DNA of 64,000 nt. Origin: Cryptosporangium arvum DSM 44712 (GTDB taxonomy: Bacteria; Actinomycetota; Actinomycetes; Mycobacteriales; Cryptosporangiaceae). A program made the position numbers and the translations under genes. This document shows positions 1 to 64,000 of this stretch, in pieces. Each line of letters begins with the position of its first letter. The stretch's first letter is position 1. The notes beneath the pieces are model-generated. The model had not been told where the DNA came from. It did not search any database and saw nothing but the letters and a program-made list of their open reading frames with translations. Where the stretch lies: NCBI RefSeq assembly GCF_000585375.1, contig NZ_KK073874.1, positions 4,340,001 to 4,404,000 on the forward strand, in the 5' to 3' direction.

Positions 1-432
1 GGAGGCGATCACCGCGCTCGAGAACGCGGCCCACTCCTGGTCGCTCAGGTGCGCGGCCAGCGCCGGGAAGAGCACCGGCTCCTCGTGGTCGAGGTGCTGG
101 TGGACGAGGTCGCGGACATCGGCCGCCGCCGCGGCCAGCTGCGGGCCCGGGACGGCCGCGGCGGCGAGCCGGTCGAGCGCGGCGTCGAGGACGTCGTGCT
201 CGGCGCTGAGATCGGCCAGCGGGGCTCCGGCGGCGGCCAGGCGCGGCCAGAGCACGTCGTCCTCGCTCTCGTGGTGGTGGCGCAGCGCCGCGACGAGGAA
301 GTCGCGCAGCTCGGTGAGCGCGGCCGGCGCGCTGGTGTCCCGCGTCGCGGCCTCCGCCAGCAGGGAGGTCGCGGCGCGGTGCATCGTGTGCAGTAACCGG
401 GTCTCGGCGATCGCCACCGGCTCCGGGGTCAT
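1..432 (-). CDS. Hemerythrin-like HHE-domain protein, C-terminus cut by window edge
   Basis: The frame opens at ATG 432-430 and is still open at base 1, giving 144 residues with no stop, so the gene is partial. It is a helical protein carrying the histidine/acid pattern of the hemerythrin HHE family: H15 and H18, an HHHESEDD segment near residues 52-59, an EHDVLDAAL helix near residue 80, and HQHLDHEEPVLFP near residues 112-124. Such domains bind a di-iron centre and O2 or NO, or act in redox sensing. It is transcribed away from the TetR gene at 494 and shares with it a 61-bp intergenic region holding a perfect palindrome, so control by that TetR is likely. The exact role is unknown. Confidence 0.8.
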   Translation of the reverse strand, partial: MTPEPVAIAETRLLHTMHRAATSLLAEAATRDTSAPAALTELRDFLVAALRHHHESEDDVLWPRLAAAGAPLADLSAEHDVLDAALDRLAAAAVPGPQLAAAAADVRDLVHQHLDHEEPVLFPALAAHLSDQEWAAFSSAVIAS

Positions 433-451
433 AGTGGTCTCCCGTGTGTTC

Positions 452-475
452 GTTAATATCCAGCTGGATATTAAC
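452..475. promoter_or_regulatory. Perfect 24-bp palindrome, probable TetR operator
   Basis: GTTAATATCCAG is followed without spacer by its exact reverse complement. The site lies midway between the divergent hemerythrin gene (start 432) and TetR gene (start 494). Its AT-rich arms stand out against the surrounding GC-rich sequence. Position and perfect dyad symmetry fit an operator for autoregulation and for control of the hemerythrin gene; binding itself is inferred. Confidence 0.75.
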
Positions 476-493
476 TCTACTCCAGGAGCGACG

Positions 494-1075
494 ATGAGCG
501 AGGTGCGGCGCCGGAACCGCCGTGATCCCGAGGGCCACCGGGCCGCGATCCTCGCGGCCGCGCGGGAGGCCTTCGGTGAGCGCGGTTACGCCGGGACGAC
601 GCTGCGCGAGATCGCGCGCCGCGCCGGGGTCACCCACGGGCTGATCACGCAGCAGTTCACGTCCAAGGAACAACTGTTCCTGGCGGCCGTCCCGGGCAAC
701 AGCGACCTGGCGGCCGTGGCCGCCGGCGACCCCGCCACGCTGCCGGAACGGATCGCGAGCGCGTTCGTGCGCCGGATGGAGGCGGGTGCGAGCGGCGACC
801 CGCTGATCATCCTGCTCCGCAGCACGGCCTCGGACGAGCGGACCGCCACCACCCTGCTCGCCGCGATGCAGCAGCACAGCATCGACGTCTACCGCGACGT
901 GCTCGGGCCGGACCTGGCCGACGACCTCGACACCCGGGTGACGCTGGTCGGGGCGCAGCTGATCGGCGTCGCGTTCATCCGGTACATCGCCAGGGCCGAG
1001 CCGCTGGCATCGATGCCGCCGGAGGAGCTCACCGGCCACGTCGCCCGGATCCTCCGCCACATTCTCGTCGACTAG
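494..1075 (+). CDS. TetR-family transcriptional regulator
   Basis: This 193-residue protein has the TetR layout: an N-terminal helix (AAILAAAREAFGERGY, about residues 17-32), a helix-turn-helix at about 38-57 (TLREIARRAGVTHGLITQQF), the conserved SKEQLF turn, then a helical ligand-binding domain. The frame is open further upstream to 314, but the ATG at 494 begins the family's usual N-terminus and leaves the 24-bp palindrome at 452-475 outside the gene. It is divergent from the hemerythrin gene and 59 bp ahead of the co-directional enolase-superfamily gene, so either could be a target. The ligand cannot be told from sequence. Confidence 0.88.
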   Translation: MSEVRRRNRRDPEGHRAAILAAAREAFGERGYAGTTLREIARRAGVTHGLITQQFTSKEQLFLAAVPGNSDLAAVAAGDPATLPERIASAFVRRMEAGASGDPLIILLRSTASDERTATTLLAAMQQHSIDVYRDVLGPDLADDLDTRVTLVGAQLIGVAFIRYIARAEPLASMPPEELTGHVARILRHILVD

Positions 1076-1134
1076 TGTCAGGATCCGAGATGGCGTCTTG
1101 ACTTACGCGATGACACGGGTCGAGTATCGCGCTC

Positions 1135-2301
1135 ATGAAGATCACGTCGGTCTCGCCGCTCCCGGTGACCGTGGAGCTGGGGCGCGAGCCCATGTCCTTC
1201 TGCTTCCTGCGGATCGAGACCGACGAGGGACTCGTCGGCTACGGCGAGGCCTGCGACAGCTTCGGCGCCAGCTACGCCGGGGTGATCGGCGAGATCGTCT
1301 CCCAGGTGCTCGCGCCGCTGCTGATCGGTCGCGACCTCGTCGCGGCCGAGCCGCTGGCCGAGCACCTGCGCCTGTCCACCCGCCGCCGGCTCGGCGACAA
1401 GGGTGTCGCGGCCCAGGCCCGCAGCGCCGTCGAGATCGCCCTGCAGGACCTCGTCGCGCAGGCCGTGGGCCGGTCGGTGAGCGCGCACCTCGGCCAGGTC
1501 CGGGACCGCGTCCGGATCTACGCCTCGTCGACGTTCCTGGACGAGGGTCCGGCCGGGTTCCACGCCGACCTGCTCGCGCCGCTGCTCGAGCGCGGGGTGC
1601 GGCTGGCGAAGGTGCGGATCGGCCCGGAGTGGCAGCAGGACCTGCGCACGCTGACCGAGCTGCGCGGCCTGCTCCCCGACGACGTGGAGCTGATGATCGA
1701 CGGCAGCGACACGTTCACCCTCGCGACCTCGATGCCGATCGCCGCGCGGCTGGGTGAGCTCGGCGTGCGCTGGTTCGAGGAGCCGATCCCGCAGGCCAAC
1801 CGGGCGGCGATCGCCGCGCTGTCGGCGCGGTCGGCGGTGCCGATCGCCTACGGCGAGCACCTCTACGGGCGGGAGGACTTCCTCGACGCGCTCACCCACG
1901 ACGGCATCTCGGTCGTGCAGCCGGACGCCGCGACCGCCGGCGGCATCGGTGAGTCGCGGGCCATCGCCGGGCTGGCGACCTACTACGGGGCGCGGGTCGT
2001 GCCGCACGTCTGCGCGGGCCCGATCGCGCTCGCCGCGAACGTGGCGCTGGCCGCGACGGTCCCGACGATCAACCTGATCGAGTACCCGCTCTTCCTGGCG
2101 CCCGCGTGGGAAGCGCTCGGAGCGGGCGACCAGTTCGGGATCCGGGCGATCGAGGACGGCGCGCTGCCGGTTCCGTCCGGGCCCGGGCTCGGCGTCCGGC
2201 TGGCCGACGACGTCGCCACCCGGCACCCGTACCGGCTCCCGGGCGCGCGGATCGCCGGCACCGTCGGCGGTGTGCTCGACCGCTTCGTCGGCGACCGCTA
2301 G
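1135..2301 (+). CDS. Mandelate racemase/muconate lactonizing-type enolase-superfamily enzyme
   Basis: This 388-residue protein has the enolase-superfamily fold: a capping domain (about 1-120) then a TIM barrel. Likely metal ligands are D189 (MIDGSD), E215 (WFEEP) and E241 (YGEHLYG). D264 (QPDAATAGG) and H291 (VVPHVCAG) give the Asp-His dyad of the mandelate racemase subgroup. On the opposite face the usual KxK is K159-x-R161, so one catalytic lysine is replaced by arginine; with an intact dyad this favours a sugar-acid dehydratase over a racemase, as inference. It lies 59 bp downstream of the TetR gene on the same strand. The ATG at 1135 begins the typical N-terminus (MKITSVSPLPV). The substrate is not predictable. 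Confidence 0.85.
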   Translation: MKITSVSPLPVTVELGREPMSFCFLRIETDEGLVGYGEACDSFGASYAGVIGEIVSQVLAPLLIGRDLVAAEPLAEHLRLSTRRRLGDKGVAAQARSAVEIALQDLVAQAVGRSVSAHLGQVRDRVRIYASSTFLDEGPAGFHADLLAPLLERGVRLAKVRIGPEWQQDLRTLTELRGLLPDDVELMIDGSDTFTLATSMPIAARLGELGVRWFEEPIPQANRAAIAALSARSAVPIAYGEHLYGREDFLDALTHDGISVVQPDAATAGGIGESRAIAGLATYYGARVVPHVCAGPIALAANVALAATVPTINLIEYPLFLAPAWEALGAGDQFGIRAIEDGALPVPSGPGLGVRLADDVATRHPYRLPGARIAGTVGGVLDRFVGDR

Positions 2302-2828
2302 CCGGCGGGGGAGGCCGCCGCGTCGCCGTCCTGGTAGGCCGGGGCCCGGCGGGGAGCCGGCCGCGGTGCGCTCTCGAGCAGCGGCAACGCCCGCGGCGCC
2401 ACGACCACGGACAGGATGACGACGCTCGTCGAGCGGCTGACGCGCGCCGACTGGTTGATCGTCAGCAGGTGCCGCTGCAGGTCCTCGTGGGAGGACGCGA
2501 CGAGGCGGCAGATCACGTCGGCCGACCCGGTCGTGGCGTAGGCCTCGACGACGGCCGGGTGGGCGGTCAGCTCGGCGGTCACCTCGTCCAGCGCGCCCTG
2601 CGCGATCTCGAGCGTGACGAACGCCTGCACGACGTACCCAGCGACGGCCAGATCGACGTCCGGACCGTGGCCGGTGAGGACACCGGCGCGTTCCAGCCGG
2701 TCCAGGCGGGCCTGGACCGTTCCCCGCGCGACCCGGAGCGTGCGCGAGAGCTCGAGAACCCCGACGCGGGTGTGATCGCGCAACGCGGAAAGCAGGTCGA
2801 CGTCGAGCGCGTCGAGATCGATGGCCAT
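2298..2828 (-). CDS. Lrp/AsnC-family regulator, divergent from HPPD
   Basis: This 176-residue protein has an N-terminal winged helix-turn-helix (DVDLLSALRDHTRVGVLELSR... about residues 8-55) and a C-terminal RAM/AsnC ligand domain with the STSVVILSVV strand, then a disordered Pro/Ala-rich tail of about 25 residues. The start is the ATG at 2828; the frame extends further upstream but would run through the promoter region and the HPPD gene. It is divergent from HPPD. That pairing suggests a regulator sensing an aromatic amino acid or keto acid. The stop overlaps the end of the enolase-superfamily gene by 4 bases, tail to tail. Confidence 0.88.
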   Translation of the reverse strand: MAIDLDALDVDLLSALRDHTRVGVLELSRTLRVARGTVQARLDRLERAGVLTGHGPDVDLAVAGYVVQAFVTLEIAQGALDEVTAELTAHPAVVEAYATTGSADVICRLVASSHEDLQRHLLTINQSARVSRSTSVVILSVVVAPRALPLLESAPRPAPRRAPAYQDGDAAASPAG

Positions 2829-2849
2829 GTGAGCAGACTGTATAGCTGA

Positions 2850-4106
<1,257 letters not shown>

Positions 4107-4121
4107 GGTCGCCGGCTGCGG

Positions 4122-4733
4122 TCACTCCGGCGGCCGGTACTCGCTGATCAGCGTGCGGACGTCGTCCACCGGCTGGTCGACCGCGGCCCACTTGGCGCGG
4201 ATGCGGGTCAGGTACGAGCGGACGGTCGGGATCGTCACGCCCATGCGGCGGGCGGTCGCGGCCAGCGTGCTGCCGGTGCCGTAGAGGTAGAGCGCGCGTT
4301 CCTCCTGCGGGGACAGCTCGGGCGGGTCGTCGTTGATGAGGCTCATCAGCTCGGCGGTCAGCGCGGGCTGCCCGTGGTGGACGCTGCGGATGGCGTCGGC
4401 GAGCTTGCCGGCGTCGTCGTCCTTCACCAGGTAGCCGCCGGCGCCGGCGCGCACGGTCGCCCGGACGTCACGGCGTTCGCCGTGCACCGAGATGACCAGC
4501 ACGCGGACGCCGGCGCGGCGCAGCCGGGCCACGTTCGCGGCGGCGTCGGTGCCGTCCTCGAGCCGCAGGTCGAGCAGGACGACGTCGGCCGGGGGCGCCG
4601 CGGCGAGGTGCGCGTTGACGGTGGTCGCGGCGTGCTCGACCCGGATGTCGCCGGCCTCGGCCAGCAGGGCGCGCAGGCCGGCCGGCACCAGCTTGTCGTT
4701 GTCGATGATCGCGACCCGGATCACGCCGGCCAC
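4122..4733 (-). CDS. NarL/LuxR-type two-component response regulator
   Basis: This 203-residue protein has a receiver domain (about 1-120) with acidic residues D11 and D13, phospho-acceptor D55 in VVLLDLRLEDG and the conserved K104 (YLVKDDD). A LuxR-type helix-turn-helix follows at about 140-190 (LSPQEERALYLY...IPTVRSYLTRIRAKW). It should be phosphorylated by the sensor kinase encoded just upstream; the two genes overlap by 13 bases, so they are translated together. Its end lies 15 bp from the HPPD stop, tail to tail. Targets are unknown. Confidence 0.92.
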   Translation of the reverse strand: MAGVIRVAIIDNDKLVPAGLRALLAEAGDIRVEHAATTVNAHLAAAPPADVVLLDLRLEDGTDAAANVARLRRAGVRVLVISVHGERRDVRATVRAGAGGYLVKDDDAGKLADAIRSVHHGQPALTAELMSLINDDPPELSPQEERALYLYGTGSTLAATARRMGVTIPTVRSYLTRIRAKWAAVDQPVDDVRTLISEYRPPE

Positions 4734-5917
4734 CGCAGGTCGACCCGGGTGCCCTCGCCGGGGTGACTGTCCACGCTGGCCGCGCCGCCGACCTCCACCA
4801 TCCGCGCGGTGATCGACTGCTGGATGCCGTACCCGAGCGCGGTCGTCTCCGGGTCGAAGCCGGTGCCCTGGTCGACGACGGCCACCGTCACCGCGGCGGA
4901 CGGACGGTCGGCCAGCGCGGTCAGCCGCACCCGGCTGCTCCCGGCGTGCCGGGCGACGTTCGCCAGGGCCTCACCGGTCGCATGGCGGAACGCGTGCAGC
5001 ACGTCGGACGGCAGCGTGTCGGGCAGGTTCGCGAAGTGGTACTCGACCCGCAGGCCCTGGGCCGCGCTGTCGTTGCCGGCCTCGATGAGCGCGAGCGAGA
5101 GTTCGGTGAGGGTGCCGTCGGCGTCGTCGGGCGTCACCCCGCGCAGCACGTTGGCGCTGATCGCGGCCTGCCGCCGGACCCGCTCGTCGGGGTGGCCCGC
5201 GGGGCCCTGCCCGGCGATCGCGGTCAGCAGGCGCAGCGGACCGTCGTGCAGCGCGCGGTGACGGCGCAGCTGCTCCTGGAAGTGGCGGATGCGTTCCTCG
5301 TTCTGGCTGCGCCGGGCGGCCAGCCGTTCGCGGGCGGTGATCACCTGCTCGGTGGCCGTGTCGACGGCGTCCGCGACCGCGCGCAGCCGCCGGATGAACA
5401 GGCAGCAGCAGGCGGCGGTGACGACCTGCCAGCCGATGATGTTGGCCGTGGACGCCAGGTCGGGGTAGTCGTGCGGGGTGGGCAGCGCGTAGCCGGCCGC
5501 CAGTGCGGTGCACCCGCCGACCGTGGCCGGCCAGGACGCGCTGGCGAGGGCGACGGCCACGCCGGAGGAGACGGCGACCGGTTCGAAGTCGGGCACCGCC
5601 ACGGTGGCGAACGCCTCGGCGGTCAGCGTCCAGGGCAGCACCGCCGCGGCGGCCGAGGTCACCGCGACGTCTCCGGCCAGCACCGCGCGGGGGATCGGCT
5701 CGCACCGGGCGACGGCGGGCAGGAACACCACGTTCCACCCCGCGACGACGAGGTAGACCGCGGTGGCCAGCGGCCGGTTCACGAACCCGTCCGCCTGCGC
5801 CAGCGACGCGATGCTCAGCGCCACCATCACGAGCGTGCCGAGCCGGGCGAGCAGGATCACGCCGGTGGTGATCGCCCTGATCCGCCGGTGCAGATCGACC
5901 GCCAGCGCGCTGTCCAC
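4721..5917 (-). CDS. NarL-type membrane sensor histidine kinase
   Basis: This 398-residue protein has about five hydrophobic segments in the first 190 residues, a short linker helix, then a dimerisation helix with the phospho-acceptor H224 in RALHDGPLRLL. The ATPase domain has its N box at about N320 (GEALANVARHAG), a DQGTGFD loop and GYGIQQSI. I choose GTG 5917. An ATG at 5971 would place the first codons inside the perfect inverted repeat at 5948-5975 and add residues that look non-coding. There is no obvious extracytoplasmic sensor domain, so the membrane part may sense directly. It overlaps its response regulator by 13 bases. Confidence 0.88.
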   Translation of the reverse strand: MDSALAVDLHRRIRAITTGVILLARLGTLVMVALSIASLAQADGFVNRPLATAVYLVVAGWNVVFLPAVARCEPIPRAVLAGDVAVTSAAAAVLPWTLTAEAFATVAVPDFEPVAVSSGVAVALASASWPATVGGCTALAAGYALPTPHDYPDLASTANIIGWQVVTAACCCLFIRRLRAVADAVDTATEQVITARERLAARRSQNEERIRHFQEQLRRHRALHDGPLRLLTAIAGQGPAGHPDERVRRQAAISANVLRGVTPDDADGTLTELSLALIEAGNDSAAQGLRVEYHFANLPDTLPSDVLHAFRHATGEALANVARHAGSSRVRLTALADRPSAAVTVAVVDQGTGFDPETTALGYGIQQSITARMVEVGGAASVDSHPGEGTRVDLRWPA

Positions 5918-5947
5918 GCCCGCAGTCTGGCACGGCCCCGGAGGCCG

Positions 5948-5975
5948 GTCCATGCCGCACCGATGCGGCATGGAC
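5948..5975. promoter_or_regulatory. Perfect inverted repeat upstream of the sensor kinase
   Basis: GTCCATGCCGCA and its exact reverse complement are separated by 4 bases (CCGA). The repeat ends 31 bp upstream of the proposed GTG start of the kinase. It could be an operator or a 12-bp hairpin in the leader RNA. An alternative start codon of the kinase falls inside it, so it might also affect start choice. Confidence 0.55.
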
Positions 5976-6042
5976 GTGCTCCGATCTCGACTCCCACACT
6001 CGCGGTGAACACCGTCTGCCGACGTCGAGGAGGCGTTTCACC

Positions 6043-6162
6043 GTGCACGACGCCACTGTTCGGAACCGTCCCGAGTCCACCCGGCCGCGCCGAGCGACGC
6101 TGTCGTCGGTGCTGATCCCGTTCGTCGGCGACTCCACCGATCACGGCCTCCGATCGTGCTGA
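6043..6162 (+). CDS. Possible 39-residue peptide divergent from the sensor kinase
   Basis: GTG 6043 opens a 39-codon frame ending TGC TGA at 6162. It is preceded by GAGGAGG at 6027-6033, a strong ribosome site at 9-base spacing, in a region otherwise without clear genes. The product starts with a basic, Arg/Pro-rich half and continues with a more hydrophobic segment (LSSVLIPFVGD) and a single C-terminal cysteine. It has no hydrophobic signal sequence. I do not recognise it. A signalling or post-translationally modified peptide linked to the adjacent two-component system is possible, but chance coding in GC-rich DNA is a serious alternative. Confidence 0.35.
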   Translation: MHDATVRNRPESTRPRRATLSSVLIPFVGDSTDHGLRSC

Positions 6163-6472
6163 GCCCGCTCGCCGACGAGGTGCGCTCGCGGTGCGACCGA
6201 TGACCCCGCACGGGTACTTCGGGTACGTCCTGACGCACGGAGACCGCGGCCTGCTGTTCCGGAGCGACGGAGCCGACCGGGAACCCGCCCGCCCGCGGCC
6301 GGCGCCCCGCCGGCGCCGTCGAAAATAACAAGCCCAGACGGCGGAGCCGGTCGGCCGGGCACGCGCCGACCGCGCCGACGTGGACCAGCGCCGATCCCGC
6401 TGTTCCGCGCCGAAACAAACCAGCGCCGAAGCGATCCGAACGGAGCGGTGCGGAACGGAACGGAGGAGCGGA
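6163..6472. other. Stretch without a convincing gene
   Basis: No frame here has convincing protein features. A short frame at 6200-6328 begins MTPHGYFGYVLTHGDRG and ends in an arginine run, without a good ribosome site. Local GC-rich dyads (around 6285-6315) are not followed by a T-run. The stretch separates the two-component locus from the sugar operon. Confidence 0.5.
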
Positions 6473-6494
6473 CCCGCTCGGAGATCCGAGCGGG
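6473..6494 (-). terminator. Likely hairpin terminator of the beta-glucosidase operon
   Basis: CCCGCTCGGA and its exact reverse complement TCCGAGCGGG are separated by two bases. The hairpin begins 32 bp beyond the stop codon of the minus-strand GH3 gene. There is no U-tract, as is common for hairpin terminators in GC-rich actinomycetes. Confidence 0.5.
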
Positions 6495-6526
6495 CCGTCG
6501 GTCGTGGTACGAGCGCGGCGCGCTCG

Positions 6527-8773
6527 TCAGTTCAGGCGGGTGACCGCGGCTTCGACGTCGGCTTCGGTGATCGGGAAGCCCGGGAAGCGGGAGAGCCGCT
6601 GCAGCGGGATCGCGCGCAGCATCTGGCCGTTGCGCTCGTCGAAGAGGAGCGCGCCGAACCCGTGGTCGCCGAGGGCCCCACGGAGCCACTCGCCGCCCGA
6701 CGGGTGCGCCAGCCAGGCGTCCACGGTGGACTCGGTCGTCACCGGCGGGGTGATCGCGTCGCCCTTGAGCTCGACCGTGGCCTCGCCCCGGATGTCCCGG
6801 GACGACGCGCCGACGCGGACGCCGAACACCCCGCCCTCGACGACCCAGTCGCCCGCGGCGACGTGCCAGAAGGCGAACGCGCGCCGGTCCAGCGTGAGGC
6901 TCACCGGTGCGCTCAGCCCCGGCTCGAGCGTCACCGTCGCGAACGCGCGCAGCTCCTGGTCGGGCCGGTAGACGGTGGCCTCCGGGTCGGTCACGTAGAC
7001 CTGCACGGTCTCCCGGCCGGCGTGGCCGCCGGTGTTGGTGACCGTGAGCCGCACCTCGACCGTGTCGCCCTCGGCGGTGACCGACAGGTCGTCGTAGGCG
7101 AACGTGGTGTAGCTCAGGCCGTGGCCGAACGGGTAGGCGACCGGCAGGCGGTGCGCGTCGTACCAGCGGTAGCCGATCAGCAGGCCTTCCCCGTACCGGA
7201 CGTGCCCGTGCTCGCCGGGGAACGCGCCGAGCGCCGGGTTGTCCTCGTAGCGCACCGGGATCGTCTCGGCGAGCCTGCCGGACGGGTTCGCCGCGCCGAG
7301 CAGCAGATCCGCGGTCGCCGAACCGCCGGCCTGGCCCAGCAGCCAGCCCTCCAGCAGCGCCCGCGCGTCGTCCTGCCAGTCCGCGACCGACACCACCGAG
7401 CCGTTCGACAGCACGACGACGACGTTCGGGTTGGCGCCGGCGACCGCGCGCAGCAGCTCGAGCTGGTGCGCGGGCAGGTTCATGTGCGCCCGGTCGTAAC
7501 CCTCCGACTCGTACGAGGGAGGCAGGCCGAGGAACACCACGGCTACCTCGGCCGCTGCGGCGGCGCGCACCGCCTCGGCGATCAGCGCCGGGTCGGCGCT
7601 CTCCGACTCGACGACGAACCCGGCCGCGAACGTCACCTCGCGACGGCCCTCGAGCGCCGCGCGCAGTGCGTCCAGCGCCGAGTCGACGCGGGTCGGGTTG
7701 ACCTGCGAGGAACCGGCGCCCTGGAAGCGGGGCGAGCGGGCGAACTCCCCGATCACCGCGATCGCGCCCCCGGCCGAGGGATCGAGCGGCAGCAGCCCGC
7801 CCTCGTTCTTGAGCAGCACGGCGCTCGCGACCGCGGCCTCGCGGGCCAGCGCGTGGTGGGCGTCGACGTCGAACGAGCCGCCCTCGGCGAGCGCGGGCAA
7901 CGAACGGTCGACGAGCGTCAGCACGCGCGTGACCGCCCGGTCGACGTCCTCTTCGCTCAGCTGGCCGGCCGCGACCGCGTCCAGGATTCGGCGTGTCCCG
8001 CCGCCTCCCGACGAGGGCATCTCCAGGTCCAGGCCGGCCGCCACCGCGGCCTCGCGCGCGTTCACCGCGCCCCAGTCGGAGACGACCAGGCCGTCGAAGC
8101 CCCAGTCGCCGCGCAGGACGTCGGTGAGCAGCCACGGGTCCTCGGAGGCGTAGACGCCGTTGATCCGGTTGTAGGAGCACATCACGGTCCAGGGCTGCGC
8201 CCGGGTGACCACGCGCTCGAACGCGGGCAGGTAGATCTCACGCAGCGTGCGCTCGTCGACGTCGGCCGAGACCGTCATCCGGTCGGTCTCCTGGTTGTTC
8301 GCCGCGAAGTGCTTGAGCGACGTGCCGACGTCGTTCTCCTGGATCCCGTCGACGAGGGCGACCGCGAGCTCACCGGCGAGCAGCGGGTCCTCGGAGAAGT
8401 ACTCGAAGTTGCGCCCGCACAGCGGCGTGCGCTTCATGTTGACGCCCGGGCCGAGGAGCACCGAGACGCCGGACGCGCGGCACTCGGCGGCGAGCGCGGA
8501 GCCGACGCGGTGCAGCAGCCCGGTGTCCCAGGTCGACGCCAGCCCCGCGGCCGGCGGGAAGCAGGTCGCGGGGACGCTGGCGGTCAGCCCGAGGTGGTCG
8601 CTCTCCTGAGCCTGTTTACGCAGGCCGTGGGGACCGTCGGTGACCATGATCGCCGGAACGCCGAGCCGTTCGACCGGCTGGGTGTGCCAGAAGTCCGACC
8701 CGTCGAGGAGGGAGGCCTTCTCCTCCAGCGTCAGCGCGGTGAGCACAGCGGGCACGTCCAGCCGGTTCGTCAT
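6527..8773 (-). CDS. GH3 beta-glucosidase
   Basis: This 748-residue glycoside hydrolase family 3 enzyme has a TIM-barrel domain with the catalytic nucleophile D233 in GLVVSDWGA and the substrate-binding KHFAANNQE (K154-H155). An alpha/beta sandwich domain follows, then a C-terminal fibronectin III-like domain. No signal peptide is seen, so it is cytoplasmic and would hydrolyse imported beta-glucosides from the non-reducing end. It is the last gene of the LacI-controlled operon, 33 bp after the UPF0303 gene. Family assignment is firm; the exact linkage and sugar are not. Confidence 0.93.
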   Translation of the reverse strand: MTNRLDVPAVLTALTLEEKASLLDGSDFWHTQPVERLGVPAIMVTDGPHGLRKQAQESDHLGLTASVPATCFPPAAGLASTWDTGLLHRVGSALAAECRASGVSVLLGPGVNMKRTPLCGRNFEYFSEDPLLAGELAVALVDGIQENDVGTSLKHFAANNQETDRMTVSADVDERTLREIYLPAFERVVTRAQPWTVMCSYNRINGVYASEDPWLLTDVLRGDWGFDGLVVSDWGAVNAREAAVAAGLDLEMPSSGGGGTRRILDAVAAGQLSEEDVDRAVTRVLTLVDRSLPALAEGGSFDVDAHHALAREAAVASAVLLKNEGGLLPLDPSAGGAIAVIGEFARSPRFQGAGSSQVNPTRVDSALDALRAALEGRREVTFAAGFVVESESADPALIAEAVRAAAAAEVAVVFLGLPPSYESEGYDRAHMNLPAHQLELLRAVAGANPNVVVVLSNGSVVSVADWQDDARALLEGWLLGQAGGSATADLLLGAANPSGRLAETIPVRYEDNPALGAFPGEHGHVRYGEGLLIGYRWYDAHRLPVAYPFGHGLSYTTFAYDDLSVTAEGDTVEVRLTVTNTGGHAGRETVQVYVTDPEATVYRPDQELRAFATVTLEPGLSAPVSLTLDRRAFAFWHVAAGDWVVEGGVFGVRVGASSRDIRGEATVELKGDAITPPVTTESTVDAWLAHPSGGEWLRGALGDHGFGALLFDERNGQMLRAIPLQRLSRFPGFPITEADVEAAVTRLN

Positions 8774-8806
8774 CCGTTCACGGTACCTTCGAAAACCGAG
8801 TGCACC

Positions 8807-9271
8807 TTAGGTATTGAGGAACCGCTCCAGCTGGGTGACGACGAACCGGTGGTCCTCGACCTGGGGCAGCCCGGAGACCCCGACCGAGCCGATCGCGCCG
8901 CTCCCGGCCACGATCAGCGGGAATGCGCCGCCGTGGGCGGCGTACTCCCCGGTGTCGAGCCGTGAGTCGACGTCGAAGTCGCCGCCCTCGGCCCGGAACC
9001 GGCAGCCCACGTAGTACGACGAGTGGCCGTACCGCTCGACGACCGCGGCCTTGCGACGCAGCCAGCCGTCGTTGTCGGCCGACGCCCCGGGCAGCGCGGT
9101 GTGGAACAGCAACGCCGCGCCGCGCCGGATCGCGATCGCCACCGGCAGCCGCTCGGCCAGCGCGGCGGCGCGCAGGGCACCGCCGAGCTCCCAGGCGGTC
9201 TGCTCGTCGAAGCGGGGGAAGACCAGCCGGTCCTCCTGCGCCAGCAAGGTCTCGAGCGCCTCGTCGCTCAT
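8807..9271 (-). CDS. UPF0303/GlcG-HbpS-like domain protein
   Basis: This 154-residue protein matches the UPF0303 branch of the GlcG/HbpS-like family: AIAIRRGAALLFHTALPG, then YYVGCRF and the conserved EYAAHGGAFPLIVAGSGAIGSVGVSGLPQVEDH. HbpS-type relatives bind haem or small ligands, but UPF0303 members have no settled function. The ATG at 9271 overlaps the stop of the Gfo/Idh gene in an ATGA junction, so the two are translationally coupled. Its place in a sugar-catabolic operon suggests an accessory role there, as inference only. Confidence 0.8.
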   Translation of the reverse strand: MSDEALETLLAQEDRLVFPRFDEQTAWELGGALRAAALAERLPVAIAIRRGAALLFHTALPGASADNDGWLRRKAAVVERYGHSSYYVGCRFRAEGGDFDVDSRLDTGEYAAHGGAFPLIVAGSGAIGSVGVSGLPQVEDHRFVVTQLERFLNT

Positions 9272-10284
9272 CGGGGCTTCACCTCCACGATCGCGCCGGT
9301 GCCGGCACTGGTGCGGGCCGCGTCGAGCACGACCGCGGTCGCGATCGCGTCGGCCGGGTGGACCGGTGGGGAACCCTCGCCCCGCACGGCCGCGGCGAAG
9401 CGGGGATAGAAGGTGTCCCAGCGTCCGCGTTCGGTCGGATGACGGCGCGCGGAGCCGCCTGCGTACACGGTGCCGTAGTTCTCCTCCGGTTCGGTTCCCC
9501 AGGTGTCGGCGCCGGCGACGAGCTGCTCCTCCTGGCTGTCGCCCGCCGCGACGACGTAGGTGCCCTCGGTGCCGGTCACCCGCCACCGGGGACCGGGCGC
9601 GGACTGGCTCCAGCTGCCCCACAGGTGCGAGCGGGCACCGGACTCGTGGGTGAGGGCGAGGAACACGTCGTCGTCCAGCCCCGATTCGCGCTCGCGCCAC
9701 TCCGCGTAGACCGCGCGGACCGGCCCGAGCAGGAACAACGCCTGGTCGACGAGGTGGCTGCCGAAGTCCAGCAGCGTGCCGCCGCCGGAGCGCCCCGGCC
9801 CGTCCTGCGGGGCGTAGCGCTCGAACCGGGACTCCAGCCGCGTCACGGTGCCGAGCACACCCTCGTCGACCAGGGCCCGCACGGTGCGGAAGTCCGAGTC
9901 CTCCCGGCGGTTCTGGTACGGGCTGAGCACCAGCCCGAGCCGCGCGGCCAGCTCCACCGAGGCACGCGCGGCCGACGCGTCGAGCGCGAACGGTTTGTCG
10001 CAGACCACCGCCATCCCCAGCCCGAGCGCCTCCTCGGTCAGCGCGCTGTGGGTGTCGGCCGGGGTGGAGATCGCGACCGCCTCGACGCCGAGCCCGGCCA
10101 GCTCGGCCAGGCTCGCCACCGTCGCCGCGCCGGGCACCTCCCGCTCGACCAGGGCCCGGCGCTCGGGCGCGGACGTGAGTACCGCGACCAGCTCGCACTC
10201 CGGCGCGGCCCGGAGCAGCGGCGCGTGGAAGTACCGCCCTCCGAACCCGTACCCGACCAGGCCGAACCGCACAGGTGTCGTCAT
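9268..10284 (-). CDS. Gfo/Idh/MocA-family NAD(P)-dependent oxidoreductase
   Basis: This 338-residue protein starts with a Rossmann fold (RFGLVGYGFGGRYFHAP). It has CDKPF, equivalent to the family's EKP motif with the catalytic lysine, and a C-terminal alpha/beta domain with GGGTLLDFGSHLVDQALFLLG. Family members oxidise or reduce sugars, inositols and related polyols. It is coupled by 4-base overlaps to the ABC ATPase gene upstream and the UPF0303 gene downstream, so it probably acts on the sugar imported by this operon. The substrate is unknown. Confidence 0.9.
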   Translation of the reverse strand: MTTPVRFGLVGYGFGGRYFHAPLLRAAPECELVAVLTSAPERRALVEREVPGAATVASLAELAGLGVEAVAISTPADTHSALTEEALGLGMAVVCDKPFALDASAARASVELAARLGLVLSPYQNRREDSDFRTVRALVDEGVLGTVTRLESRFERYAPQDGPGRSGGGTLLDFGSHLVDQALFLLGPVRAVYAEWRERESGLDDDVFLALTHESGARSHLWGSWSQSAPGPRWRVTGTEGTYVVAAGDSQEEQLVAGADTWGTEPEENYGTVYAGGSARRHPTERGRWDTFYPRFAAAVRGEGSPPVHPADAIATAVVLDAARTSAGTGAIVEVKPR

Positions 10285-11054
10285 TCGCCTGATTCAACCA
10301 GGGTGGTCGCGCCGGTCATGATCGCGACCGCCTCCGACATCGAGTGCGAGTCGGGGGTGATCACGCCCGCGCACCGGCCCAGGCGCTGGATGTGGATGCG
10401 GTCGGCGACCTCGAACACGTGCGGCATGTTGTGGCTGATCAGGATCGTCGGCAGCCCGCGCGAGCGGACCTCCCGGATCATCCGGAGCACCTGGTTGGAC
10501 TCCTTGACCCCGAGGGCGGCCGTGGGCTCGTCGAGCACGATGACCTTGCTGCCGAACGCGGCGGCCCGCGCCACCGAGACGGCCTGGCGCTGGCCGCCGG
10601 AGAGCGTCTCGACCGGCTGCGCCATGTTCTGCAGCGTGCCGATCCCGAGGTCGGTGAGGGCCTTGGCGGCGTCGTCACGCATCCCCGGCTTGTCCACCAT
10701 CCGCAGCACGCTCCCGAGGAACCCCGGGCGGCGGCGTTCGCGGCCGAGGAACAGGTTGCTGGCGATGTCGAGCGCCGGCGCGACCGCGAGTGTCTGGTAC
10801 ACGGTCTCGATCCCGGCCTCGCGGGCGTCCTGCGGGCGGCGGAACTGCACCGGCTGCCCGTCGACGTGGATCTCGCCCGCGTCCGGCACCAGTGCCCCGG
10901 TCAGGCACTTGATCAGCGTCGACTTCCCGGCGCCGTTGTCCCCGATGATCGCCAGCACCTCACCGGGGTACAGGTCGAGATCGACGCCGTCCAGCCCGAC
11001 GACGCGCCCGAACGTCTTCACCAGCCCTCGCGCGGAGAGCACCGGATCAGTCAT
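10281..11054 (-). CDS. Sugar ABC transporter ATP-binding protein (single NBD, FrcA-like)
   Basis: This 257-residue ATPase has Walker A GDNGAGKST at residues 38-46, signature LSGGQRQAVSVARA, Walker B VIVLDEPTAALG and the switch histidine in ILISHNM. RbsA-type sugar ATPases usually carry two such domains; this one has a single domain, as in fructose importer FrcA, so it would act as a homodimer. ATGA overlaps couple it to the permease upstream and the dehydrogenase downstream. The gene order binding protein-permease-ATPase also resembles the frc arrangement. Confidence 0.93.
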   Translation of the reverse strand: MTDPVLSARGLVKTFGRVVGLDGVDLDLYPGEVLAIIGDNGAGKSTLIKCLTGALVPDAGEIHVDGQPVQFRRPQDAREAGIETVYQTLAVAPALDIASNLFLGRERRRPGFLGSVLRMVDKPGMRDDAAKALTDLGIGTLQNMAQPVETLSGGQRQAVSVARAAAFGSKVIVLDEPTAALGVKESNQVLRMIREVRSRGLPTILISHNMPHVFEVADRIHIQRLGRCAGVITPDSHSMSEAVAIMTGATTLVESGE

Positions 11055-12076
11055 GCCTTCACCCTCCGGATCCACTGGTCGACACCGACCGCGACGATCA
11101 CCAGGAGGCCGACGGCCAGCACGCGGTACTGGTCGTCGACGCCGGCCAGCGACAGGCCGCTGCGGAACGCGCCGACGATGAGCGCGCCGAGCAGCGTGCC
11201 CAGCAGCGCCCCCCGGCCGCCGAAGAGGCTGGTACCGCCGATGACCACGGCCGTGATGCTCTCCAGGTTGGCGTCGGTGATGGCGTTGGGGCTGGCCGCC
11301 CCGGCCCGGCCGATCAGGATCCAGGCGGTGAGGCCGTAGATCGCTCCGGCGACCGCGTAGACGCTGAGCAGGACGCGGTCGACGCGGATGCCGGCCAGGC
11401 GGGCGGCCTCCTTGTCGTCGCCGACCGCGTAGACGTGCCGGCCCCACGCGGTGTTGGCCAGCGCGAAGCCGACCCCCAGGTAGAGCAGGACGACGATCAC
11501 CACGCCCCAGGTGATGCGCCACCGGCCGACGCCGAACGACTCGCCGGTCCAGTTCAGCAGCGCCGGGAGTGCGTCGGCCTGGACGCTCTGCCCGCTGGTG
11601 TAGAGCAGGCCGATCGCGGTGAAGACGCTCAGCGTGCCGAGCGTGACGATGAACGGCGGGAGCGAGATCCGGGTGACCAGCGCGCCGTTGATCAGCCCGG
11701 CGACGACGCCGAGCGCGAGCGCGACGAGCACCGCCAGGACGCCGGGGATCCCGCCGTCCTCGGCGAGCTTTGCCGCGACCATCATCGCCAGGATCGTGAC
11801 CGCGCCGACCGACAGGTCGATTCCCGCGGTGAGGATGATCAGCGTCTGGCCCACCGCCAGCGCACCGATGACCGCGACCTGCTGCAGCAGCAGGGAGAGC
11901 GACGCGGGCTGGGCGAAGCGGGGGTTGAGCGCCGAGAACACGGCGAATGCGATGACCAGGACGATCAGCGGGCTGAGCGAGGGGTGGCCGTGCAGCACGT
12001 GCTGCACCCGTTGCAGCGGGGACTGCCGGCGCCGCGCGAACTCCTCGGCGGCCGTCGTGGTGGCTATCCCCAGCAC
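11051..12076 (-). CDS. Sugar ABC transporter permease (RbsC/FrcC family)
   Basis: This 341-residue membrane protein has about eight to ten hydrophobic segments and the family hallmarks QTLIILTAGIDLSVGAV and VIGGTSLFGGRG. It forms the channel for sugar uptake with the adjacent ATPase. The frame stays open far upstream, through the binding-protein gene. I choose GTG 12076, 13 bases inside the end of that gene, which gives a normal family length with a cytoplasmic N-terminus. Confidence 0.9.
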   Translation of the reverse strand: MLGIATTTAAEEFARRRQSPLQRVQHVLHGHPSLSPLIVLVIAFAVFSALNPRFAQPASLSLLLQQVAVIGALAVGQTLIILTAGIDLSVGAVTILAMMVAAKLAEDGGIPGVLAVLVALALGVVAGLINGALVTRISLPPFIVTLGTLSVFTAIGLLYTSGQSVQADALPALLNWTGESFGVGRWRITWGVVIVVLLYLGVGFALANTAWGRHVYAVGDDKEAARLAGIRVDRVLLSVYAVAGAIYGLTAWILIGRAGAASPNAITDANLESITAVVIGGTSLFGGRGALLGTLLGALIVGAFRSGLSLAGVDDQYRVLAVGLLVIVAVGVDQWIRRVKA

Positions 12077-13113
12077 AGCTCGGCGCCCTTGGTGGTGTCG
12101 ATGCTCTCGACGCCGTCGGCCGGCTTGTCGGTGACCAGCGCGACGCCGGTGTCGAAGAAGTCCTTGCCGCCGGTGACCGACGGCTTCTTCCCGTCGGTCG
12201 CGATGTCCTTGATCGCCTTCACGCCGAGCTCGGCCATCTTGACCGGGTACTGCTGGGAGGTCGCGTTGATGATGCCGTCCTTGACCTGCTTCACGCCGTC
12301 GCAGCCGCCGTCGACCGAGACGACGAGCGCGTTCGTGATGCCCGCGGCCTTCAGGGCCTTCTGCGCACCGACCGCGGCCGGTTCGTTGAGCGTGTAGACG
12401 ACGTTGATGCCCGGGTTCTTGGTCAGGCAGCGTTCCATCGCGGTCCGGCCGCCGTCCTCGGCGCCCTGCGTGGGCTCGTTGCACACGATCTGGTAAGTGC
12501 CGCCGGAGTACCGGCCGGTCTTCGCCTCGTCGCCGTTCTTCATCTTGTCGCCGGTGGGGATGCCCATGCCGGTGAGGAAGCCCTGGTCGCGGTTGTAGTC
12601 GACCGAGACGATCTTGTCGTTGAACAGGTCGAGCAGCGCGATCGTCGCCGGTTTCCCGGCGAGCTGCACCGCGGTCCACTTGCCGATCAGCTCACCGGCG
12701 CGGAAGTTGTCGGTGGCGAACGTGATGTCGACCGTGTCGGCGGGGTCCGGGGGAGTGTCCAGCGCGATGACGTAGAGGCCGGCGTCGCGCGCCTTCTTGA
12801 TCGCGGAGTTGACGCCGGGTCCGTTCGGGGTGATCAGGATGCCCTTGTCGCCACGGGCGATCGCGTCCTCGATGGCCTGCACCTGGGTCTGCTCGTCGCC
12901 GTCTTCCTTGCCGGCGGCCAGGGTGAGCTTGACTCCGTTGTCGGCCGCGGCCTTCTTCGCGCCGTCCTGCATCGTCACGAAGAACGGGTTCGTGGAGTTC
13001 TTGGTGATCAGTGAGACCGAGACCGAGTCGCTGCTGCCGCTGTCACCGCATCCGGCGGCGGCCAGGGCCAGCGCGACCGCGGTGAGAACGCCTAAGACTC
13101 TGCGCTTGTTCAT
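12064..13113 (-). CDS. Sugar-binding lipoprotein of ABC transporter
   Basis: This 349-residue solute-binding protein begins with a lipoprotein signal (LALAAAGC, acylated C22), followed by a flexible Ser/Asp-rich stretch and a periplasmic-binding type 1 fold (VSLITKNSTNPFFVTMQDGAKKAA; later VYTLNEPAAVGAQKAL and VVSVDGG). It captures a sugar outside the membrane for the RbsC-like permease. It is the first gene of the operon. One copy of the GACAACGTTGTC operator lies 17 bp upstream of its start, so the divergent LacI protein should repress it. Confidence 0.93.
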   Translation of the reverse strand: MNKRRVLGVLTAVALALAAAGCGDSGSSDSVSVSLITKNSTNPFFVTMQDGAKKAAADNGVKLTLAAGKEDGDEQTQVQAIEDAIARGDKGILITPNGPGVNSAIKKARDAGLYVIALDTPPDPADTVDITFATDNFRAGELIGKWTAVQLAGKPATIALLDLFNDKIVSVDYNRDQGFLTGMGIPTGDKMKNGDEAKTGRYSGGTYQIVCNEPTQGAEDGGRTAMERCLTKNPGINVVYTLNEPAAVGAQKALKAAGITNALVVSVDGGCDGVKQVKDGIINATSQQYPVKMAELGVKAIKDIATDGKKPSVTGGKDFFDTGVALVTDKPADGVESIDTTKGAELCWG

Positions 13114-13129
13114 CGCCTGCTCCTTTGCT

Positions 13130-13141
13130 GACAACGTTGTC
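13130..13141. promoter_or_regulatory. LacI-type operator 1 (sugar operon side)
   Basis: GACAACGTTGTC is a perfect 12-bp palindrome with the central CG typical of LacI-family operators. It lies just upstream of the binding-protein start. An identical copy is at 13205-13216. Confidence 0.85.
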
Positions 13142-13204
13142 GGGGAGTGTTGACCCTCTGAACCGATGGAGTCAATAGCGGGCCGGAGATGATGCAGACT
13201 CGTT

Positions 13205-13216
13205 GACAACGTTGTC
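13205..13216. promoter_or_regulatory. LacI-type operator 2 (lacI side)
   Basis: This is a second identical GACAACGTTGTC, 75 bp from the first and 23 bp before the lacI start. Two sites suggest autoregulation and possibly a repression loop. A 5'-flanking T is shared only in part, so the 12-bp core defines the site. Confidence 0.85.
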
Positions 13217-13239
13217 GAAGTTGGGACAGGATCCAGCCC

Positions 13240-14247
13240 ATGAGCCGGGCGACGCTGCGTGACGTGGCGCTGTTGGCCGGCGTCAGCCCGAAGACCGTCT
13301 CCCGGGTGGTCAACCGCGAACCGGGGGTCACCGAGGCGAAGGTCACCGCGGTCACCGCGGCCATCGAGAAGCTGGGCTACCGCCCGAACTTCACCGCGAG
13401 CAGCCTCCGGCGCGCCGGCGGCCGTACGGCGACGATCGGCGTCGTGCTCGAGAACGTGGCCAACCCGTTCTCGTCGAGCCTGCACCGGGCCATGGAGGAC
13501 GTCGCCCGCGAGCACGGCGTCTCGATCCTGGCCGGCAGCGTCGACGAGGACCCGGCCCGCGAGCGCGACCTGATCAACATCTTCGCCGGTCGGCAGGTGG
13601 ACGGGTTGGTGGTCGCCCCGGCGAGCGGCAACCAGGGGTACCTGACGACCGAGCTCCTCGCCGGCACCCCGGTGGTGTTCGTCGACCGGCCGCCGGTGGG
13701 GATCCAGGCCGACACCGTGGTGATCGACAACCGCGCGGGCGCCCGGCGGGCCGTCGAGCACCTGATCGCGCACGGCCACCACACGATCGGCTACCTGGGT
13801 GACCTGCGCTCGATCGCGACCGCCCGCGACCGTCTGCAGGGCTACCGGGACGCGCTGGCCGACCAGGGCATCCGGCCCGGACCGGTGGTGGAGGACGTCC
13901 ACACCGAGCGCGAGGCCGAGCAGGCCGTCCACCGCATGCTCGCCGGCAGCCGGCCGCCGACCGCGCTGTTCACCGCCCAGAACCTGGTGACGATCGGCGC
14001 GATCCGCGCGCTGCGCGCACTACGTCGCCAGCACGCGGTGGCGCTCGTCGGCTTCGACGACTTCCCGCTCGCCGATCTCCTGGAACCCGGCGTGACCGTC
14101 GTCGCGCAGGACCCGACGGCGATGGGGCGGCTCGCGGCGTCGCTGGTGTTCCGGCGGCTGGCCGGCGAATCCGGGGAGCCCGCGGTGCACGAGATCCCGA
14201 CCCGGCTCATCCCCCGGGGGTCGGGGGAGATTCAGAACGTCGTGTAA
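13240..14247 (+). CDS. LacI-family repressor of the sugar operon
   Basis: This 335-residue regulator has an N-terminal helix-turn-helix (TLRDVALLAGVSPKTVSRVVNREPGV, about residues 5-30), a hinge helix region (NFTASSLRR) and a periplasmic-binding-like sugar sensor (IGVVLENVANPFSS; GFDDFPLADLLEPGVTVVAQDP). It is divergent from the sugar operon across 126 bp holding two identical GACAACGTTGTC operators, so control of both units is very likely. Its effector is probably the imported sugar or a breakdown product. The 3' end overlaps the convergent SDR gene by 16 bases. Confidence 0.95.
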   Translation: MSRATLRDVALLAGVSPKTVSRVVNREPGVTEAKVTAVTAAIEKLGYRPNFTASSLRRAGGRTATIGVVLENVANPFSSSLHRAMEDVAREHGVSILAGSVDEDPARERDLINIFAGRQVDGLVVAPASGNQGYLTTELLAGTPVVFVDRPPVGIQADTVVIDNRAGARRAVEHLIAHGHHTIGYLGDLRSIATARDRLQGYRDALADQGIRPGPVVEDVHTEREAEQAVHRMLAGSRPPTALFTAQNLVTIGAIRALRALRRQHAVALVGFDDFPLADLLEPGVTVVAQDPTAMGRLAASLVFRRLAGESGEPAVHEIPTRLIPRGSGEIQNVV

Positions 14248-14999
14248 CCGCCGTCGACGACGAGCACCGAGCCGGTCATGAACGACGACGCCGGGCTGGC
14301 CAGGAACACCACGGCCGGCGCGATCTCGTGCGGTTCCGCGGCCCGCCGCATCGGGGCGTCGCCGATCCAGTGGGCGGCGAACTCGGGGCGGTCGATCGGG
14401 GTCATGTCGGTGCGCACGTAGCCGGGCGCGACGGCGTTGACCCGCACCCCGTGCGGGGCCCACTCGGCGGCGAGCGACTTCGTCAGGTGGTGCACCCCGG
14501 CCTTGGACGCGTTGTAGGCCGGCTGCCACTGGGGCCGGTTGACGATCTCGCCGGACATCGAGCCGACGTTGACGATCACCCCGCCGCCGGCGCGCACCAT
14601 GCCCGCGCCGAACGCCTGGCAGCCGTACCAGACCCCGGTGAGGTTCACCGAGATCACCTCGTGCCAGTCGGCCTCGGTGACCTCCAGCGCGGGCCGGTGG
14701 ATGCAGGTGCCGGCGTTGTTGACGAGCACGTCGACCGGCCCGAACGCCGCGGTGATCTCCTCGGCCGCGGCGAACACGGCCGCGCGGTCGGCCATGTCGG
14801 CGGTGAACGCGGCCGCGCGGACGTTGCTGGCCGCCAGCTCGGCCACCACGCGGGCGCTGGCCTCCGCGTCACGTGCCAGGATCGCCACCGACGCCCCGGC
14901 CTCACCGAGCGCGTGCGCGAACGCCCGGCCCAGGCCACGATTGCCGCCGGTGACGACGGCGACCTTCCCGGGTAGCGCGAACGTGTCCAGAACCGTCAT
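14232..14999 (-). CDS. Short-chain dehydrogenase/reductase (SDR)
   Basis: This 255-residue classical SDR has the cofactor loop TGGNRGLGRAFA near residue 17, NNAG, the catalytic serine in GSMSG, and YNASK carrying catalytic Tyr and Lys. LVVDGGYTTF closes the protein. It is most like sugar- or polyol-oxidising SDRs (gluconate 5-dehydrogenase type), but the substrate is not certain. It is convergent with lacI (16-base overlap) and divergent from the alpha/beta hydrolase gene. Confidence 0.88.
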   Translation of the reverse strand: MTVLDTFALPGKVAVVTGGNRGLGRAFAHALGEAGASVAILARDAEASARVVAELAASNVRAAAFTADMADRAAVFAAAEEITAAFGPVDVLVNNAGTCIHRPALEVTEADWHEVISVNLTGVWYGCQAFGAGMVRAGGGVIVNVGSMSGEIVNRPQWQPAYNASKAGVHHLTKSLAAEWAPHGVRVNAVAPGYVRTDMTPIDRPEFAAHWIGDAPMRRAAEPHEIAPAVVFLASPASSFMTGSVLVVDGGYTTF

Positions 15000-15072
15000 G
15001 GCACCGATCCTCGCAGAGCCACCCACACGAGCACTGAACAATCCGTACACCCCGGAGTTACGCCGTCCGGGT

Positions 15073-15858
15073 ATGCCTCTGTTCGACCAGATCAGCGCGA
15101 CGCTCACCGGCGTCGCCGACGACCGGCCGCCCGTGGTGCTCGTGCACGGGCTCACCTACGACCGGCGGCAGTGGGGACCGCTCACCCGCGAGCTGGACGC
15201 CCTGGACCCGGGCCGCCGGACGTTCGCCCTCGACCTTCCGGGCCACGGCCAGTCGCCGCCCCGCGACGCGTACGGCAGCGACGAGACCGCCGAGGTGCTG
15301 CACCGCGCGATCACCGCGGCCGGGCTGGACGCCCCGGTCGTGGTCGGGCATTCGCTCGGCGGGATCCTCGCGACCGTCTACGCCGCCCGCTACCCGACGC
15401 GGGGAGTGCTCAACCTCGACCAGCCGCTGCGGCTCGGCCGGTTCGGCGCGGTGGTACGCGACGTCGAGCCGGTGCTGCGCGGGCCGGACTGGCGGGCGGT
15501 CTGGGACCGGTTCGTCGCCGGGATGGGCACCGACGGGCTCGCCCCCGACGCGCGGGCGCTGGCCCGGGACGCCTCCGCACCCCGGGCCGACCTGCTCCTC
15601 GGCTACTGGGCCGAGATCCTGGGGTCGACGGACGAGGAGATCGACGCCCGGCGCGCGCGGGAGCTGGCCGAGATCGCCGCCCGTGGCGTCCCGTACGTGC
15701 TCGTCACGTCCACCGAGCCCGAGGTGCGGCTCCCCGGCGTGGAGCAGGTCGTGCTCCCCGGCGGCGGGCACTTCCCGCACCTCGCGCACCCGCGTGCGGT
15801 CGCCGAGCTGCTGGCTCAGAGCGTCCAGCGGGTAGGGCCGCCGGGAGCCGGCTGGTAA
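15073..15858 (+). CDS. Alpha/beta-fold hydrolase
   Basis: This 261-residue hydrolase has the oxyanion segment VVLVHGLTYDRRQW, the nucleophile serine in VVGHSLGG, and the catalytic histidine in LPGGGHFPHLAHP near the C-terminus. The ATG at 15073 starts the family's usual N-terminus; upstream in-frame codons belong to the antisense of the SDR gene. It is divergent from that SDR. Its end overlaps the end of the AAA/TPR gene by 43 bases. The substrate (ester, lactone or other) cannot be given. Confidence 0.88.
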   Translation: MPLFDQISATLTGVADDRPPVVLVHGLTYDRRQWGPLTRELDALDPGRRTFALDLPGHGQSPPRDAYGSDETAEVLHRAITAAGLDAPVVVGHSLGGILATVYAARYPTRGVLNLDQPLRLGRFGAVVRDVEPVLRGPDWRAVWDRFVAGMGTDGLAPDARALARDASAPRADLLLGYWAEILGSTDEEIDARRARELAEIAARGVPYVLVTSTEPEVRLPGVEQVVLPGGGHFPHLAHPRAVAELLAQSVQRVGPPGAGW

Positions 15859-17999
15859 CGCAGGAACCGGCCGGTGCGCAGCGACGCGCCCAGGTGCGCA
15901 CCGGCCAGCGGGGCCTGGGCCGCGATCCGCGCGACCGTCGCGCGGAGCGCCCGGGTGGTGTTGACCCGGGCGCGCTCCGCCTCCGCCGCCGACGTGCGGG
16001 GACGCCCGCCGAGGCCGGTGGCGGCGCGCAGCTCGGCGACGAGCGCGCTCCGCTCGGCGTCGGCACCGGCCGCCGCGTCGGCGTCGCCGGCACGGTCGGC
16101 TTCGGCGAGTGCGGCGTCCAGTTCGGCCAGTCGTCGCCGGTAGGCCCGGCGCGCGTCGGCGTCGAGGATCGGCTCGGCCGCGCCGACGACCAGCCCGGCG
16201 CCGCCGGCCGCCAGGTCCAGCGCGGCGATCTCCTGCCCGGGAGCGGCCAGCAGGGCCCGGAGAAAGTCCACGCCCCGCCCGTTCCGGAGCCGGGCGGTCT
16301 CCGCTCCGGCGCGCAGTACCCAGTCCTCGCCGTCGCGCACCAGCGTCCACCCGGGGTCGGCGGGGGCCGATCCCAGCCTGCCGGTGATCGCGGCGGCGCG
16401 CTCGGCGTCGCCGGGTGCGTTCCGTCCGGCCAGCGTGGCGGCGAGCCAGGGCAGCGCGCCGAGCCGCTCCTCGAGGGCGATCGCCCGGTCGAAGTGCCCC
16501 GCGGCCTCGGTGGTGCGGCCGAGGCGGGTGGCCAAGCGGCCGAGCACGTCGTCGACCGGGCCGGTGACCGTGTTGGCACCGCCCCAGACGACCAGCCGCC
16601 CGGAGAACGGTCCCAGCGTCTCGTACAGCGCCTCGACCGCGGGACGCTCACCCACGCGCGCGGCGACGACGCCCAGGTCGGCCACCGCGCCCAACCAGCG
16701 CGGCCCGCCGCCGGCCAGCACCGACGGCAGCGAGCGGGTCAGCTCCAGCGCCGCCTCGGCCTCGGCGCCGCTCTCGACCAGCACCCGGGCCGCGGTCGCC
16801 TCGAAGTACTGGCCGGGGATGCGCCGGGCCAGCGCCCGCAGCCCGGTGACGTCCGGGTCCGCCGTACCCCGCACCAGCGCCAGGTTCCCGGCCAGCGTGG
16901 CGACCAGCCGATCGGTGTCGGGCAGCCCCGCCGCCCGCCCCCGCTCCGCGACCAGCGCGGTGAGCTCCTCGGCGAGGTCGAAGCGCCCGCGGACGAGCGC
17001 CAGCACGGCCTGCCGGGAGAGCACGACGACCGCTGCTTCGGCGTCGCCGGAGAGCTCCGCGGCCCGGCCGTAGGCCACCAGCGCCGCCTCGGCCGCGTCC
17101 AGGTCGGCCAGCTCCACCAGCGCGGTGAAGCGCCAGAACAGGCCCCGCAGCTCGGTCGGCAGGTCACCGGCCCGGCAGGCCTGCGCGACGATTTCCGCCG
17201 CGACCTCCAGACGTTCCCCGGCGGCGGCCGGATCCCAGAGCGCGTGCAGCCGGTCGTCGAGCACCGCCGCGATCGTGCCGGGATCGTCGCTCGCGCGGGC
17301 CAGCACCAGGGCCCGATCGGCCAGGTCGCGGCGGTGCGCGGCGGCCGAGGCGTCGCCGAGCAGCGCACGCGCCAGGCGGGCCACGGCCCGGGCCCGCAGC
17401 GCGGTGGGGAGCGGGCGCTCGGCGGCGTCGCGCAGCAGCCGGACCAGCCCGGCGTCGAGCTCCAGGAACCCGGCCCGCGACGGGGTGGCCAGCGCGGCCC
17501 GCACCACCGCGTCCAGGTCGGTGCCGTCGAGCCCGGCCGCGAAGTCCAGCGCCGGGCCGGGAAGCCCGCCGGAGACCAGCCAGACGGCGTGCGCGGCGTC
17601 GGGGGAGAGGCCGGGCAGGAGCGGAGCCAGGTCGGGTTCCGACAGACCGCCCAGGTGTACCTCGGGCGGGAGACCGAGCGGAGCGGCGGCGGTGATCAGC
17701 ACGGCGGCGCCGTCGGCGGAGAGCCGCGCGACCAGGTCGGGGAGCGGGTCGGCGCCGTCCAGCACGACCAGGCGGGGCGACCCGGGACGGTCGGTCGGCG
17801 TCCGGGTGACGGGCAGCCCGCGGGCTGCGGCAAGCGCCGCGGCGGCGTCGGCGAGCGCCGTCTTGCCCGCACCGGCCGGCCCGGTGACGACGAGATGCCC
17901 GCCGACGCCGGCCGTCGCGCCGTCGAGCAGCCGGGCGACCGCGCCGAGCTCGCGCCGCCGCCCGGCGAGCGGCGGGCGGGCGATCGGGGGCCCGGTCAC
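15816..17999 (-). CDS. Large AAA ATPase with TPR-like region and Arg-rich C-terminal domain
   Basis: This 727-residue protein begins with a STAND/AAA-type nucleotide-binding domain (GRRREL motif, Walker A GPAGAGKT at 40-47, VVLDGAD as Walker B). A long alpha-helical, TPR-like middle (about 200-560) follows. The last 130 residues resemble the C-terminal domain of many actinobacterial ATP-binding regulators (ERARVNTTRALRATVARIA...HLGASLRTGRFLRYQP) rather than a LuxR helix-turn-helix. It may thus act through protein contacts. GTG 17999 overlaps the upstream SDR stop in a GTGA junction. Function is unknown. Confidence 0.7.
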   Translation of the reverse strand: MTGPPIARPPLAGRRRELGAVARLLDGATAGVGGHLVVTGPAGAGKTALADAAAALAAARGLPVTRTPTDRPGSPRLVVLDGADPLPDLVARLSADGAAVLITAAAPLGLPPEVHLGGLSEPDLAPLLPGLSPDAAHAVWLVSGGLPGPALDFAAGLDGTDLDAVVRAALATPSRAGFLELDAGLVRLLRDAAERPLPTALRARAVARLARALLGDASAAAHRRDLADRALVLARASDDPGTIAAVLDDRLHALWDPAAAGERLEVAAEIVAQACRAGDLPTELRGLFWRFTALVELADLDAAEAALVAYGRAAELSGDAEAAVVVLSRQAVLALVRGRFDLAEELTALVAERGRAAGLPDTDRLVATLAGNLALVRGTADPDVTGLRALARRIPGQYFEATAARVLVESGAEAEAALELTRSLPSVLAGGGPRWLGAVADLGVVAARVGERPAVEALYETLGPFSGRLVVWGGANTVTGPVDDVLGRLATRLGRTTEAAGHFDRAIALEERLGALPWLAATLAGRNAPGDAERAAAITGRLGSAPADPGWTLVRDGEDWVLRAGAETARLRNGRGVDFLRALLAAPGQEIAALDLAAGGAGLVVGAAEPILDADARRAYRRRLAELDAALAEADRAGDADAAAGADAERSALVAELRAATGLGGRPRTSAAEAERARVNTTRALRATVARIAAQAPLAGAHLGASLRTGRFLRYQPAPGGPTRWTL

Positions 18000-18676
18000 A
18001 TCGAGGTGACGCCGCGGACCCGGTGGCCGACCGCGATCGACTCGCCGGAGATCGCGCCCGCGCGCGGTGACACCAGGAACGCGACCAGGTCCGCGATCTC
18101 CGTGGGGCTCGACTCGCCGGGCCGGCCCGCCTCGACCGCGGTGGCCGGGGCCGCCGCCACGATCCCCGGGCTGACCGTGTTGATCGTGACGCCCGTACCC
18201 GCGACGCCGTCGGCGAGGTTCTTGGCCGCGACGATCAGCGCCGCGTTGCGCACCGACCCGGTGACCGAGCCGGTGAGGAACGCGTTCTGGCCGCTCACGC
18301 CGACGATCCGCCCGTACCCGGCGCCGGTCATCACCGGCAGCACCGCGTTCACCAGACGCAGGAACGACAGCGCTTTCGCGTCGATCGCGTCCAGCACCTG
18401 CTCGGGGTCGGCGTGGCGCGCCGGGTCGAGCGTCCGCGCGCTCGGTGCGGCCGCGACGACGAGCGCGTCGAGCCGGCCGTGCGTGTCGAGCACGGTGGCC
18501 AGGCCCGCGGCCACCGAACCGGGGTCGCGGGCGTCGAGCGGAATGCCGTCGTCGACGGTGCGCGCGGCGGCGATCGCGGTCGCGCCTTCGTTCCGGAGCC
18601 GCTCGACGATCGCCCGGCCGATGAAGCCGGTGCCGCCGACCACCAGCGCGATCCGTCCGTTCAGTTCAAGGTCCAC
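17996..18676 (-). CDS. Atypical SDR-family protein lacking the catalytic Tyr-x-x-x-Lys
   Basis: This 226-residue Rossmann protein starts at GTG 18676 with GRIALVVGGTGFIGRAIVERL. It has ALVVAAAPS in place of NNAG and GVSGQNAFLTG at the serine strand. Where classical SDRs have YxxxK it reads SVRNAALIVAAKNLA, so the catalytic tyrosine and nearby lysine are absent. The C-terminal region INTVSPGIV...DLVAFLVSPRAG is normal. It may bind NAD(P) without classical chemistry. It is coupled to the AAA protein gene by a GTGA overlap, and its start lies 11 bases inside the end of the PAP2 gene, so the three may form one operon. Confidence 0.78.
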   Translation of the reverse strand: MDLELNGRIALVVGGTGFIGRAIVERLRNEGATAIAAARTVDDGIPLDARDPGSVAAGLATVLDTHGRLDALVVAAAPSARTLDPARHADPEQVLDAIDAKALSFLRLVNAVLPVMTGAGYGRIVGVSGQNAFLTGSVTGSVRNAALIVAAKNLADGVAGTGVTINTVSPGIVAAAPATAVEAGRPGESSPTEIADLVAFLVSPRAGAISGESIAVGHRVRGVTSM

Positions 18677-19292
18677 GGGTGGAGAACTTACCCAGCCGCA
18701 GCAGCAGGAGGACCTGGAGCAGGCCCAGCAGGTAACCGCCGACGCTGTCGGTGAGCCAGTGCCAGGCCAGACCGGTGGTGCCGACGAAGACGAGGACGCC
18801 CGGCACCCAGCGCAGGAGCTGCCGGGCGAGCGGAGGCAGCACGCCCGAGAGCAGGACCGCCAGCACCGCGTAGTACACCAGCCCGTTGCTGACGTGCCCC
18901 GACGGGTACTCCACGGCGGGATCACCGCTGAACATCTCGATCGACCCGTGGTGCGGCGCGCCGCGCGACGTCCACCGCTTGAGCACCTCGACGACGACGC
19001 TGTTCACGCCCGCGGCCACGACGGCCAGCACGAGGGGACCGACCGCGCGCCGGCGGACCGCCAGCACGCCCGCCACGACCAGCACCAGCGGCAACACCAG
19101 CGCCCGCTGCCCGAGCAGATCGAACCCGACGAGGACCGTGTGCAGCCACTGCGGCCGGTGCGCGTCGCACCAGTCCCGCACCGCGCGGTCGAGGTCGAGC
19201 AGCGGAGGCCACCAGACGAGCGCCGCGGTGAGCGCGACGAAAGCGGCCGCCAACGACGCCTCGGCCCACCAGTTCCGCAGCACCCGGATCAC
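18666..19292 (-). CDS. PAP2-family membrane phosphatase
   Basis: This 208-residue membrane protein has about six hydrophobic segments and the phosphatidic acid phosphatase signature: KRWTSRGAP (motif 1), YPSGHVSN (motif 2) and LAWHWLTDSVGGY (motif 3, with catalytic His and Asp). Motif 1 normally ends RP and here reads RGAP. Such enzymes remove phosphate from lipid phosphates or undecaprenyl pyrophosphate at the outer face. It overlaps the atypical SDR gene by 11 bases and is divergent from the cysteine-rich peptide gene. Confidence 0.88.
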   Translation of the reverse strand: MIRVLRNWWAEASLAAAFVALTAALVWWPPLLDLDRAVRDWCDAHRPQWLHTVLVGFDLLGQRALVLPLVLVVAGVLAVRRRAVGPLVLAVVAAGVNSVVVEVLKRWTSRGAPHHGSIEMFSGDPAVEYPSGHVSNGLVYYAVLAVLLSGVLPPLARQLLRWVPGVLVFVGTTGLAWHWLTDSVGGYLLGLLQVLLLLRLGKFSTRGP

Positions 19293-19467
19293 CGGCCGAC
19301 GCTACCTCGCCCGCCGATCGAATTTCGTCATGCTCCCGTAATACTGTCCACAGTGGCGTACCGTGCGCTTGTACGGTTTTAGTCGGTTACGGGGCCCGAC
19401 GTCGTACCGGTTCGTGCTGTTTTCGCCTCGTGATTCGCCACCGTTACCCCATCGAAGGGACTGTGCG

Positions 19468-19662
19468 ATGACCAGGGCATTCGAGAAAATGGCCGACCGG
19501 TTCGTCTCCGCGTTCGTACCGAAGACGACAGCCGGCGCGTGCGAGTGCAACGACTGCTACTACACCGGTTGCACGAACGGGTACTGCAAACGCTGCTGCA
19601 CCAACTGCCACTGCACCTCCACGACGTGCTCGTCCTGCACGTACCGGCCGGAGTACTGCTGA
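19468..19662 (+). CDS. Cysteine-rich 64-residue precursor peptide
   Basis: ATG 19468 follows GAAGGGA at 19454-19460. The product has a leader-like first part (residues 1-24, amphipathic RAFEKMADRFVSAFVPK, no hydrophobic signal core). A 40-residue part starting at C25 and ending at C64 holds 12 cysteines (25, 27, 30, 35, 40, 43, 44, 47, 49, 54, 57, 64) and five tyrosines. The bases of the junction encode A22-G23-A24 just before C25, an Ala-x-Ala signal peptidase motif. Downstream lie a thioredoxin, ABC exporter and S26 peptidase. I infer a secreted peptide with up to six disulfides. A metallothionein-like metal binder (CxC, CC, CxxC) is the main alternative. I know no close relative. Confidence 0.8.
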   Translation: MTRAFEKMADRFVSAFVPKTTAGACECNDCYYTGCTNGYCKRCCTNCHCTSTTCSSCTYRPEYC

Positions 19663-19685
19663 CCCGACCGCATCGCGACACCGAT

Positions 19686-19722
19686 CGCCGTCGTGGCGGG
19701 CGCACCGCCCGCCACGACGGCG
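19686..19722 (+). promoter_or_regulatory. 16-bp stem hairpin between peptide and thioredoxin genes
   Basis: CGCCGTCGTGGCGGGC pairs perfectly with 19707-19722 around a 5-base loop (GCACC). The hairpin begins 24 bp after the peptide stop codon. It has no T-run. In a peptide operon such a structure could end most transcripts or protect the upstream mRNA, giving much more precursor than export machinery. Confidence 0.65.
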
Positions 19723-19757
19723 GCGGTGCCGACTCGACTCACAGACGGGGAGCATTC

Positions 19758-20312
19758 ATGGCTGTCTTGGTGGCCGCGGTCGTCGTGGTCGGAGCGGTGG
19801 CTCTGGCCAACCTGGTGTTCACGTTCGGCGTCGTGCGCCGCCTGCGTGAACACACCGAACTTCTCAACCGTCTCGGGGAGGGTGGCCTCAGCGGCCGGAA
19901 CCTCCTCGGCCCGGGCCGGCAGGCCGGTCCGTACACCGCGACGGCGGTGGACGGCACCCGGGTGTCCGGCGACGGCCCGGACTCGCCGACGCTCGTCGGC
20001 TTCTTCTCGCTCGGCTGTGAGCCGTGCACCGTCAAACGCCCGCTGTTCGCCGACGCCGCCCGCGAGCACCCCGGCGGCCGGGACCGGGTACTCGCCGTCG
20101 TGGTCGGCGACGACGGGGACGGCGACGTGTCCGCCTACCTGGACGAGCTGACGCCGGTGAGCCGGGTGGTCCGCGAGCTGCCGACCGGCGAGCTGCCCAC
20201 CGCGTTCCGGGTCGACGCCTACCCGGCGTTCGCGCTCGTCGACGCGGACGGGACCGTGCTGGCCAGCGGGTCGGCGGTGCCGGACGCAACCGCGATCGGA
20301 ACCCAGGTCTGA
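19758..20312 (+). CDS. Membrane-anchored MauD/TlpA-like thioredoxin-fold protein
   Basis: This 184-residue protein has one N-terminal membrane segment (about 2-24, AVLVAAVVVVGAVALANLVF), a linker, then a thioredoxin-like domain outside the membrane. The redox pair is C87-x-x-C90 in LGCEPCTVKRP, and P156 in AYPAF is the cis-proline. The architecture is that of MauD/TlpA proteins; MauD is needed to mature the disulfide-rich small subunit of methylamine dehydrogenase. No MauE-like partner is seen. The ATG at 19758 follows ACGGGGAG. One base separates it from the ABC gene. Its likely job is forming or shuffling disulfides in the adjacent 12-cysteine peptide. Confidence 0.85.
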   Translation: MAVLVAAVVVVGAVALANLVFTFGVVRRLREHTELLNRLGEGGLSGRNLLGPGRQAGPYTATAVDGTRVSGDGPDSPTLVGFFSLGCEPCTVKRPLFADAAREHPGGRDRVLAVVVGDDGDGDVSAYLDELTPVSRVVRELPTGELPTAFRVDAYPAFALVDADGTVLASGSAVPDATAIGTQV

Positions 20313-20313
20313 C

Positions 20314-22179
20314 GTGCCGGCCGACGGCGCCGGAGCGCGGCGCACGCTCGGCAACGCCGGCCGCGCGATCCGGCTCGGAATGCGTGCCTCCCGTCCGTGG
20401 CTGATCGGCGACGTCGCGGCGATGCTCGTCGCCGCGGTCGTGCCGGTCGCCACGGTCTGGTTGCTCAAGACCGTGCTCGACGCGGTGGCGGGCGGTCGTG
20501 GTCTCGCGGCGGCGACGCCCGCCGTGGCCGGGCTCGTCCTGACCGGGCTGGCGGCGGCCGCCCTGCCCGCGCTGTCGGACTACTCGCACCAGGAGATCGG
20601 GCGCCGGGTCGGGCGCCGGGCACAGTCGGAGATCTACACGGCGATGGCCCGGCTGCAGGGCCTGGGGCGGCTGGAGGACCCGGTCTTCCACGACCGCCTG
20701 CGGATGGCCCAGGCCGCGGGGCGGTCGAGCCCGGGCCAGGTCATCAACGGGGTGCTCGGTACCGGTCAGCTGGCGATCACGTGCGGCGGGCTGGTCGTCG
20801 TGCTCGCGACGATCAGCCCTCCGCTGGCCGCGGTGAACCTGCTGGGGCTGGTTCCGGCTCTGCTGGCCGAGATCCGGCTCAGCCGGGTGCGTGCGGACAT
20901 GGTGTGGCGGATCAGCCCGCACGAGCGGCGCGAGTACTTCTACGCCGAGCTGCAGAGCAGCCTGCCCGCGGCCAAGGAGATGCGGCTGCTCGGCCTCTCC
21001 GAGCTGTTCCGGCAGCGCATGCTCGACCAGCTCGCGGTCTCCGACGAGCACCGCAGGCGCGTCGACGGCCGGCAGGTGCGGGCTCAGCTCGGGCTCAGCG
21101 TGCTGTCGGCGGGCGTGCTGGCCGGGGGACTGGTGTGGGCGGTCGGGGCGGCGACCGGCGGGCGCCTCTCGGTCGGGGACGTGGCGGCGCTCGTCGCCGG
21201 GATCGCGGCGTTGCAGGGGACGCTCGCGTCACTCGTGGGCCGGGTGTCCTCGATGCACCACGCGCTGCTGATGTTCGACCACTTCCGCGCCGTGCTGGAG
21301 GCCGAGCCGGACCTTCCGGCGGCCGCCGACCCGAGGCCGGTCCCGGCGCTGCGTCGCGGCATCGAGCTGCGCGACGTATGGTTCCGCTACGCCCCGGACC
21401 AGGACTGGGTGCTGCGCGGGGTGAACCTGCACATCCCGCACGGCACGTCGGTGGGGCTGGTCGGGGTGAACGGCGCCGGCAAGAGCACGGTCGTGAAACT
21501 GCTGTGCCGGTTCTACGACCCCGACCGCGGCGCGGTGCTGTGGGACGGCATCGACCTCCGTGAGCTGGACGTCGCCGCCCTGCGCGCGCGGATCGGCGCG
21601 CTGTTCCAGGACTACATGAGCTATGACCTGTCCGCCGCCGAGAACGTCGGCCTCGGCGACGTCGCGGCGCTGGACGACGAGGAGCGGATCCGGGCCGCCG
21701 CCCGCCGGGCCGGCATCGACGCGGCGCTGGACGGGCTGCCGCACGGGTACCGGACGATGCTGTCGCGGACGTTCTCCGCCGATCCGGACGACCGGGAGGA
21801 CACGGACGACCGGGAGGAGGCGGGGGCCACCACCGGGGCGCTCCTCTCCGGAGGCCAGTGGCAGCGCCTCGCGCTGGCCCGCACCTTCCTGCGCGACCGC
21901 CGGGACCTGCTCGTGCTCGACGAACCCAGCTCCGGGTTGGACGCCGGGGCGGAGTACGCCGTCCACCACGGCCTGCGCGAGCACCGCGCCGGTGCGACCA
22001 GCCTGCTGATCTCGCACCGGCTGGGCGCGATCCGGGACGCCGACTGCATCGTCGTCCTCTCCGGTGGGGTCGTCGCCGAACGCGGCACCCACCGGCAGCT
22101 GCTGGCGACCGGGGGTACGTACGCCGACCTGTTCCGGATGCAGGCCGACGGCTATCGCGACGAGGAGCTGCCCGCGTGA
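20314..22179 (+). CDS. ABC-type exporter (fused membrane and ATPase domains)
   Basis: This 621-residue half transporter has a membrane domain (about 25-320, up to six segments) and an ATPase domain with Walker A GVNGAGKS at 384-391, signature LSGGQ at 511-515, Walker B LLVLDEP ending at 538, and ISHR. It has no N-terminal C39 peptidase domain, so any leader cleavage must come from elsewhere, such as the S26 peptidase next door. A short acidic insert (DPDDREDTDDREE, about 490-502) sits before the signature. GTG 20314 lies one base after the thioredoxin stop. A homodimer exporting the cysteine-rich peptide is the simplest role. Confidence 0.88.
   Translation: MPADGAGARRTLGNAGRAIRLGMRASRPWLIGDVAAMLVAAVVPVATVWLLKTVLDAVAGGRGLAAATPAVAGLVLTGLAAAALPALSDYSHQEIGRRVGRRAQSEIYTAMARLQGLGRLEDPVFHDRLRMAQAAGRSSPGQVINGVLGTGQLAITCGGLVVVLATISPPLAAVNLLGLVPALLAEIRLSRVRADMVWRISPHERREYFYAELQSSLPAAKEMRLLGLSELFRQRMLDQLAVSDEHRRRVDGRQVRAQLGLSVLSAGVLAGGLVWAVGAATGGRLSVGDVAALVAGIAALQGTLASLVGRVSSMHHALLMFDHFRAVLEAEPDLPAAADPRPVPALRRGIELRDVWFRYAPDQDWVLRGVNLHIPHGTSVGLVGVNGAGKSTVVKLLCRFYDPDRGAVLWDGIDLRELDVAALRARIGALFQDYMSYDLSAAENVGLGDVAALDDEERIRAAARRAGIDAALDGLPHGYRTMLSRTFSADPDDREDTDDREEAGATTGALLSGGQWQRLALARTFLRDRRDLLVLDEPSSGLDAGAEYAVHHGLREHRAGATSLLISHRLGAIRDADCIVVLSGGVVAERGTHRQLLATGGTYADLFRMQADGYRDEELPA
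21786..21818 (+). repeat. Tandem repeat in the exporter's ATPase domain
   Basis: GGACGACCGGGAGGA occurs at 21786-21800 and again at 21804-21818, an 18-bp period. It encodes the acidic DDRED-DDREE insert. A recent slippage duplication is a likely origin. Confidence 0.85.
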
Positions 22180-22616
22180 GGGCGGTGCTCACCGGCGTGG
22201 CTGTCGCCGGGGCGGCGGCCGGTGCGGGGTGGTGGGTGCTGCGTCGCGGGTTCGTGGTCGTGGCCGTGTCCGGCGAGAGCATGCTGCCGACGTTCCGGCC
22301 GGGCGACCGCGTGCTGGTCCGGCGCCGTCCGCTGCACCGGGTCCGGCGGGGACAGGTGGTCGTCCTCGCGCCACCGGCCGAGCTGCGCGCGCTGCCGGGG
22401 AACCCGCCGTGGCTGATCAAGCGCGCGGTGGCGCTGCCCGGTGATCCGCTCCCGGCCGGCGTCGGCACGCCGGCCGGGCATCGCGGCGACCGGGTGCCGC
22501 CCGGCCGCTTCGTGGTGCTGGGCGACAACGCCGGGCACAGCTACGACTCCCGCCGGGCCGGGGCCTTCCCGGCCGGGAGCCTGCTCGGGGTCGTACTCCG
22601 CGTGGTGCGTCATTGA
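22176..22616 (+). CDS. Small S26-family signal peptidase
   Basis: This 146-residue protein has one N-terminal membrane segment (about 3-30) and then the catalytic serine S35 in VSGESMLPT and the general-base lysine K82 in WLIKRAVALPGD. GDNAGHSYDSR completes the signal peptidase I/TraF-like core. It is shorter than housekeeping signal peptidases. GTG 22176 overlaps the exporter stop in a GTGA junction, showing tight coupling. It probably removes the leader of the cysteine-rich peptide at the Ala-Gly-Ala site before C25; this is inference from context. Confidence 0.88.
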   Translation: MRAVLTGVAVAGAAAGAGWWVLRRGFVVVAVSGESMLPTFRPGDRVLVRRRPLHRVRRGQVVVLAPPAELRALPGNPPWLIKRAVALPGDPLPAGVGTPAGHRGDRVPPGRFVVLGDNAGHSYDSRRAGAFPAGSLLGVVLRVVRH

Positions 22617-22677
22617 CGTGTCCTCGTCGAGCGACGAACGTGGAGACGCAGCTGAGTACATGAAACAAGGGAGTCTC

Positions 22678-24444
22678 ATGTCTCGAACGGCGTCCGACAC
22701 GATCACCGACTGGCTCAACGACTTCGAGAGCGCGCTCGCCGCCCGCGACGCGGACCGCGTGGCCGGGCTGTTCGCGCCGACCAGCTTCTGGCGCGACATC
22801 GTCGCGTTCAGCTGGAACATCACCACCGTGGAGAACCGCGACGGTGTGCGTGGCCTGGTGGCCGCCACCGCCGCCACCACGGACGCGTCGAACTTCCGGG
22901 TCCGTGAGGAACCCGAGGAGGCCGACGGCGTCACCACCGCCTACTTCACGTTCGCGACCGCCGTGGGGCGCGGGTCCGGCCTGTTACGGCTCACCGGAGA
23001 AGGCGCCTTCACCCTGCTCACCACGCTCGACGAGCTCACCGGTCACGAGGAGAAGCGGCCCAAGGGCGTGGAGCACGGCGCCCGCCGGGACCGCGTCACC
23101 TGGAAGGAGCGGCGGGCGGCCGAGATCGCGGACCCCGACCCGTACGTCGTGGTCATCGGCGGCGGGCAGGGCGGGATCGCGCTCGGGGCCCGGCTGCGTC
23201 AGCTCGGCGTCAACCACGTGGTGCTGGACACCCACGAACGCCCGGGTGACCAGTGGCGCAGCCGCTACAAGTCGCTCTGCCTGCACGACCCGATCTGGTA
23301 CGACCACCTGCCCTACCTGCCGTTCCCGGACAACTGGCCGGTGTTCGCGCCGAAGGACAAGATCGGCGACTGGCTCGAGATGTACACCCGGGTGATGGAG
23401 GTGAACTACTGGGGTTCGTCGACGGCACGCAGCGCCACCTGGGACGACGTCGCGAAAGACTGGACGGTCACGGTGGACCGGGCCGGCGGGGAGGTCGTGC
23501 TGCGTCCGAAGCAGCTGGTCTTCGCGCTCGGCGTGTCCGGCAAGCCCAACGTGCCGGTCATTCCCGGCCAGGACGTGTTCGCCGGCGAGCAGCACCACAG
23601 CTCGCAGCATCCCGGCCCGGACGGGTACAAGGACTCGACGGTCGTCGTCATCGGGTCGAACAACTCGGCGTTCGACATCTGCGGTGCGCTCTGGGAGGTC
23701 GGGGCCGACGTCACGATGGTGCAGCGCAGCTCGACGCACATCGTCCGGTCGGACTCGCTGATGGAGATCGCGCTCGGCGACCTCTACTCCGAGCGCGCGG
23801 TGGCGGCCGGCGTCACCACCCACAAGGCCGACACGATCTTCGCGTCGCTGCCCTACCGGATCCTGCACACGTTCCAGATCCCGGCCTACCAGGCGATCGC
23901 CGAGCACGACAAGGATTTCTACGCCCGCCTGGAGAAGGCCGGCTTCCGTCACGACTGGGGGGAGGACGGGTCCGGCCTGTTCCTCAAGTACCTGCGCCGC
24001 GGCTCCGGCTACTACATCGACGTCGGCGCGGCCGACCTGGTCGCCGACGGCGAGATCACGCTCGCGCAGGGCCAGGTCGTCGAGCTGACCGAACACGCGG
24101 TGCGCCTGGACACCGGGGAAGAGCTACCGGCCGACGTGGTCGTCTACGCCACCGGCTACAGCTCGATGAACGGCCTGGCCGCGGACATCGTCGGGCAGCC
24201 GATGGCCGACCGGGTCGGCAAGGTGTGGGGGCTCGGCTCCGACACCACGAAGGACCCGGGCCCGTGGGAGGGCGAGGAACGCAACATGTGGAAGCCCACC
24301 CAGCAGGAGGGGCTCTGGTTCCACGGCGGCAACCTGCACCAGTCGCGGTACTACTCGCTCTACCTCGCGCTGCAGCTCAAGGCCCGCCAGGAGGGCATCC
24401 CGACCCCCGTGTACGCGCTTCAGGAGGTGCACCACATCAGCTGA
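22678..24444 (+). CDS. NTF2-like domain fused to FAD-dependent monooxygenase
   Basis: This 588-residue protein has an NTF2/SnoaL-like N-terminal domain (about 8-125) and a flavin-containing monooxygenase part starting at VVVIGGGQGG (161-166). A second dinucleotide motif follows (STVVVIGSNNSAFDICGAL), then the ATGYSS segment typical of the family. It is predicted to oxygenate a small organic substrate with FAD and NADPH. Two ATGs are possible; 22678 follows AAGGGAG at 22667-22673 and is preferred over 22660. It sits 61 bp after the signal peptidase gene on the same strand, but its content gives no link to peptide export. It ends 8 bases inside the convergent oxidoreductase gene. Confidence 0.86.
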   Translation: MSRTASDTITDWLNDFESALAARDADRVAGLFAPTSFWRDIVAFSWNITTVENRDGVRGLVAATAATTDASNFRVREEPEEADGVTTAYFTFATAVGRGSGLLRLTGEGAFTLLTTLDELTGHEEKRPKGVEHGARRDRVTWKERRAAEIADPDPYVVVIGGGQGGIALGARLRQLGVNHVVLDTHERPGDQWRSRYKSLCLHDPIWYDHLPYLPFPDNWPVFAPKDKIGDWLEMYTRVMEVNYWGSSTARSATWDDVAKDWTVTVDRAGGEVVLRPKQLVFALGVSGKPNVPVIPGQDVFAGEQHHSSQHPGPDGYKDSTVVVIGSNNSAFDICGALWEVGADVTMVQRSSTHIVRSDSLMEIALGDLYSERAVAAGVTTHKADTIFASLPYRILHTFQIPAYQAIAEHDKDFYARLEKAGFRHDWGEDGSGLFLKYLRRGSGYYIDVGAADLVADGEITLAQGQVVELTEHAVRLDTGEELPADVVVYATGYSSMNGLAADIVGQPMADRVGKVWGLGSDTTKDPGPWEGEERNMWKPTQQEGLWFHGGNLHQSRYYSLYLALQLKARQEGIPTPVYALQEVHHIS

Positions 24445-27400
24445 GCGCCGCCAGCGCGGTACGCAGCTTGTCCCGGAACTCGGCGACGCGCGCGAGCTTG
24501 ATGTCCTCGTAGCCGCGGACGACGTCGGCCAGGTCGGCGACCTCGACGACCTGGTCGGCGTTGCCGGCGTCCAGGTGCCGGACGGCCCGGTGCACGGCCG
24601 ACCGGTACTCGGCGACGAGCTCCCGTTCGACCCGGCGCACGTGGGCGTACCCGAAGACGTCGAGCGGGGTACCGCGCAGCCGGCGCCCGGCGCGCAGGGC
24701 CAGGAACGCGGGCCGGGCGGTGCGGCGCAGCCGGATCTTGCGGTTCACGCCCAGCGCGCGGAGCACCGGCGGGTGCAGCAGCACCGACACGTCGGCGTCG
24801 GCGCCGAACTCGGCGTCGCGGCGGGCCTGCTCGACGGTGTCGAGGTGCAGCCGGGCGACCTCGTACTCGTCCTTGTACGCCATGAACCGGTGCAGGCCGC
24901 GGGCGTAGGCGAGCCCGATCCGCTCCCCGGCCGCGGCGCCGGCCCGCTCGGTGGCGGCGGCGGTGATCCGGCGGACGTCGTCGGAGTAGCGCTCGGCGTA
25001 CCCGGCGTCCTGGTAACCGGTGAGGTCGGCGACCCGGAGCGCGAGCACCTCCTCGAGCGAGGTGGCCTTGGGGGCCGGCCGGGTGGTGGTGAGCGCGGCC
25101 AGCACCGCGGCGCGGTCCACGACGGCCGCGCGTCCCCACCGGAACGCGGCCAGGGTCGCCTCGACGGCCGACCCGTTGAGCCGGATCGCGTCCTCGATCG
25201 CCTCGGCCGAGATCGGGAGGCAGCCGTGCTGGTAGGCGGCCCCGAGCAGCAGCATGTTCGCCGGCATGTGGTCTGCGAACAGCGCCTCGGCCAGGCCCAG
25301 CGCGTCGACGTGCACGTTCGCCTCGGACCGGGTCACCGACGCGATGCGCTCCAGCGCGTCGGCGGGGCTGTCGGGCAGCACCACCCGGCCGGTCACCATG
25401 TCCGCGGTCGGCACGATCGCGGTGTTGAGCACGGCGATCGTGTGCCCGGCCCGCGCCGTGTCGAGGTTCGGCTGCGCCGCCGCGCCGAGCAGGTCGAACC
25501 CGATCAGTACGTCGACGGTGCCGCGCGAGGCCCGCAGCGCCCCGGTGAGCGGCGTCTTGGACAGCCGCACGTCGCTGACGACCGGCCCGCCCTTCTGCGC
25601 GAGCCCGGTCTGCTCGAGCCCGGCCGCGTGCCTGCCGTCGAGGTGCGCGGCCATCTGCAGGATCTGCGACGCGGTGACCACGCCGGTGCCCCCGATGCCC
25701 GGCATGCGCAGCAGGACGTCGTCGCCGCCGAAGCGCCGTTCGGGTTCGCTCAGCGCGACCGGGAGGTCCGGTACCGCGCGTCGCTCCGGCGTGCCCGGCT
25801 CGACCAGCAGGAACGACGGGCAGTCGCCCTTCAGGCAGCTGAAGTCGGAGTTGCAGGACGCCTGGTGGATGTGGGTCTTGCGGCCGAACTCGGTGTCGAC
25901 CGGCTGCACCGAGAGGCAGGTGGACTGGTCCCCGCAGTCGCCGCAGCCCTCGCAGACCCGCTCGTTGATCACGACCCGCTCGGCCGGGGTGGGCAGCTGC
26001 CCGCGCTTGCGCAGCCGGCGTTCCTCGGCCGCGCACCGGTCGTCGTGGATGAGGACGGTGACGCCGTCGACGGCGGACAGCGCGCGCTCGACGTCGGCGA
26101 AGTCGTCGCGGTGGCGTACCGAGGCGATCGGGTCGAGCCGGACGGTCCGGTAGGAGCCCGGGTCGTCGGTGGTGACGACGACGCTGCGCACGCCCTCGGT
26201 GGCCAGCCAGCGCGTCAGCGTGGGGATGTCGAGCCGGCCCTCGGCGCGCTGCCCGCCGGTCATCGCCACCGCGTCGTTGTAGAGCAGTTTGTAGGTCATC
26301 GTGACGCCTGCGGCCACCGCGGCGCGGATCGCCAGCGACCCGGAGTGGTGGAACGTCCCGTCCCCGAGGTTCTGGACGAAGTGCCGGTCGTCGGTGAACG
26401 GGGCGAGCCCGATCCACTGTGCTCCCTCGCCGCCCATCTGGGTGAGGCCGACCTGGTTGCCGCGGCCGTCCGGGGCCAGCGCGACCATCGCGTGACAGCC
26501 GATGCCGACGCCGACGAGCGTGTCGTCGCCGGTGCGGGTCGAGGTGTTGTGCGGGCAGCCGGAGCAGAAGAACGGGGTGCGCGCCGAGATCGTCGGCAGC
26601 GCCAGACGTGGGCGGCCGGCGGTCGCGGTCTCCCGCGGCGGCAACCCGGTCCGCAGGGCGAGGGCGCGGGCGACCTCGTCGGCGCCGAGCGTCCCCCGGG
26701 CGGTGAGCAGCGGGCGACCGGCCTCGTCGAACCGGCCGACGACCACGGGTGCGTCCGCGCGCCGGTACAGCGCCTGCTTGAGGTGGCCCTCGAGGAACGG
26801 GTACTTGTCCTCGACGACGAGGACCTCGTCGAGCCCGGCGGTCAGCTCGGCGAGCATCTCGTGGTCGACCGGGAACGGCATCGCCAGCTTGATCAGGCGC
26901 AGGCCGAGCGCCTCCTGCGCGGCCTCGTCCAGGCCCAGGTCGTCGAGGGCCCGCTGCACGGCGGCGAAGCTCGTACCCGAGGCCAGGACGCCGAGCTTCG
27001 CCTCCCGGGCGCTGAACACGACACGGTTGAGCCCGGCGGCGCGGGCGTACTCGCGCGCCAGGTTGAGCCGGCGGGTCAGCATGTCGTGCTCGGCGTCGAG
27101 CGACGCCGGGCCGACCAGGGCCGGCGACGCGGCGCGGGGTGTGCCCGGCGGCACCGGCACGCCCGCGGACAGGCCGGTCACGTCGACGGTCGCCGAGGCG
27201 TCGGCCACGTCCGCGACCACCTTCAGGCCGACCCAGAGGCCCGACGCGCGGCTGAGCGCCACCGCGTGCAGCCCGTACTCGACGATCTCGGCGACGGTGC
27301 CGGGCGCCAGCAGCGGCATCGACAGGTTCTCGCACATCGGCTCGCACGAGCTCGGCACGGTCGAGGACTTGCTGCCGGGGTCGTCGCCGATCAGCGCGAC

Positions 27401-27811
27401 CGCGCCGCCCAGCGTCGTCGTCCCGGCGACGTTGCTGTGCCGGATCGCGTCGGCGGCGCGGTCCAGGCCCGGGTTCTTGCCGTACCAGAAGCCGACGACG
27501 CCGTCGTGGCGCGCGCCCGGCACCCGGCCGAGCATCTGGGTGCCGGCGACCGCGGTGGCGGCGAGCTCCTCGTTGAGGCCGGGCCGGAACACCACGCCGG
27601 CCGGGTCGAGGAAGCGGTGGGCGCGCCCCATCTCCAGGTCCAGGGTGCCCAGCGGGGAACCCTGGTACCCGCTGACGAAGACCCTCGTGTCGAGGCCGCG
27701 GACGTCGTCGAGACGGCGCTGCTCGAGCATCAGGCGGACCAGCGCCTGCACACCGGAGATCAGCACGCGACCGTCGTCGGCGGTGTACTTGTCGTCCAAG
27801 GTCACCGTCAC
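24437..27811 (-). CDS. Fused indolepyruvate ferredoxin oxidoreductase
   Basis: This 1124-residue protein fuses the two subunits of archaeal-type indolepyruvate oxidoreductase. The N-terminal pyrimidine-binding part has VFVSGYQGSPLGTLDLEM. The TPP domain has CSGCPHNTST near residue 415. An iron-sulfur segment near 615-660 carries CEGCGDCGDQSTC and CNSDFSCLKGDC. A gamma-like domain (MPGIGGTGVVTASQIL) follows. It decarboxylates aryl or branched-chain 2-oxo acids to acyl-CoA, passing electrons to ferredoxin. The divergent Lrp/AsnC gene at 27966 is the likely regulator. With HPPD elsewhere in the window it points to aromatic amino-acid catabolism. Confidence 0.93.
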   Translation of the reverse strand: MTVTLDDKYTADDGRVLISGVQALVRLMLEQRRLDDVRGLDTRVFVSGYQGSPLGTLDLEMGRAHRFLDPAGVVFRPGLNEELAATAVAGTQMLGRVPGARHDGVVGFWYGKNPGLDRAADAIRHSNVAGTTTLGGAVALIGDDPGSKSSTVPSSCEPMCENLSMPLLAPGTVAEIVEYGLHAVALSRASGLWVGLKVVADVADASATVDVTGLSAGVPVPPGTPRAASPALVGPASLDAEHDMLTRRLNLAREYARAAGLNRVVFSAREAKLGVLASGTSFAAVQRALDDLGLDEAAQEALGLRLIKLAMPFPVDHEMLAELTAGLDEVLVVEDKYPFLEGHLKQALYRRADAPVVVGRFDEAGRPLLTARGTLGADEVARALALRTGLPPRETATAGRPRLALPTISARTPFFCSGCPHNTSTRTGDDTLVGVGIGCHAMVALAPDGRGNQVGLTQMGGEGAQWIGLAPFTDDRHFVQNLGDGTFHHSGSLAIRAAVAAGVTMTYKLLYNDAVAMTGGQRAEGRLDIPTLTRWLATEGVRSVVVTTDDPGSYRTVRLDPIASVRHRDDFADVERALSAVDGVTVLIHDDRCAAEERRLRKRGQLPTPAERVVINERVCEGCGDCGDQSTCLSVQPVDTEFGRKTHIHQASCNSDFSCLKGDCPSFLLVEPGTPERRAVPDLPVALSEPERRFGGDDVLLRMPGIGGTGVVTASQILQMAAHLDGRHAAGLEQTGLAQKGGPVVSDVRLSKTPLTGALRASRGTVDVLIGFDLLGAAAQPNLDTARAGHTIAVLNTAIVPTADMVTGRVVLPDSPADALERIASVTRSEANVHVDALGLAEALFADHMPANMLLLGAAYQHGCLPISAEAIEDAIRLNGSAVEATLAAFRWGRAAVVDRAAVLAALTTTRPAPKATSLEEVLALRVADLTGYQDAGYAERYSDDVRRITAAATERAGAAAGERIGLAYARGLHRFMAYKDEYEVARLHLDTVEQARRDAEFGADADVSVLLHPPVLRALGVNRKIRLRRTARPAFLALRAGRRLRGTPLDVFGYAHVRRVERELVAEYRSAVHRAVRHLDAGNADQVVEVADLADVVRGYEDIKLARVAEFRDKLRTALAALS

Positions 27812-27882
27812 GGACCTCTCCTCACCGCTCGGAGCCGGATAGAACCCAGGAGACCTGCGTCACTGGTTCGAAGCAAGCACGT

Positions 27883-27949
27883 TGCGGGAAAGACGCTTCA
27901 GAACGCAAAATCTTGCGGCAACATCGACGTCGAGCTGCGTTCATTTGCG
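27883..27949. promoter_or_regulatory. Array of TTGCG half-sites between oxidoreductase and Lrp/AsnC genes
   Basis: TTGCG occurs at 27883-27887, 27913-27917 and 27945-27949, spaced 30 and 32 bp, about three helical turns. The middle copy forms an inverted repeat with CGCAA at 27904-27908 (spacer AATC). The array lies wholly in the divergent intergenic region, fitting cooperative binding by the Lrp/AsnC protein. Confidence 0.55.
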
Positions 27950-27965
27950 TTGGGGAGTGGGCCGG

Positions 27966-28433
27966 ATGACTGTCGACGACATCGACCAGGAGCTGCTCCG
28001 GCTGCTGTCGGCCGATGGGCGGCGCACGTTCTCGGAGATGGCCGGCGAGGTCGGCCTCTCGGTCGCGGCGGTCAAGCGACGCGTCGACCGGCTGCGTGAG
28101 ATCGGGGTGATCACCGGCTTCACGGTCAAGGTCGACCACACCAAGCTCGGCTGGGGCATCGAGGCGTTCACCGAGCTGCGCTACGCCGGCGCCACCCCGG
28201 TGAGCGCGATCATCACGTCCGCGTTCGCGGTGCCCGAGGTGCAGGCCGTGTACGCGATCGCCGGGGACCCCGACGCACTGGTGCACCTGCGGGTACGCGA
28301 CATCCGGCACCTCCAGCAGGCGATCGACCGGATGCGGCGCACCGGACCGGTGGTCGGCACCAAGACGCTGATGGTGCTCGGGTCGTGGAACCGGGACGAC
28401 CCGGCGCCGGGCCCCGTCAGCGACGAGCGGTGA
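27966..28433 (+). CDS. Lrp/AsnC-family regulator, divergent from indolepyruvate oxidoreductase
   Basis: This 155-residue protein has the N-terminal winged helix-turn-helix (DIDQELLRLLSADGRRTFSEMAGEVGLSVAAVKRR split over residues 5-40) and a RAM-type effector domain (VQAVYAIAGDPDALVHLRV). The ATG at 27966 follows GGGGAGTGGGCCGG. Divergence from the oxidoreductase gene and the TTGCG array between them suggest it senses an amino acid or 2-oxo acid and controls that gene. It ends 9 bp before the convergent kinase gene. Confidence 0.9.
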   Translation: MTVDDIDQELLRLLSADGRRTFSEMAGEVGLSVAAVKRRVDRLREIGVITGFTVKVDHTKLGWGIEAFTELRYAGATPVSAIITSAFAVPEVQAVYAIAGDPDALVHLRVRDIRHLQQAIDRMRRTGPVVGTKTLMVLGSWNRDDPAPGPVSDER

Positions 28434-28442
28434 GCGCCCGGC

Positions 28443-30293
28443 TCACTGGCGGCGCCACCGCTGGTAGTCGCCGTCGTTGGCGTCGAACGCGTACACCTGG
28501 CCGTCCCCGTTGCTGTCGAGCACGAAACCGGTGGCCTTGTCGGTGAGGTTGAAGAACGAGTCGCCGTTCTCGGTCACCGACCAGACCTGGTAGTCGCCCT
28601 CGTTGCACGGCATCGCGTAGACGTTGCGGGCCGGGTTGCTGTCGAGGCAAAGGCCGGTGGCCTTACTGGTGAACGTGAAGCCGCCGTCGACCTCCTTGGG
28701 GATCCACTTCTGGTAGTCGCCGTCGTTGCACGGGAACGTGTAGACATTGCCTTCGGCGTTGCCGTCCAGGCAGCGTGACGTGGCCTTGTCGACCCAGGTC
28801 ACCGTGGCGGCGCCGGCGGGGTCGGGGGACTCCGAGGCGGCCGGGGTCGCCGGGTCGGGGGAGTCCGGCGCCGCCGGGGACGCGGCGGCGCTCGCGGTCG
28901 CGGAGGGGGTGGGGACGGCCGCGCTCGGGCCCGGGACGGCGGCCTTGGTCGTGGTGTCCTCGTCGGAGCCGAGAACGGAGAACGCGAACGCGCCGCCACC
29001 GAGCAGGACGACGAGCGCGAGGACGGCCGCGCCGACGATGAGGGCCACCCGGCCCCGGCGCGGGCCGGGGCCGTTCGGTGCCCCGGGGCCGTTCGGTACC
29101 CCGGGCCCGTTCGGCGGTCCGAACGAGGGCGGTACGCCGTGGGGGCCACCGAACGCGGGCGGGGCGCCGAAGGCCGGCGGTGCGCCGAACGCGGGCGGCC
29201 CGGAGTGCGGGGCAGCCGAGTGCGGGGCAGCCGAGTGCGGGGCACCGGAGTGGGGCGCGCCGGACACCGGTGGGCGGGGCGGGGCGGGGACCGCGCTGAC
29301 GACCTCGGTCGGTGCGGCCGGGGCGCCGCCCACCGTCGGCGCGGTCGCGGTGCCGGAGAACGGGGTCGGGTACGTCGGCGCCGTGGTCGGCGCGGGGGGA
29401 CCGCCCGGCGCCGGGGGCGCGCTCGTGACCGCGGTGACCGCGCCGGCGTCGACGGGTTGGAAGGCGGGGATCTGCGCCCGGCAGGTCTCGATGATCTGCT
29501 CGGGGGTGGGCCGGTACCCGGGCTCCACCGCGACGCACGCCCGCAGGAGCTCGGCCAGCCGCGGCTCGACCCCGGACAGGTCGATCTCGCCGCTCATCGA
29601 CCGCATCATGATCACCGCGCCGGTGCCGTCCCCGAACGGCTTGCGTCCGGTCACCGCGAACGTCGTCGTCGCGCCGAGTGCGAACACGTCCGCCGGCGGC
29701 GCGACCTCGTTGCGTGAGAGCACCTCGGGGGCCGCGTACCCCGGCGACCCGATCGCCGCCCCGACCTGGGTCAGCGCGACGTGCTCGGTGCCCCGGGCGA
29801 TCCCGAAGTCGATCAGCTGCGGCCCGGTCGAGGCCAGGATGACGTTCTGCGGCTTGATGTCCCGGTGGCAGATGCCGTGCTGGTGGATGTCGGTCAGGCC
29901 CTCGGCGAGCGCCGCGAGCAGCCGGTACCCCCCGTCCGGAGGTAACGGGCCGCGCTGGGCGATCGCGTCGGCGAGCGTCGGCCCGGGTACGTACTCGGTG
30001 GCGAACCAGTACGGCGGCTGCTCGAGCTGGCAGTCGATGAGCGCGGCCGTGTACGCACTGCGGACCGTCCGCAGCACCTCGACCTCGCGCCGGAACCGCG
30101 CGAGCGAGTCCGAGTTGATGCCGAACCGCTCGTTGATGACCTTGATCGCCGCGGGCCGCCCACCCGGTGACTGACCGAGGTAGACGATGCCCATGCCGCC
30201 GGAGCCCAGTCTGCCCTGGATGCTGTAACGGCCGATCAGCTGAGGGTCACTGGGCAGGAGGGGCGTCACCACGTCGCAAACATTAGCGTCCAT
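28443..30293 (-). CDS. Transmembrane Ser/Thr protein kinase with C-terminal ricin-type repeats
   Basis: This 616-residue protein has an N-terminal Hanks kinase domain: glycine loop GSGGMG (30-34), K51, catalytic D145 in HRDIKPQN and DFG at 162-164. A long Pro/Ala/Ser linker carries pentapeptide and FGAPP-like repeats. One membrane segment follows at about 410-435. An external part ends in three repeats (about 502-616), each with LDxN, VYxF/M and GDYQxW, as in ricin-type beta-trefoil (QxW) lectins. The first two repeats have a cysteine pair; the third has lost both. An outside carbohydrate-binding sensor, instead of the usual PASTA repeats, is inferred. Confidence 0.88.
   Translation of the reverse strand: MDANVCDVVTPLLPSDPQLIGRYSIQGRLGSGGMGIVYLGQSPGGRPAAIKVINERFGINSDSLARFRREVEVLRTVRSAYTAALIDCQLEQPPYWFATEYVPGPTLADAIAQRGPLPPDGGYRLLAALAEGLTDIHQHGICHRDIKPQNVILASTGPQLIDFGIARGTEHVALTQVGAAIGSPGYAAPEVLSRNEVAPPADVFALGATTTFAVTGRKPFGDGTGAVIMMRSMSGEIDLSGVEPRLAELLRACVAVEPGYRPTPEQIIETCRAQIPAFQPVDAGAVTAVTSAPPAPGGPPAPTTAPTYPTPFSGTATAPTVGGAPAAPTEVVSAVPAPPRPPVSGAPHSGAPHSAAPHSAAPHSGPPAFGAPPAFGAPPAFGGPHGVPPSFGPPNGPGVPNGPGAPNGPGPRRGRVALIVGAAVLALVVLLGGGAFAFSVLGSDEDTTTKAAVPGPSAAVPTPSATASAAASPAAPDSPDPATPAASESPDPAGAATVTWVDKATSRCLDGNAEGNVYTFPCNDGDYQKWIPKEVDGGFTFTSKATGLCLDSNPARNVYAMPCNEGDYQVWSVTENGDSFFNLTDKATGFVLDSNGDGQVYAFDANDGDYQRWRRQ
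29203..29258 (-). repeat. 15-bp tandem repeats in kinase linker
   Basis: GAGTGCGGGGCAGCC is repeated in tandem from 29203, three near-identical units and part of a fourth. On the coding strand they give the (S/A)APHS pentapeptide repeats of the proline-rich linker. Copy number is likely to vary between strains. Confidence 0.85.
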
Positions 30294-30307
30294 AAGCCAC
30301 TCGGTCC

Positions 30308-32392
30308 TCAGGGCTCCGCGATGTCGAGCCTGACCGTGGAGAGTGGGCAGCTCACGCAGGCCAACACGTAGCCGTCGGCCCGCTGCTGCGGGGTGAGGCA
30401 GTTCGGCTCGCTCTGGGCCACGTCGCCGTCGACGAGTCGCACCAGGCAGTCGCCGCAGTTACCGACCGTGCAGGAGTGCGGCATCGCGAAACCGGCGTCG
30501 AGCCCCGCCTCGAGCAGCGTCCGGCCGGGCGCGACCACCACCGAGCCGACCGGCCGCCCGTCGTTCTCGACCACGAGCTCCTGCGGCCCGGTCGCGACCG
30601 TCGGGTCGGCGCCGCTGCGGAAGCGCTCGCGCCGGACCCGTCCGGCCGGCACGCCGAGACCGGCGACCACCGCGTCCATCAGCGGCTCGGGGCCGCAGAC
30701 GTAGTACCCGGCGTCCTCGGACGGGGCCACCGCGCTGATCCACCGGCGTACCCCGGCCGCATCGAGCCGGCCGTCGCGGGCGGTCAGGACGTGGGTGACC
30801 GACAAGTGGTCCGGGTGCCGCGCCGCCAGGCGGTCCAGCTCGGCGGCGAAGATGACCTCGTCGGCGGTGCGGCTGCTGTAGAGCAGCGAGATCCGGCCGG
30901 TCCCGAGCGTCGCCCGGATCATGCTCATCATCGGCGTGACGCCGCTGCCCGCCGCGACGAGCACCAGCTCGCCCGGCTCGGCGTGGAACGACCCGGACGG
31001 GCCGCGGAGCTCCAGCCGGTCGCCGACCCGCAGGTCCCGGTGCACGAACGCGGAGAACCGGCCGCCCTCGACGCGCTTGACCGTGACCTCCAGCCGGGAC
31101 GTCCCCGGCGCCGACGACGCCGAGTAGGCGCGCCGCAGCGGGCGTCCGTCGACGTCGGCGACGAGCGTGAAGAACTGGCCGGGCCGGAAGTCGAACGGCG
31201 CCCCGTCCTCGAGGACGAGCGTGACCGCGCTCGGCGTCTCCCGGCGGATCCCGGTGACCCGGACGCTCCGGAGCGGGTTCGCGGCCTCGCCCCCGACCGC
31301 GAACGAGACGTCGTCGTAGCCCTCCTTGCGCAGGCCGGACCGGTAGGCGCGGTTCATCACCCCGCGCAGCACCCGGCCGAGCCCCGGCATCGCGGCGACG
31401 GCACGCAGCAGCGCGGACGGTGCTCCCCCGGTGCCGGCGGCCAGGTGGCGGCTCCCGATCGCCGCCAGGTCCGGTGCCGTCCGGCGGTCGAGGTGCGTGC
31501 CGGGCGACCAGAGCCGCGCCCGGGTGAGCACGCCGCTGCCGACGAGTCGCGCGTCCTCGACGTCGACGACCAGCGCCAGGTGCGGGGGCATCCCGCGCAG
31601 CGCCATCGTCGCCAGCAGCGCGGGATCGTCGGTGATCAGCGCGCGACCGCGCACGTGCAGCACCGCGTCGCGGCCCGGGACGAGCGCGGCCAGCGAGAGG
31701 CGGTCGTCGCGCAGCAGGTTGTGGAGCGTGTCCGCGCGCCTGTTGCCCTTTCGGTCCGGGATGACGAGCGTGCGGGCGTCCCGGATCCGCGCCACCGCTC
31801 CCCGGTCCCCGCGCGGGCTCGTGTCGCTCCCGCCGTCGGCGTCCCAGGTGGACAGCGCGAGGAACGGCGCGGCGGCCAGGAACCCGGCGACCCCGGGCCG
31901 GGCCAGCGGACCGTCGCCCGGCGCACCGTCGCCCGGTACGGCGTCCGCGTCGACCGGCGGGGCCGGCGGCTGCCACAGCCGCGACCGGAGCACGGCCTGC
32001 GCGCAGTGCACGTAGGCCTCGGTGACCTCGACGACGACCCGCCCACCGGTCCGGGCGACGACCGAGCCGTTCACGCGTAACAGCTCACCGACGCCGGGCA
32101 GCAGGAAGAACAGCGACGCCGGGCCGTGCGGCGCGCCGGGCTCGGAGAACCCGAACGAGATCCGCGTCGGCGTGTGCACCCGGGCGAACCCCGGGCGGCC
32201 GCCGACGAACGTGGTCCGGCTCGCCCCCTCGGCGTCCCGGTAGCCGAACGCCGCGACCGGGCTGGCTCCGAGGATCGTCCGGCAGCCGTCGTCGAGGGCG
32301 CCGAGTTGTTTGAGCATGATCACCGCGGCCGGCTTCCCGACCGCCCCCTCGACGTCGGCGACCGTCGTCAGGACATTGTTTTTGCTGCTCAC
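30308..32392 (-). CDS. Two PNPOx-like modules fused to FAD/NAD reductase and 2Fe-2S ferredoxin
   Basis: This 694-residue protein has four parts. Residues 1-150 and 165-300 are both pyridoxamine-phosphate-oxidase-like, FMN or F420 split-barrel modules (LLPGVGELLRVNGSVV; SPRGD and IPDRKGNRRADTLHNLL). Residues 375-600 are a ferredoxin-NADP reductase type domain with RAYSASS for FAD and GSGVTPMMS for NAD(P). Residues 605-694 are a plant-type 2Fe-2S domain with C641, C646, C649 and C679. It should move electrons from NAD(P)H through FAD and the cluster, perhaps for a redox reaction at the split barrel. GTG 32392 is the start. The divergent TetR gene is its likely regulator. Confidence 0.85.
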   Translation of the reverse strand: MSSKNNVLTTVADVEGAVGKPAAVIMLKQLGALDDGCRTILGASPVAAFGYRDAEGASRTTFVGGRPGFARVHTPTRISFGFSEPGAPHGPASLFFLLPGVGELLRVNGSVVARTGGRVVVEVTEAYVHCAQAVLRSRLWQPPAPPVDADAVPGDGAPGDGPLARPGVAGFLAAAPFLALSTWDADGGSDTSPRGDRGAVARIRDARTLVIPDRKGNRRADTLHNLLRDDRLSLAALVPGRDAVLHVRGRALITDDPALLATMALRGMPPHLALVVDVEDARLVGSGVLTRARLWSPGTHLDRRTAPDLAAIGSRHLAAGTGGAPSALLRAVAAMPGLGRVLRGVMNRAYRSGLRKEGYDDVSFAVGGEAANPLRSVRVTGIRRETPSAVTLVLEDGAPFDFRPGQFFTLVADVDGRPLRRAYSASSAPGTSRLEVTVKRVEGGRFSAFVHRDLRVGDRLELRGPSGSFHAEPGELVLVAAGSGVTPMMSMIRATLGTGRISLLYSSRTADEVIFAAELDRLAARHPDHLSVTHVLTARDGRLDAAGVRRWISAVAPSEDAGYYVCGPEPLMDAVVAGLGVPAGRVRRERFRSGADPTVATGPQELVVENDGRPVGSVVVAPGRTLLEAGLDAGFAMPHSCTVGNCGDCLVRLVDGDVAQSEPNCLTPQQRADGYVLACVSCPLSTVRLDIAEP

Positions 32393-32395
32393 AGC

Positions 32396-32413
32396 GCTAT
32401 TGTGAGGGATAGC
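32396..32413. promoter_or_regulatory. Inverted repeat between reductase fusion and TetR gene
   Basis: GCTAT and ATAGC are arranged as an inverted repeat with an 8-bp spacer, 4 bp upstream of the reductase start. It is a candidate but weak TetR operator in a 57-bp divergent region. Confidence 0.35.
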
Positions 32414-32449
32414 TCAGTTCTTTGACTACTCGCTTCCGGGAGCGCAGCC

Positions 32450-33067
32450 ATGCCGTCGGCCGACCGTCGTCTCCAACCACGTCGCAGGCCCCGGCAGGTG
32501 CGCGCGGAGCTCACCCGCGAGCGCATCCTCACCGCGGCTGCTCACGTTTTTGTCGAGTTCGGGTACGCCGCCGGCACCACGAACCGCATCGCCGAACGCG
32601 CCCGGATCTCGATCGGCTCGCTGTACCAGTACTTCCCGAACAAGGACGCCGTCCTGGCCGAGCTGCTGATCCGGCACGTCGACCGCGGGGTGTGGCGGGG
32701 CGCCGACCAGCTCGACCTGTCGCCGGGGAGCCTGGAGGCGACCGTGCGGGCGCTGGTCCGCGACGCGATCGACAACCACCAGGACGATCCGCAGCTGCTG
32801 CGGATCATGATCGAGGAGGCGCCGCTCTCGCAGGAGCTGCTCGACACGATCGCCCGGCACGGGACGCAGCGGGTCGCCCAGGTGCGCGACGTGCTCGCCC
32901 GCCACCCCGACGTCGGGGTGGCGGACCTCGACACCGCGGCGGAGCTGATCCTGACCACGGTGGAGCTCAACACCCACAAGGTGATGGCCGACCCGCGCAC
33001 GATCGGCGTCGACGCGCTCGAGCGGGAGCTGGTCGGCATGGTCACCCGCTACCTGCGCGGCGACTGA
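32450..33067 (+). CDS. TetR-family regulator, divergent from reductase fusion
   Basis: This 205-residue TetR protein has a basic N-terminal arm (RRLQPRRRPRQVR), a helix-turn-helix at about 43-63 (TTNRIAERARISIGSLYQYFPNKDAVL) and a helical effector domain like the TetR_C AefR group. The ATG at 32450 follows GGGAG at 32438-32442. It is divergent from the fused reductase gene and most likely represses it in the absence of an unknown ligand. Its stop abuts the convergent YchJ-like gene. Confidence 0.9.
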   Translation: MPSADRRLQPRRRPRQVRAELTRERILTAAAHVFVEFGYAAGTTNRIAERARISIGSLYQYFPNKDAVLAELLIRHVDRGVWRGADQLDLSPGSLEATVRALVRDAIDNHQDDPQLLRIMIEEAPLSQELLDTIARHGTQRVAQVRDVLARHPDVGVADLDTAAELILTTVELNTHKVMADPRTIGVDALERELVGMVTRYLRGD

Positions 33068-33457
33068 CTACCGCAGCAGCGGCCCGCTCCCGCCGTCCAC
33101 GTAGACCCAGCGGCCGCCGACCCGGCTGAACGTGCTGCGCTCGTGCTGGACGTGCCGCTCGCCGCCGGCCGTGCGGGCGACCGCCCGGAACTCGACGATC
33201 CCGGAGTCGTCGCCCGGCCCGCCGTCCACGGTGTCGACGATCTGCAGGGCCCTCCAGGTGATGCCCGGGTCGAGCTCCAGCTCGCCCGGGCGGGTGCGGG
33301 GATGCCAGGTGCTCAGCAGGTACGGCGCGAGCCCACGGGCGAAAGCGCTGTAGCGCGAACGCATGAGCGCTTCCGCGGTGGGCGCCGCGCCACCGCCGTG
33401 GAACGGCCCGCAGCACTCGTCGTAGGTCCGGCGGGAACCGCACGGGCAGACACTCAC
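33068..33457 (-). CDS. YchJ-family SEC-C motif protein
   Basis: This 129-residue protein begins with the zinc-binding SEC-C motif (CPCGS...YDECCGPFH) and continues with the YchJ domain (ALMRSRYSAFARG; TWHPRTRP; VEFRAVAR). The domain has an NTF2-like fold; no biochemical role is settled for the family. GTG 33457 is the start and lies 9 bp after the stop of the GlgC-like gene, so the two may be co-transcribed. Confidence 0.88.
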   Translation of the reverse strand: MSVCPCGSRRTYDECCGPFHGGGAAPTAEALMRSRYSAFARGLAPYLLSTWHPRTRPGELELDPGITWRALQIVDTVDGGPGDDSGIVEFRAVARTAGGERHVQHERSTFSRVGGRWVYVDGGSGPLLR

Positions 33458-33466
33458 CCGGGCAGG

Positions 33467-34630
33467 TTACGTGTTCTCCCTCGCGACGCGGCCACCCCCC
33501 GTCACCTCCTCGTCCTTCGCGACCCGGGCCCCGGCGCCGACGAGGACGACGTCGTCGGTGCCGTCGAGCGAGGCGCCCGCCCCGATCTCGGCCCCGGTGT
33601 CGACGATCGCGCCGCGCACCCGCGCCCCGCGCCGGACCACCGCACCGTGCAGCAGCACCGAGTCGGTCACCGAAGCGCCCGGCTCCACGATCACGCCGGG
33701 GGAGAGCACCGACCGCTCGACGCTCCCGGCGACGTCGCACCCGGCCGAGAGCAGCGAGTCGGCGACCTCGGCACCGCGGGCCAGCCGGGCCGGTCCGTGG
33801 TGGCCGCCCCGAGTCAGCATCGGCCAGGCCGGGTCGTCCAGCCGGATCGCCGGGTCGTCCCCGACCAGCTCGAGGTGCGACTCCAGGTACGCGGGCACCG
33901 TGCCGACGTCACGCCAGTAGGCGTCGAACCGGTACTCGCGCGCCGCGCCCGCGTCGACGAGCTGCGGGAGCGCGTGGTCGCCGAGGTCGCCGCCGTCCTC
34001 CTCCAGCGAGCCCAGTACGTCCAGCAGCGCCGAGGGCCGGAAGACGAAGACCTCGTTGGCGATCAGGTCGGTGGCCGGTTCGTCGGGCTTGTAGACGTAG
34101 TTCGTGATCCGGTCGCCGTCCCCGGTCTCGACGACGCCGTACCGGCCGGCCTCCTCGATCGGGCGCCGGGTGGTGACCATCGTGACGTCACCGCCGCCCT
34201 CGGCGTGCGCGGCGACCACGGTGTCGTAGTCCAGCGCGTAGATGGCGTCCGCGCTCACGACGACCAGGTGGTCGGGGTCGAACTCGCGGATCAGCGGAGC
34301 CTGCCGCCAGAGCGCGTCGGCGGTGCCCTGGTGCCAGCCCTCCCGCTCGGTGCCCAGGTGCGGGTGCAGGGTGAGCAGGCCGCCGTGGGTGCGGTCGAGG
34401 TCCCAGGGGCGTCCGTTGGCGAGGTGGTCGGTGAGCGAGACCGGGTGGAACTGCTCGATCACCCAGACGTCGTCGATGCCGGAGTGGTGGGCGTTGGAGA
34501 GCGACACGTCGATCAGCCGGTAGGAGCCGCCGTACGGCACGGCGGGCTTGGCCCGGTGGTCGGTCAGCAGCTCCAATCGCCCACCGGCGCCTCCGGCGAG
34601 AACGAGAAGCAACGTGCGTGGCCTGGCCAT
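33467..34630 (-). CDS. GlgC-like sugar-1-phosphate nucleotidyltransferase
   Basis: This 387-residue protein has the nucleotide-binding signature LAGGAGGRLELLTDHRAKPAVPYGG, then LIDVSLSNAHHSGI, WHQGTADALW and YGVVE, and ends in a left-handed beta-helix. These are features of ADP-glucose pyrophosphorylase (glucose-1-phosphate adenylyltransferase). The arginine of the usual GGxGxRL is kept. Start ATG 34630 follows AGGAGG at 5 bases; a frame extension adds only ten residues. No other glycogen genes are near, so GlgC itself or a paralogue for another sugar nucleotide are both possible. Confidence 0.85.
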   Translation of the reverse strand: MARPRTLLLVLAGGAGGRLELLTDHRAKPAVPYGGSYRLIDVSLSNAHHSGIDDVWVIEQFHPVSLTDHLANGRPWDLDRTHGGLLTLHPHLGTEREGWHQGTADALWRQAPLIREFDPDHLVVVSADAIYALDYDTVVAAHAEGGGDVTMVTTRRPIEEAGRYGVVETGDGDRITNYVYKPDEPATDLIANEVFVFRPSALLDVLGSLEEDGGDLGDHALPQLVDAGAAREYRFDAYWRDVGTVPAYLESHLELVGDDPAIRLDDPAWPMLTRGGHHGPARLARGAEVADSLLSAGCDVAGSVERSVLSPGVIVEPGASVTDSVLLHGAVVRRGARVRGAIVDTGAEIGAGASLDGTDDVVLVGAGARVAKDEEVTGGGRVARENT

Positions 34631-34758
34631 GGGTCCTCCTGGGCGAACGTCGTCGTCCACAGAGAGGTCCCCAGCCGCAGGATCGGCAACCCTGGCCCTC
34701 AGCGTGCTCTCAGCCGCCCGCGGTCAGACCCCCGGGACGGCACCTCCGGCCGACGACC

Positions 34759-35391
34759 TCACGGGGCTCCGATGTCGGCGGGGGGCAGGAGGGCGCGCGA
34801 CAGGGCCTCGGTGAGCCAGGCCTCGGACTCGTCGAGCGACCAGCCGAGGTCGTCGGTGCGGATGAAGTACGCGGAGTTGCACAGGTGCAGCCACAGGAGG
34901 TCGGTGGCCTTGGCGACGTCGACGTCGGCACGCAGGGCCCCGAGCGTCGCGAGCCGGCCGGCGGTCACCGACAGCCCGTGGCGCATGCCGGCGTGCGCGA
35001 TCTCCTGGATCTCCCGCACGGTCGGCTCCTGCGGGGCGGCCGCGGCGACCTGACGCATCAGGTCCGACCACTGCGCGAACTGCTCACGCGTGGCCCGGAC
35101 GACGAAGCGGATCAGGTCGCCCGGGTCGCCGGCCTCGGTGATCCGGGCGAGGATGCGGGGCACGTCCTCGGAGTTCGTCCCGGACTCGATGAGCGTCCGC
35201 AGCAGTCCGTGTTTGCCCCCGCCGACCGCGTAGACCGTGGCCGGTGCGACCCGCGCCGCCCGCGCGATGTCGTCGACCTTCGTGCCGAAGTAGCCCTTCT
35301 CGACGAACAGCGTGCGCGCCGCGTCCAGGATCGCCTCGCGGGTGCGCTGGGCGTACTCGGCCCGCCGACTGGTCTGCACAGGCTTCGACAC
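34759..35391 (-). CDS. TetR-family regulator
   Basis: This 210-residue protein has the TetR N-terminus (REAILDAARTLFVEKGYFGTKV), a helix-turn-helix at about 38-57 (VDDIARAARVAPATVYAVGGGKHGLL) and a helical C-terminal domain. GTG 35391 is the start. It lies between the GlgC-like gene (same strand, upstream promoter region between them) and a 242-bp region before the crotonase gene. I see no clear palindrome in that region, so the target is uncertain. Confidence 0.85.
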   Translation of the reverse strand: MSKPVQTSRRAEYAQRTREAILDAARTLFVEKGYFGTKVDDIARAARVAPATVYAVGGGKHGLLRTLIESGTNSEDVPRILARITEAGDPGDLIRFVVRATREQFAQWSDLMRQVAAAAPQEPTVREIQEIAHAGMRHGLSVTAGRLATLGALRADVDVAKATDLLWLHLCNSAYFIRTDDLGWSLDESEAWLTEALSRALLPPADIGAP

Positions 35392-35633
35392 GCTCGAGAT
35401 GGTACGTGGCCCGACCGGCCACCTCCTGCCGATGCTTCCGCTCGCCCGGGCGGTCGTCGACGACCTGGAACTGCTGCGGTCGGCCGTCCGCGCGAAGCGG
35501 TGTGGGCGACGCTGTGCGAGGCCCGCGCCGGGAGGTAGCCCGCCCGACGAGCCGGTCCCGCTCGCGCCATCCGGCCGCGACCATCGCGGCGGAAGCCCGG
35601 CCGCGCCTCGTCCGAGCTGGCATCATTCGGCAG
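35392..35633. other. Intergenic region with a possible glycosyltransferase remnant
   Basis: From ATG 35399 a plus-strand frame reads GPTGHLLPMLPLARAVVDD, close to the N-terminus of MGT/MurG-like glycosyltransferases (GHxxPxLPLARAL), but all resemblance is lost within about 20 codons. It may be a decayed gene fragment or chance. No operator or terminator is evident. Confidence 0.25.
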
Positions 35634-36437
35634 ATGACGGACGTGGTTCGGGTCACGGTCGACGTGGACGGCGGGATCGCCGACGTGCGGCTGGCGCGGC
35701 CGGAGAAGCGCAACGCGCTGGACCCGGCGATGTTCGAGGCCCTGGTGCGCACCGGCGAGCGGCTGCGTACCGAGCCCGGGCTGCGCGCGGTGGTGCTCTC
35801 CGGCTCCGGCCCGGACTTCTGCGCCGGGCTTGACCTCGGGGCGATGAGTGCGCTGGGCCGCGGGGACCGGCTCACCGCGGTGGTGGACCTGCCGCCGGGT
35901 GACGGTCCGGCCGCGGCGCTGGGGCAGCGGGCCGCGTACGTCTGGGCGCAGGTGCCGGTGCCGGTGGTCGCCGCGGTGCACGGGAACGCGCTCGGCGGCG
36001 GGTTGCAGATCGCGCTCGGGGCCGACATCCGGATCGTGGCGCCCGACGCGGTGCTCTCGGTGATGGAGGTCCGCTGGGGGTTGGTGCCCGACATGACCGG
36101 CACCCAGCTGCTGCCCCGCCTCGTCGGCCCCGACACCGCGCGGGAGCTCGTGTTCACCGGCCGGACGGTGACCGGCACCGAGGCGGCGGCGATCGGTCTG
36201 GCCACCCGCACCGCCGACGATCCGCTCGCGGCGGCGTTCGCGCTGGCCCGCGAGATCGCCACCCGCAGCCCCGACGCGGTCCGGGCGGCCAAGCGGCTGC
36301 TCGACCTCGCCGAGCGGGTGGATCTGGCGACCGGTCTCGCGGCCGAACAGACCGAGATCGCCGCGCTGATCGGCACGCCCAACCAGGCCGAGGCGGTCGC
36401 CGCAGGCCTGGGGAAACGCGCCCCGAACTTCACCTGA
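35634..36437 (+). CDS. Crotonase-family enoyl-CoA hydratase/isomerase
   Basis: This 267-residue protein has the crotonase landmarks: RLARPEKRNALDPAMF, first oxyanion loop SGSGPDFCAGLDL, second oxyanion loop AAVHGNALGGGLQIALGADIRI, and WGLVPDMTGTQLLPRLVG at the active site. It handles an acyl-CoA substrate by hydration or isomerisation. The ATG at 35634 gives the family N-terminus; upstream codons in frame are antisense to the TetR gene. It overlaps the next TetR gene tail to tail by 8 bases. The substrate cannot be assigned. Confidence 0.9.
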   Translation: MTDVVRVTVDVDGGIADVRLARPEKRNALDPAMFEALVRTGERLRTEPGLRAVVLSGSGPDFCAGLDLGAMSALGRGDRLTAVVDLPPGDGPAAALGQRAAYVWAQVPVPVVAAVHGNALGGGLQIALGADIRIVAPDAVLSVMEVRWGLVPDMTGTQLLPRLVGPDTARELVFTGRTVTGTEAAAIGLATRTADDPLAAAFALAREIATRSPDAVRAAKRLLDLAERVDLATGLAAEQTEIAALIGTPNQAEAVAAGLGKRAPNFT

Positions 36438-37047
36438 CCGGGGTCCGGTCCGTCGCGATGCCGGCGCAGAGCAGCCGGATGCTGGTGCGGAACAGCGTGT
36501 CCGGGTCGGAGCCGGCCCCGGCCACCGTCATCGGGTAGCGCTCGGCCAGGTCGGCCGGAGGCTGCACGTCGGCCGGTGGTGCCTGTTCCTGCAGTACGAA
36601 ACCGGTGACGTAACTGAGCAGCGTGTCGGCGGCGACCGGACGCGTGTCCGGGGCCACCCCGGCGGCGTCGAGAGTCCGCAGCAGACGTTCCATCAGCGCG
36701 AGCGCGGCCGGGCTGAGCACCGCCGGGCTCGCGGCGAGCAGCGCGGGGGCGCCGGTGCGGGCCAGGAGGCTCGCGCGCAGGGCGACGAGCTGGGCCTCGA
36801 TCCGCTCCTCCCACGATGCGGCCGGGGACAGCGCGCCCAACGCGGCCGTGCCCGCGTCGTAGGCCTCGCCGGCCACCCGGTCGGCCAGCAGCGCCAGCAG
36901 CTGCTCCTTGTTCTTCACGTGGTAGTACAGCGACCCGGCGTGGACGCCGAGCGCGTCGGCGATCTGGCGCATCGACAGCCCGACGTAGCCACGCTCGGCG
37001 AACGCCCGCATCCCGGCGTCGACGATCAGCTCTCGGTTCAGCTTCAC
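36430..37047 (-). CDS. TetR-family regulator with tandem operators
   Basis: This 205-residue TetR protein has a helix-turn-helix at about 26-45 (MRQIADALGVHAGSLYYHVKNKEQLL) and a TetR_C-type effector domain like that of tetracycline repressors. Two 16-bp TTGAAC-N3-GTT-N-GAA elements at 37068-37113 lie between it and the divergent rhomboid-like gene, so autoregulation and control of that gene are likely. The ATG is at 37047. The ligand is unknown. Confidence 0.9.
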   Translation of the reverse strand: MKLNRELIVDAGMRAFAERGYVGLSMRQIADALGVHAGSLYYHVKNKEQLLALLADRVAGEAYDAGTAALGALSPAASWEERIEAQLVALRASLLARTGAPALLAASPAVLSPAALALMERLLRTLDAAGVAPDTRPVAADTLLSYVTGFVLQEQAPPADVQPPADLAERYPMTVAGAGSDPDTLFRTSIRLLCAGIATDRTPVR

Positions 37048-37067
37048 CCCCGCAGCCTAACTCCCTC

Positions 37068-37113
37068 TTGAACGGTGTTCGAATCCGAAGTACCGTTTTG
37101 AACATCGTTTGAA
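37068..37113. promoter_or_regulatory. Tandem TetR operators before the rhomboid-like gene
   Basis: TTGAACGGTGTTCGAA (37068-37083) and TTGAACATCGTTTGAA (37098-37113) share the near-palindromic pattern TTGAAC-N3-GTT-Y-GAA. They are 30 bp apart, so on the same face of the helix. They fill the 77-bp divergent region between the TetR and rhomboid-like genes. Confidence 0.75.
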
Positions 37114-37124
37114 TCGAGGGAATC

Positions 37125-37838
37125 ATGGCGGTGATCCTGTACAGCGTGTCCACCGCGGCGCTGTTCGTGTTGCTCGGCAAGGTCGGGAGTCTCTTGGTCG
37201 CCGAGCGTCGATCGGTGCCCTGGCTGGCGATCGCCGGCGTCGCGGCCCTGTTCGGCGGCCTGGTGCTGCAGGCGGTGTGGGGTGGGGCCGAGGCCGCGCT
37301 CGCGCACGACCCTGCGCGATCGGGGTGGTGGCGCCCGTTCACCAGCGTCCTCCTGCAGAACGGGGGCCCGTTCGGCGACGTGTTCAATGTGGTCACCGCC
37401 GCGATCGCGCTTGCGCTGGCGCAGTGGCACTGGGGCGTCCGGCGGGCACTCGTCCTCGTGGTCGCCGCGGTGCTGGTGCCCGACGTGCTCGACCTGATGG
37501 TCGGCGGCGGCGACCTGGGCGGGCAGGCGCGGAACTACGTCGGCAGCTCCGGGGTGGTGTATTTCCTGGCGGCGACACCGGCCGGGGCGCTGCTGCTCGC
37601 GGGTCCGGGCGTGCGGCGGCGGCTGCTCGCGTCGGCGGTGCCGGTGGCCGGTCTGGCGCTGTGGTTCCTGCAGTCCAACGGGCACGGCCTGGTGAGCGCC
37701 GAGGGGTTCGTCGTCGGTGTGCTGGCGGCGCTGGTGTCGAGCCGGGTCAGCGGCGGCGCAGGCCGTCGAGCAGGAGTGCGAGCATGCGTGGCGCGCGGTC
37801 CTCGGGCTCGGTGGCGGCGCGCCAGAGCGCGGCGGTGA
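37125..37838 (+). CDS. Rhomboid-like membrane protein, probably lacking the catalytic His
   Basis: This 237-residue protein has about six membrane segments. WWRPFTSVLLQNGGPFGDVFNVV resembles rhomboid loop 1 and TM2. GSSG (140-143) matches the GxSG active-site motif with S142. In the last segment, where active rhomboids have HxxGxxxG, the sequence reads SAEGFVVGVL, so the catalytic histidine seems missing; H187 nearby is out of register. It may be a pseudoprotease or a rhomboid-fold scaffold. The 92-base overlap with the convergent TetR gene makes its basic C-terminal tail suspect. The divergent TetR probably controls it. Confidence 0.65.
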   Translation: MAVILYSVSTAALFVLLGKVGSLLVAERRSVPWLAIAGVAALFGGLVLQAVWGGAEAALAHDPARSGWWRPFTSVLLQNGGPFGDVFNVVTAAIALALAQWHWGVRRALVLVVAAVLVPDVLDLMVGGGDLGGQARNYVGSSGVVYFLAATPAGALLLAGPGVRRRLLASAVPVAGLALWFLQSNGHGLVSAEGFVVGVLAALVSSRVSGGAGRRAGVRACVARGPRARWRRARARR

Positions 37839-38280
37839 ACTGGAGGAAGTCAGCCGGGTCGGCGTCCACCCGGACGACGCCGGTCCGCTTGCCGGCGTCG
37901 AGGAGCTGGGTGATCGCGGCGATCACCGGGCCGTAGGACTGCTCGGCGATCGCCTGGTGCGCGCCGGGGCTCAGCGCGTCGCCGAGGCCGTGCTTCTGAC
38001 GCATCGCGTCGACGAGGTCCAGCGTCCACCGCTGGAGCGCCTCGATCGGAGGGTGCGCGGCGAGCAGCGCCGGCACGGTCTCCAGGATGCGCTCGAGCTC
38101 GTGCTGGTAGACGGCGAGCACCAGCGCCTCGCGCGTCGGGAAGTTGCGGTAGAGCGTGCCCGCCCCGACCCCGGCCCGCTGCGCGATCTGGTTCATCGAC
38201 GGGTCGCCGTCGCCGGCGAACGCCTCGCGCGCCGCGGCGAGGATGCGGACCCGGTTCTCCCGGGCGTCGGAACGGACCAT
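37747..38280 (-). CDS. TetR-family regulator, divergent from aldo/keto reductase
   Basis: This 177-residue protein has the TetR helix-turn-helix at about 28-48 (SMNQIAQRAGVGAGTLYRNFPTREALV) and a SACE_7040-like C-terminal half. Two copies of an 18-bp palindromic AATGGAGA element lie at 38297-38338, between it and the aldo/keto reductase gene, strongly suggesting that it represses both. The ATG at 38280 is preceded by GAGGTCCC. The 3' end overlaps the rhomboid-like gene by 92 bases. Confidence 0.9.
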   Translation of the reverse strand: MVRSDARENRVRILAAAREAFAGDGDPSMNQIAQRAGVGAGTLYRNFPTREALVLAVYQHELERILETVPALLAAHPPIEALQRWTLDLVDAMRQKHGLGDALSPGAHQAIAEQSYGPVIAAITQLLDAGKRTGVVRVDADPADFLQFTAALWRAATEPEDRAPRMLALLLDGLRRR

Positions 38281-38296
38281 GGGACCTCACTAGCTA

Positions 38297-38338
38297 AATG
38301 GAGAACTCTCCATTACTGTAAATGGAGAATTCTCCGCT
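38297..38338. promoter_or_regulatory. Tandem TetR operators before the aldo/keto reductase
   Basis: AATGGAGAACTCTCCATT (38297-38314) is a perfect dyad around two bases. AATGGAGAATTCTCCGCT (38321-38338) is a close copy 24 bp away. Both lie 17-60 bp upstream of the reductase start, where repressor binding would block transcription in both directions. Confidence 0.85.
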
Positions 38339-38355
38339 TACTCTAGAGGAGCGTC

Positions 38356-39397
<1,042 letters not shown>

Positions 39398-39414
<17 letters not shown>

Positions 39415-39781
39415 GGGCGAGCAGCAGGTACGTCATCAGCAGCAGGATGGCGGCGATCGCGAGCCACTTCGCCGGTGGGAGCACGATCCCGTTCGCGACC
39501 CGGTCCATCACCACGACGCCGACCTGCAGGATCACGATCCAGCCCAGGGTGACGGTGGCGAGCTCGGCGTACTCGAGGCTGGCCGCGTAGACCGCGAACA
39601 ACACGACCATGCCGGCCGCCCCGGCCGACCACCATCCCCAGTGGCCGGTACGCAGGTAGCGCACCGCGCAGTAGGCGGCGGCCAGGTCGAGCACGGCGAG
39701 CGCGAACATCGCGCCGACGCCGACCAGCGAGAGCCCTCGCGCCGGTCCGGTCGCGATCGGATCGTGGGTGAGTAACTCCAT
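39398..39781 (-). CDS. Small four-helix membrane protein of unknown function
   Basis: This 127-residue protein has four predicted membrane segments (about 16-38, 46-63, 70-92, 98-121) and ends in a short basic tail. The length and helix layout resemble small multidrug resistance proteins, but I cannot see the family's conserved membrane glutamate with confidence, so no function is assigned. The ATG at 39781 is chosen over an upstream in-frame start because the added residues look non-coding. It overlaps the end of the aldo/keto reductase gene by 17 bases. Confidence 0.65.
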
Positions 39782-39958
39782 CGGTGACGAACCCCCGTAC
39801 GTCGTGTGACCCCCGAGGGTAGGAGCGTAACTACGCACGGTGACTCTCACTGTCCGTAATCCGATGATCCGACAAATCTGTCGCCATCCCGACGAGCCCG
39901 TCCATAGTCGAGTGATCTACTCCCGATGCACCAAAGAGAACATCCATCTGGGGGAGAG

Positions 39959-41101
39959 ATGACCGACATAGAACCGGTTCTGGAACAGACCCGCGGCTTC
40001 CGGTGGGGCGAGGTGCCCGCCGACCGTCACCGGCGGCGGGCCGCCGTCGAGATCGCCGACCCGGACCTGGGTGGCATCGCCGGATTCCGCGGCACGTTCC
40101 GCGGGACCGGCCTGAACACGATCTTCCGGCCGCAGAACTTCGGGGCGACGCCGACGCCGCTGCTGAACCCCGCCAGCGGTCCCGACGACAACGTCCTCGA
40201 GATCAACCTGACCGAGGAGACCCTGTCGTTCTCCCAGCCGCTCGGGTCGATCCCGAACCGCGGCATGGTGCAGGGCGACATCTTCCTCAACGGCATTCCG
40301 TACCTGCAGTCGATCAACGACGTCACCGACCCCGGCCAGGCGGTCGGCATCCACTTCGAACCGGGGATCTGGCTCAGCGTCCCGGCCACCACGGTGCCGG
40401 CGCTGCCGCCCACCGTCGCCCGGATGGCCTCGATCCCGCACGGCACGACGATCGAGGCGCAGGGGACCACGTTCACGGTCGCCGGTGGCCCGACCATCGC
40501 CCCGGTCGACATCACGCCGTTCCCGGTGGGCTCCCCGGGGACGCCGATCAAGTTCCCCAGCCAGACCGCGGCGGCCACCGACACGTTCCGGATCCCGCAG
40601 GACCTGAGCCCGTTCATCGCCGCCGGCACGATCACCCAGGAGATCCTCGACAACCCCAACGTCGTCCTGACGAAGCGGGCCGACGCGCAGACGATCACCT
40701 CGACCACGGTGATCGTGGTCAGCACCGACCCGGCCAGCCCGGTCTTCGGCGGCGGCGCGGACAACATCGCGTTCCTGAAGGGCGACACGGCCGGCCGGAA
40801 CCCGAACGCCGACGCCGTGACGATGTCGTCGATCTTCTGGGTCGAGACCGTCACCGAGACGATCACGGTCCGGCCGCCCGGCGCCGGGTTCCCGGTGATC
40901 GTGCGGGGCAGCGGCCCGGACCCCGCGCCGTCGTTCCGGGTGAACTCGGCGGCACCGATCACCCGGGAGACGACGGTCGAGGTCAGCTACGTCCAGATCC
41001 AGTACACGCAGACCGTCCTGCTCAACTTCAACGGGCTGAGCTGGCCGCACGTCTCGGTGGCGACGCTGGTGCCCGCCGAGCCCGTCCCCGTCACGATCTG
41101 A
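39959..41101 (+). CDS. Uncharacterised beta-rich protein (HFEPGxWL / MASIPHGT family)
   Basis: This 380-residue protein has no signal peptide or membrane segment. Conserved-looking stretches are FRGTGLNTIFRPQNF, NVLEINLTEETLSFSQPLG, GIHFEPGIWLSVPATT and VARMASIPHGTTIEAQGT. Together they suggest a lipocalin/FABP-like beta barrel seen in scattered bacteria and fungi, sometimes annotated as haem- or fatty-acid-binding. I do not recognise a proven function. ATG 39959 follows GGGGAG closely; ATG 39926 has no ribosome site. The C-terminal half repeats beta-strand patterns ending PVPVTI. It stands alone, with a 177-bp upstream region. Confidence 0.6.
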   Translation: MTDIEPVLEQTRGFRWGEVPADRHRRRAAVEIADPDLGGIAGFRGTFRGTGLNTIFRPQNFGATPTPLLNPASGPDDNVLEINLTEETLSFSQPLGSIPNRGMVQGDIFLNGIPYLQSINDVTDPGQAVGIHFEPGIWLSVPATTVPALPPTVARMASIPHGTTIEAQGTTFTVAGGPTIAPVDITPFPVGSPGTPIKFPSQTAAATDTFRIPQDLSPFIAAGTITQEILDNPNVVLTKRADAQTITSTTVIVVSTDPASPVFGGGADNIAFLKGDTAGRNPNADAVTMSSIFWVETVTETITVRPPGAGFPVIVRGSGPDPAPSFRVNSAAPITRETTVEVSYVQIQYTQTVLLNFNGLSWPHVSVATLVPAEPVPVTI

Positions 41102-41105
41102 CGGG

Positions 41106-42368
41106 TCACTTCGCAGCCGGGAAGGACCGGACGCCGGAGCCGCCGGTCGGCGGCTGCCCGATGCCGACGTACTCGTTGACGACCATCGGCGCGAGACCCG
41201 GCGACACCTCGCGGTCCTTCCCGGAACGCGCGTCGAGCACCACCGGGCCGTTGTCGGTGCGGCCGTAGACCGCGCCGTGCCAGACGGCGGTGACCACCGG
41301 TGCCACCCGGGTGTTCGCCTGGTCCGGCAACTCCCACAGCGTCTTGCCGGTGGTCGCGTCCAGCCCGGCCGCCCAGCCGGGCCGGGCGCAGACCGTCACG
41401 TCCTTGTCGTCGAACCGGCACCGCACGTCGGTGTAGTCGGCGGTGGACTGCTCCCTCGCCTTGCCGGTGGCGACGTCGAGCACGGCGACCTTGCCGGTGC
41501 CCGACGCGATGAGCGCGGTGGGCCCCAGGCGGGAGACCGACGTCAGCTGCGGCGCCGTCCACCGCTGCTTGCCGTCGGCGAGGTCGAGCGCCAGCACGGC
41601 CGCGGTGTCGGAGCCGACGACGACGCCGGAGCTCACCACGTCGGGCCGGAAGTCGGCGCGCGACCACAGGGCCTTGCGGGCCGGCAGGTCGACCGCGATC
41701 ACACCGTCGCTGCTCTGGTAGCTGACGCCGACGGCCAGCGTGGTGCCGTCGATGCCGACCGGGTTGGCGGCCAGCCCGGCGAAGCCACCGTCGAGCCCGG
41801 CCGGCACGTCGACCTGGGCCGTCCACAGCGACTTGGCGGTCTTGGCGTCGACCGCGACGACCTCGACCGCGCGGCCGGCCTTCTGCGTCCCGCTGGCCGG
41901 CTTGTCGACGACGAACGTGGCCAGGATCGTGGCCCGCCCGTTGTCCGACCAGAGGACCGGGGCCTCGGCGGGGTTGGTGCCGACCCACGGGCTGTCCGGG
42001 GTGGTGCCGGGCGCGCCGACCGTCGGGGTGATCGTCGCCAGCGTGCGGCCGGTCCCGGTGTCCACCGCCAGCAGCGACGCGGTCGAGGCGATGAACGCCG
42101 TGGTCCCGTGCAGCGTCACCGGGAGCGGCTCGGTGTTCGTGCCGCCCGCGCTGATCTTGTTCTCGCTGGCCTCCGGCGGGAGTGCGACACCTTGCGCGGC
42201 GAACCGCGTCGGCGGGTCGAACGCCGGTCGGGGCGCGGCGGCGCTGGGCGCGGCCGACTTCGGGGCCGACGGCGACGGTGACTTTTCCGGCTTCGCGTCA
42301 CCGTCGTTGCTGCACCCGGCGAGCACCAGTAGGGAGACCGCTCCGATGGCGGCGTAGCTGCGAAGCAA
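41106..42368 (-). CDS. PQQ-like beta-propeller lipoprotein linked to a two-component system
   Basis: This 420-residue protein starts at TTG 42368, preceded by AAGGGAG at 5 bases; no ATG or GTG in frame gives a sensible start. A lipoprotein signal (SLLVLAGC, acylated C19) is followed by a disordered Ser/Pro/Lys linker and a beta-propeller of WD/PQQ-like repeats (LLAVDTGTGRTLATI; VVAVDAKTAKSLWTA; VLALDLADGKQRWTA; AAGLDATTGKTLWEL). It is anchored outside the membrane and lies 26 bp after the histidine kinase gene. It may present or scaffold a signal for that system, as inference. Confidence 0.82.
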   Translation of the reverse strand: MLRSYAAIGAVSLLVLAGCSNDGDAKPEKSPSPSAPKSAAPSAAAPRPAFDPPTRFAAQGVALPPEASENKISAGGTNTEPLPVTLHGTTAFIASTASLLAVDTGTGRTLATITPTVGAPGTTPDSPWVGTNPAEAPVLWSDNGRATILATFVVDKPASGTQKAGRAVEVVAVDAKTAKSLWTAQVDVPAGLDGGFAGLAANPVGIDGTTLAVGVSYQSSDGVIAVDLPARKALWSRADFRPDVVSSGVVVGSDTAAVLALDLADGKQRWTAPQLTSVSRLGPTALIASGTGKVAVLDVATGKAREQSTADYTDVRCRFDDKDVTVCARPGWAAGLDATTGKTLWELPDQANTRVAPVVTAVWHGAVYGRTDNGPVVLDARSGKDREVSPGLAPMVVNEYVGIGQPPTGGSGVRSFPAAK

Positions 42369-42394
42369 CGAAACTCCCTTGTGGACGAGGCGAA

Positions 42395-43642
42395 CTACGC
42401 CAGCGGCAGCACGACGGTCACCTTCGTGCCCTCGCCGATCTCGCTGCAAACCTGGAGCGTCCCGCCCATCGCCTCGGTGAGCCCGCGGGCCAGCGGGAGA
42501 CCGAGCCCGACGCCCTCCTCGGAGTCCGCGCCGAGCCGGTCGAACGGGACGAAGAGCCGGTCGAGGAACTCGGGCGCCAGGCCCGGCCCGGTGTCGTCCA
42601 CGGTGATCGCGGCGCGTCCGCCGTCGAGCGCCCACCCGATCCGGACCACGCCGTCGGCCCGGTTGTAGCGCACCGCGTTTCCCACCAGGTTCAGCAGCAC
42701 CTGCCGGAGACGCCGTTCGTCGGCGAGCAGGTCGGCCGGGCGGCCCGCGAGCACGTGCAGGCGGACCCGCTCGGCGCTCGCGAGTGGATCCAGCATCGCG
42801 AGCACGTCGTCCACCACCGGCGCGAGCGCGACCGGGGCCACGGTGAGCGGCAGCGCGTTCGCCTCGATCCGGGCGACGTCGAGGACGTCGTCGACGATCG
42901 CCAGGATGTGGTCGGCGGCCGCGCCGATGTGCTCCAGCGCCGCCGCCCGGCGATCGCGGTCCAGCTCCAGCGTGCCGAGCAGCTCGGTGAACCCGGTGAT
43001 CGCCTGCAGGGGCGTGCGCAACTCGTGCCCGAGCGCGGCGACGAAGTCGGTCTTGGCCCGGTCGGCGGCCTCGGCGGCCTGCTGCGCGAGCTCGGCGTCG
43101 ACCCGCCGGCGGCGTTCGCGTTCGGCCCCGTCGTGGTCGATCGCCACCGCCGCGAGGTGGGTCAGCCGTTCGACGAGATGGCGCTCGCGTGACGTCGGCC
43201 GGTGCGGGGCGGGGTGGTACACGGCGAACGTGCCGGTGACGCCGTCGCGCCCACGGATCGGCGTCGACCAGCAGGCCCGCAGGCCGAACCGGTCGGCGAG
43301 CGAGCGGTAACGCTCCCACCGGGCGTCCACCCGCACGTCGACGGCGACGACCGGCCGGCCGGTGTAGGCCGCCGTGCCGCACGACCCGGCGCTGGCGCCG
43401 ATCGTCAGCCCGTCGATCGCGTTCAGGTACTCGGCCGGCAACGACGGGGCCGCGCCGTGACGCAGCGTCGCCGCGTCGGGGTCCACCAGCAGCACCGAGC
43501 AGCAGCAGCCCGGCACCAGGTCCTCGAACGTGGTCGCGATGCCGGTGAGCACGCCGGGCAGTGTGACCCCCGTGGTGATCTGCTCGAGGATCCCGGTCTG
43601 CCGGTCGAGCAGCGCGACGACGTCCGCGTGGTCGAGGCTCAT
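42395..43642 (-). CDS. GAF-domain sensor histidine kinase
   Basis: This 415-residue soluble kinase has an N-terminal GAF domain (about 20-170, with SAGSCGTAAYTGRPVV), a short coiled helix, a HisKA domain with H206 in ALGHELRTPLQ, and a HATPase domain (NLVGNAVRYN, DDTGPGL, GLGLPLARGL). With no membrane segment it would sense a cytoplasmic ligand or redox state. The ATG at 43642 overlaps the response-regulator stop in an ATGA junction. Confidence 0.93.
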   Translation of the reverse strand: MSLDHADVVALLDRQTGILEQITTGVTLPGVLTGIATTFEDLVPGCCCSVLLVDPDAATLRHGAAPSLPAEYLNAIDGLTIGASAGSCGTAAYTGRPVVAVDVRVDARWERYRSLADRFGLRACWSTPIRGRDGVTGTFAVYHPAPHRPTSRERHLVERLTHLAAVAIDHDGAERERRRRVDAELAQQAAEAADRAKTDFVAALGHELRTPLQAITGFTELLGTLELDRDRRAAALEHIGAAADHILAIVDDVLDVARIEANALPLTVAPVALAPVVDDVLAMLDPLASAERVRLHVLAGRPADLLADERRLRQVLLNLVGNAVRYNRADGVVRIGWALDGGRAAITVDDTGPGLAPEFLDRLFVPFDRLGADSEEGVGLGLPLARGLTEAMGGTLQVCSEIGEGTKVTVVLPLA

Positions 43643-44295
43643 GGTTCCAGCCGGTAGCCGACGCCCCGCACGGTGACCAGGAACCGATGGCCGAGCTTGT
43701 GGCGTAACCGGTGCACGTGCTCGGTGACCGTGGCCTCGCTCTGCCAGGCCTGCGAGCTCGACCAGACCTGCTCGAGCAGCTGGGCCCGGGTGAACACGTG
43801 CCGGGGGTGCCCGGCCAGGAACGCGAGCAGGTCGAACTCGCGGGCGGTGAGCGGCACCGGCTCGCCGTCGAGCTCCACCTCGCGGCTGGCCGGATCGATG
43901 CGCAGACCGGTGCGCGGCGCCGGGGCGACCGGCGCCGGGCCGGTGCGCCGCAACACCGACCGCACCCGCGCGGCCAGCTCGCCCGGGGAGAACGGCTTCA
44001 CCAGGTAGTCGTCGGCGCCGAGGTCGAGGCCCAGGATGCGGTCACCCTCGCCGCTACGCCCGGAGAGCACGACGACCGGTGTCCGGTCGCCGTTCTCGCG
44101 CAGCCGCCGGAGCAGGTCGAGCCCGGACAGGCCGGGCAGCGACAGGTCGAGGACGACGAGGTCGGGGCGCTGCTCGACGATGCGGCGCCAGGCCGTGGCG
44201 CCGTCCGCGGCCACCTGGACCGCGTACCCCTCGGACTCCAGCTGCCAGGAGACGACCGTGCGCACCCGGCTGTCGTCGTCGACCACGAGTAACAT
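43639..44295 (-). CDS. OmpR-family response regulator
   Basis: This 218-residue regulator has a receiver domain (acidic DDD at 6-8, phospho-acceptor D50 in VVLDLSLPG, lysine in YLVKPF) and a winged-helix DNA-binding domain ending TVTEHVHRLRHKLG...VRGVGYRLEP. The ATG at 44295 follows GGGAG at 5-6 bases; longer in-frame forms are antisense to nothing useful and add an Arg-rich tail. It is phosphorylated by the adjacent kinase. Targets could include the lipoprotein of the same operon. Confidence 0.93.
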   Translation of the reverse strand: MLLVVDDDSRVRTVVSWQLESEGYAVQVAADGATAWRRIVEQRPDLVVLDLSLPGLSGLDLLRRLRENGDRTPVVVLSGRSGEGDRILGLDLGADDYLVKPFSPGELAARVRSVLRRTGPAPVAPAPRTGLRIDPASREVELDGEPVPLTAREFDLLAFLAGHPRHVFTRAQLLEQVWSSSQAWQSEATVTEHVHRLRHKLGHRFLVTVRGVGYRLEP

Positions 44296-44342
44296 GTCGG
44301 CTCCCAGTGCCGGTGCGGCCTCGTTGCCGCGTCGAGGCGAAC

Positions 44343-45053
44343 CTAACCCGGCGGCGCGGCCGGGAACAGGGCCCTGACCTCGGCGGGTTCCGGGCCGCCG
44401 GGGTCGATGAGCACGACCGCGTCGTCGAAACCGGCCTCCGCGTAGCCCCGCAGCGCGGCGGCGGTGGCCTCGAGGTCGGTGGTCGGCACCGCGCACACGA
44501 TCGCGCGCCCGCCCCCGGCCGCCCGGAACCGCTCGTGCGCGGCCCGGATCTGCCCGGCCGTGCGCCGGTAGCCGGACGCGAGCCACCCGTCGTAGTCCCG
44601 GGCGGCCCGCTCGACGTTCGCGCCCCACGACCCGAGCAGGAACGGCGGCCGCTCGGCCAGCAGCTCACGCAGCCGCGCGACGTCGCGGTGCAGGGTCGTG
44701 AACCGGCTCCCGAAATCACGGTCCAGCAGCGCGAAGTCGGTGGCCGTCGACCCCGGGCTCACCCCCAGCGTCAACCGGTTCCCGCAGACCGCGAGCAGCG
44801 ACGCGACCCGGTGGGCCAGCTCCGCGGGGTGGTGCAGCGGCACCTGCACGGTGGCGGTCCCCAGCTCGACGCCCTCGGTCGCGGTGGCCGCCACCGCCAG
44901 CGTGACGAACGGGTCCGGCACGAACGACCCGCGCCCGATGATCTCGGGGGTCCACAGGCTCTCGAACCCGGCGGCGACCAGGCGCTCGGCCCAGCGGGCG
45001 ACGTCGCGCGGGGGAGCGTCGGACCAGTGCGCCAGCGTGGCTCCCAGGCGCAC
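44343..45053 (-). CDS. LLM-class (luciferase-like) flavin/F420 oxidoreductase
   Basis: This 236-residue protein, short for the family, has the TIM-barrel start MRLGATLAHW, GFESLWTPEI, LGTATVQVPLHHPAELAHRVA, and LTLGVSPGS. These fit luciferase-like monooxygenases or F420-dependent oxidoreductases. GTG 45053 lies 3 bp after the stop of the acetoacetyl-CoA synthetase gene, so the two are co-transcribed. The substrate is unknown. Confidence 0.82.
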   Translation of the reverse strand: MRLGATLAHWSDAPPRDVARWAERLVAAGFESLWTPEIIGRGSFVPDPFVTLAVAATATEGVELGTATVQVPLHHPAELAHRVASLLAVCGNRLTLGVSPGSTATDFALLDRDFGSRFTTLHRDVARLRELLAERPPFLLGSWGANVERAARDYDGWLASGYRRTAGQIRAAHERFRAAGGGRAIVCAVPTTDLEATAAALRGYAEAGFDDAVVLIDPGGPEPAEVRALFPAAPPG

Positions 45054-45056
45054 GGC

Positions 45057-46940
45057 TCAGCCCCGCCGCTCGGCCGCGAAGCGCTCGTACCAGCGCAGCA
45101 CCGCCGGATCGTCGACCGAGGCCGGGTTGGCCGCGCGCTCCAGCGGCGTGCCCCGCAGCAGTTTCTTGACCGGCACCTCGAGCCGCTTGCCGGTCAGCGT
45201 GTGCGGCACGCCCGGTGCCTCGACGATCTCGTCCGGTACGTGCCGCGCGGTCAACCGGGTGCGCAGCGTGGCCACGATCGTGCGTTTCAGCGCGTCGTCG
45301 AGCGTGTGGCCGGGCGCCGGGACCACGAACAACCCCAGCCAGTAGCCGTCGTCGGGTTGCTCGACGCCGATCACCAGCGTCTCGGCGATCTCCGGCAGCG
45401 CCTCGAGGACGTCGTAGAAGTCGCCGGTGCCGAGCCGGACGCCCTGCCGGTTGAGCGTCGAGTCGGAGCGGCCGTGGATCGTGACGCCGCCGTCGGAGTG
45501 GAACGTCACCCAGTCCCCGTGCCGCCAGACCCCGGGCCAGGTCTCGAAGTACGACTCGGTGTACCGGGTGAAGTCCGGGTCGTTCCACAGGTGCACCGGC
45601 ATCGAGGGCATCGGCTGCAGGACCACCAGATCACCCACGTCGTCGACGACCGGCACGCCGTCCTCGTCCCAGGCCGCGCAGTCGACGCCGGCCAGACGCC
45701 CGCCGATCCGGCCCGGCCGCACCGGGCTGTCGTCGTTGGAGCCGACGAACGCGCCCGAGACGTCGGTGCCCCCGCTGGTCGAGTCGATCCGCACGTCGGC
45801 GCCGACGTGCTCCCACACCCACCGGTAGCCCTCGCGCGGCAGCGCCGATCCGCTGACCAGCAGGTGCCGGAGCCGGCGCAGCGGCCGCGGCGGCGGCACC
45901 GACGCGGTGATCACGGCCGCGCCGAGCATCATGACGTCGGCCCGGGTGCGCTCGGCGATCTCCCAGACCACCCCGGCCGGGCTCCCCTCGTACAGCACGA
46001 TCGTCGCGCCGTGGCTCAGCGCGCCCAGCTGCATGTTCCACAGCGCCCAGCCGGTGGAGGTGTAGGTGAACATCCGCTCACCCGGGCGCAGGCCGCAGTA
46101 CAGCCCGGCCCACTTCAGCCCCTCCAGCGTGATGCCGCCGTGGCCGTGCACCAGGCCCTTGGGCAACCCGGTGGTACCGGAGGTGAACAGCACCCAGAGC
46201 GGGTGGGAGAACTCGACCGGCGCGAACTCCGGCGGCGCGTCGGTGGCGAGCAGCTCCTCCCACGGGGTGGCGCCGGCCGGGACCGGGTGGCCCAGGTAGG
46301 GCACGGCCACGAACCGGCGCAGCGTGGGCAGCGCGGCACGCAGCCGTTCGACCACCTCGCGCCGGTCGATCTCCCTGCCGTTCCAGTGGTAGCCGTCGGC
46401 CGCGACGAGCACGGTCGGCTCGAGCTGGGCGAGCCGCCCGATCGTGCCGTCGGCGCCGAAGTCGGGCGTGCAGCACGACCAGACCGCGCCGACCGCCGCG
46501 GCGGCCAGGCAGGCGATGACCGCGTGCTCGGTGTTCGGCAGGTACGCGCCGACCCGGTCGCCCGGCCGCACGCCCTCCCGGCGCAGCCAGGCGGCGGCCG
46601 CGGCCACCGACCGGCGGAGCTCGGCGTAGGTGAGCACCCGCGGGTCCGCGCCACCGCCTTCGGAGACGCACAGCAACGCGGGATCGCCGTCGGCGCCCCG
46701 CCGCAGCGCGTGCTCGGCCCAGTTCAGCCGGGCCCCGGGGAACCAGCGGGTGCGGGGCATCGGCTCGGCCGACCGGACCTCGCTCCACCGTGCGGAGAAC
46801 GCGACGTCGTAGTACTCGGCGATCGAGAGCCAGAACCGGTCGAGGTCCTCGACCGACCAGGCCCACAGCGCGTCGTGGTCGCCGAACCGGCGGCCTTCGC
46901 GCTTCTCCAGCCAGTCGAGGTAGGCGCGGAGAGCGGTCAT
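45057..46940 (-). CDS. aacS: Acetoacetyl-CoA synthetase
   Basis: This 627-residue ligase of the ANL superfamily activates acetoacetate to acetoacetyl-CoA with ATP. It has the acetyl-CoA synthetase-like N-terminus (YYDVAFSARWSEV; PGARLNWAEHAL), the P-loop-like TSGTTGLPKG at 253-262, STGWALWNMQLG, and the C-terminal GKRLEVPVKKLL with the adenylation lysine. Full length and the WCCTPDFG-type segment (WSCCTPDFGADG) fit this enzyme better than acetyl-CoA synthetase. It leads an operon with the LLM oxidoreductase and is divergent from another LLM gene. Confidence 0.9.
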   Translation of the reverse strand: MTALRAYLDWLEKREGRRFGDHDALWAWSVEDLDRFWLSIAEYYDVAFSARWSEVRSAEPMPRTRWFPGARLNWAEHALRRGADGDPALLCVSEGGGADPRVLTYAELRRSVAAAAAWLRREGVRPGDRVGAYLPNTEHAVIACLAAAAVGAVWSCCTPDFGADGTIGRLAQLEPTVLVAADGYHWNGREIDRREVVERLRAALPTLRRFVAVPYLGHPVPAGATPWEELLATDAPPEFAPVEFSHPLWVLFTSGTTGLPKGLVHGHGGITLEGLKWAGLYCGLRPGERMFTYTSTGWALWNMQLGALSHGATIVLYEGSPAGVVWEIAERTRADVMMLGAAVITASVPPPRPLRRLRHLLVSGSALPREGYRWVWEHVGADVRIDSTSGGTDVSGAFVGSNDDSPVRPGRIGGRLAGVDCAAWDEDGVPVVDDVGDLVVLQPMPSMPVHLWNDPDFTRYTESYFETWPGVWRHGDWVTFHSDGGVTIHGRSDSTLNRQGVRLGTGDFYDVLEALPEIAETLVIGVEQPDDGYWLGLFVVPAPGHTLDDALKRTIVATLRTRLTARHVPDEIVEAPGVPHTLTGKRLEVPVKKLLRGTPLERAANPASVDDPAVLRWYERFAAERRG

Positions 46941-47039
46941 GCGCCGAACGTAGCGGCGGGGACCGACAGAACCGCACGGTTGAGCGAGCGTTGATGCTCA
47001 GGTGTGAGCGGGTTGAGCAACGACCACCACGGTGAGCGT

Positions 47040-48023
47040 ATGAAGCTCGCTCTGTACCTCCCGAACTTCCGCGACCACGTGACGCTCCCGGAGCTCGAGG
47101 ACCTCACCGCGCTGGCCGAGGACCTCGACTTCGACTCGGTGTGGACGCTCGACCGGATCGTCGTCCCGGAGGCCTCGGACCGTGCCGAGCTGCAGTTCCC
47201 GTTCGGCATGATGACCGAGTTCCCGAAGGGCATGCCGGTCGTCTCGCGCGGCAAGTGGTTCCAGGGCATGACGCTGATCCCGTGGCTGGCCGCGAAGACC
47301 ACCCGGTTGCGGATCGGCATGAGCATCATCGACACGCCCTACCGCGCCCCGGCCGTGCTCGCCGCCGAGCTCGCCACCCAGGACCACCTCGCCGGCGGGC
47401 GGCTCAACGTCGGCGTCGGCTCCGGCTGGATGCCCGAGGAGTTCGCCGCCGCGAGCGTGCCGCACCTCTTCGCGCGCCGCCACGGACACGTGCGCGAGAC
47501 GATCGAGATCATGCAGGGCATCTGGTCCAACGAGCTGTTCGAGTACCACGGGGAGTTCGCCGACTTCCCGCTCTCCGGCTTCGGGCACAAGCCGATCCAG
47601 CAGCCCGGCCCGCCGATCTACTTCTCCGGCCTGAAGGATCCGCGCCGGTCGGCGAAGCGCATCGCGAAGTACGGGCTCCAGGGCTGGATCGGCATCCAGG
47701 ACACCCCCGAGGAGATCGCGCGCTGGCGCGGCGAGATCGAGCGCGAACTCGGCGAGCTCGGCCGGGGCTTCCCCGACGGCTTCGACGTCTGCAGCATGAT
47801 CTGGTTCGTCATCACCGACGAGCCGATGGACCAGAGCCCGGCCGGCAAGGGCACGAACCTCCTGGCCGGCACCGCGCAGCAGATCGAGGACATGCTGAAG
47901 CGCTACCGCGACGCGGGGCTCACGATGCCGCTGCTGTGGCCGCCGTTCCGGGACGTCCCCACGGCCAAGACGCTCGACGACCTCAAGCGCCTGCGTCACG
48001 AGATTCTGCCGAAGATCACCTGA
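47040..48023 (+). CDS. LLM-class flavin/F420-dependent oxidoreductase
   Basis: This 327-residue TIM-barrel enzyme has MKLALYLPNF, FDSVWTLDRIVVPE, RLRIGMSIIDTPYRAPAVLAAELATQDHLAGGRLNVGVGSGW split across the usual strands, and RRHGHVRETIEIMQGIW. These are hallmarks of luciferase-like or F420-dependent oxidoreductases. ATG 47040 follows GGTGAG; the frame's earlier start has no conserved residues. It is divergent from acetoacetyl-CoA synthetase and 39 bp ahead of the GGDEF-EAL gene. The substrate is not known. Confidence 0.88.
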   Translation: MKLALYLPNFRDHVTLPELEDLTALAEDLDFDSVWTLDRIVVPEASDRAELQFPFGMMTEFPKGMPVVSRGKWFQGMTLIPWLAAKTTRLRIGMSIIDTPYRAPAVLAAELATQDHLAGGRLNVGVGSGWMPEEFAAASVPHLFARRHGHVRETIEIMQGIWSNELFEYHGEFADFPLSGFGHKPIQQPGPPIYFSGLKDPRRSAKRIAKYGLQGWIGIQDTPEEIARWRGEIERELGELGRGFPDGFDVCSMIWFVITDEPMDQSPAGKGTNLLAGTAQQIEDMLKRYRDAGLTMPLLWPPFRDVPTAKTLDDLKRLRHEILPKIT

Positions 48024-48062
48024 CTCCTCAGATCGGCGCGGCGACGGCCGATCGGGTCCGCG

Positions 48063-49850
48063 GTGAGAAGTCTCGGCGACCTGGTGACCCGGCGCTCGCT
48101 GCGCCCGTCCGTGGTGGCGACGCGACGCGCGATGGCGGTGACCGCCGCGGTCGCCTGCACGGTCGGCGGTCTGATCGGCCTGCTCGGCATGCTGGTGCGC
48201 CCGAGCAACGAGACCGACGACGTGATCCGGCTGGCCTCGGTGGCGTCGATGCTCGCCGGTCTGGCGCTGGCGAAGTGGGGCCAGCGGCTGCCGCCGCTGG
48301 CCTTCTACCTGCTGGCCGAGAGCGCCGCGCTGCTGATCGCGGTCAGCGTGTGGCTCCAGCGCGACCGGCCGGACGCCGCCGCCGTCGCGGCTCTGCTGCT
48401 GCTCGTCACCGTGTTCTTCTTCGCGTTCTTCGATCCGGTCGCGTCGTTGCCGGGGCTGGTCACGGTCCTGGGTGCGCTGGCGGTCATCCAGGTCGGGTGG
48501 GGCGCGCTGCCGTGGAGCACGGTGCTGGTGCTGGCCGGGCTCAACCTGCTGATCGCGGCCGTGGTGGGCTGGCTCGTCCGCGCGGCCGCCGACTCCGGTC
48601 TGGACGTTCTCACCGGCCTGCCGAACTGGCGCGGGCTCGAGCGGGCCGGCCACGCCGCGCTGCAGCGCGCCCGGCACCGCGGGCAGCCGCTCACCGTCGC
48701 GCTGCTGAACATCGACGGGTTCGCCCGGATCAACTCCACCAGCGGGATCGCCGAGGGAACACGCATCCTGCGGGCGTGCGGACAGGCCTGGGCGACCGCG
48801 GTCGCCCCACCGGCCGTCCTCGGCCGCACGGCCGGGGACGACTTCGTCCTGCTCGTGCCGGGTCTGGGCCTGGGGTCGGTCGGGCCGCTGCTGGACGCGC
48901 TGCGCGCGGTCGCGCCGCCGTTCGTCCGCTTCTCGGTCGGCGTCGCCGGCTACGCGCCCGGCGACGCGGTCCGCACGCTGCTCAACCGGGCCGACGGCGC
49001 GCTGCGGCTGGCCAAGGCCGGGGGCGGCGACCGCACGGTCTACGCCCGCGACGACTCGGCCGACGCGCAGGCGTTGGTCTCCGGCCTGGACGCCGACGAG
49101 TTCCGCGTCCTGTACCAGCCGATCGCGGACGCGCGCACCGGCCGGGTGACCGGCGCCGAAGCGCTGGTCCGCTGGGTGCGTGCCGGACACGGCCCGGTAC
49201 CGCCGGACGAGTTCATCCCGCTGGCCGAGCGCTGCGGCTTCATCACGACGCTGGGGGAGTGGGTGCTGCGCACCGCGTGCCGGGACGCCGCGGCCTGGCC
49301 CCGCACGCTGCCGTCGAAGGTCACGGTGAACGTCTCCGGCCAGCAGATGCAGCGGCCGGACTACGCCGACCACGTGCTCTCGGTGCTGGCCGAGACCGGA
49401 CTCCCCGCCGACCGGCTGGTCCTCGAGGTCACCGAGAGCACGCTGCAGGCGGACTCGCCCTGCGCGATCGACGCGCTGCGTGCGCTGCGCGAGGCCGGGG
49501 TCCGGATCGCCATCGACGACTTCGGCACCGGCTATTCGTCGCTGAGCCGGCTGCAGCACCTCCCGGCCGACATCCTGAAGATCGATCAGTCGTTCGTCGC
49601 CGCGCTCAAACCGGAGGACCACGCGGCGCCGCTGGTCGCGGCCGTCACCGCGCTCGCGCACGCGCTGGGGCTGCGGACGGTGGCCGAGGGCGTCGAGGAG
49701 CACTACCAGACCGTCCTGCTGGCCCACCACGGCTGCGACGAGGTGCAGGGCTGGCTGCACGGACGCCCCGGCGAGCCGGCCCGCATCGGCGAAGCGCTCG
49801 CCGAGCAGGAACGGTCGGCCCGGGCCGCGCCGACGGCGGTCGAAATCTAG
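48063..49850 (+). CDS. Membrane GGDEF-EAL protein with degenerate GGDEF
   Basis: This 595-residue protein has five or six N-terminal membrane segments (about 25-172), a GGDEF domain (180-330) and an EAL domain (340-580). The cyclase motif reads AGDDF (257-261), so diguanylate cyclase activity is doubtful. The EAL side keeps EALVRW (E366), VNVSG, VTES, IDDFGTGYSS (D485-D486), LKID and AEGVE, the residues needed to cleave cyclic di-GMP. The likely role is membrane-bound phosphodiesterase with a sensing or GTP-binding GGDEF. GTG 48063 is the start. Confidence 0.9.
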   Translation: MRSLGDLVTRRSLRPSVVATRRAMAVTAAVACTVGGLIGLLGMLVRPSNETDDVIRLASVASMLAGLALAKWGQRLPPLAFYLLAESAALLIAVSVWLQRDRPDAAAVAALLLLVTVFFFAFFDPVASLPGLVTVLGALAVIQVGWGALPWSTVLVLAGLNLLIAAVVGWLVRAAADSGLDVLTGLPNWRGLERAGHAALQRARHRGQPLTVALLNIDGFARINSTSGIAEGTRILRACGQAWATAVAPPAVLGRTAGDDFVLLVPGLGLGSVGPLLDALRAVAPPFVRFSVGVAGYAPGDAVRTLLNRADGALRLAKAGGGDRTVYARDDSADAQALVSGLDADEFRVLYQPIADARTGRVTGAEALVRWVRAGHGPVPPDEFIPLAERCGFITTLGEWVLRTACRDAAAWPRTLPSKVTVNVSGQQMQRPDYADHVLSVLAETGLPADRLVLEVTESTLQADSPCAIDALRALREAGVRIAIDDFGTGYSSLSRLQHLPADILKIDQSFVAALKPEDHAAPLVAAVTALAHALGLRTVAEGVEEHYQTVLLAHHGCDEVQGWLHGRPGEPARIGEALAEQERSARAAPTAVEI

Positions 49851-49877
49851 CTTGCGACGGGTGGGCAAGCTCGGGGC

Positions 49878-52790
49878 GTGACCACTCGGCTTGATCTTCG
49901 TCTGCTCGGGCCGGTGAGGCTGGTGGGCGCCGCGGGCGAGCACGCGGTCAGCGGGGCCAAGGGCCGGGCGGTCCTCGCCGCGCTCGGCTTACGGGTCAAC
50001 CACGTCGTGCCGGTCGACCAGCTGATCGACGACCTCTGGGCCGACTCGCCGCCGGCCACCGCGCGCAACACCGTGCAGGTGTACGTGTCCGCCGTGCGCC
50101 GCGGCCTGGAGGCGGCCGGCTCCGCGCTCCGGCTCGACCGGCTGCCGGCCGGGTACCGGCTGGCCGGGCGGCGTGAGCAGATCGACTGGCACCTGTTCGA
50201 GACCCTCAGCGTGCAGGCGCGCCGCTGGACCCGCGACGGCGACCAGCCGACCGCCGCCGAGCTGCTCCGCCGGGCCCTCGCGCTGTGGGACGGCACCCCG
50301 CTGGCCGACGTCGGCGCCGGCCCGCTGCACGACCTGTTCGTGCCGCGGATGGAGTCGGCGCGTGTCTCCGCGCTCAGCGACCGGCTCGCGGCCGACCTCG
50401 CGCTGGGCCGTGGCGGCCTGGTCGGCGAGCTGACCATGCTGGTCCGGGCCCACCCGCTGGACGAGCGGTTCGCCAGCCAGCTCATGCACGCGCTCCATCA
50501 GGACGGCCGGCGCGCCCAGGCGCTCGCGGTGTACCGCGAGACGCGTGACCGGCTGGTCGAGGAGCTCGGGGTGGAGCCGGGCGAGCGGCTGCGCCGCATG
50601 CACGCGGCGGTGCTCGCCGACGACCGCGGGCTCCGGCCCGAGCCCCGCGACCAGCCCGGCGTGCTCGGCGCGACCTGGTCCGGCGAGTTCGTCGGACGCC
50701 ACGCGGAGCTGACCGAGCTGGTCGCGCTGCTGGCCCGGCCCGGGCTCGTCACGCTGACCGGGCCGCCCGGCGTCGGCAAGTCGCGGCTGGCCGCCGAGGT
50801 CGTCACCCGGGCGCGCGCGGTGCGGGTGGTCGTCGTCCGGCTGGAGGGCACCGCCACCGGCGGCGAACTGGTGGCGAAGGTCGCCGACGCGGTGCGCGCG
50901 ACCGACACGCCGATCGTCGACCGGCTGCTGGGACAGTCGGTGCTGCTGGTGCTCGACAACTGCGAGCACCTGGCCGAGGCGTGCGCGCAGCTCGTCGACC
51001 AGCTGCTCGCCGGCGCCGACGACCTGCGGGTGCTCGCCACCTCGACGGTCCCGCTCCGGGTCCCGGGCGAGTCGGTGCACCGGCTGGCGCCGCTGACGCT
51101 GCCGGGCGAGGTCGCCGGCGCCGCCGACGCGCTGGCCAACGACGCGGTCGCGCTGTTCTGCGCCCGGGCCCGCGCGGTGCGCCCGAGCTTCGAGCTCTCC
51201 GACGCGATCGCCCCGGCGGTCGCCGAGATCTGCCGGGCCGTCGACGGCCTGCCGCTCGCGCTGGAGCTGGCCAGCGCCCGCACCGCGGTGCTCAGCCCGG
51301 CCGACATCGCCACCCGCCTCGCCGACCAGCTGCGGGTGCTGCGTCCCGTCGGGGGCGCGACCGGAGGGCGCCACGGCTCGCTGGCCGCCGCGCTGGCCGC
51401 CGCGGTCGACCGGCTCACCCCGGCCGAGCGCGTGTTGTTCGCCCGGCTGGCGGTGTTCGCCGACACGTTCCCGCTCGCGGCCGCGGAGGCGGTCGGCGGG
51501 CCGGAGGCGCTCGACGTCGTGCACCGGCTGGTCGACGCCTCGCTCGTGGTCGCCGACGTCACCGGGCCGGAGACCCGGTTCCGGATGCTGGAGTCGGTGC
51601 GTCAGTACGGCCGGTCGCTGCTCGATCCGGCGGACGCGCTCGACCGCCGCGACGAGTACCTGGCCCGGTTGGCGGCCGACGCTGTCGCCGAGCAGTCCGG
51701 GCCGGACCGCCTGCGCTGGCAGCGCCGTCTCGACGCGGCCCGGCCCGACCTGCTGAGCGCGCTCGACCGGACGCTGCGCGGCGGGCGGCTCGAGCTCGGC
51801 CTGCCGATGATCGCGGACCTGCGCTGGTGGTGGAGCAACTCCCCGCGCGCCGGGCTGGAGTGGTACCGGCTGGCGCTGCGGGCGGCGTCGTCGGGCACCG
51901 TACCGGCGGAGCTGCTGTTGCGGGTGCAGCTGACCGCGGCGGTCGTCGCCTCGTACGTGACGCTGCCGGAGGCGATGGAGTACGCGGCCGCCGCGAGCGT
52001 CACCGCCACCCGGCTCGACGACCGGCCCGGCATGGTGCGCGCCGCGCAGCACGTCTCCGACATCGCGCTGGAGCTGGGCGACCTGGAGACCGCGCGCCGG
52101 ACCGGCGAGCTGGCCTGGCGGCTGGCCGGCGAGAGCGGCGACTCGTTCGCGATCGGCCGGTGTGGACTGTCCGTCGCCTACAACCACTTCGCCGACGCCG
52201 CCCTGGACGACGCCGAGCGCTGGGCGGACGAGGCGGCGGCCGTGTTCGCGCGCGACGAGGACGAGGCCGGTCAGGCCGACGCGCGGTTGCTGGTGGGGGA
52301 GATCCTGCTCGAACGCGGGGATCTGGACCGGGCCGAGCCGGTGCTGAGCCGGGTGCTCGCGACGTTCCGCCGGCACGAGAGCTTCGAGCAGGCGGCGCGG
52401 GCCGCGGTGCTGCTCGCCGCGGTCGTCGGCCGGGACGGGCGGCACTCGGACGCCGCCGACCTGGTGCGCGAGGCGTTCGACCGGCACGGCGCGATCGCCC
52501 ACCCGTGGGCGGTGGCCCACGACCTCGAGGTCGTCGCCGCCGAGGTCGCCGCCGGGGTGGCTCGGGGCGGCGCCGGCGAGGCGCGGCGGGCCGCGACGTT
52601 GCTCGGGGCGGCCGGAGCCGTGCGCGCGGACGCGGGGCTGGTGCCGCTGCCGCGGGACCGGCGGGTACGCGCCGAGGTGGAGGCGCGCAGCCGCACCGTG
52701 CTGGGCGACCGGGCCTACCGGGCCGCCGCGCTGGCCGGCGCCGCTCTCGACCTCCCCGGCGCGATCAACCTGGCCCGCGCCGTCGACTGA
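49878..52790 (+). CDS. SARP/AfsR-type regulator with BTAD, STAND ATPase and TPR domains
   Basis: This 970-residue regulator has an OmpR-like winged helix at about 5-96 (LLGPVRLVGAAGEHAVSGAKGR; NTVQVYVSAVRRGL), a bacterial transcriptional activation domain at about 103-248, then an NB-ARC/STAND ATPase with Walker A GPPGVGKS (295-302) and LVLDNCEHL. A long helical, TPR-like C-terminus follows. SARPs bind direct repeats spaced 11 bp and activate transcription next to the -10 element. Such repeats occur three times just downstream (52902, 53124 and 53576), so the small secreted-peptide genes there are likely targets. GTG 49878 is the start, 27 bp after the GGDEF-EAL gene. Confidence 0.92.
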   Translation: MTTRLDLRLLGPVRLVGAAGEHAVSGAKGRAVLAALGLRVNHVVPVDQLIDDLWADSPPATARNTVQVYVSAVRRGLEAAGSALRLDRLPAGYRLAGRREQIDWHLFETLSVQARRWTRDGDQPTAAELLRRALALWDGTPLADVGAGPLHDLFVPRMESARVSALSDRLAADLALGRGGLVGELTMLVRAHPLDERFASQLMHALHQDGRRAQALAVYRETRDRLVEELGVEPGERLRRMHAAVLADDRGLRPEPRDQPGVLGATWSGEFVGRHAELTELVALLARPGLVTLTGPPGVGKSRLAAEVVTRARAVRVVVVRLEGTATGGELVAKVADAVRATDTPIVDRLLGQSVLLVLDNCEHLAEACAQLVDQLLAGADDLRVLATSTVPLRVPGESVHRLAPLTLPGEVAGAADALANDAVALFCARARAVRPSFELSDAIAPAVAEICRAVDGLPLALELASARTAVLSPADIATRLADQLRVLRPVGGATGGRHGSLAAALAAAVDRLTPAERVLFARLAVFADTFPLAAAEAVGGPEALDVVHRLVDASLVVADVTGPETRFRMLESVRQYGRSLLDPADALDRRDEYLARLAADAVAEQSGPDRLRWQRRLDAARPDLLSALDRTLRGGRLELGLPMIADLRWWWSNSPRAGLEWYRLALRAASSGTVPAELLLRVQLTAAVVASYVTLPEAMEYAAAASVTATRLDDRPGMVRAAQHVSDIALELGDLETARRTGELAWRLAGESGDSFAIGRCGLSVAYNHFADAALDDAERWADEAAAVFARDEDEAGQADARLLVGEILLERGDLDRAEPVLSRVLATFRRHESFEQAARAAVLLAAVVGRDGRHSDAADLVREAFDRHGAIAHPWAVAHDLEVVAAEVAAGVARGGAGEARRAATLLGAAGAVRADAGLVPLPRDRRVRAEVEARSRTVLGDRAYRAAALAGAALDLPGAINLARAVD

Positions 52791-52857
52791 GCACACCGCC
52801 GACTGAGCGGCGGGATGGTGCGTCGGCCGACGGCCCCCGCAGGTCGGCCGACGCGAG

Positions 52858-52919
52858 GGCCACGCTACGCACCGGGTGGCCGGGCCGGTACACCTCGAGG
52901 TCTTCAGGAAAACTTCAGG
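52858..52919. repeat. Copy 1 of a 62-bp repeated element (second copy 53532-53593)
   Basis: Both copies begin GGCCACGCTACGCA, continue with a similar GC-rich stretch and ACxCCTCG, and end with the paired CTTCAGG repeat. The distance from the first block to the first CTTCAGG is 44 bp in both. Copy 1 has no clear gene in front of it; copy 2 precedes the Tat lipoprotein gene. Confidence 0.75.
52902..52919 (+). promoter_or_regulatory. SARP-like direct repeat, site A
   Basis: CTTCAGG occurs at 52902-52908 and 52913-52919, an 11-bp spacing, and a weak third copy (CTTGTTC) begins at 52924. The site overlaps the 3' end of the first minus-strand peptide gene. No gene is evident in its downstream direction, so it may be an orphan from duplication. 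Confidence 0.5.
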
Positions 52920-53109
52920 GCCACTTGTTCGGGTTGCCGTGCTGGTCGTCGCACCACTTCGTCGGATCGGCGCCGGGCGGCATCGGCACACCGCAGTCCG
53001 GCGGCGGCATCGTGGCCGCGGCGGACGCGCCGCCGGGAGCGACCCCGAACGCCAGCAGTACTCCGAACCCGGCGGCCACCACCAGCCGCGCCCCTCTCCG
53101 GCCAACCAT
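52915..53109 (-). CDS. Small secreted peptide 1 (64 residues, ends PNKWP)
   Basis: ATG 53109 follows GGAG at 5 bases; an in-frame GTG at 53115 is possible. The product has a basic start (MVGRRGAR), a hydrophobic core (LVVAAGFGVLLAFGVA) and a signal peptidase site near GGASA. The mature part, about 33 residues, is rich in proline with two cysteines, the second in CDDQHGNPNKWP, exactly 12 residues from the end. The neighbouring peptide at 53305 has the same length, plan and ending. I do not recognise the family. A single disulfide is likely. SARP-like site B lies just upstream. Confidence 0.72.
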   Translation of the reverse strand: MVGRRGARLVVAAGFGVLLAFGVAPGGASAAATMPPPDCGVPMPPGADPTKWCDDQHGNPNKWP

Positions 53110-53123
53110 CCGCACTCCTCACT

Positions 53124-53156
53124 CTTCAGGAAACCTTCAGCGCGGCCGGCCACGAT
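53124..53156 (+). promoter_or_regulatory. SARP-like promoter, site B
   Basis: CTTCAGG (53124-53130) and CTTCAGC (53135-53141) form an 11-bp direct repeat. Nine bases further is CACGAT (53151-53156), a plausible -10 hexamer. The geometry equals that of site C. It would drive the 40-residue peptide at 53186; it also lies just upstream of the divergent peptide 1 gene. Confidence 0.62.
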
Positions 53157-53185
53157 GGCGCGACCTACGACGAAGGAGTTCGGTC

Positions 53186-53308
53186 ATGACCAGGACGCTC
53201 CAGCGGATCGCGCTCGTCCTCGCCGCCGCCGCGGTGGCCGCCGCCGCGGCCGCCCCCGCGTCGGCCGCCGACGACGCCACCATCCAGAAGCCGGTACGCC
53301 TCTACTAG
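53186..53308 (+). CDS. Tiny secreted peptide precursor (40 residues, 13-residue product)
   Basis: ATG 53186 follows GAAGGAG (53172-53178) at 7 bases. The product is almost only a Sec signal peptide: MTRTLQR, an alanine/valine core, and a cleavage site after PASA (residue 27). What remains is a 13-residue peptide, ADDATIQKPVRLY. It has no cysteine. This is the size of an extracellular signal peptide, but nothing proves that role. Site B is placed to drive it. Its last four bases overlap the end of the convergent peptide 2 gene. Confidence 0.65.
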   Translation: MTRTLQRIALVLAAAAVAAAAAAPASAADDATIQKPVRLY

Positions 53309-53499
53309 GGCCACTTGTTCGGGATGCTCTGGTCGATCTCGCACCGAGGCTCGACGTCCGGAGGAAGCGGAAGGGTGTAGCGCACCCCGTCGCAGACGAT
53401 CTCCGGTGGCACCCACGCGCGTGCGGCGGTGGCATCCACGCCGAGGAGCGCGAGCCCTCCGAGCACGACGACCAGAGCCACCCGCCGTAGCCGAACCAT
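53305..53499 (-). CDS. Small secreted peptide 2 (64 residues, ends PNKWP)
   Basis: ATG 53499 follows GGGGAG at 5 bases. It has a Sec signal (MVRLRRVALVVVLGGLALLG) with a likely cut after DATA or ARA. The mature part carries two cysteines, the second in CEIDQSIPNKWP, again 12 residues from the end. It is a diverged paralogue of peptide 1: both are 64 residues and share the cysteine-to-end distance and the final PNKWP. The gap between cysteines is 16 residues here and 13 in peptide 1. Function is unknown. Confidence 0.75.
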   Translation of the reverse strand: MVRLRRVALVVVLGGLALLGVDATAARAWVPPEIVCDGVRYTLPLPPDVEPRCEIDQSIPNKWP

Positions 53500-53531
53500 G
53501 TGTTCTCCCCGTAGCTGAACCGACTTGGCGT

Positions 53532-53593
53532 GGCCACGCTACGCAGCGGGGGCGTGCGCCGGAACGCCTCGGAGCCTTCAGGAAGCCTTCAGG
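53532..53593. repeat. Copy 2 of the 62-bp repeated element
   Basis: It matches 52858-52919 in its first block (GGCCACGCTACGCA), in the ACGCCTCGGAG part and in the paired CTTCAGG, with identical spacing. It contains SARP-like site C. Confidence 0.75.
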
Positions 53594-53608
53594 GTGGGGC
53601 GACAGGGT
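53576..53608 (+). promoter_or_regulatory. SARP-like promoter, site C
   Basis: CTTCAGG at 53576-53582 and 53587-53593 form an 11-bp direct repeat. Nine bases later is CAGGGT (53603-53608), and GTG 53615 follows 6 bases after that. The layout suggests a leaderless transcript of the Tat lipoprotein gene. Confidence 0.62.
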
Positions 53609-53614
53609 GCGGCC

Positions 53615-54145
53615 GTGCGAACGATTCGAGAACTCGGTCAGCTGTCGGGGGTCGTCGGGCGGCGGGCCGCGCTGAGATACGCCGGGCTCGGCCTCGCCGC
53701 CGCGGCGCTCGGCGCGTGCGGCGTCGACCTGCCGGGCCGCCACCCCCGGGCCGCCCTGGTCACCGCGTTCGTGAGGGGCACCTGGCGAGTCACCGCCGAC
53801 GGCGGCGCCGGCTTGCTCACCATCGGCGACGACACCTGGGCCCTCTCCGGCGGCACCCCGCCGCCCGGCCGGAAACACGGCCTGCTCACCGACGCGAGGA
53901 ACGGCACCTACCGGATCGACGCCGGTGTCCTCACCGTCGAGGTGGCCGGCGAGGGCGCCCCCGACCGCGGCACCGCGATCGCGCTCCCGGCCGAGGTGTC
54001 CGGCCACGAGGACTTCAGCGCCACCTGGAGCTACCGCGGCGACGCGTTCACGGTGCCGGTGGCCTGGGACGGCACGAAGCTCGTCGTCCAGATCGTCCAC
54101 CCGCGCCACGGCGGCCTGATCCTCTACACCGCCGAACGCGCCTAA
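53615..54145 (+). CDS. Tat-type lipoprotein of unknown function
   Basis: This 176-residue protein starts at GTG 53615 and has a twin-arginine signal (VVGRRAALRYAGLGLAAAALGAC) with lipobox cysteine C35. The rest looks like a small beta-rich domain (FVRGTWRVTADGGAGLLTIGDDTWALSGG; YRGDAFTVPVAWDGTKLVVQIVHP). It would fold in the cytoplasm, be exported by Tat and sit on the outer face of the membrane. No ribosome site is needed if the transcript is leaderless, as site C suggests. I do not recognise the domain. It overlaps the convergent pentapeptide-repeat gene by 4 bases. Confidence 0.75.
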   Translation: MRTIRELGQLSGVVGRRAALRYAGLGLAAAALGACGVDLPGRHPRAALVTAFVRGTWRVTADGGAGLLTIGDDTWALSGGTPPPGRKHGLLTDARNGTYRIDAGVLTVEVAGEGAPDRGTAIALPAEVSGHEDFSATWSYRGDAFTVPVAWDGTKLVVQIVHPRHGGLILYTAERA

Positions 54146-55041
54146 CCGATCACGCCCTCGGAGCGCAGTTGTTTCTGGGCCTTGCGGAGCGTGCGGGTCG
54201 CGAAGTCGGCCAGCTCGGGGCCGTTCGGGTGATCGTCGATGAAGTCCCGCCGGCCGATGGCCCAGCCGGCCGTCGCGCTGAGCCCCGGCCGTGACGACTC
54301 GAGGGACAGGAACTTCCGGAACGCCTCCCCGACGTCGTCGCGCCGGTTCATCGACAGGTCGCCCGCCCGTTCGGCGACCGCCCGGAACCCGTGCTCGACC
54401 ACGATGATCGCGTCGCTGCCCGGGAACGTGACGTCGTCGAACTCCATGCCGTCGAACTCGGCGTAGCGCAGGTTGTCGGAGAAGAACGACACCCCGCGCA
54501 GGACGGCGGGCGCGCGGTCGTCGCGGGTCTGGCGGCCCAGGAAGCGCACGCCGGACAACCCGCCGAGGAACCGGCACCGCTCGAACGAGCAGCGCGTGAA
54601 CCCGACGCTCGCCAGCGCCGGGAACGTGGTGTGGGTGAACGTGACGCGCTCGGCCGCGAAGTACGCGAACTTGCTCCCGACCAGGTCGACCGACTCCCAC
54701 GAGGAACCGGCCACGGACGTGTCGCGCAGGTCGGCCCGGCGCACGGTCGACTCGGCGAGCGACCCGCCGACGATCACCGCGGCCGACAGGTCGACGCTGT
54801 CGAAACGGCACTGCCTCCATTCGACGTCGGTCAGGCGCGCCTCGGGGAGCGAGGCGTAGCTCAGATCGAGCCCGGTGAGGCGCGCCCCGGTGACGACCAG
54901 CCCGGCCGCGGGTAATCCCCGCAGGTCCAGCAGGCCGTCGACGGTCGCCAGCCCCAGGTCGTCGAGCGAACGTCCGGCGGCTAGCCGTTCGACGACGTGG
55001 CGTGCGGACTCGGAATGCCAACGGCGCACGCACGGCAGCAT
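54142..55041 (-). CDS. Pentapeptide-repeat protein
   Basis: This 299-residue protein has A(D/N)LxX-type five-residue repeats over about residues 45-210 (LTGLDLSYASLPEARLTDV; CRFDSVDLSAAVI; TRCSFERCRFLGG; YAEFDGMEFDDVTF), forming a right-handed quadrilateral beta-helix. A helical C-terminal part of about 90 residues follows. Some such proteins mimic DNA and protect gyrase; most are unassigned, as here. The ATG is at 55041. The gene is convergent with the Tat lipoprotein. Confidence 0.88.
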   Translation of the reverse strand: MLPCVRRWHSESARHVVERLAAGRSLDDLGLATVDGLLDLRGLPAAGLVVTGARLTGLDLSYASLPEARLTDVEWRQCRFDSVDLSAAVIVGGSLAESTVRRADLRDTSVAGSSWESVDLVGSKFAYFAAERVTFTHTTFPALASVGFTRCSFERCRFLGGLSGVRFLGRQTRDDRAPAVLRGVSFFSDNLRYAEFDGMEFDDVTFPGSDAIIVVEHGFRAVAERAGDLSMNRRDDVGEAFRKFLSLESSRPGLSATAGWAIGRRDFIDDHPNGPELADFATRTLRKAQKQLRSEGVIG

Positions 55042-55066
55042 GCCAGCTCCGCGCGCGGGTCGCCGC

Positions 55067-56287
55067 TCAAACCGTGAGATAGCGACCGGAGAGCAGCAGC
55101 ATCACCTGGAGCTGAATGGTGTCGCCGTAGTAGTTGCCGCGTTCGACGTCGTTCTCGGCGAGCTTGGTCCAGAGCGCGTCGAGCCAGCGCTGGCCGCCCG
55201 GATCGGTCATCGCGCTCACCGCGAGCGGCGCCCAGAACGCGTTCGACTCGTCGGCGTCCTCGCGGGTGCCGTCGAGGCGGTAGCCCGAACCGACCCGGCC
55301 GGGGTCGCCCCCGGTGGTGGACCGGAACCAGGCATCGATCGTCCGGGCCGCGGACGTGGACGACGCGTCGCCGGTGAGCAGGGCGTCGGTGCCGAGACGC
55401 CACGGGACCCGGCACGCGTTGAACGAGTAGTCACCGTCGTTCGCGGTCTCCAGCACCTTGCCGGTGACCGGCTCGATCCCGTCGCCGCCGGTGCGGGCGA
55501 AGTCGGGCAGCAGGCCGGTGTCCGGATCGCGCAGGTCGGCGACCGCGCTCCGGTGGGCGTCGGCGATCGCCGACCACGCGGTGTCGCCGGTCGCCTCCTG
55601 GAAGACCCGGAAGTAGTACGGCATCCAGTCCGAGGTCCTGGTCGTGGCGTAGAGCTGCGGGTCGACGGTCGTGTCCCAGTCGCCCAGCAGCATCAGCTCC
55701 GACGAGGGGTTCACGGTCTTGTCCTTCACCGCCCGGATCCGTTTGACGGCCAGGTCGCGGTAGTCGACGTCGCCGTCGCTGCCCCACAGCCGGTCGGCGA
55801 GGAGCAGGCCGTAGGCGACGTCCATGTCGCCGTCGGTGGCCGAGTCGCCGCCGGCCTTGTCGACGCAGTCGGCGTCCTGCTCGGCGGCCATCAGGTCGGG
55901 CGTGCGGGTGGACGGGTGGTCCAGCACGTAGGTGAGGAGCCCGTCGAAGAGGTCACGCGCGTCCGGGTCGGCCCCCGACATCATCGCGGCGATCGTCAGC
56001 CCGTACCCCTGGGCCTCGGAGACGAACGGGTACGCCGCGTCCGGCGAGTAGATCTGGTAGGCGCCGTCGCCGCAGTCCTCGTGGACGTACTCGTCCTTCC
56101 ACGCCCGGTAGAAGTCGATCAGGGCCCGGTCGCGGTCGTCCTGCGAGGCGGACGGCCGGACCGCCGCGTGCGGGAGCGCGGTGGGCTCGCCGGAGAACGA
56201 CAGCTCGGACTCCGAGGAGGAGCAGGAGACGACGGCCGCGAGCAGCACAGCGACCAAGATCCGGATACGAAGGGATGATCCGGCCAC
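55067..56287 (-). CDS. GH8-family glycoside hydrolase lipoprotein
   Basis: This 406-residue protein has a lipoprotein signal (LLAAVVSC, C22), a short linker and an (alpha/alpha)6 barrel of glycoside hydrolase family 8. E91 in FVSEAQGYGL is the likely general acid and the acidic cluster D151/D153/D155 in SATDGDMDVAYGL the base region. Family members cut beta-1,4-glucan, chitosan or xylan. Anchoring outside the cell suggests work on extracellular or wall-associated glucan. GTG 56287 is the start, divergent from the serine hydrolase gene. Confidence 0.88.
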   Translation of the reverse strand: MAGSSLRIRILVAVLLAAVVSCSSSESELSFSGEPTALPHAAVRPSASQDDRDRALIDFYRAWKDEYVHEDCGDGAYQIYSPDAAYPFVSEAQGYGLTIAAMMSGADPDARDLFDGLLTYVLDHPSTRTPDLMAAEQDADCVDKAGGDSATDGDMDVAYGLLLADRLWGSDGDVDYRDLAVKRIRAVKDKTVNPSSELMLLGDWDTTVDPQLYATTRTSDWMPYYFRVFQEATGDTAWSAIADAHRSAVADLRDPDTGLLPDFARTGGDGIEPVTGKVLETANDGDYSFNACRVPWRLGTDALLTGDASSTSAARTIDAWFRSTTGGDPGRVGSGYRLDGTREDADESNAFWAPLAVSAMTDPGGQRWLDALWTKLAENDVERGNYYGDTIQLQVMLLLSGRYLTV

Positions 56288-56398
56288 GCGTGCAGACTAC
56301 GGTACGACCGTCCGTTCGTCGGAGCCGACTACCCACCCCTGTGAACTCGTCGGCCACGACGAACAGCTGGCCCGCGAGTGTGCCTAGCATCACCGCGC

Positions 56399-57793
56399 AT
56401 GGGCGATCTAGACGACATCCAAAGCTGGCTCAACGACGAGCTTCCTTCGATGCTCGCGAAGTACGAGGTACCCGCGGCGAACTGGGCCGTCGTGCGTGGC
56501 GACGAGGTCGTGGACGGCGCCGCCGGTGTGCTCAGCAAAGCCACCGGCGTGGACGCCACCGCGGATTCGGTCTTCCAGATCGGGTCGATCACCAAGCTGT
56601 GGACCAGCACGCTGGTGCTGCAGCTGGTCGACGAGGGGAAGGTCGGCCTCGACCGGCCGATCCGCGAGTACCTGCCGGACTTCCGGATCGCCGACGAGCA
56701 GGCCGCGCAGACGATCACCGTGCGCCACCTGCTCAACCACACCGCCGGCTTCGAGGGCGACATCTTCGTCGACACCGGCTTCGGCGACGACTGCGTCGAG
56801 AAGTACGTCGCGGCACTGCACGACGTGCCGCAGCTGTTCCCCCCGGGCGAACAGTTCTCGTACAACAACGCCGGCTACTGCGTCCTCGGGCGGCTGATCG
56901 AGGTCCTGCGGGGCACGTCGTTCGACGCCAGCCTCCGCGAGTACCTGATCACGCCGCTCGGGCTCACCCACGCCGCGACCGACGCCTACGAGGCGATCAA
57001 GTACCGCGCCGCGATGGGCCACGTCGAGCCGGAGCGGGGCGAGGGTTACCAGCCGGCTCCGGTCTGGGCGATGTACCGGTCGAACGCACCGGCCGGCGCG
57101 ATGCTCTCGATGCGCGCCCGGGACCTGGTCGCGTTCGCCCGGATGCACCTCGACGACGGCCGCGTCGGCGAGCAGCAGGTCCTGGCCCCGGGCACCGCCG
57201 CGCTCATGCAGGAGCGGCAGGTCGATCTACCCGACCTCGGCCTGATGGGCACCTCCTGGGGCCTCGGCTTCGAGCGGTTCGACTTACCGTCCGGCGCGAT
57301 CGTCGGCCACGACGGCAACACGATCGGGCAGGCCGCGTTCCTGCGGATGGTGCCGGGCACGGGGGTCGCGGTCGCCCTGCTGACCAACGGCGGCGACGCG
57401 CTGTCGCTCTACAAGGACGTCGTCGGGGGCGCCCTGAACCGGCTGACCGGGGTCGAGCTGCCCGCGTCCCCGGTTCCACCGGCCGAGCCACCGACGATCG
57501 ACGCCGAACGGTTCCTCGGCACCTACTCCGCGTCGGTCTACGACCTCACGGTCAGCCAGGACGACGATCGGCGGATCTGGATCGAGCAGACCCCCAAGGG
57601 TTTCCTCGAGGAGATCGGCGGGCGGGTCGAGCGCACCGAGCTCGTGTCCTACCGCGACGACATGCTGATCCCGGTCGAGGCCGACCGTGGCATGTACATG
57701 CCGCACGCGTTCCTGGGCGACGACGGCACGGGCCACGCGCTGTACCTCCACCTCGGACGCGCCATCCGCCGCGCGGGAACGGACGAAGAATGA
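56399..57793 (+). CDS. Beta-lactamase-fold serine hydrolase (class C/D-aminopeptidase-like)
   Basis: This 464-residue protein has the penicillin-binding fold with S63-x-x-K66 (GSITKLWTS), the YxN motif in FSYNNAGYCVLG, and HDGNTIGQAA near the third motif. A C-terminal beta-barrel extension of about 110 residues, like that of D-aminopeptidases, follows. No signal peptide is seen. It could hydrolyse peptides, D-amino-acid amides or esters. The stop overlaps the start of the peptide-binding lipoprotein gene (ATGA), placing it first in the peptide-uptake operon. ATG 56399 is the start. Confidence 0.88.
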   Translation: MGDLDDIQSWLNDELPSMLAKYEVPAANWAVVRGDEVVDGAAGVLSKATGVDATADSVFQIGSITKLWTSTLVLQLVDEGKVGLDRPIREYLPDFRIADEQAAQTITVRHLLNHTAGFEGDIFVDTGFGDDCVEKYVAALHDVPQLFPPGEQFSYNNAGYCVLGRLIEVLRGTSFDASLREYLITPLGLTHAATDAYEAIKYRAAMGHVEPERGEGYQPAPVWAMYRSNAPAGAMLSMRARDLVAFARMHLDDGRVGEQQVLAPGTAALMQERQVDLPDLGLMGTSWGLGFERFDLPSGAIVGHDGNTIGQAAFLRMVPGTGVAVALLTNGGDALSLYKDVVGGALNRLTGVELPASPVPPAEPPTIDAERFLGTYSASVYDLTVSQDDDRRIWIEQTPKGFLEEIGGRVERTELVSYRDDMLIPVEADRGMYMPHAFLGDDGTGHALYLHLGRAIRRAGTDEE

Positions 57794-59382
57794 AGCGCAC
57801 CAGGATGGCCTCCTACGGCCTCTGTCTGACGCTGGCGCTCGCCGGTTGCTCGGGCGCGGCGAACAACGGCGCCGGCGACGGCGCTCCGGTCGTCGACGGC
57901 GGCACGTTCACGCTGGGCCTCTCCTCCGACCCCGGTGCCCTGGACCCGCAGATGGGCGCGGGCACGTCGCTGTTCACCGTTACCCAGTTCGCCTACGACC
58001 CGCTGGTCAGCGTCGACGGCGAGAGCGGCGAGATCCGCTCGGCGCTGGCCACGTCGTGGAAGGCCGAGGGCACGACCGTCGAGCTGACCCTCAACGAGGG
58101 CATCACCTGCGACGACGGCAGCGCGCTCACCGCGACCGCGGTGGCCGACAACCTCAACTTCGTGGCCGACCCGAAGAACAGCAGCCCGTTCCTCGGCGTC
58201 TTCCTGCCGGCCGGGGTCAAGGCCGCCGGCGACGACGCGAGCCGGGTCGTCACGCTGACGCTGGCGCAGCCGGCGCCGTTCGTGCTCAACGGGCTGGCGA
58301 GCCTGCCGATCGTGTGCCCGAGCGGCCTGAAGAACCGGGCCGCGCTGACCAAGACGACGTCCGGCACCGGGCCCTACAAGCTCGTCGAGGCCGCCCCCGG
58401 CGACCACTACACCTACCAGGTCCGCGACGGTTACACCTGGGGTCCGGACGGCGCGACGACCGCGACCAAGGGCATGCCCAAGACCGTCGTCGTGAAGATC
58501 GTGGAGAACGAGTCGACCGCGGCGAACCTGCTCGTCTCCGGCGGGCTGAGCGCCGCCCAGGTGGCGGGGCCGGACTCGGCCCGGCTGGAGAAGGCGGGCC
58601 TGTTCACCGCCGAGACCCCCGCGCTGAGCGGGGAGCAGTGGTACAACCACGCCAAGGGCCGCGTCACCGACGACCCGCAGGTGCGGCTGGCGCTGACCCG
58701 GGCGCTCGACCTGGCCCAGCTGCAGAAGGTGCTCACCTCGGGCAAGGGCAGCGCGGCGACCGTGCTGGCGACGAACGCCCCCGCGGCCTGCCCCGGGGAC
58801 TCGGTCTCCAAGTCGCTGCCGTCGCACGACCCGGCCGCCGCCGGTGCGCTGCTCGACCAGGCCGGCTGGACCAAGGGCGCCGACGGGACGCGCGCCAAGG
58901 CCGGCAAGCCGCTCAAGCTCACGTTCCTGTACCAGAACACGAGCGGCAGCGGCGGCAACGCGGCCGCCGAGCTCGCGGTGAAGCAGTGGAAGGCCGTCGG
59001 CGTCGACGCCACCGCGAAGAGCCAGAACGAGACGACGCTGACCGGCACGATCTTCGGCGCCGGTGACTGGGACGTCGCCTGGGTGTCGCTCAACGTCAAC
59101 AGCCCGGACCAGCTCGTGCCGTTCCTCTCCGGCCCGGCCGCGCCGAAGGGCACGAACTTCGCCGCGATCGCCGACGCGGACTACACCGAGGCCGTCACCG
59201 CGGCCGCCGCGCTCCCCGGCGCCGAGGGCTGCGACAAGTGGCTCGCGGCCGAGTCGGACCTGATCAAGAAGGCGTCGATCGTCCCGTTCGCCAACACGAC
59301 CGTGCGGACGTTCGGCAAGGCGTCGAAGTTCGAGACACCCGGCCAGCTCGTCCCGACCAGCATCCGGATGCTGGCGAAATAG
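57790..59382 (+). CDS. Oligopeptide/dipeptide-type ABC substrate-binding lipoprotein
   Basis: This 530-residue family 5 solute-binding protein has a lipoprotein signal (LTLALAGC, C20), then GTFTLGLSSDPGALDPQMG, the ATSWKAEG strand, GTGPYKLVEAAPGD and FLYQNTSGSGGNA in the second lobe. It captures peptides or related solutes outside the cell for the permeases encoded next. It is coupled by ATGA to the serine hydrolase gene and one base separates it from the first permease gene. Confidence 0.92.
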   Translation: MKRTRMASYGLCLTLALAGCSGAANNGAGDGAPVVDGGTFTLGLSSDPGALDPQMGAGTSLFTVTQFAYDPLVSVDGESGEIRSALATSWKAEGTTVELTLNEGITCDDGSALTATAVADNLNFVADPKNSSPFLGVFLPAGVKAAGDDASRVVTLTLAQPAPFVLNGLASLPIVCPSGLKNRAALTKTTSGTGPYKLVEAAPGDHYTYQVRDGYTWGPDGATTATKGMPKTVVVKIVENESTAANLLVSGGLSAAQVAGPDSARLEKAGLFTAETPALSGEQWYNHAKGRVTDDPQVRLALTRALDLAQLQKVLTSGKGSAATVLATNAPAACPGDSVSKSLPSHDPAAAGALLDQAGWTKGADGTRAKAGKPLKLTFLYQNTSGSGGNAAAELAVKQWKAVGVDATAKSQNETTLTGTIFGAGDWDVAWVSLNVNSPDQLVPFLSGPAAPKGTNFAAIADADYTEAVTAAAALPGAEGCDKWLAAESDLIKKASIVPFANTTVRTFGKASKFETPGQLVPTSIRMLAK

Positions 59383-59383
59383 C

Positions 59384-60367
59384 ATGTCGGCCACGATCAC
59401 CCTCCGACCCCTGCCCACGGCCAGCCCGTGGGTGGGGTTCGGCGTGCGACGCGTGGGGCGGCTGATCGTCTCGCTCTGGGTCCTGGTGACCGCGTCGTTC
59501 GCGATGATCCACCTGATCCCGGGCGACCCGGTCCGGGGCGCGCTCGGCCCCACCGCGCCGGCCGAGCTGGTCGAGGCGCGCCGCGAAGCGCTGGGGCTCA
59601 ACGACCCGCTGCTGCTCCAGTACCTGAACTACCTCAAGGGCCTGTTCACCGGTGACCTGGGCACGTCGCTGACCTCGCGGCTGCCGGTCTCCGAGGTCGT
59701 CGCCCAACGTCTGCCCGCGACGCTCCTGCTCGCCGTGCTGGCGTTCGTCGTGGCCGTGCTCATCGCGATCCCGCTGGGCGTCGCGATGGGCGTGCTGACC
59801 CGGCGCGGCCACGGCCGGCGTTCCGAGGTCGCGTTCACGACGACGAGCACGATCGTCGCGACGATCCCGGACTTCCTGATCGGTGTCGCGCTGGTGTACC
59901 TGTTCGGTATCCGGTTCGCCTGGTTCCCGATCGCCGGGAACGACACCCCGGCCTCGTACGTGCTGCCGGTGGTCTCGCTGGCGATCGGCCCGGCGGCGAT
60001 CCTCTCGCGGATCGTGCGGGTCGAGATGTCGGCGGTGCTGGAGGCCGACTTCGTGCGCACGGCCAGAGCCAAACGGCTGCCGGCCCGGACGGTCTACCTG
60101 GGCCACGCGCTGCCGAACGCGGTCACCGGCGCGCTGACGCTCGGCGGCCTGCTGCTCAGCGCGATGGTCGCCGGCACGGTCCTGGTCGAGAACGTGTTCG
60201 CGTGGCCGGGGCTGGGCAGCACGATCGTCCAGTCGATCCTCGCCAAGGACTACCCGGTCGTGCAGGCGATCGTCCTCGTGTACGGCGTCGGTGTGCTCGT
60301 CACGAACCTGGTGGTCGACGTGATCCTCGCCCTGCTCGACCCACGCTCGACGATCCGGGAGGGCTGA
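59384..60367 (+). CDS. Peptide ABC transporter permease (DppB-like)
   Basis: This 327-residue permease has the DppB N-terminal signature (SFAMIHLIPGDPVRGALGP), six membrane segments and the cytoplasmic EAA loop (EADFVRTARAKRLPARTVYLGHALPNA) that contacts the ATPases. It forms half of the channel. It lies one base after the binding-protein gene and 3 bases before the fused permease-ATPase gene. Confidence 0.93.
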   Translation: MSATITLRPLPTASPWVGFGVRRVGRLIVSLWVLVTASFAMIHLIPGDPVRGALGPTAPAELVEARREALGLNDPLLLQYLNYLKGLFTGDLGTSLTSRLPVSEVVAQRLPATLLLAVLAFVVAVLIAIPLGVAMGVLTRRGHGRRSEVAFTTTSTIVATIPDFLIGVALVYLFGIRFAWFPIAGNDTPASYVLPVVSLAIGPAAILSRIVRVEMSAVLEADFVRTARAKRLPARTVYLGHALPNAVTGALTLGGLLLSAMVAGTVLVENVFAWPGLGSTIVQSILAKDYPVVQAIVLVYGVGVLVTNLVVDVILALLDPRSTIREG

Positions 60368-60370
60368 GCG

Positions 60371-62239
60371 ATGCGTTGGCTACGAGTGGCACGCAGCCCG
60401 CTCGGTCTGACCGCGACCGTCCTGATGGTGGTGATCCTCGCCCTGGCCGCGTTCGGCCCGCTGGTGTGGGGCTCCGACGCGGACGTCGTCGACACCGACC
60501 AGATCCTCGCGCCGCCCTCGGCCGAGCACTGGGCCGGCACCGACAACCTCGGCCGGGACATCCTCCTGCGGGTGCTCGTCGCCGCGCGCCTGTCGATCGT
60601 GCTCGCGCTGCTGGCCACCGTGCTCGCCGTCGTCACCGGGGCGCTGCTCGGCGCCGCGCCGTTCCTGCTCGGCAAGCGCTCCGGCCGGATCGTGACCGCC
60701 GGCGTCAACATCGCGGTCGCGTTCCCCGGCATCCTGCTGGCGCTGTTCTTCGCGGTCGTGTTCGGCGTGGGCGCCACCGGCGCGGTGCTGGCGATCGGCC
60801 TGGCGGGCGCGCCGTCGTTCGCGCGGCTCACCCAGACGCTCGTCGCCGAGGTCGAGGCCCGGGACTACGTCGCGGCCGCCCGGACGGTGGGCGTCGGCCG
60901 GTTCCGGATCCTGTTCCGCCACGTCCTGCCGAACATCGCCGAGCCGCTGGTCGTGAACGCGACGATCGGCGCGGGCGGCGCGCTGCTGTCGTTCGCCGGG
61001 CTGTCGTTCCTCGGCCTCGGCGTGCAACCGCCCTCCTACGACTGGGGCCGCCTGCTCTTCGACGGGATCGGCACGCTCTACGTGAACGCCGCCGCGGCGC
61101 TGGCCCCCGGTGCGGCGGTCGTGGTCGCCGGGCTGGCGTTCAACTTCTTCGGCGAGTCGGTCGCCAAGGGGCTGGGCGTCCCGGCCGACGCCCGGCTGCG
61201 CCCCCTCGTCCGGAAGAAGCGGGTGAGCGCGCCCGAGCCCGACCCGGACGTGGTGCTCGACGTGCGTGACCTCGAGGTCACGCTGGCCGGGCCGTCGGGG
61301 CCGGTCCGCCCGGTCCGCGGCGTCACGTTCCAGGTGCGCCGCGGTGAGGCCGTCGGCATCGTCGGCGAGTCCGGGTCGGGCAAGTCGATGACCGCGCTCG
61401 CCGTCACCAAGCTGATCGCCGACCACGGCCAGGTCGACGCGGCCCGGCTGGAGTTCCTCGGCGACGACCTGCTCGGGCCGCGCACCGCCCTCCAGCGGCG
61501 CACGCTCGGCACGAAGCTGGCCATGGTCTTCCAGGATCCGATGACCGCGTTCAACCCGACCCGCCGGATCGGCGCCCAGCTCGCCGAGGTCGCGACCCAC
61601 CACCAGAAGATGACGCGCAAGGACGCGATGACCCGGGCGGTGGACCGGCTCGGCGCGGTCCAGATCCCGGACCCGGGCAACCGCGCGCGTCTCTACCCGC
61701 ACGAGTTCTCCGGCGGGATGCGCCAGCGGGCGATGATCGGCATGGGGCTGATGAACACCCCGGCGCTGATCGTGGCCGACGAGCCGACCACCGCGCTCGA
61801 CGTCACCGTGCAGCAGCAGGTGCTCGACCTGCTCGCGACGATCCGTGAACAGGACGGCGCGGCGCTGATGCTGATCAGCCACGACGTCGCGGTGATCGGC
61901 GACGTCTGCGACCGGGTGCTGGTGATGTACGCCGGCCGGATCGTCGAGGAGCTGCCGACCGGCGTCAAACCGCTGCACCCCTACACCCGGGCGCTGATGG
62001 ACGCGGTGCCCGACATGGCCACCGACCTGGGGTTGCCGCTCGCGACGATCCCGGGACGCCCGGTCGACCCCGCGGACGTGCCTCCCGGCTGCGCCTACGC
62101 GGCCCGGTGCCCGCTCGCCGACGACCACTGCCGGACCGTGGACCCGCCGCTGGCCGAGCACGGCACCGCACACCGGGTGGCCTGCTGGCACGCCGGCGAG
62201 GAGCTGCCGGCGACCGAGCGCGGCGAGGAGGCACCGTGA
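60371..62239 (+). CDS. Fused peptide ABC permease (DppC-like) and ATPase (DppD-like)
   Basis: This 622-residue protein joins two subunits that are usually separate. Residues 1-275 are a DppC-like permease (HWAGTDNLGRDILLRVL; EAA loop EARDYVAAARTVGVGRFRI). A short charged linker leads to the ATPase with Walker A GESGSGKS at about 332-339, signature FSGGMRQRA near 444, Walker B LIVADEPTTALD, and the C-terminal oligopeptide domain with CAYAARCPLA...C. Fusion fixes the stoichiometry of membrane and motor parts. GTGA couples it to the second ATPase gene. Confidence 0.92.
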   Translation: MRWLRVARSPLGLTATVLMVVILALAAFGPLVWGSDADVVDTDQILAPPSAEHWAGTDNLGRDILLRVLVAARLSIVLALLATVLAVVTGALLGAAPFLLGKRSGRIVTAGVNIAVAFPGILLALFFAVVFGVGATGAVLAIGLAGAPSFARLTQTLVAEVEARDYVAAARTVGVGRFRILFRHVLPNIAEPLVVNATIGAGGALLSFAGLSFLGLGVQPPSYDWGRLLFDGIGTLYVNAAAALAPGAAVVVAGLAFNFFGESVAKGLGVPADARLRPLVRKKRVSAPEPDPDVVLDVRDLEVTLAGPSGPVRPVRGVTFQVRRGEAVGIVGESGSGKSMTALAVTKLIADHGQVDAARLEFLGDDLLGPRTALQRRTLGTKLAMVFQDPMTAFNPTRRIGAQLAEVATHHQKMTRKDAMTRAVDRLGAVQIPDPGNRARLYPHEFSGGMRQRAMIGMGLMNTPALIVADEPTTALDVTVQQQVLDLLATIREQDGAALMLISHDVAVIGDVCDRVLVMYAGRIVEELPTGVKPLHPYTRALMDAVPDMATDLGLPLATIPGRPVDPADVPPGCAYAARCPLADDHCRTVDPPLAEHGTAHRVACWHAGEELPATERGEEAP

Positions 62240-62952
62240 GCGAGTTGCGCTTCGAGGACGTGACCGTGCGGTACGGGCGGCACACCGCCGTCGACGGCGT
62301 CAGCCTGACCGTGCCGGACGGCGCCGTGATCGGGCTGGTCGGGGAGTCCGGGTCGGGCAAGTCGACGCTGGCCCGCGCGGCGGTCGGCCTGGCCCCGCTG
62401 GCCGGTGGCCGGATCACGCTCGACGGGGCGCCGATCCCGACCCGGGGGCGGCGTCCACTGCAGATGGTCTTCCAGGACCCGTACTCGTCGCTGGACCCGC
62501 GGATGACGGTCGGCGCCACGATCGCCGAGGCCATGCCCCGCGGCGCCGACCGGAAAGCCGGTGTCGCGCACCTGCTCGAGCAGGTGCACCTGGACCCCTC
62601 GACCGCCCGGTCGCTGCCGTCCCGGCTCTCCGGCGGCCAGCGTCAACGCGTCGCGCTGGCCCGCGCCCTCGCGGCCGACCCCCAGGTCATCATCGCCGAC
62701 GAGATCACCTCCGCCCTCGACGTCTCGGTGCAGGGCGCGGTGCTCAACCTCGTCCGCGAGCTCCAGGGCCTCTCGATGCTGTTCATCTCCCACAACCTCG
62801 CGGTCGTCCGGTACGTCGCCTCGCACGTCGCGGTGATGCGCAACGGCCGGCTCGTCGAGCACGGCCCCACCGCCCAGGTGCTGGCCGAGCCCGAGCACGA
62901 CTACACCCGCGAACTTCTCGCCGCCGTACCCGGCCGAAGGAGCAAGCCTTGA
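62236..62952 (+). CDS. Peptide ABC transporter ATPase (DppF-like)
   Basis: This 238-residue ATPase has Walker A GESGSGKST at about 36-44, Q-loop MVFQDPYSSLDPRMTV, signature LSGGQRQRVALARAL, Walker B VIIADEITSALD and switch ISHN. It pairs with the ATPase half of the upstream fusion protein. It lacks the C-terminal oligopeptide domain and is thus short for DppF. GTG 62236 overlaps the upstream stop; its own stop overlaps the TTG start of the S9 peptidase gene. Confidence 0.92.
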   Translation: MSELRFEDVTVRYGRHTAVDGVSLTVPDGAVIGLVGESGSGKSTLARAAVGLAPLAGGRITLDGAPIPTRGRRPLQMVFQDPYSSLDPRMTVGATIAEAMPRGADRKAGVAHLLEQVHLDPSTARSLPSRLSGGQRQRVALARALAADPQVIIADEITSALDVSVQGAVLNLVRELQGLSMLFISHNLAVVRYVASHVAVMRNGRLVEHGPTAQVLAEPEHDYTRELLAAVPGRRSKP

Positions 62953-64000
62953 ACATCGCCGATGTGGTGGTCCCGTCCCAGCCGGCGCTCTCGGCGGACG
63001 GCACCCGGATCGCCTACGTACTGCGGACCCTCGACACCGACCAGGACCGCAACGTCGACCAGCTGTGGCTGGTCGGCACCGACGGGGGTGCACCGCGGCG
63101 GCTCACCCGGGGGCCCTCGGACACCGCGCCGAGCTGGTCGCCCGACGGCCGCCGGCTCGCGTTCCTGCGCGACGGGCAGATCGCCCTGCTCGACCTCGAC
63201 GGGGGAGAGCCCGACCGGGTGACCGACCTGCCGCTGGGCGCCGGTGCGCCGCGCTGGAGCCCGGACGGCACCCGCCTCGCGTTCACCGCGCCGGTCGGCG
63301 ACACCGGCGGCCCGATGGTCAGCGACGGTCTCGACTACCAGGCCGACGGCTCGGGCTTCCACGGCGCCGTGCGCAGGCACCTGCACGTCGTCGACCTCGG
63401 TAGCGGTGACGTGCGGCAGCTCACCGACGGCGGGCACGACGTCGGCGCGGTGGCCTGGTCGCCGGACGGGACGACGCTGGCGTTCACCCGGAAGCACGGC
63501 GCCGACAGCGACCTGCGTCACCGCACGCCGGTGTTCCTGCTCGAGGTCGACGCGCCGCACGCCCGGCCCCGCCTGCGCGCGTTCGCCGACGGCGTGGCCT
63601 CCGCCGTGGACTGGGCCGGCTCCGCGCTGCTGGTCACCGGCTGGACCGGCGACCCGCGCGGACACGCCCGCCTGTACCGCGTCGACGACGAGGTGACCGA
63701 GCTCGCCGCCGACGTCGACCGCAACGTCATGCCGGGCGCGCCGGCCTACCCCGGCGGGCTGCCCCGGGAGGCCGACGGCCAGGTCTACTTCTGTCTGCGC
63801 GACCACGGCTGCACCCACCTCTGGGCGGTCGGCCTCGACGGCGCCGACGCCCACGCGGTCGTCGCCGGAGCGGGCCGCGTCGTCTCCGGGCTCTCGATCG
63901 CCGCCGGCCGCGCCGCGATCACGCTGGCCACCCCCACGTCGTTCGGCGAGATCGTCGTCGTGGACCTGGCCACCGGCGCCGAGACCGTGCTCACCGGCAA
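62949..64000 (+). CDS. S9-family prolyl oligopeptidase-like peptidase, cut by window edge
   Basis: TTG 62949 follows AAGGAG at 7 bases and overlaps the ATPase stop. About 350 residues are visible, all from the N-terminal beta-propeller: PALSADGTRIAYVLRT, APSWSPDGRRLAFLRDG, APRWSPDGTRLAFTAPV and VAWSPDGTTLAFTRK are blades of the S9 acylaminoacyl-peptidase type. The catalytic alpha/beta domain lies beyond the right edge, so activity cannot be checked. As last visible gene of the operon it would degrade imported peptides in the cytoplasm. Confidence 0.88.
   Translation, partial: MNIADVVVPSQPALSADGTRIAYVLRTLDTDQDRNVDQLWLVGTDGGAPRRLTRGPSDTAPSWSPDGRRLAFLRDGQIALLDLDGGEPDRVTDLPLGAGAPRWSPDGTRLAFTAPVGDTGGPMVSDGLDYQADGSGFHGAVRRHLHVVDLGSGDVRQLTDGGHDVGAVAWSPDGTTLAFTRKHGADSDLRHRTPVFLLEVDAPHARPRLRAFADGVASAVDWAGSALLVTGWTGDPRGHARLYRVDDEVTELAADVDRNVMPGAPAYPGGLPREADGQVYFCLRDHGCTHLWAVGLDGADAHAVVAGAGRVVSGLSIAAGRAAITLATPTSFGEIVVVDLATGAETVLTG

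What the first reader, a model, noticed from the sequence alone, without database searches (positions are those of the whole stretch)
19468..22616. Self-contained cassette for a 12-cysteine secreted peptide: precursor, MauD-like thioredoxin, ABC exporter, S26 peptidase
The four genes are consecutive, on one strand, and the last three are spaced by one base or overlap. The precursor has an amphipathic leader without a Sec core, an Ala-Gly-Ala motif at residues 22-24, and a 40-residue part that begins and ends with cysteine and holds 12 in all. The exporter lacks a C39 peptidase domain, which the separate S26 peptidase would replace. No lanthionine, YcaO, radical-SAM or other modifying enzyme is adjacent, so disulfide formation by the thioredoxin is the simplest maturation. 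Known parallel: MauD, with MauE, is needed for the disulfide-rich small subunit of methylamine dehydrogenase. A disulfide-only exported peptide made by such a set is, as far as I know, not described.
Basis: partly seen in the sequence, partly recalled or inferred. Interest (0 to 1): 0.82.

Follow-up and report, generated by a model that had tools for sequence, protein, structure and literature searches.

The report
Exported disulfide-rich peptide cassette in actinobacteria
A bacterium carries a gene set that appears to make, export, trim and disulfide-lock a tiny 12-cysteine peptide; related bacteria carry the same set with a near-constant export tag but very different cysteine-rich end pieces, so it looks like a large and still untested family of secreted peptides.

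Summary
The four genes are real and placed as described. They are one of several such cassettes in this genome (7 precursors at 5 places). A related thioredoxin gene occurs in 51 of 397 genomes of the order and 26 of 394 of the class (E<=1e-25). In 80 named loci chosen only by that gene, 72 have within 5.5 kb a short ORF found by a leader-only profile, 75 the exporter, 72 the S26 peptidase and 47 MauE. The leader is conserved (..DRLL..VP...AxA). The cores are not alike, yet 65 of 68 non-redundant ones have an even cysteine number (34 expected), the mark of complete disulfide pairing. Best reading: a leader-guided, ABC-exported, S26-trimmed peptide oxidised by a MauD/MauE-type pair. Its role (antimicrobial or signal) is inferred only. 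Corrections: the window cassette lacks MauE; mauE candidate RiPP families were flagged in print in 2020, uncharacterised (PMC7794033); and a disulfide-only exported bacteriocin with its own thioredoxin (pediocin/PedC) is known. The leader, the S26 trimming, the even-cysteine rule and the breadth are what this report adds.

The parts
19454..19460 (+). Shine-Dalgarno-like GAAGGGA, 7 nt before the precursor ATG
   Evidence: read
19468..19539 (+). leader of the precursor, MTRAFEKMADRFVSAFVPKTTAGA; amphipathic, without a Sec-type hydrophobic core, ends in A-x-A
   Evidence: best 9-residue Kyte-Doolittle mean 0.98; helix 4-16, low confidence; leader consensus
19540..19662 (+). 40-residue core with 12 Cys, and stop
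   Evidence: Cys parity
19679..19728 (+). strong hairpin directly downstream of the precursor (18-bp inner and 5-bp outer stem), possible attenuator or 3' stabiliser that would keep precursor mRNA in excess
   Evidence: -58.9 kcal/mol, z -5.6; 91 of 150 precursors have z<-2 in the 90 nt after the stop; no terminator-like T-run found
19758..20312 (+). membrane-anchored thioredoxin-like protein (MauD/TlpA-like), N-terminal helix 2-44, CEPC active site at 20016-20027
20314..22179 (+). ABC exporter (permease and ATPase in one chain), no C39 peptidase domain
22176..22616 (+). S26 signal-peptidase-type protease; Ser35 and Lys82 conserved in 13 of 13 aligned members (role as dyad from knowledge of the family)

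Best explanation
A biosynthetic cassette for a secreted disulfide-rich peptide. The precursor is made in the cytosol with an amphipathic 24-residue leader (inferred to be recognised by the cognate ABC exporter). The exporter moves it across the membrane (inferred). The S26 peptidase cuts after A-x-A outside the cell (inferred from the conserved motif and the linked peptidase). The anchored MauD/TlpA-like thioredoxin, recharged by a MauE/DoxX-type membrane protein (inferred; in this genome it would come from other cassettes), oxidises the core, giving here six disulfides in a 40-residue product (supported by the near-universal even Cys count). The near-constant leader with unrelated cores, several cassettes per genome, a SARP/NB-ARC-type regulator family beside 88 of 139 relatives, plasmid-borne copies and patchy distribution point to a specialised-metabolite peptide acting on other organisms: antimicrobial or toxin-like (about 0.5) rather than a signal (about 0.25).
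For: Gene anatomy. Seven precursors in the own genome. 80 loci chosen by the thioredoxin motif only: precursor in 72, ABC 75, S26 72, MauE 47, within 5.5 kb. Reversed-ORF control 2 hits, none with 4 Cys, versus 169. Leader ungapped identity 0.46 vs 0.11 shuffled, cores 0.093 vs 0.085. Cys parity 65 even of 68 (named set) and 120 of 128 (pooled). Cys in the leader region of 1 of 130 non-redundant precursors. 108 distinct Cys spacings among 128 cores. CxxC in 22 of 22 aligned thioredoxin members and CxCFG in 16 of 16 MauE members (the window has no MauE). Predicted thioredoxin fold. Annotated copy on a Streptomyces atratus plasmid with BTAD regulator, precursor, MauE, thioredoxin gene, ABC, S26 and integrase.
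Against: No experiment; redox direction cannot be read from sequence. MauE is absent from this cassette and from 33 of the 80 named loci within 5.5 kb (some are cut by contig ends). Eight of 128 pooled cores have odd Cys (four or five share a similar 7-Cys layout by eye), and two divergent precursors found by eye in L139 have 9 and 7. No recognisable immunity gene recurs. One own-genome cassette (L038) has a thioredoxin gene without its CxxC. A flavin-monooxygenase-like gene follows 61 nt downstream on the same strand and could be co-transcribed, though it recurs in none of 162 other loci. AlphaFold model of the precursor is of low confidence (pLDDT 61).
Confidence: 0.78

Rival explanations
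1. A metal-binding (metallothionein- or bufferin-like) peptide: the cysteines hold copper or zinc and the thioredoxin keeps them reduced.
For: CC, CxC and CxxC motifs; 76 of 130 cores have a CC pair; one sister precursor has a weak zinc-ribbon match (PF09723, E 0.0012, below cut-off); DoxX genes also occur in MNIO copper-peptide clusters (PMC12452194, passages).
Against: Near-universal even Cys count; no conserved ligand set, 108 spacings in 128 cores; no MNIO or metal-handling family among the neighbour families shared by at least 6 of 139 loci; a dedicated exporter and protease.
Confidence: 0.1
2. The cores carry another modification (for example thioethers) made by an enzyme encoded elsewhere or nearby, and the redox pair only prevents wrong disulfides.
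For: Ser and Thr are common in some cores; orphan precursors without machinery nearby exist (L052, L053), so parts may act in trans; the window has a flavin-monooxygenase-like gene 61 nt downstream.
Against: No known peptide-modifying family is shared by at least 6 of 139 loci; the monooxygenase has no match in 162 other loci; such chemistry gives no reason for Cys parity.
Confidence: 0.07
3. The machinery matures some other exported protein and the peptide is an accessory.
For: A few thioredoxin-gene loci have no recognisable precursor (7 of the 80 named after inspection by eye).
Against: The peptide is close and frequent (median 1.0 kb from the thioredoxin gene; 72 of 80 loci); no other recurrent candidate substrate was seen; the mau small-subunit family was not detected in this genome (weak negative: no control genome rang).
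Confidence: 0.04

Closest known systems
decRiPPter candidate families with mauE (one also with mauD) in Streptomyces, PMC7794033
   Same: Cys-rich precursor (at least 8 Cys) in a gene cluster with MauE/MauD homologues and a proposed role in precursor modification; one named species, S. viridosporus, is also in the set here (L168, another strain, 10-Cys precursor)
   Different: Section 7 of that paper gives them one paragraph: no leader definition, peptidase logic, Cys parity or distribution beyond Streptomyces, and no product; supplementary tables were not seen
Pediocin PA-1 (PedA-PedC-PedD), class IIa bacteriocin, PMC4919988
   Same: Leader peptide, dedicated ABC exporter, CxxC thioredoxin-like helper, product with only disulfides
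   Different: ABC transporter also excises the leader; 4 Cys; encoded immunity protein; no MauE or separate S26 peptidase in the operon as described
Sublancin 168 (SunA-SunT-BdbA-SunS-BdbB), PMC6391423
   Same: Thiol-disulfide oxidoreductase encoded with the exporter and involved in maturation
   Different: S-glucosylated, two disulfides, SunT removes the leader
MauD/MauE of methylamine dehydrogenase maturation (as summarised in PMC7794033)
   Same: Same protein pair type; MauE has been speculated to serve disulfide formation in a subunit
   Different: Substrate is an enzyme subunit; here it is a short variable peptide with its own ABC exporter and S26 peptidase
Bufferins and other MNIO peptides, PMC12452194
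   Same: Cys-containing peptides, sometimes with DoxX genes
   Different: Mostly Sec signal peptides and an MNIO enzyme, neither found here

Membership tests
MauE/MauD candidate RiPP families of decRiPPter | mauE (and in one family mauD) homologue beside a precursor with at least 8 Cys | tested here: inconclusive
   Met for many relatives (L168 of S. viridosporus). In the window cassette the thioredoxin gene and a 12-Cys precursor are present but mauE is not; many relatives have 6-Cys precursors
Pediocin-like (class IIa) bacteriocins | Transporter with N-terminal C39 peptidase and double-glycine leader (feature recalled) | tested here: not met
   No C39 domain in Pfam; leader ends A-x-A
RiPPs (leader peptide, core, dedicated processing) | Conserved leader removed from a variable core by cassette-encoded proteins | tested here: inconclusive
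   Leader/core conservation contrast and linked S26 gene; cleavage not observed
Lanthipeptides, YcaO or radical-SAM peptides | Dedicated modifying enzyme in the cluster | tested here: not met
   Five flanking window proteins between 15819 and 27811 scanned with Pfam, none of these types; none among neighbour families shared by at least 6 of 139 loci. Neighbours in relatives were not each searched for these domains
Methylamine dehydrogenase maturation | mauA-type small subunit in the genome | tested here: inconclusive
   PF02975: 0 matches, but no control genome rang either
Signal peptidase I (S26) | Ser and Lys of the active site, family score over cut-off | tested here: met
Bufferin/MNIO peptides | Sec signal peptide and MNIO enzyme | tested here: not met
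   No hydrophobic core in the leader; no MNIO among window neighbours scanned or recurrent families
Defensin-like (CS-alpha-beta) bacterial peptides | Conserved 6-Cys CS-alpha-beta fold (feature recalled) | tested here: inconclusive
   108 different spacings in 128 cores; no sequence match in PDB with the 25-sequence alignment; core fold prediction of low confidence

The most novel reading that the evidence does not exclude
A large class of exported actinobacterial peptides whose covalent maturation is disulfide formation alone, run by a dedicated MauD/MauE oxidative-folding line with an ABC exporter and a separate signal-peptidase-type protease. One near-constant leader is joined to essentially unrelated, even-cysteine cores, often several per genome (seven around one cassette in Rhizohabitans arisaemae), much as venom peptide families keep one signal and vary the toxin.
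Probability: 0.55. Interest if true: 0.82.

Novelty: new variant of a known kind. Interest (0 to 1): 0.7.

Why it matters
It defines by sequence a family whose one annotated precursor seen here is called 'hypothetical protein', with a leader profile that finds precursors and a simple test (2 Da per Cys pair). It would give bacteria a generic, enzyme-poor route to highly cross-linked secreted peptides with freely variable cores, useful for antibiotic discovery and for making disulfide-rich peptides, and it would assign a peptide substrate to MauD/MauE-type proteins, whose exact function PMC7794033 calls unclear (MauD) or speculated (MauE).

Tried and rejected
A reading of 'MauD' as the methylamine dehydrogenase helper was dropped: scores are below cut-off and no mau small subunit was found (weak negative). 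The phylum search mostly hit weak, probably generic thioredoxin-like proteins: 42 of 396 genomes at 1e-12 but only 2 at 1e-25. A gapped comparison of leader and core identity was uninformative because shuffled sequences score nearly as high; the ungapped one replaced it. PDB sequence search gave only chance-level matches for the single peptide (best E 0.1) and none for the 25-sequence alignment. AlphaFold of the precursor was too weak to search folds. Exporter search in phage records at 1e-30: none. The flavin-monooxygenase-like gene downstream was considered as a fifth member and set aside: no match at 1e-10 in 162 other loci. The A-x-A counts are partly circular, because only matches reaching the last profile column were counted. 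The hairpin control (15 of 171 stretches, strand ignored, not deduplicated) lies in coding DNA, so the excess may partly reflect ordinary terminators. The co-occurrence count in the order set (70 of 83 distinct thioredoxin places with a precursor, 65 with all four partners; one search lists 84, of which one place is in twice) is biased, since part of those loci were fetched through precursor hits; the 80 named loci are the fairer set, though three of them (L154, L190, L224) carry the same precursors as rows of the leader profile. Seven loci of the named set repeat places of the order set, so the 139 and 169 counts contain repeats; the parity counts are on non-redundant sets. Rows dropped: leader hits under 12 bits or 8 bits, and cores outside 12-130 residues.
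Full report
Observation. The four reading frames are present as described: precursor 19468-19662 (64 aa, 12 Cys in the last 40 residues), thioredoxin-like 19758-20312, ABC exporter 20314-22179, S26 peptidase 22176-22616, all on the plus strand. The S26 protein passes NCBIfam's signal peptidase I cut-off; the exporter has ABC_tran and no C39 domain; the thioredoxin-like protein stays under the cut-off of every family listed, but its AlphaFold model (pLDDT 89) is an anchored thioredoxin fold whose best PDB matches are DsbE, Etrx2 and ResA. The precursor matches no NCBIfam or Pfam family at E 1.

Own genome. The single precursor finds two relatives in its own 9.2 Mb genome (E 6.6e-7 and 0.004); alignments built on them raise this to seven precursors at five places. 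Neighbourhoods show the same machinery: two precursors, thioredoxin, ABC, S26 and a divergently oriented MauE about 37 kb before the window cassette (L003); precursor-MauE-thioredoxin-ABC-S26 (L006); a double cassette (L037); and one with a shortened thioredoxin gene lacking CxxC (L038). Their leaders are alike; their cores, with 12, 8, 6, 8, 6, 8 and 6 Cys, are not. Of three further genomes of the genus, one has three thioredoxin-family matches and two have none at 1e-12.

Distribution. The thioredoxin profile (A2) matches 64 of 397 genomes of the order at 1e-12, 51 of 397 at 1e-25 (counted). At 1e-25 it matches 26 of 394 genomes of the class and 2 of 396 of the phylum sample, the window's own included. 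Named hits include Micromonospora, Plantactinospora, Virgisporangium, Pseudonocardia, Nonomuraea, Planobispora, Actinomadura, Thermobifida, Nocardiopsis and Streptomyces. Eight plasmid-collection records match the thioredoxin gene, among them three Streptomyces atratus plasmids of 111-122 kb; in the one read, the annotated order is BTAD regulator, hypothetical protein (our precursor), MauE/DoxX, hypothetical (thioredoxin), ABC, S26, integrase. A second, Streptomyces nigrescens, has the same set by profile.

Co-occurrence. A profile of the leader alone (24 columns, 25 sequences) was used so that cysteines in the core could not drive the result. In the 80 named loci, chosen by the motif [VI][IV]RRLREHT of the thioredoxin gene (best 80 of 99), a precursor lies within 5.5 kb in 72, the exporter in 75, S26 in 72 and MauE in 47. 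Of the 8 without, one (L194) has a plain divergent precursor by eye (6 Cys). In the order set, 70 of 83 distinct thioredoxin places have one and 65 have all four partners (one repeated place removed; this set is biased, see Tried and rejected). Among the rest, L139, L142, L143 and L145 have divergent Cys-rich ORFs beside the thioredoxin or MauE gene with 9 and 7, 8, 8 and 6 Cys; several of these distant loci lack the exporter. Reversed ORFs gave 2 hits at the same threshold, neither with 4 Cys, against 169.

Disulfides. Leader-found cores mostly have 6, 8 or 10 Cys, with 12 in two: 65 of 68 non-redundant named cores have an even number (p about 2e-16; simulated mean 34, maximum 46 of 68 in 2000 draws), and 120 of 128 pooled non-redundant cores with at least 4 Cys. 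A Cys occurs in the leader region of 1 of 130. Shared ancestry makes these p-values optimistic, but the evenness spans 108 different Cys spacings among 128 cores. The closest relative, Plantactinospora alkalitolerans (L147), keeps all 12 Cys with insertions between them. Of the eight odd cases four or five share a similar 7-Cys layout by eye and may pair between molecules or leave one Cys free (inference).

Leader and cleavage. Position-wise frequencies over 109 leaders are Asp 0.88, Arg 0.78, second Leu 0.78, Pro 1.0, and Ala 1.0 and 1.0 at the A-x-A (the last values are partly by construction). Ungapped identity is 0.46 against 0.11 shuffled; cores 0.093 against 0.085. The window leader has no Sec-type hydrophobic core, which fits ABC export rather than Sec (inference). 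The S26 Ser and Lys are kept in 13 of 13 aligned members.

Neighbours and regulation. Among 139 loci with precursor and thioredoxin gene (repeats included), the only frequent extra neighbour family is a large SARP/NB-ARC/TPR-type regulator in 88; of five members scanned four have BTAD (L006, L038, L050, L196) and one NB-ARC/TPR only (L147). The other families in at least 6 loci are in 15 or fewer and none is a known peptide-modifying enzyme; one is a short-chain dehydrogenase in 8 loci (labels by eye). The window cassette is not among the 88; an ORF at 15819-17999 has only weak AAA/TPR matches. The flavin-monooxygenase-like gene at 22678-24444 follows the cassette by 61 nt on the same strand but has no match at 1e-10 in the other 162 loci scanned. 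A strong hairpin follows the precursor, and 91 of 150 precursors have z below -2 in the next 90 nt against 15 of 171 stretches inside thioredoxin genes, which suggests that the precursor is made in excess over the machinery (inference).

Prior art. Ten full-text searches found one paper that holds both MauE and RiPP as words: PMC7794033 (section 7 in full and passages), which lists three candidate families with mauE, one also with mauD, in Streptomyces, each with a precursor of at least 8 Cys. Passages of PMC4919988 (pediocin, PedC), PMC6391423 (sublancin) and PMC12452194 (MNIO peptides) were read; the other papers were seen in listings only. The library holds open-licence papers, so a characterisation elsewhere cannot be excluded.

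Verdict. The class as such was flagged before, and its concept (dedicated thioredoxin plus exporter for a disulfide-only peptide) has relatives in pediocin and sublancin. What this adds is the defined leader, the S26 logic, the even-cysteine rule, the breadth and the hypervariability. Function remains inferred.

Noticed in passing
L038 (own genome, about C1:3911158-3911821): A cassette with precursor, ABC, S26 and SARP regulator but a shortened thioredoxin gene without CxxC and only a fragment matching MauE; it may be decaying or rely on the other cassettes.
   Followed up: partly
L196 (Rhizohabitans arisaemae), 3775-5766 and 9488-9658: Seven leader-bearing precursors with six Cys each around one cassette (six upstream, one downstream), a local family of variants.
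   Followed up: no
L052 and L053 (genome G156): Orphan precursors, three in tandem in L053, with no thioredoxin, MauE or S26 match in the 17 kb fetched around each; that genome's one thioredoxin-family locus (L123) has no recognisable precursor, so the parts may work in trans.
   Followed up: partly
L126-L130 and L037 second precursor (8933-9157): One core type (8 Cys, CGG..C.YY.NK centre) is shared between two genera, unlike most cores, and may mark an older fixed product.
   Followed up: no
L047, L048, L088-L091, L093-L095, L200, L205, L212, L215, L225: A ten-Cys precursor type that recurs with little change; neighbour clusters whose representatives come from these loci look like pheT, an rRNA methyltransferase and argC (names by eye), which suggests one inherited site.
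   Followed up: no
window 22678-24444 (+): SnoaL/flavin-monooxygenase-like fusion 61 nt after the cassette on the same strand; not found in the other 162 loci scanned.
   Followed up: yes
window 49878-52790 (+): ORF with a SARP-like N terminus by eye, far from the cassette; not tested for a link.
   Followed up: no
window 24437-27811 (-): Protein with POR, TPP_enzyme_C and DUF6537 domains, probably a fused 2-oxoacid ferredoxin oxidoreductase, unrelated to the cassette.
   Followed up: no
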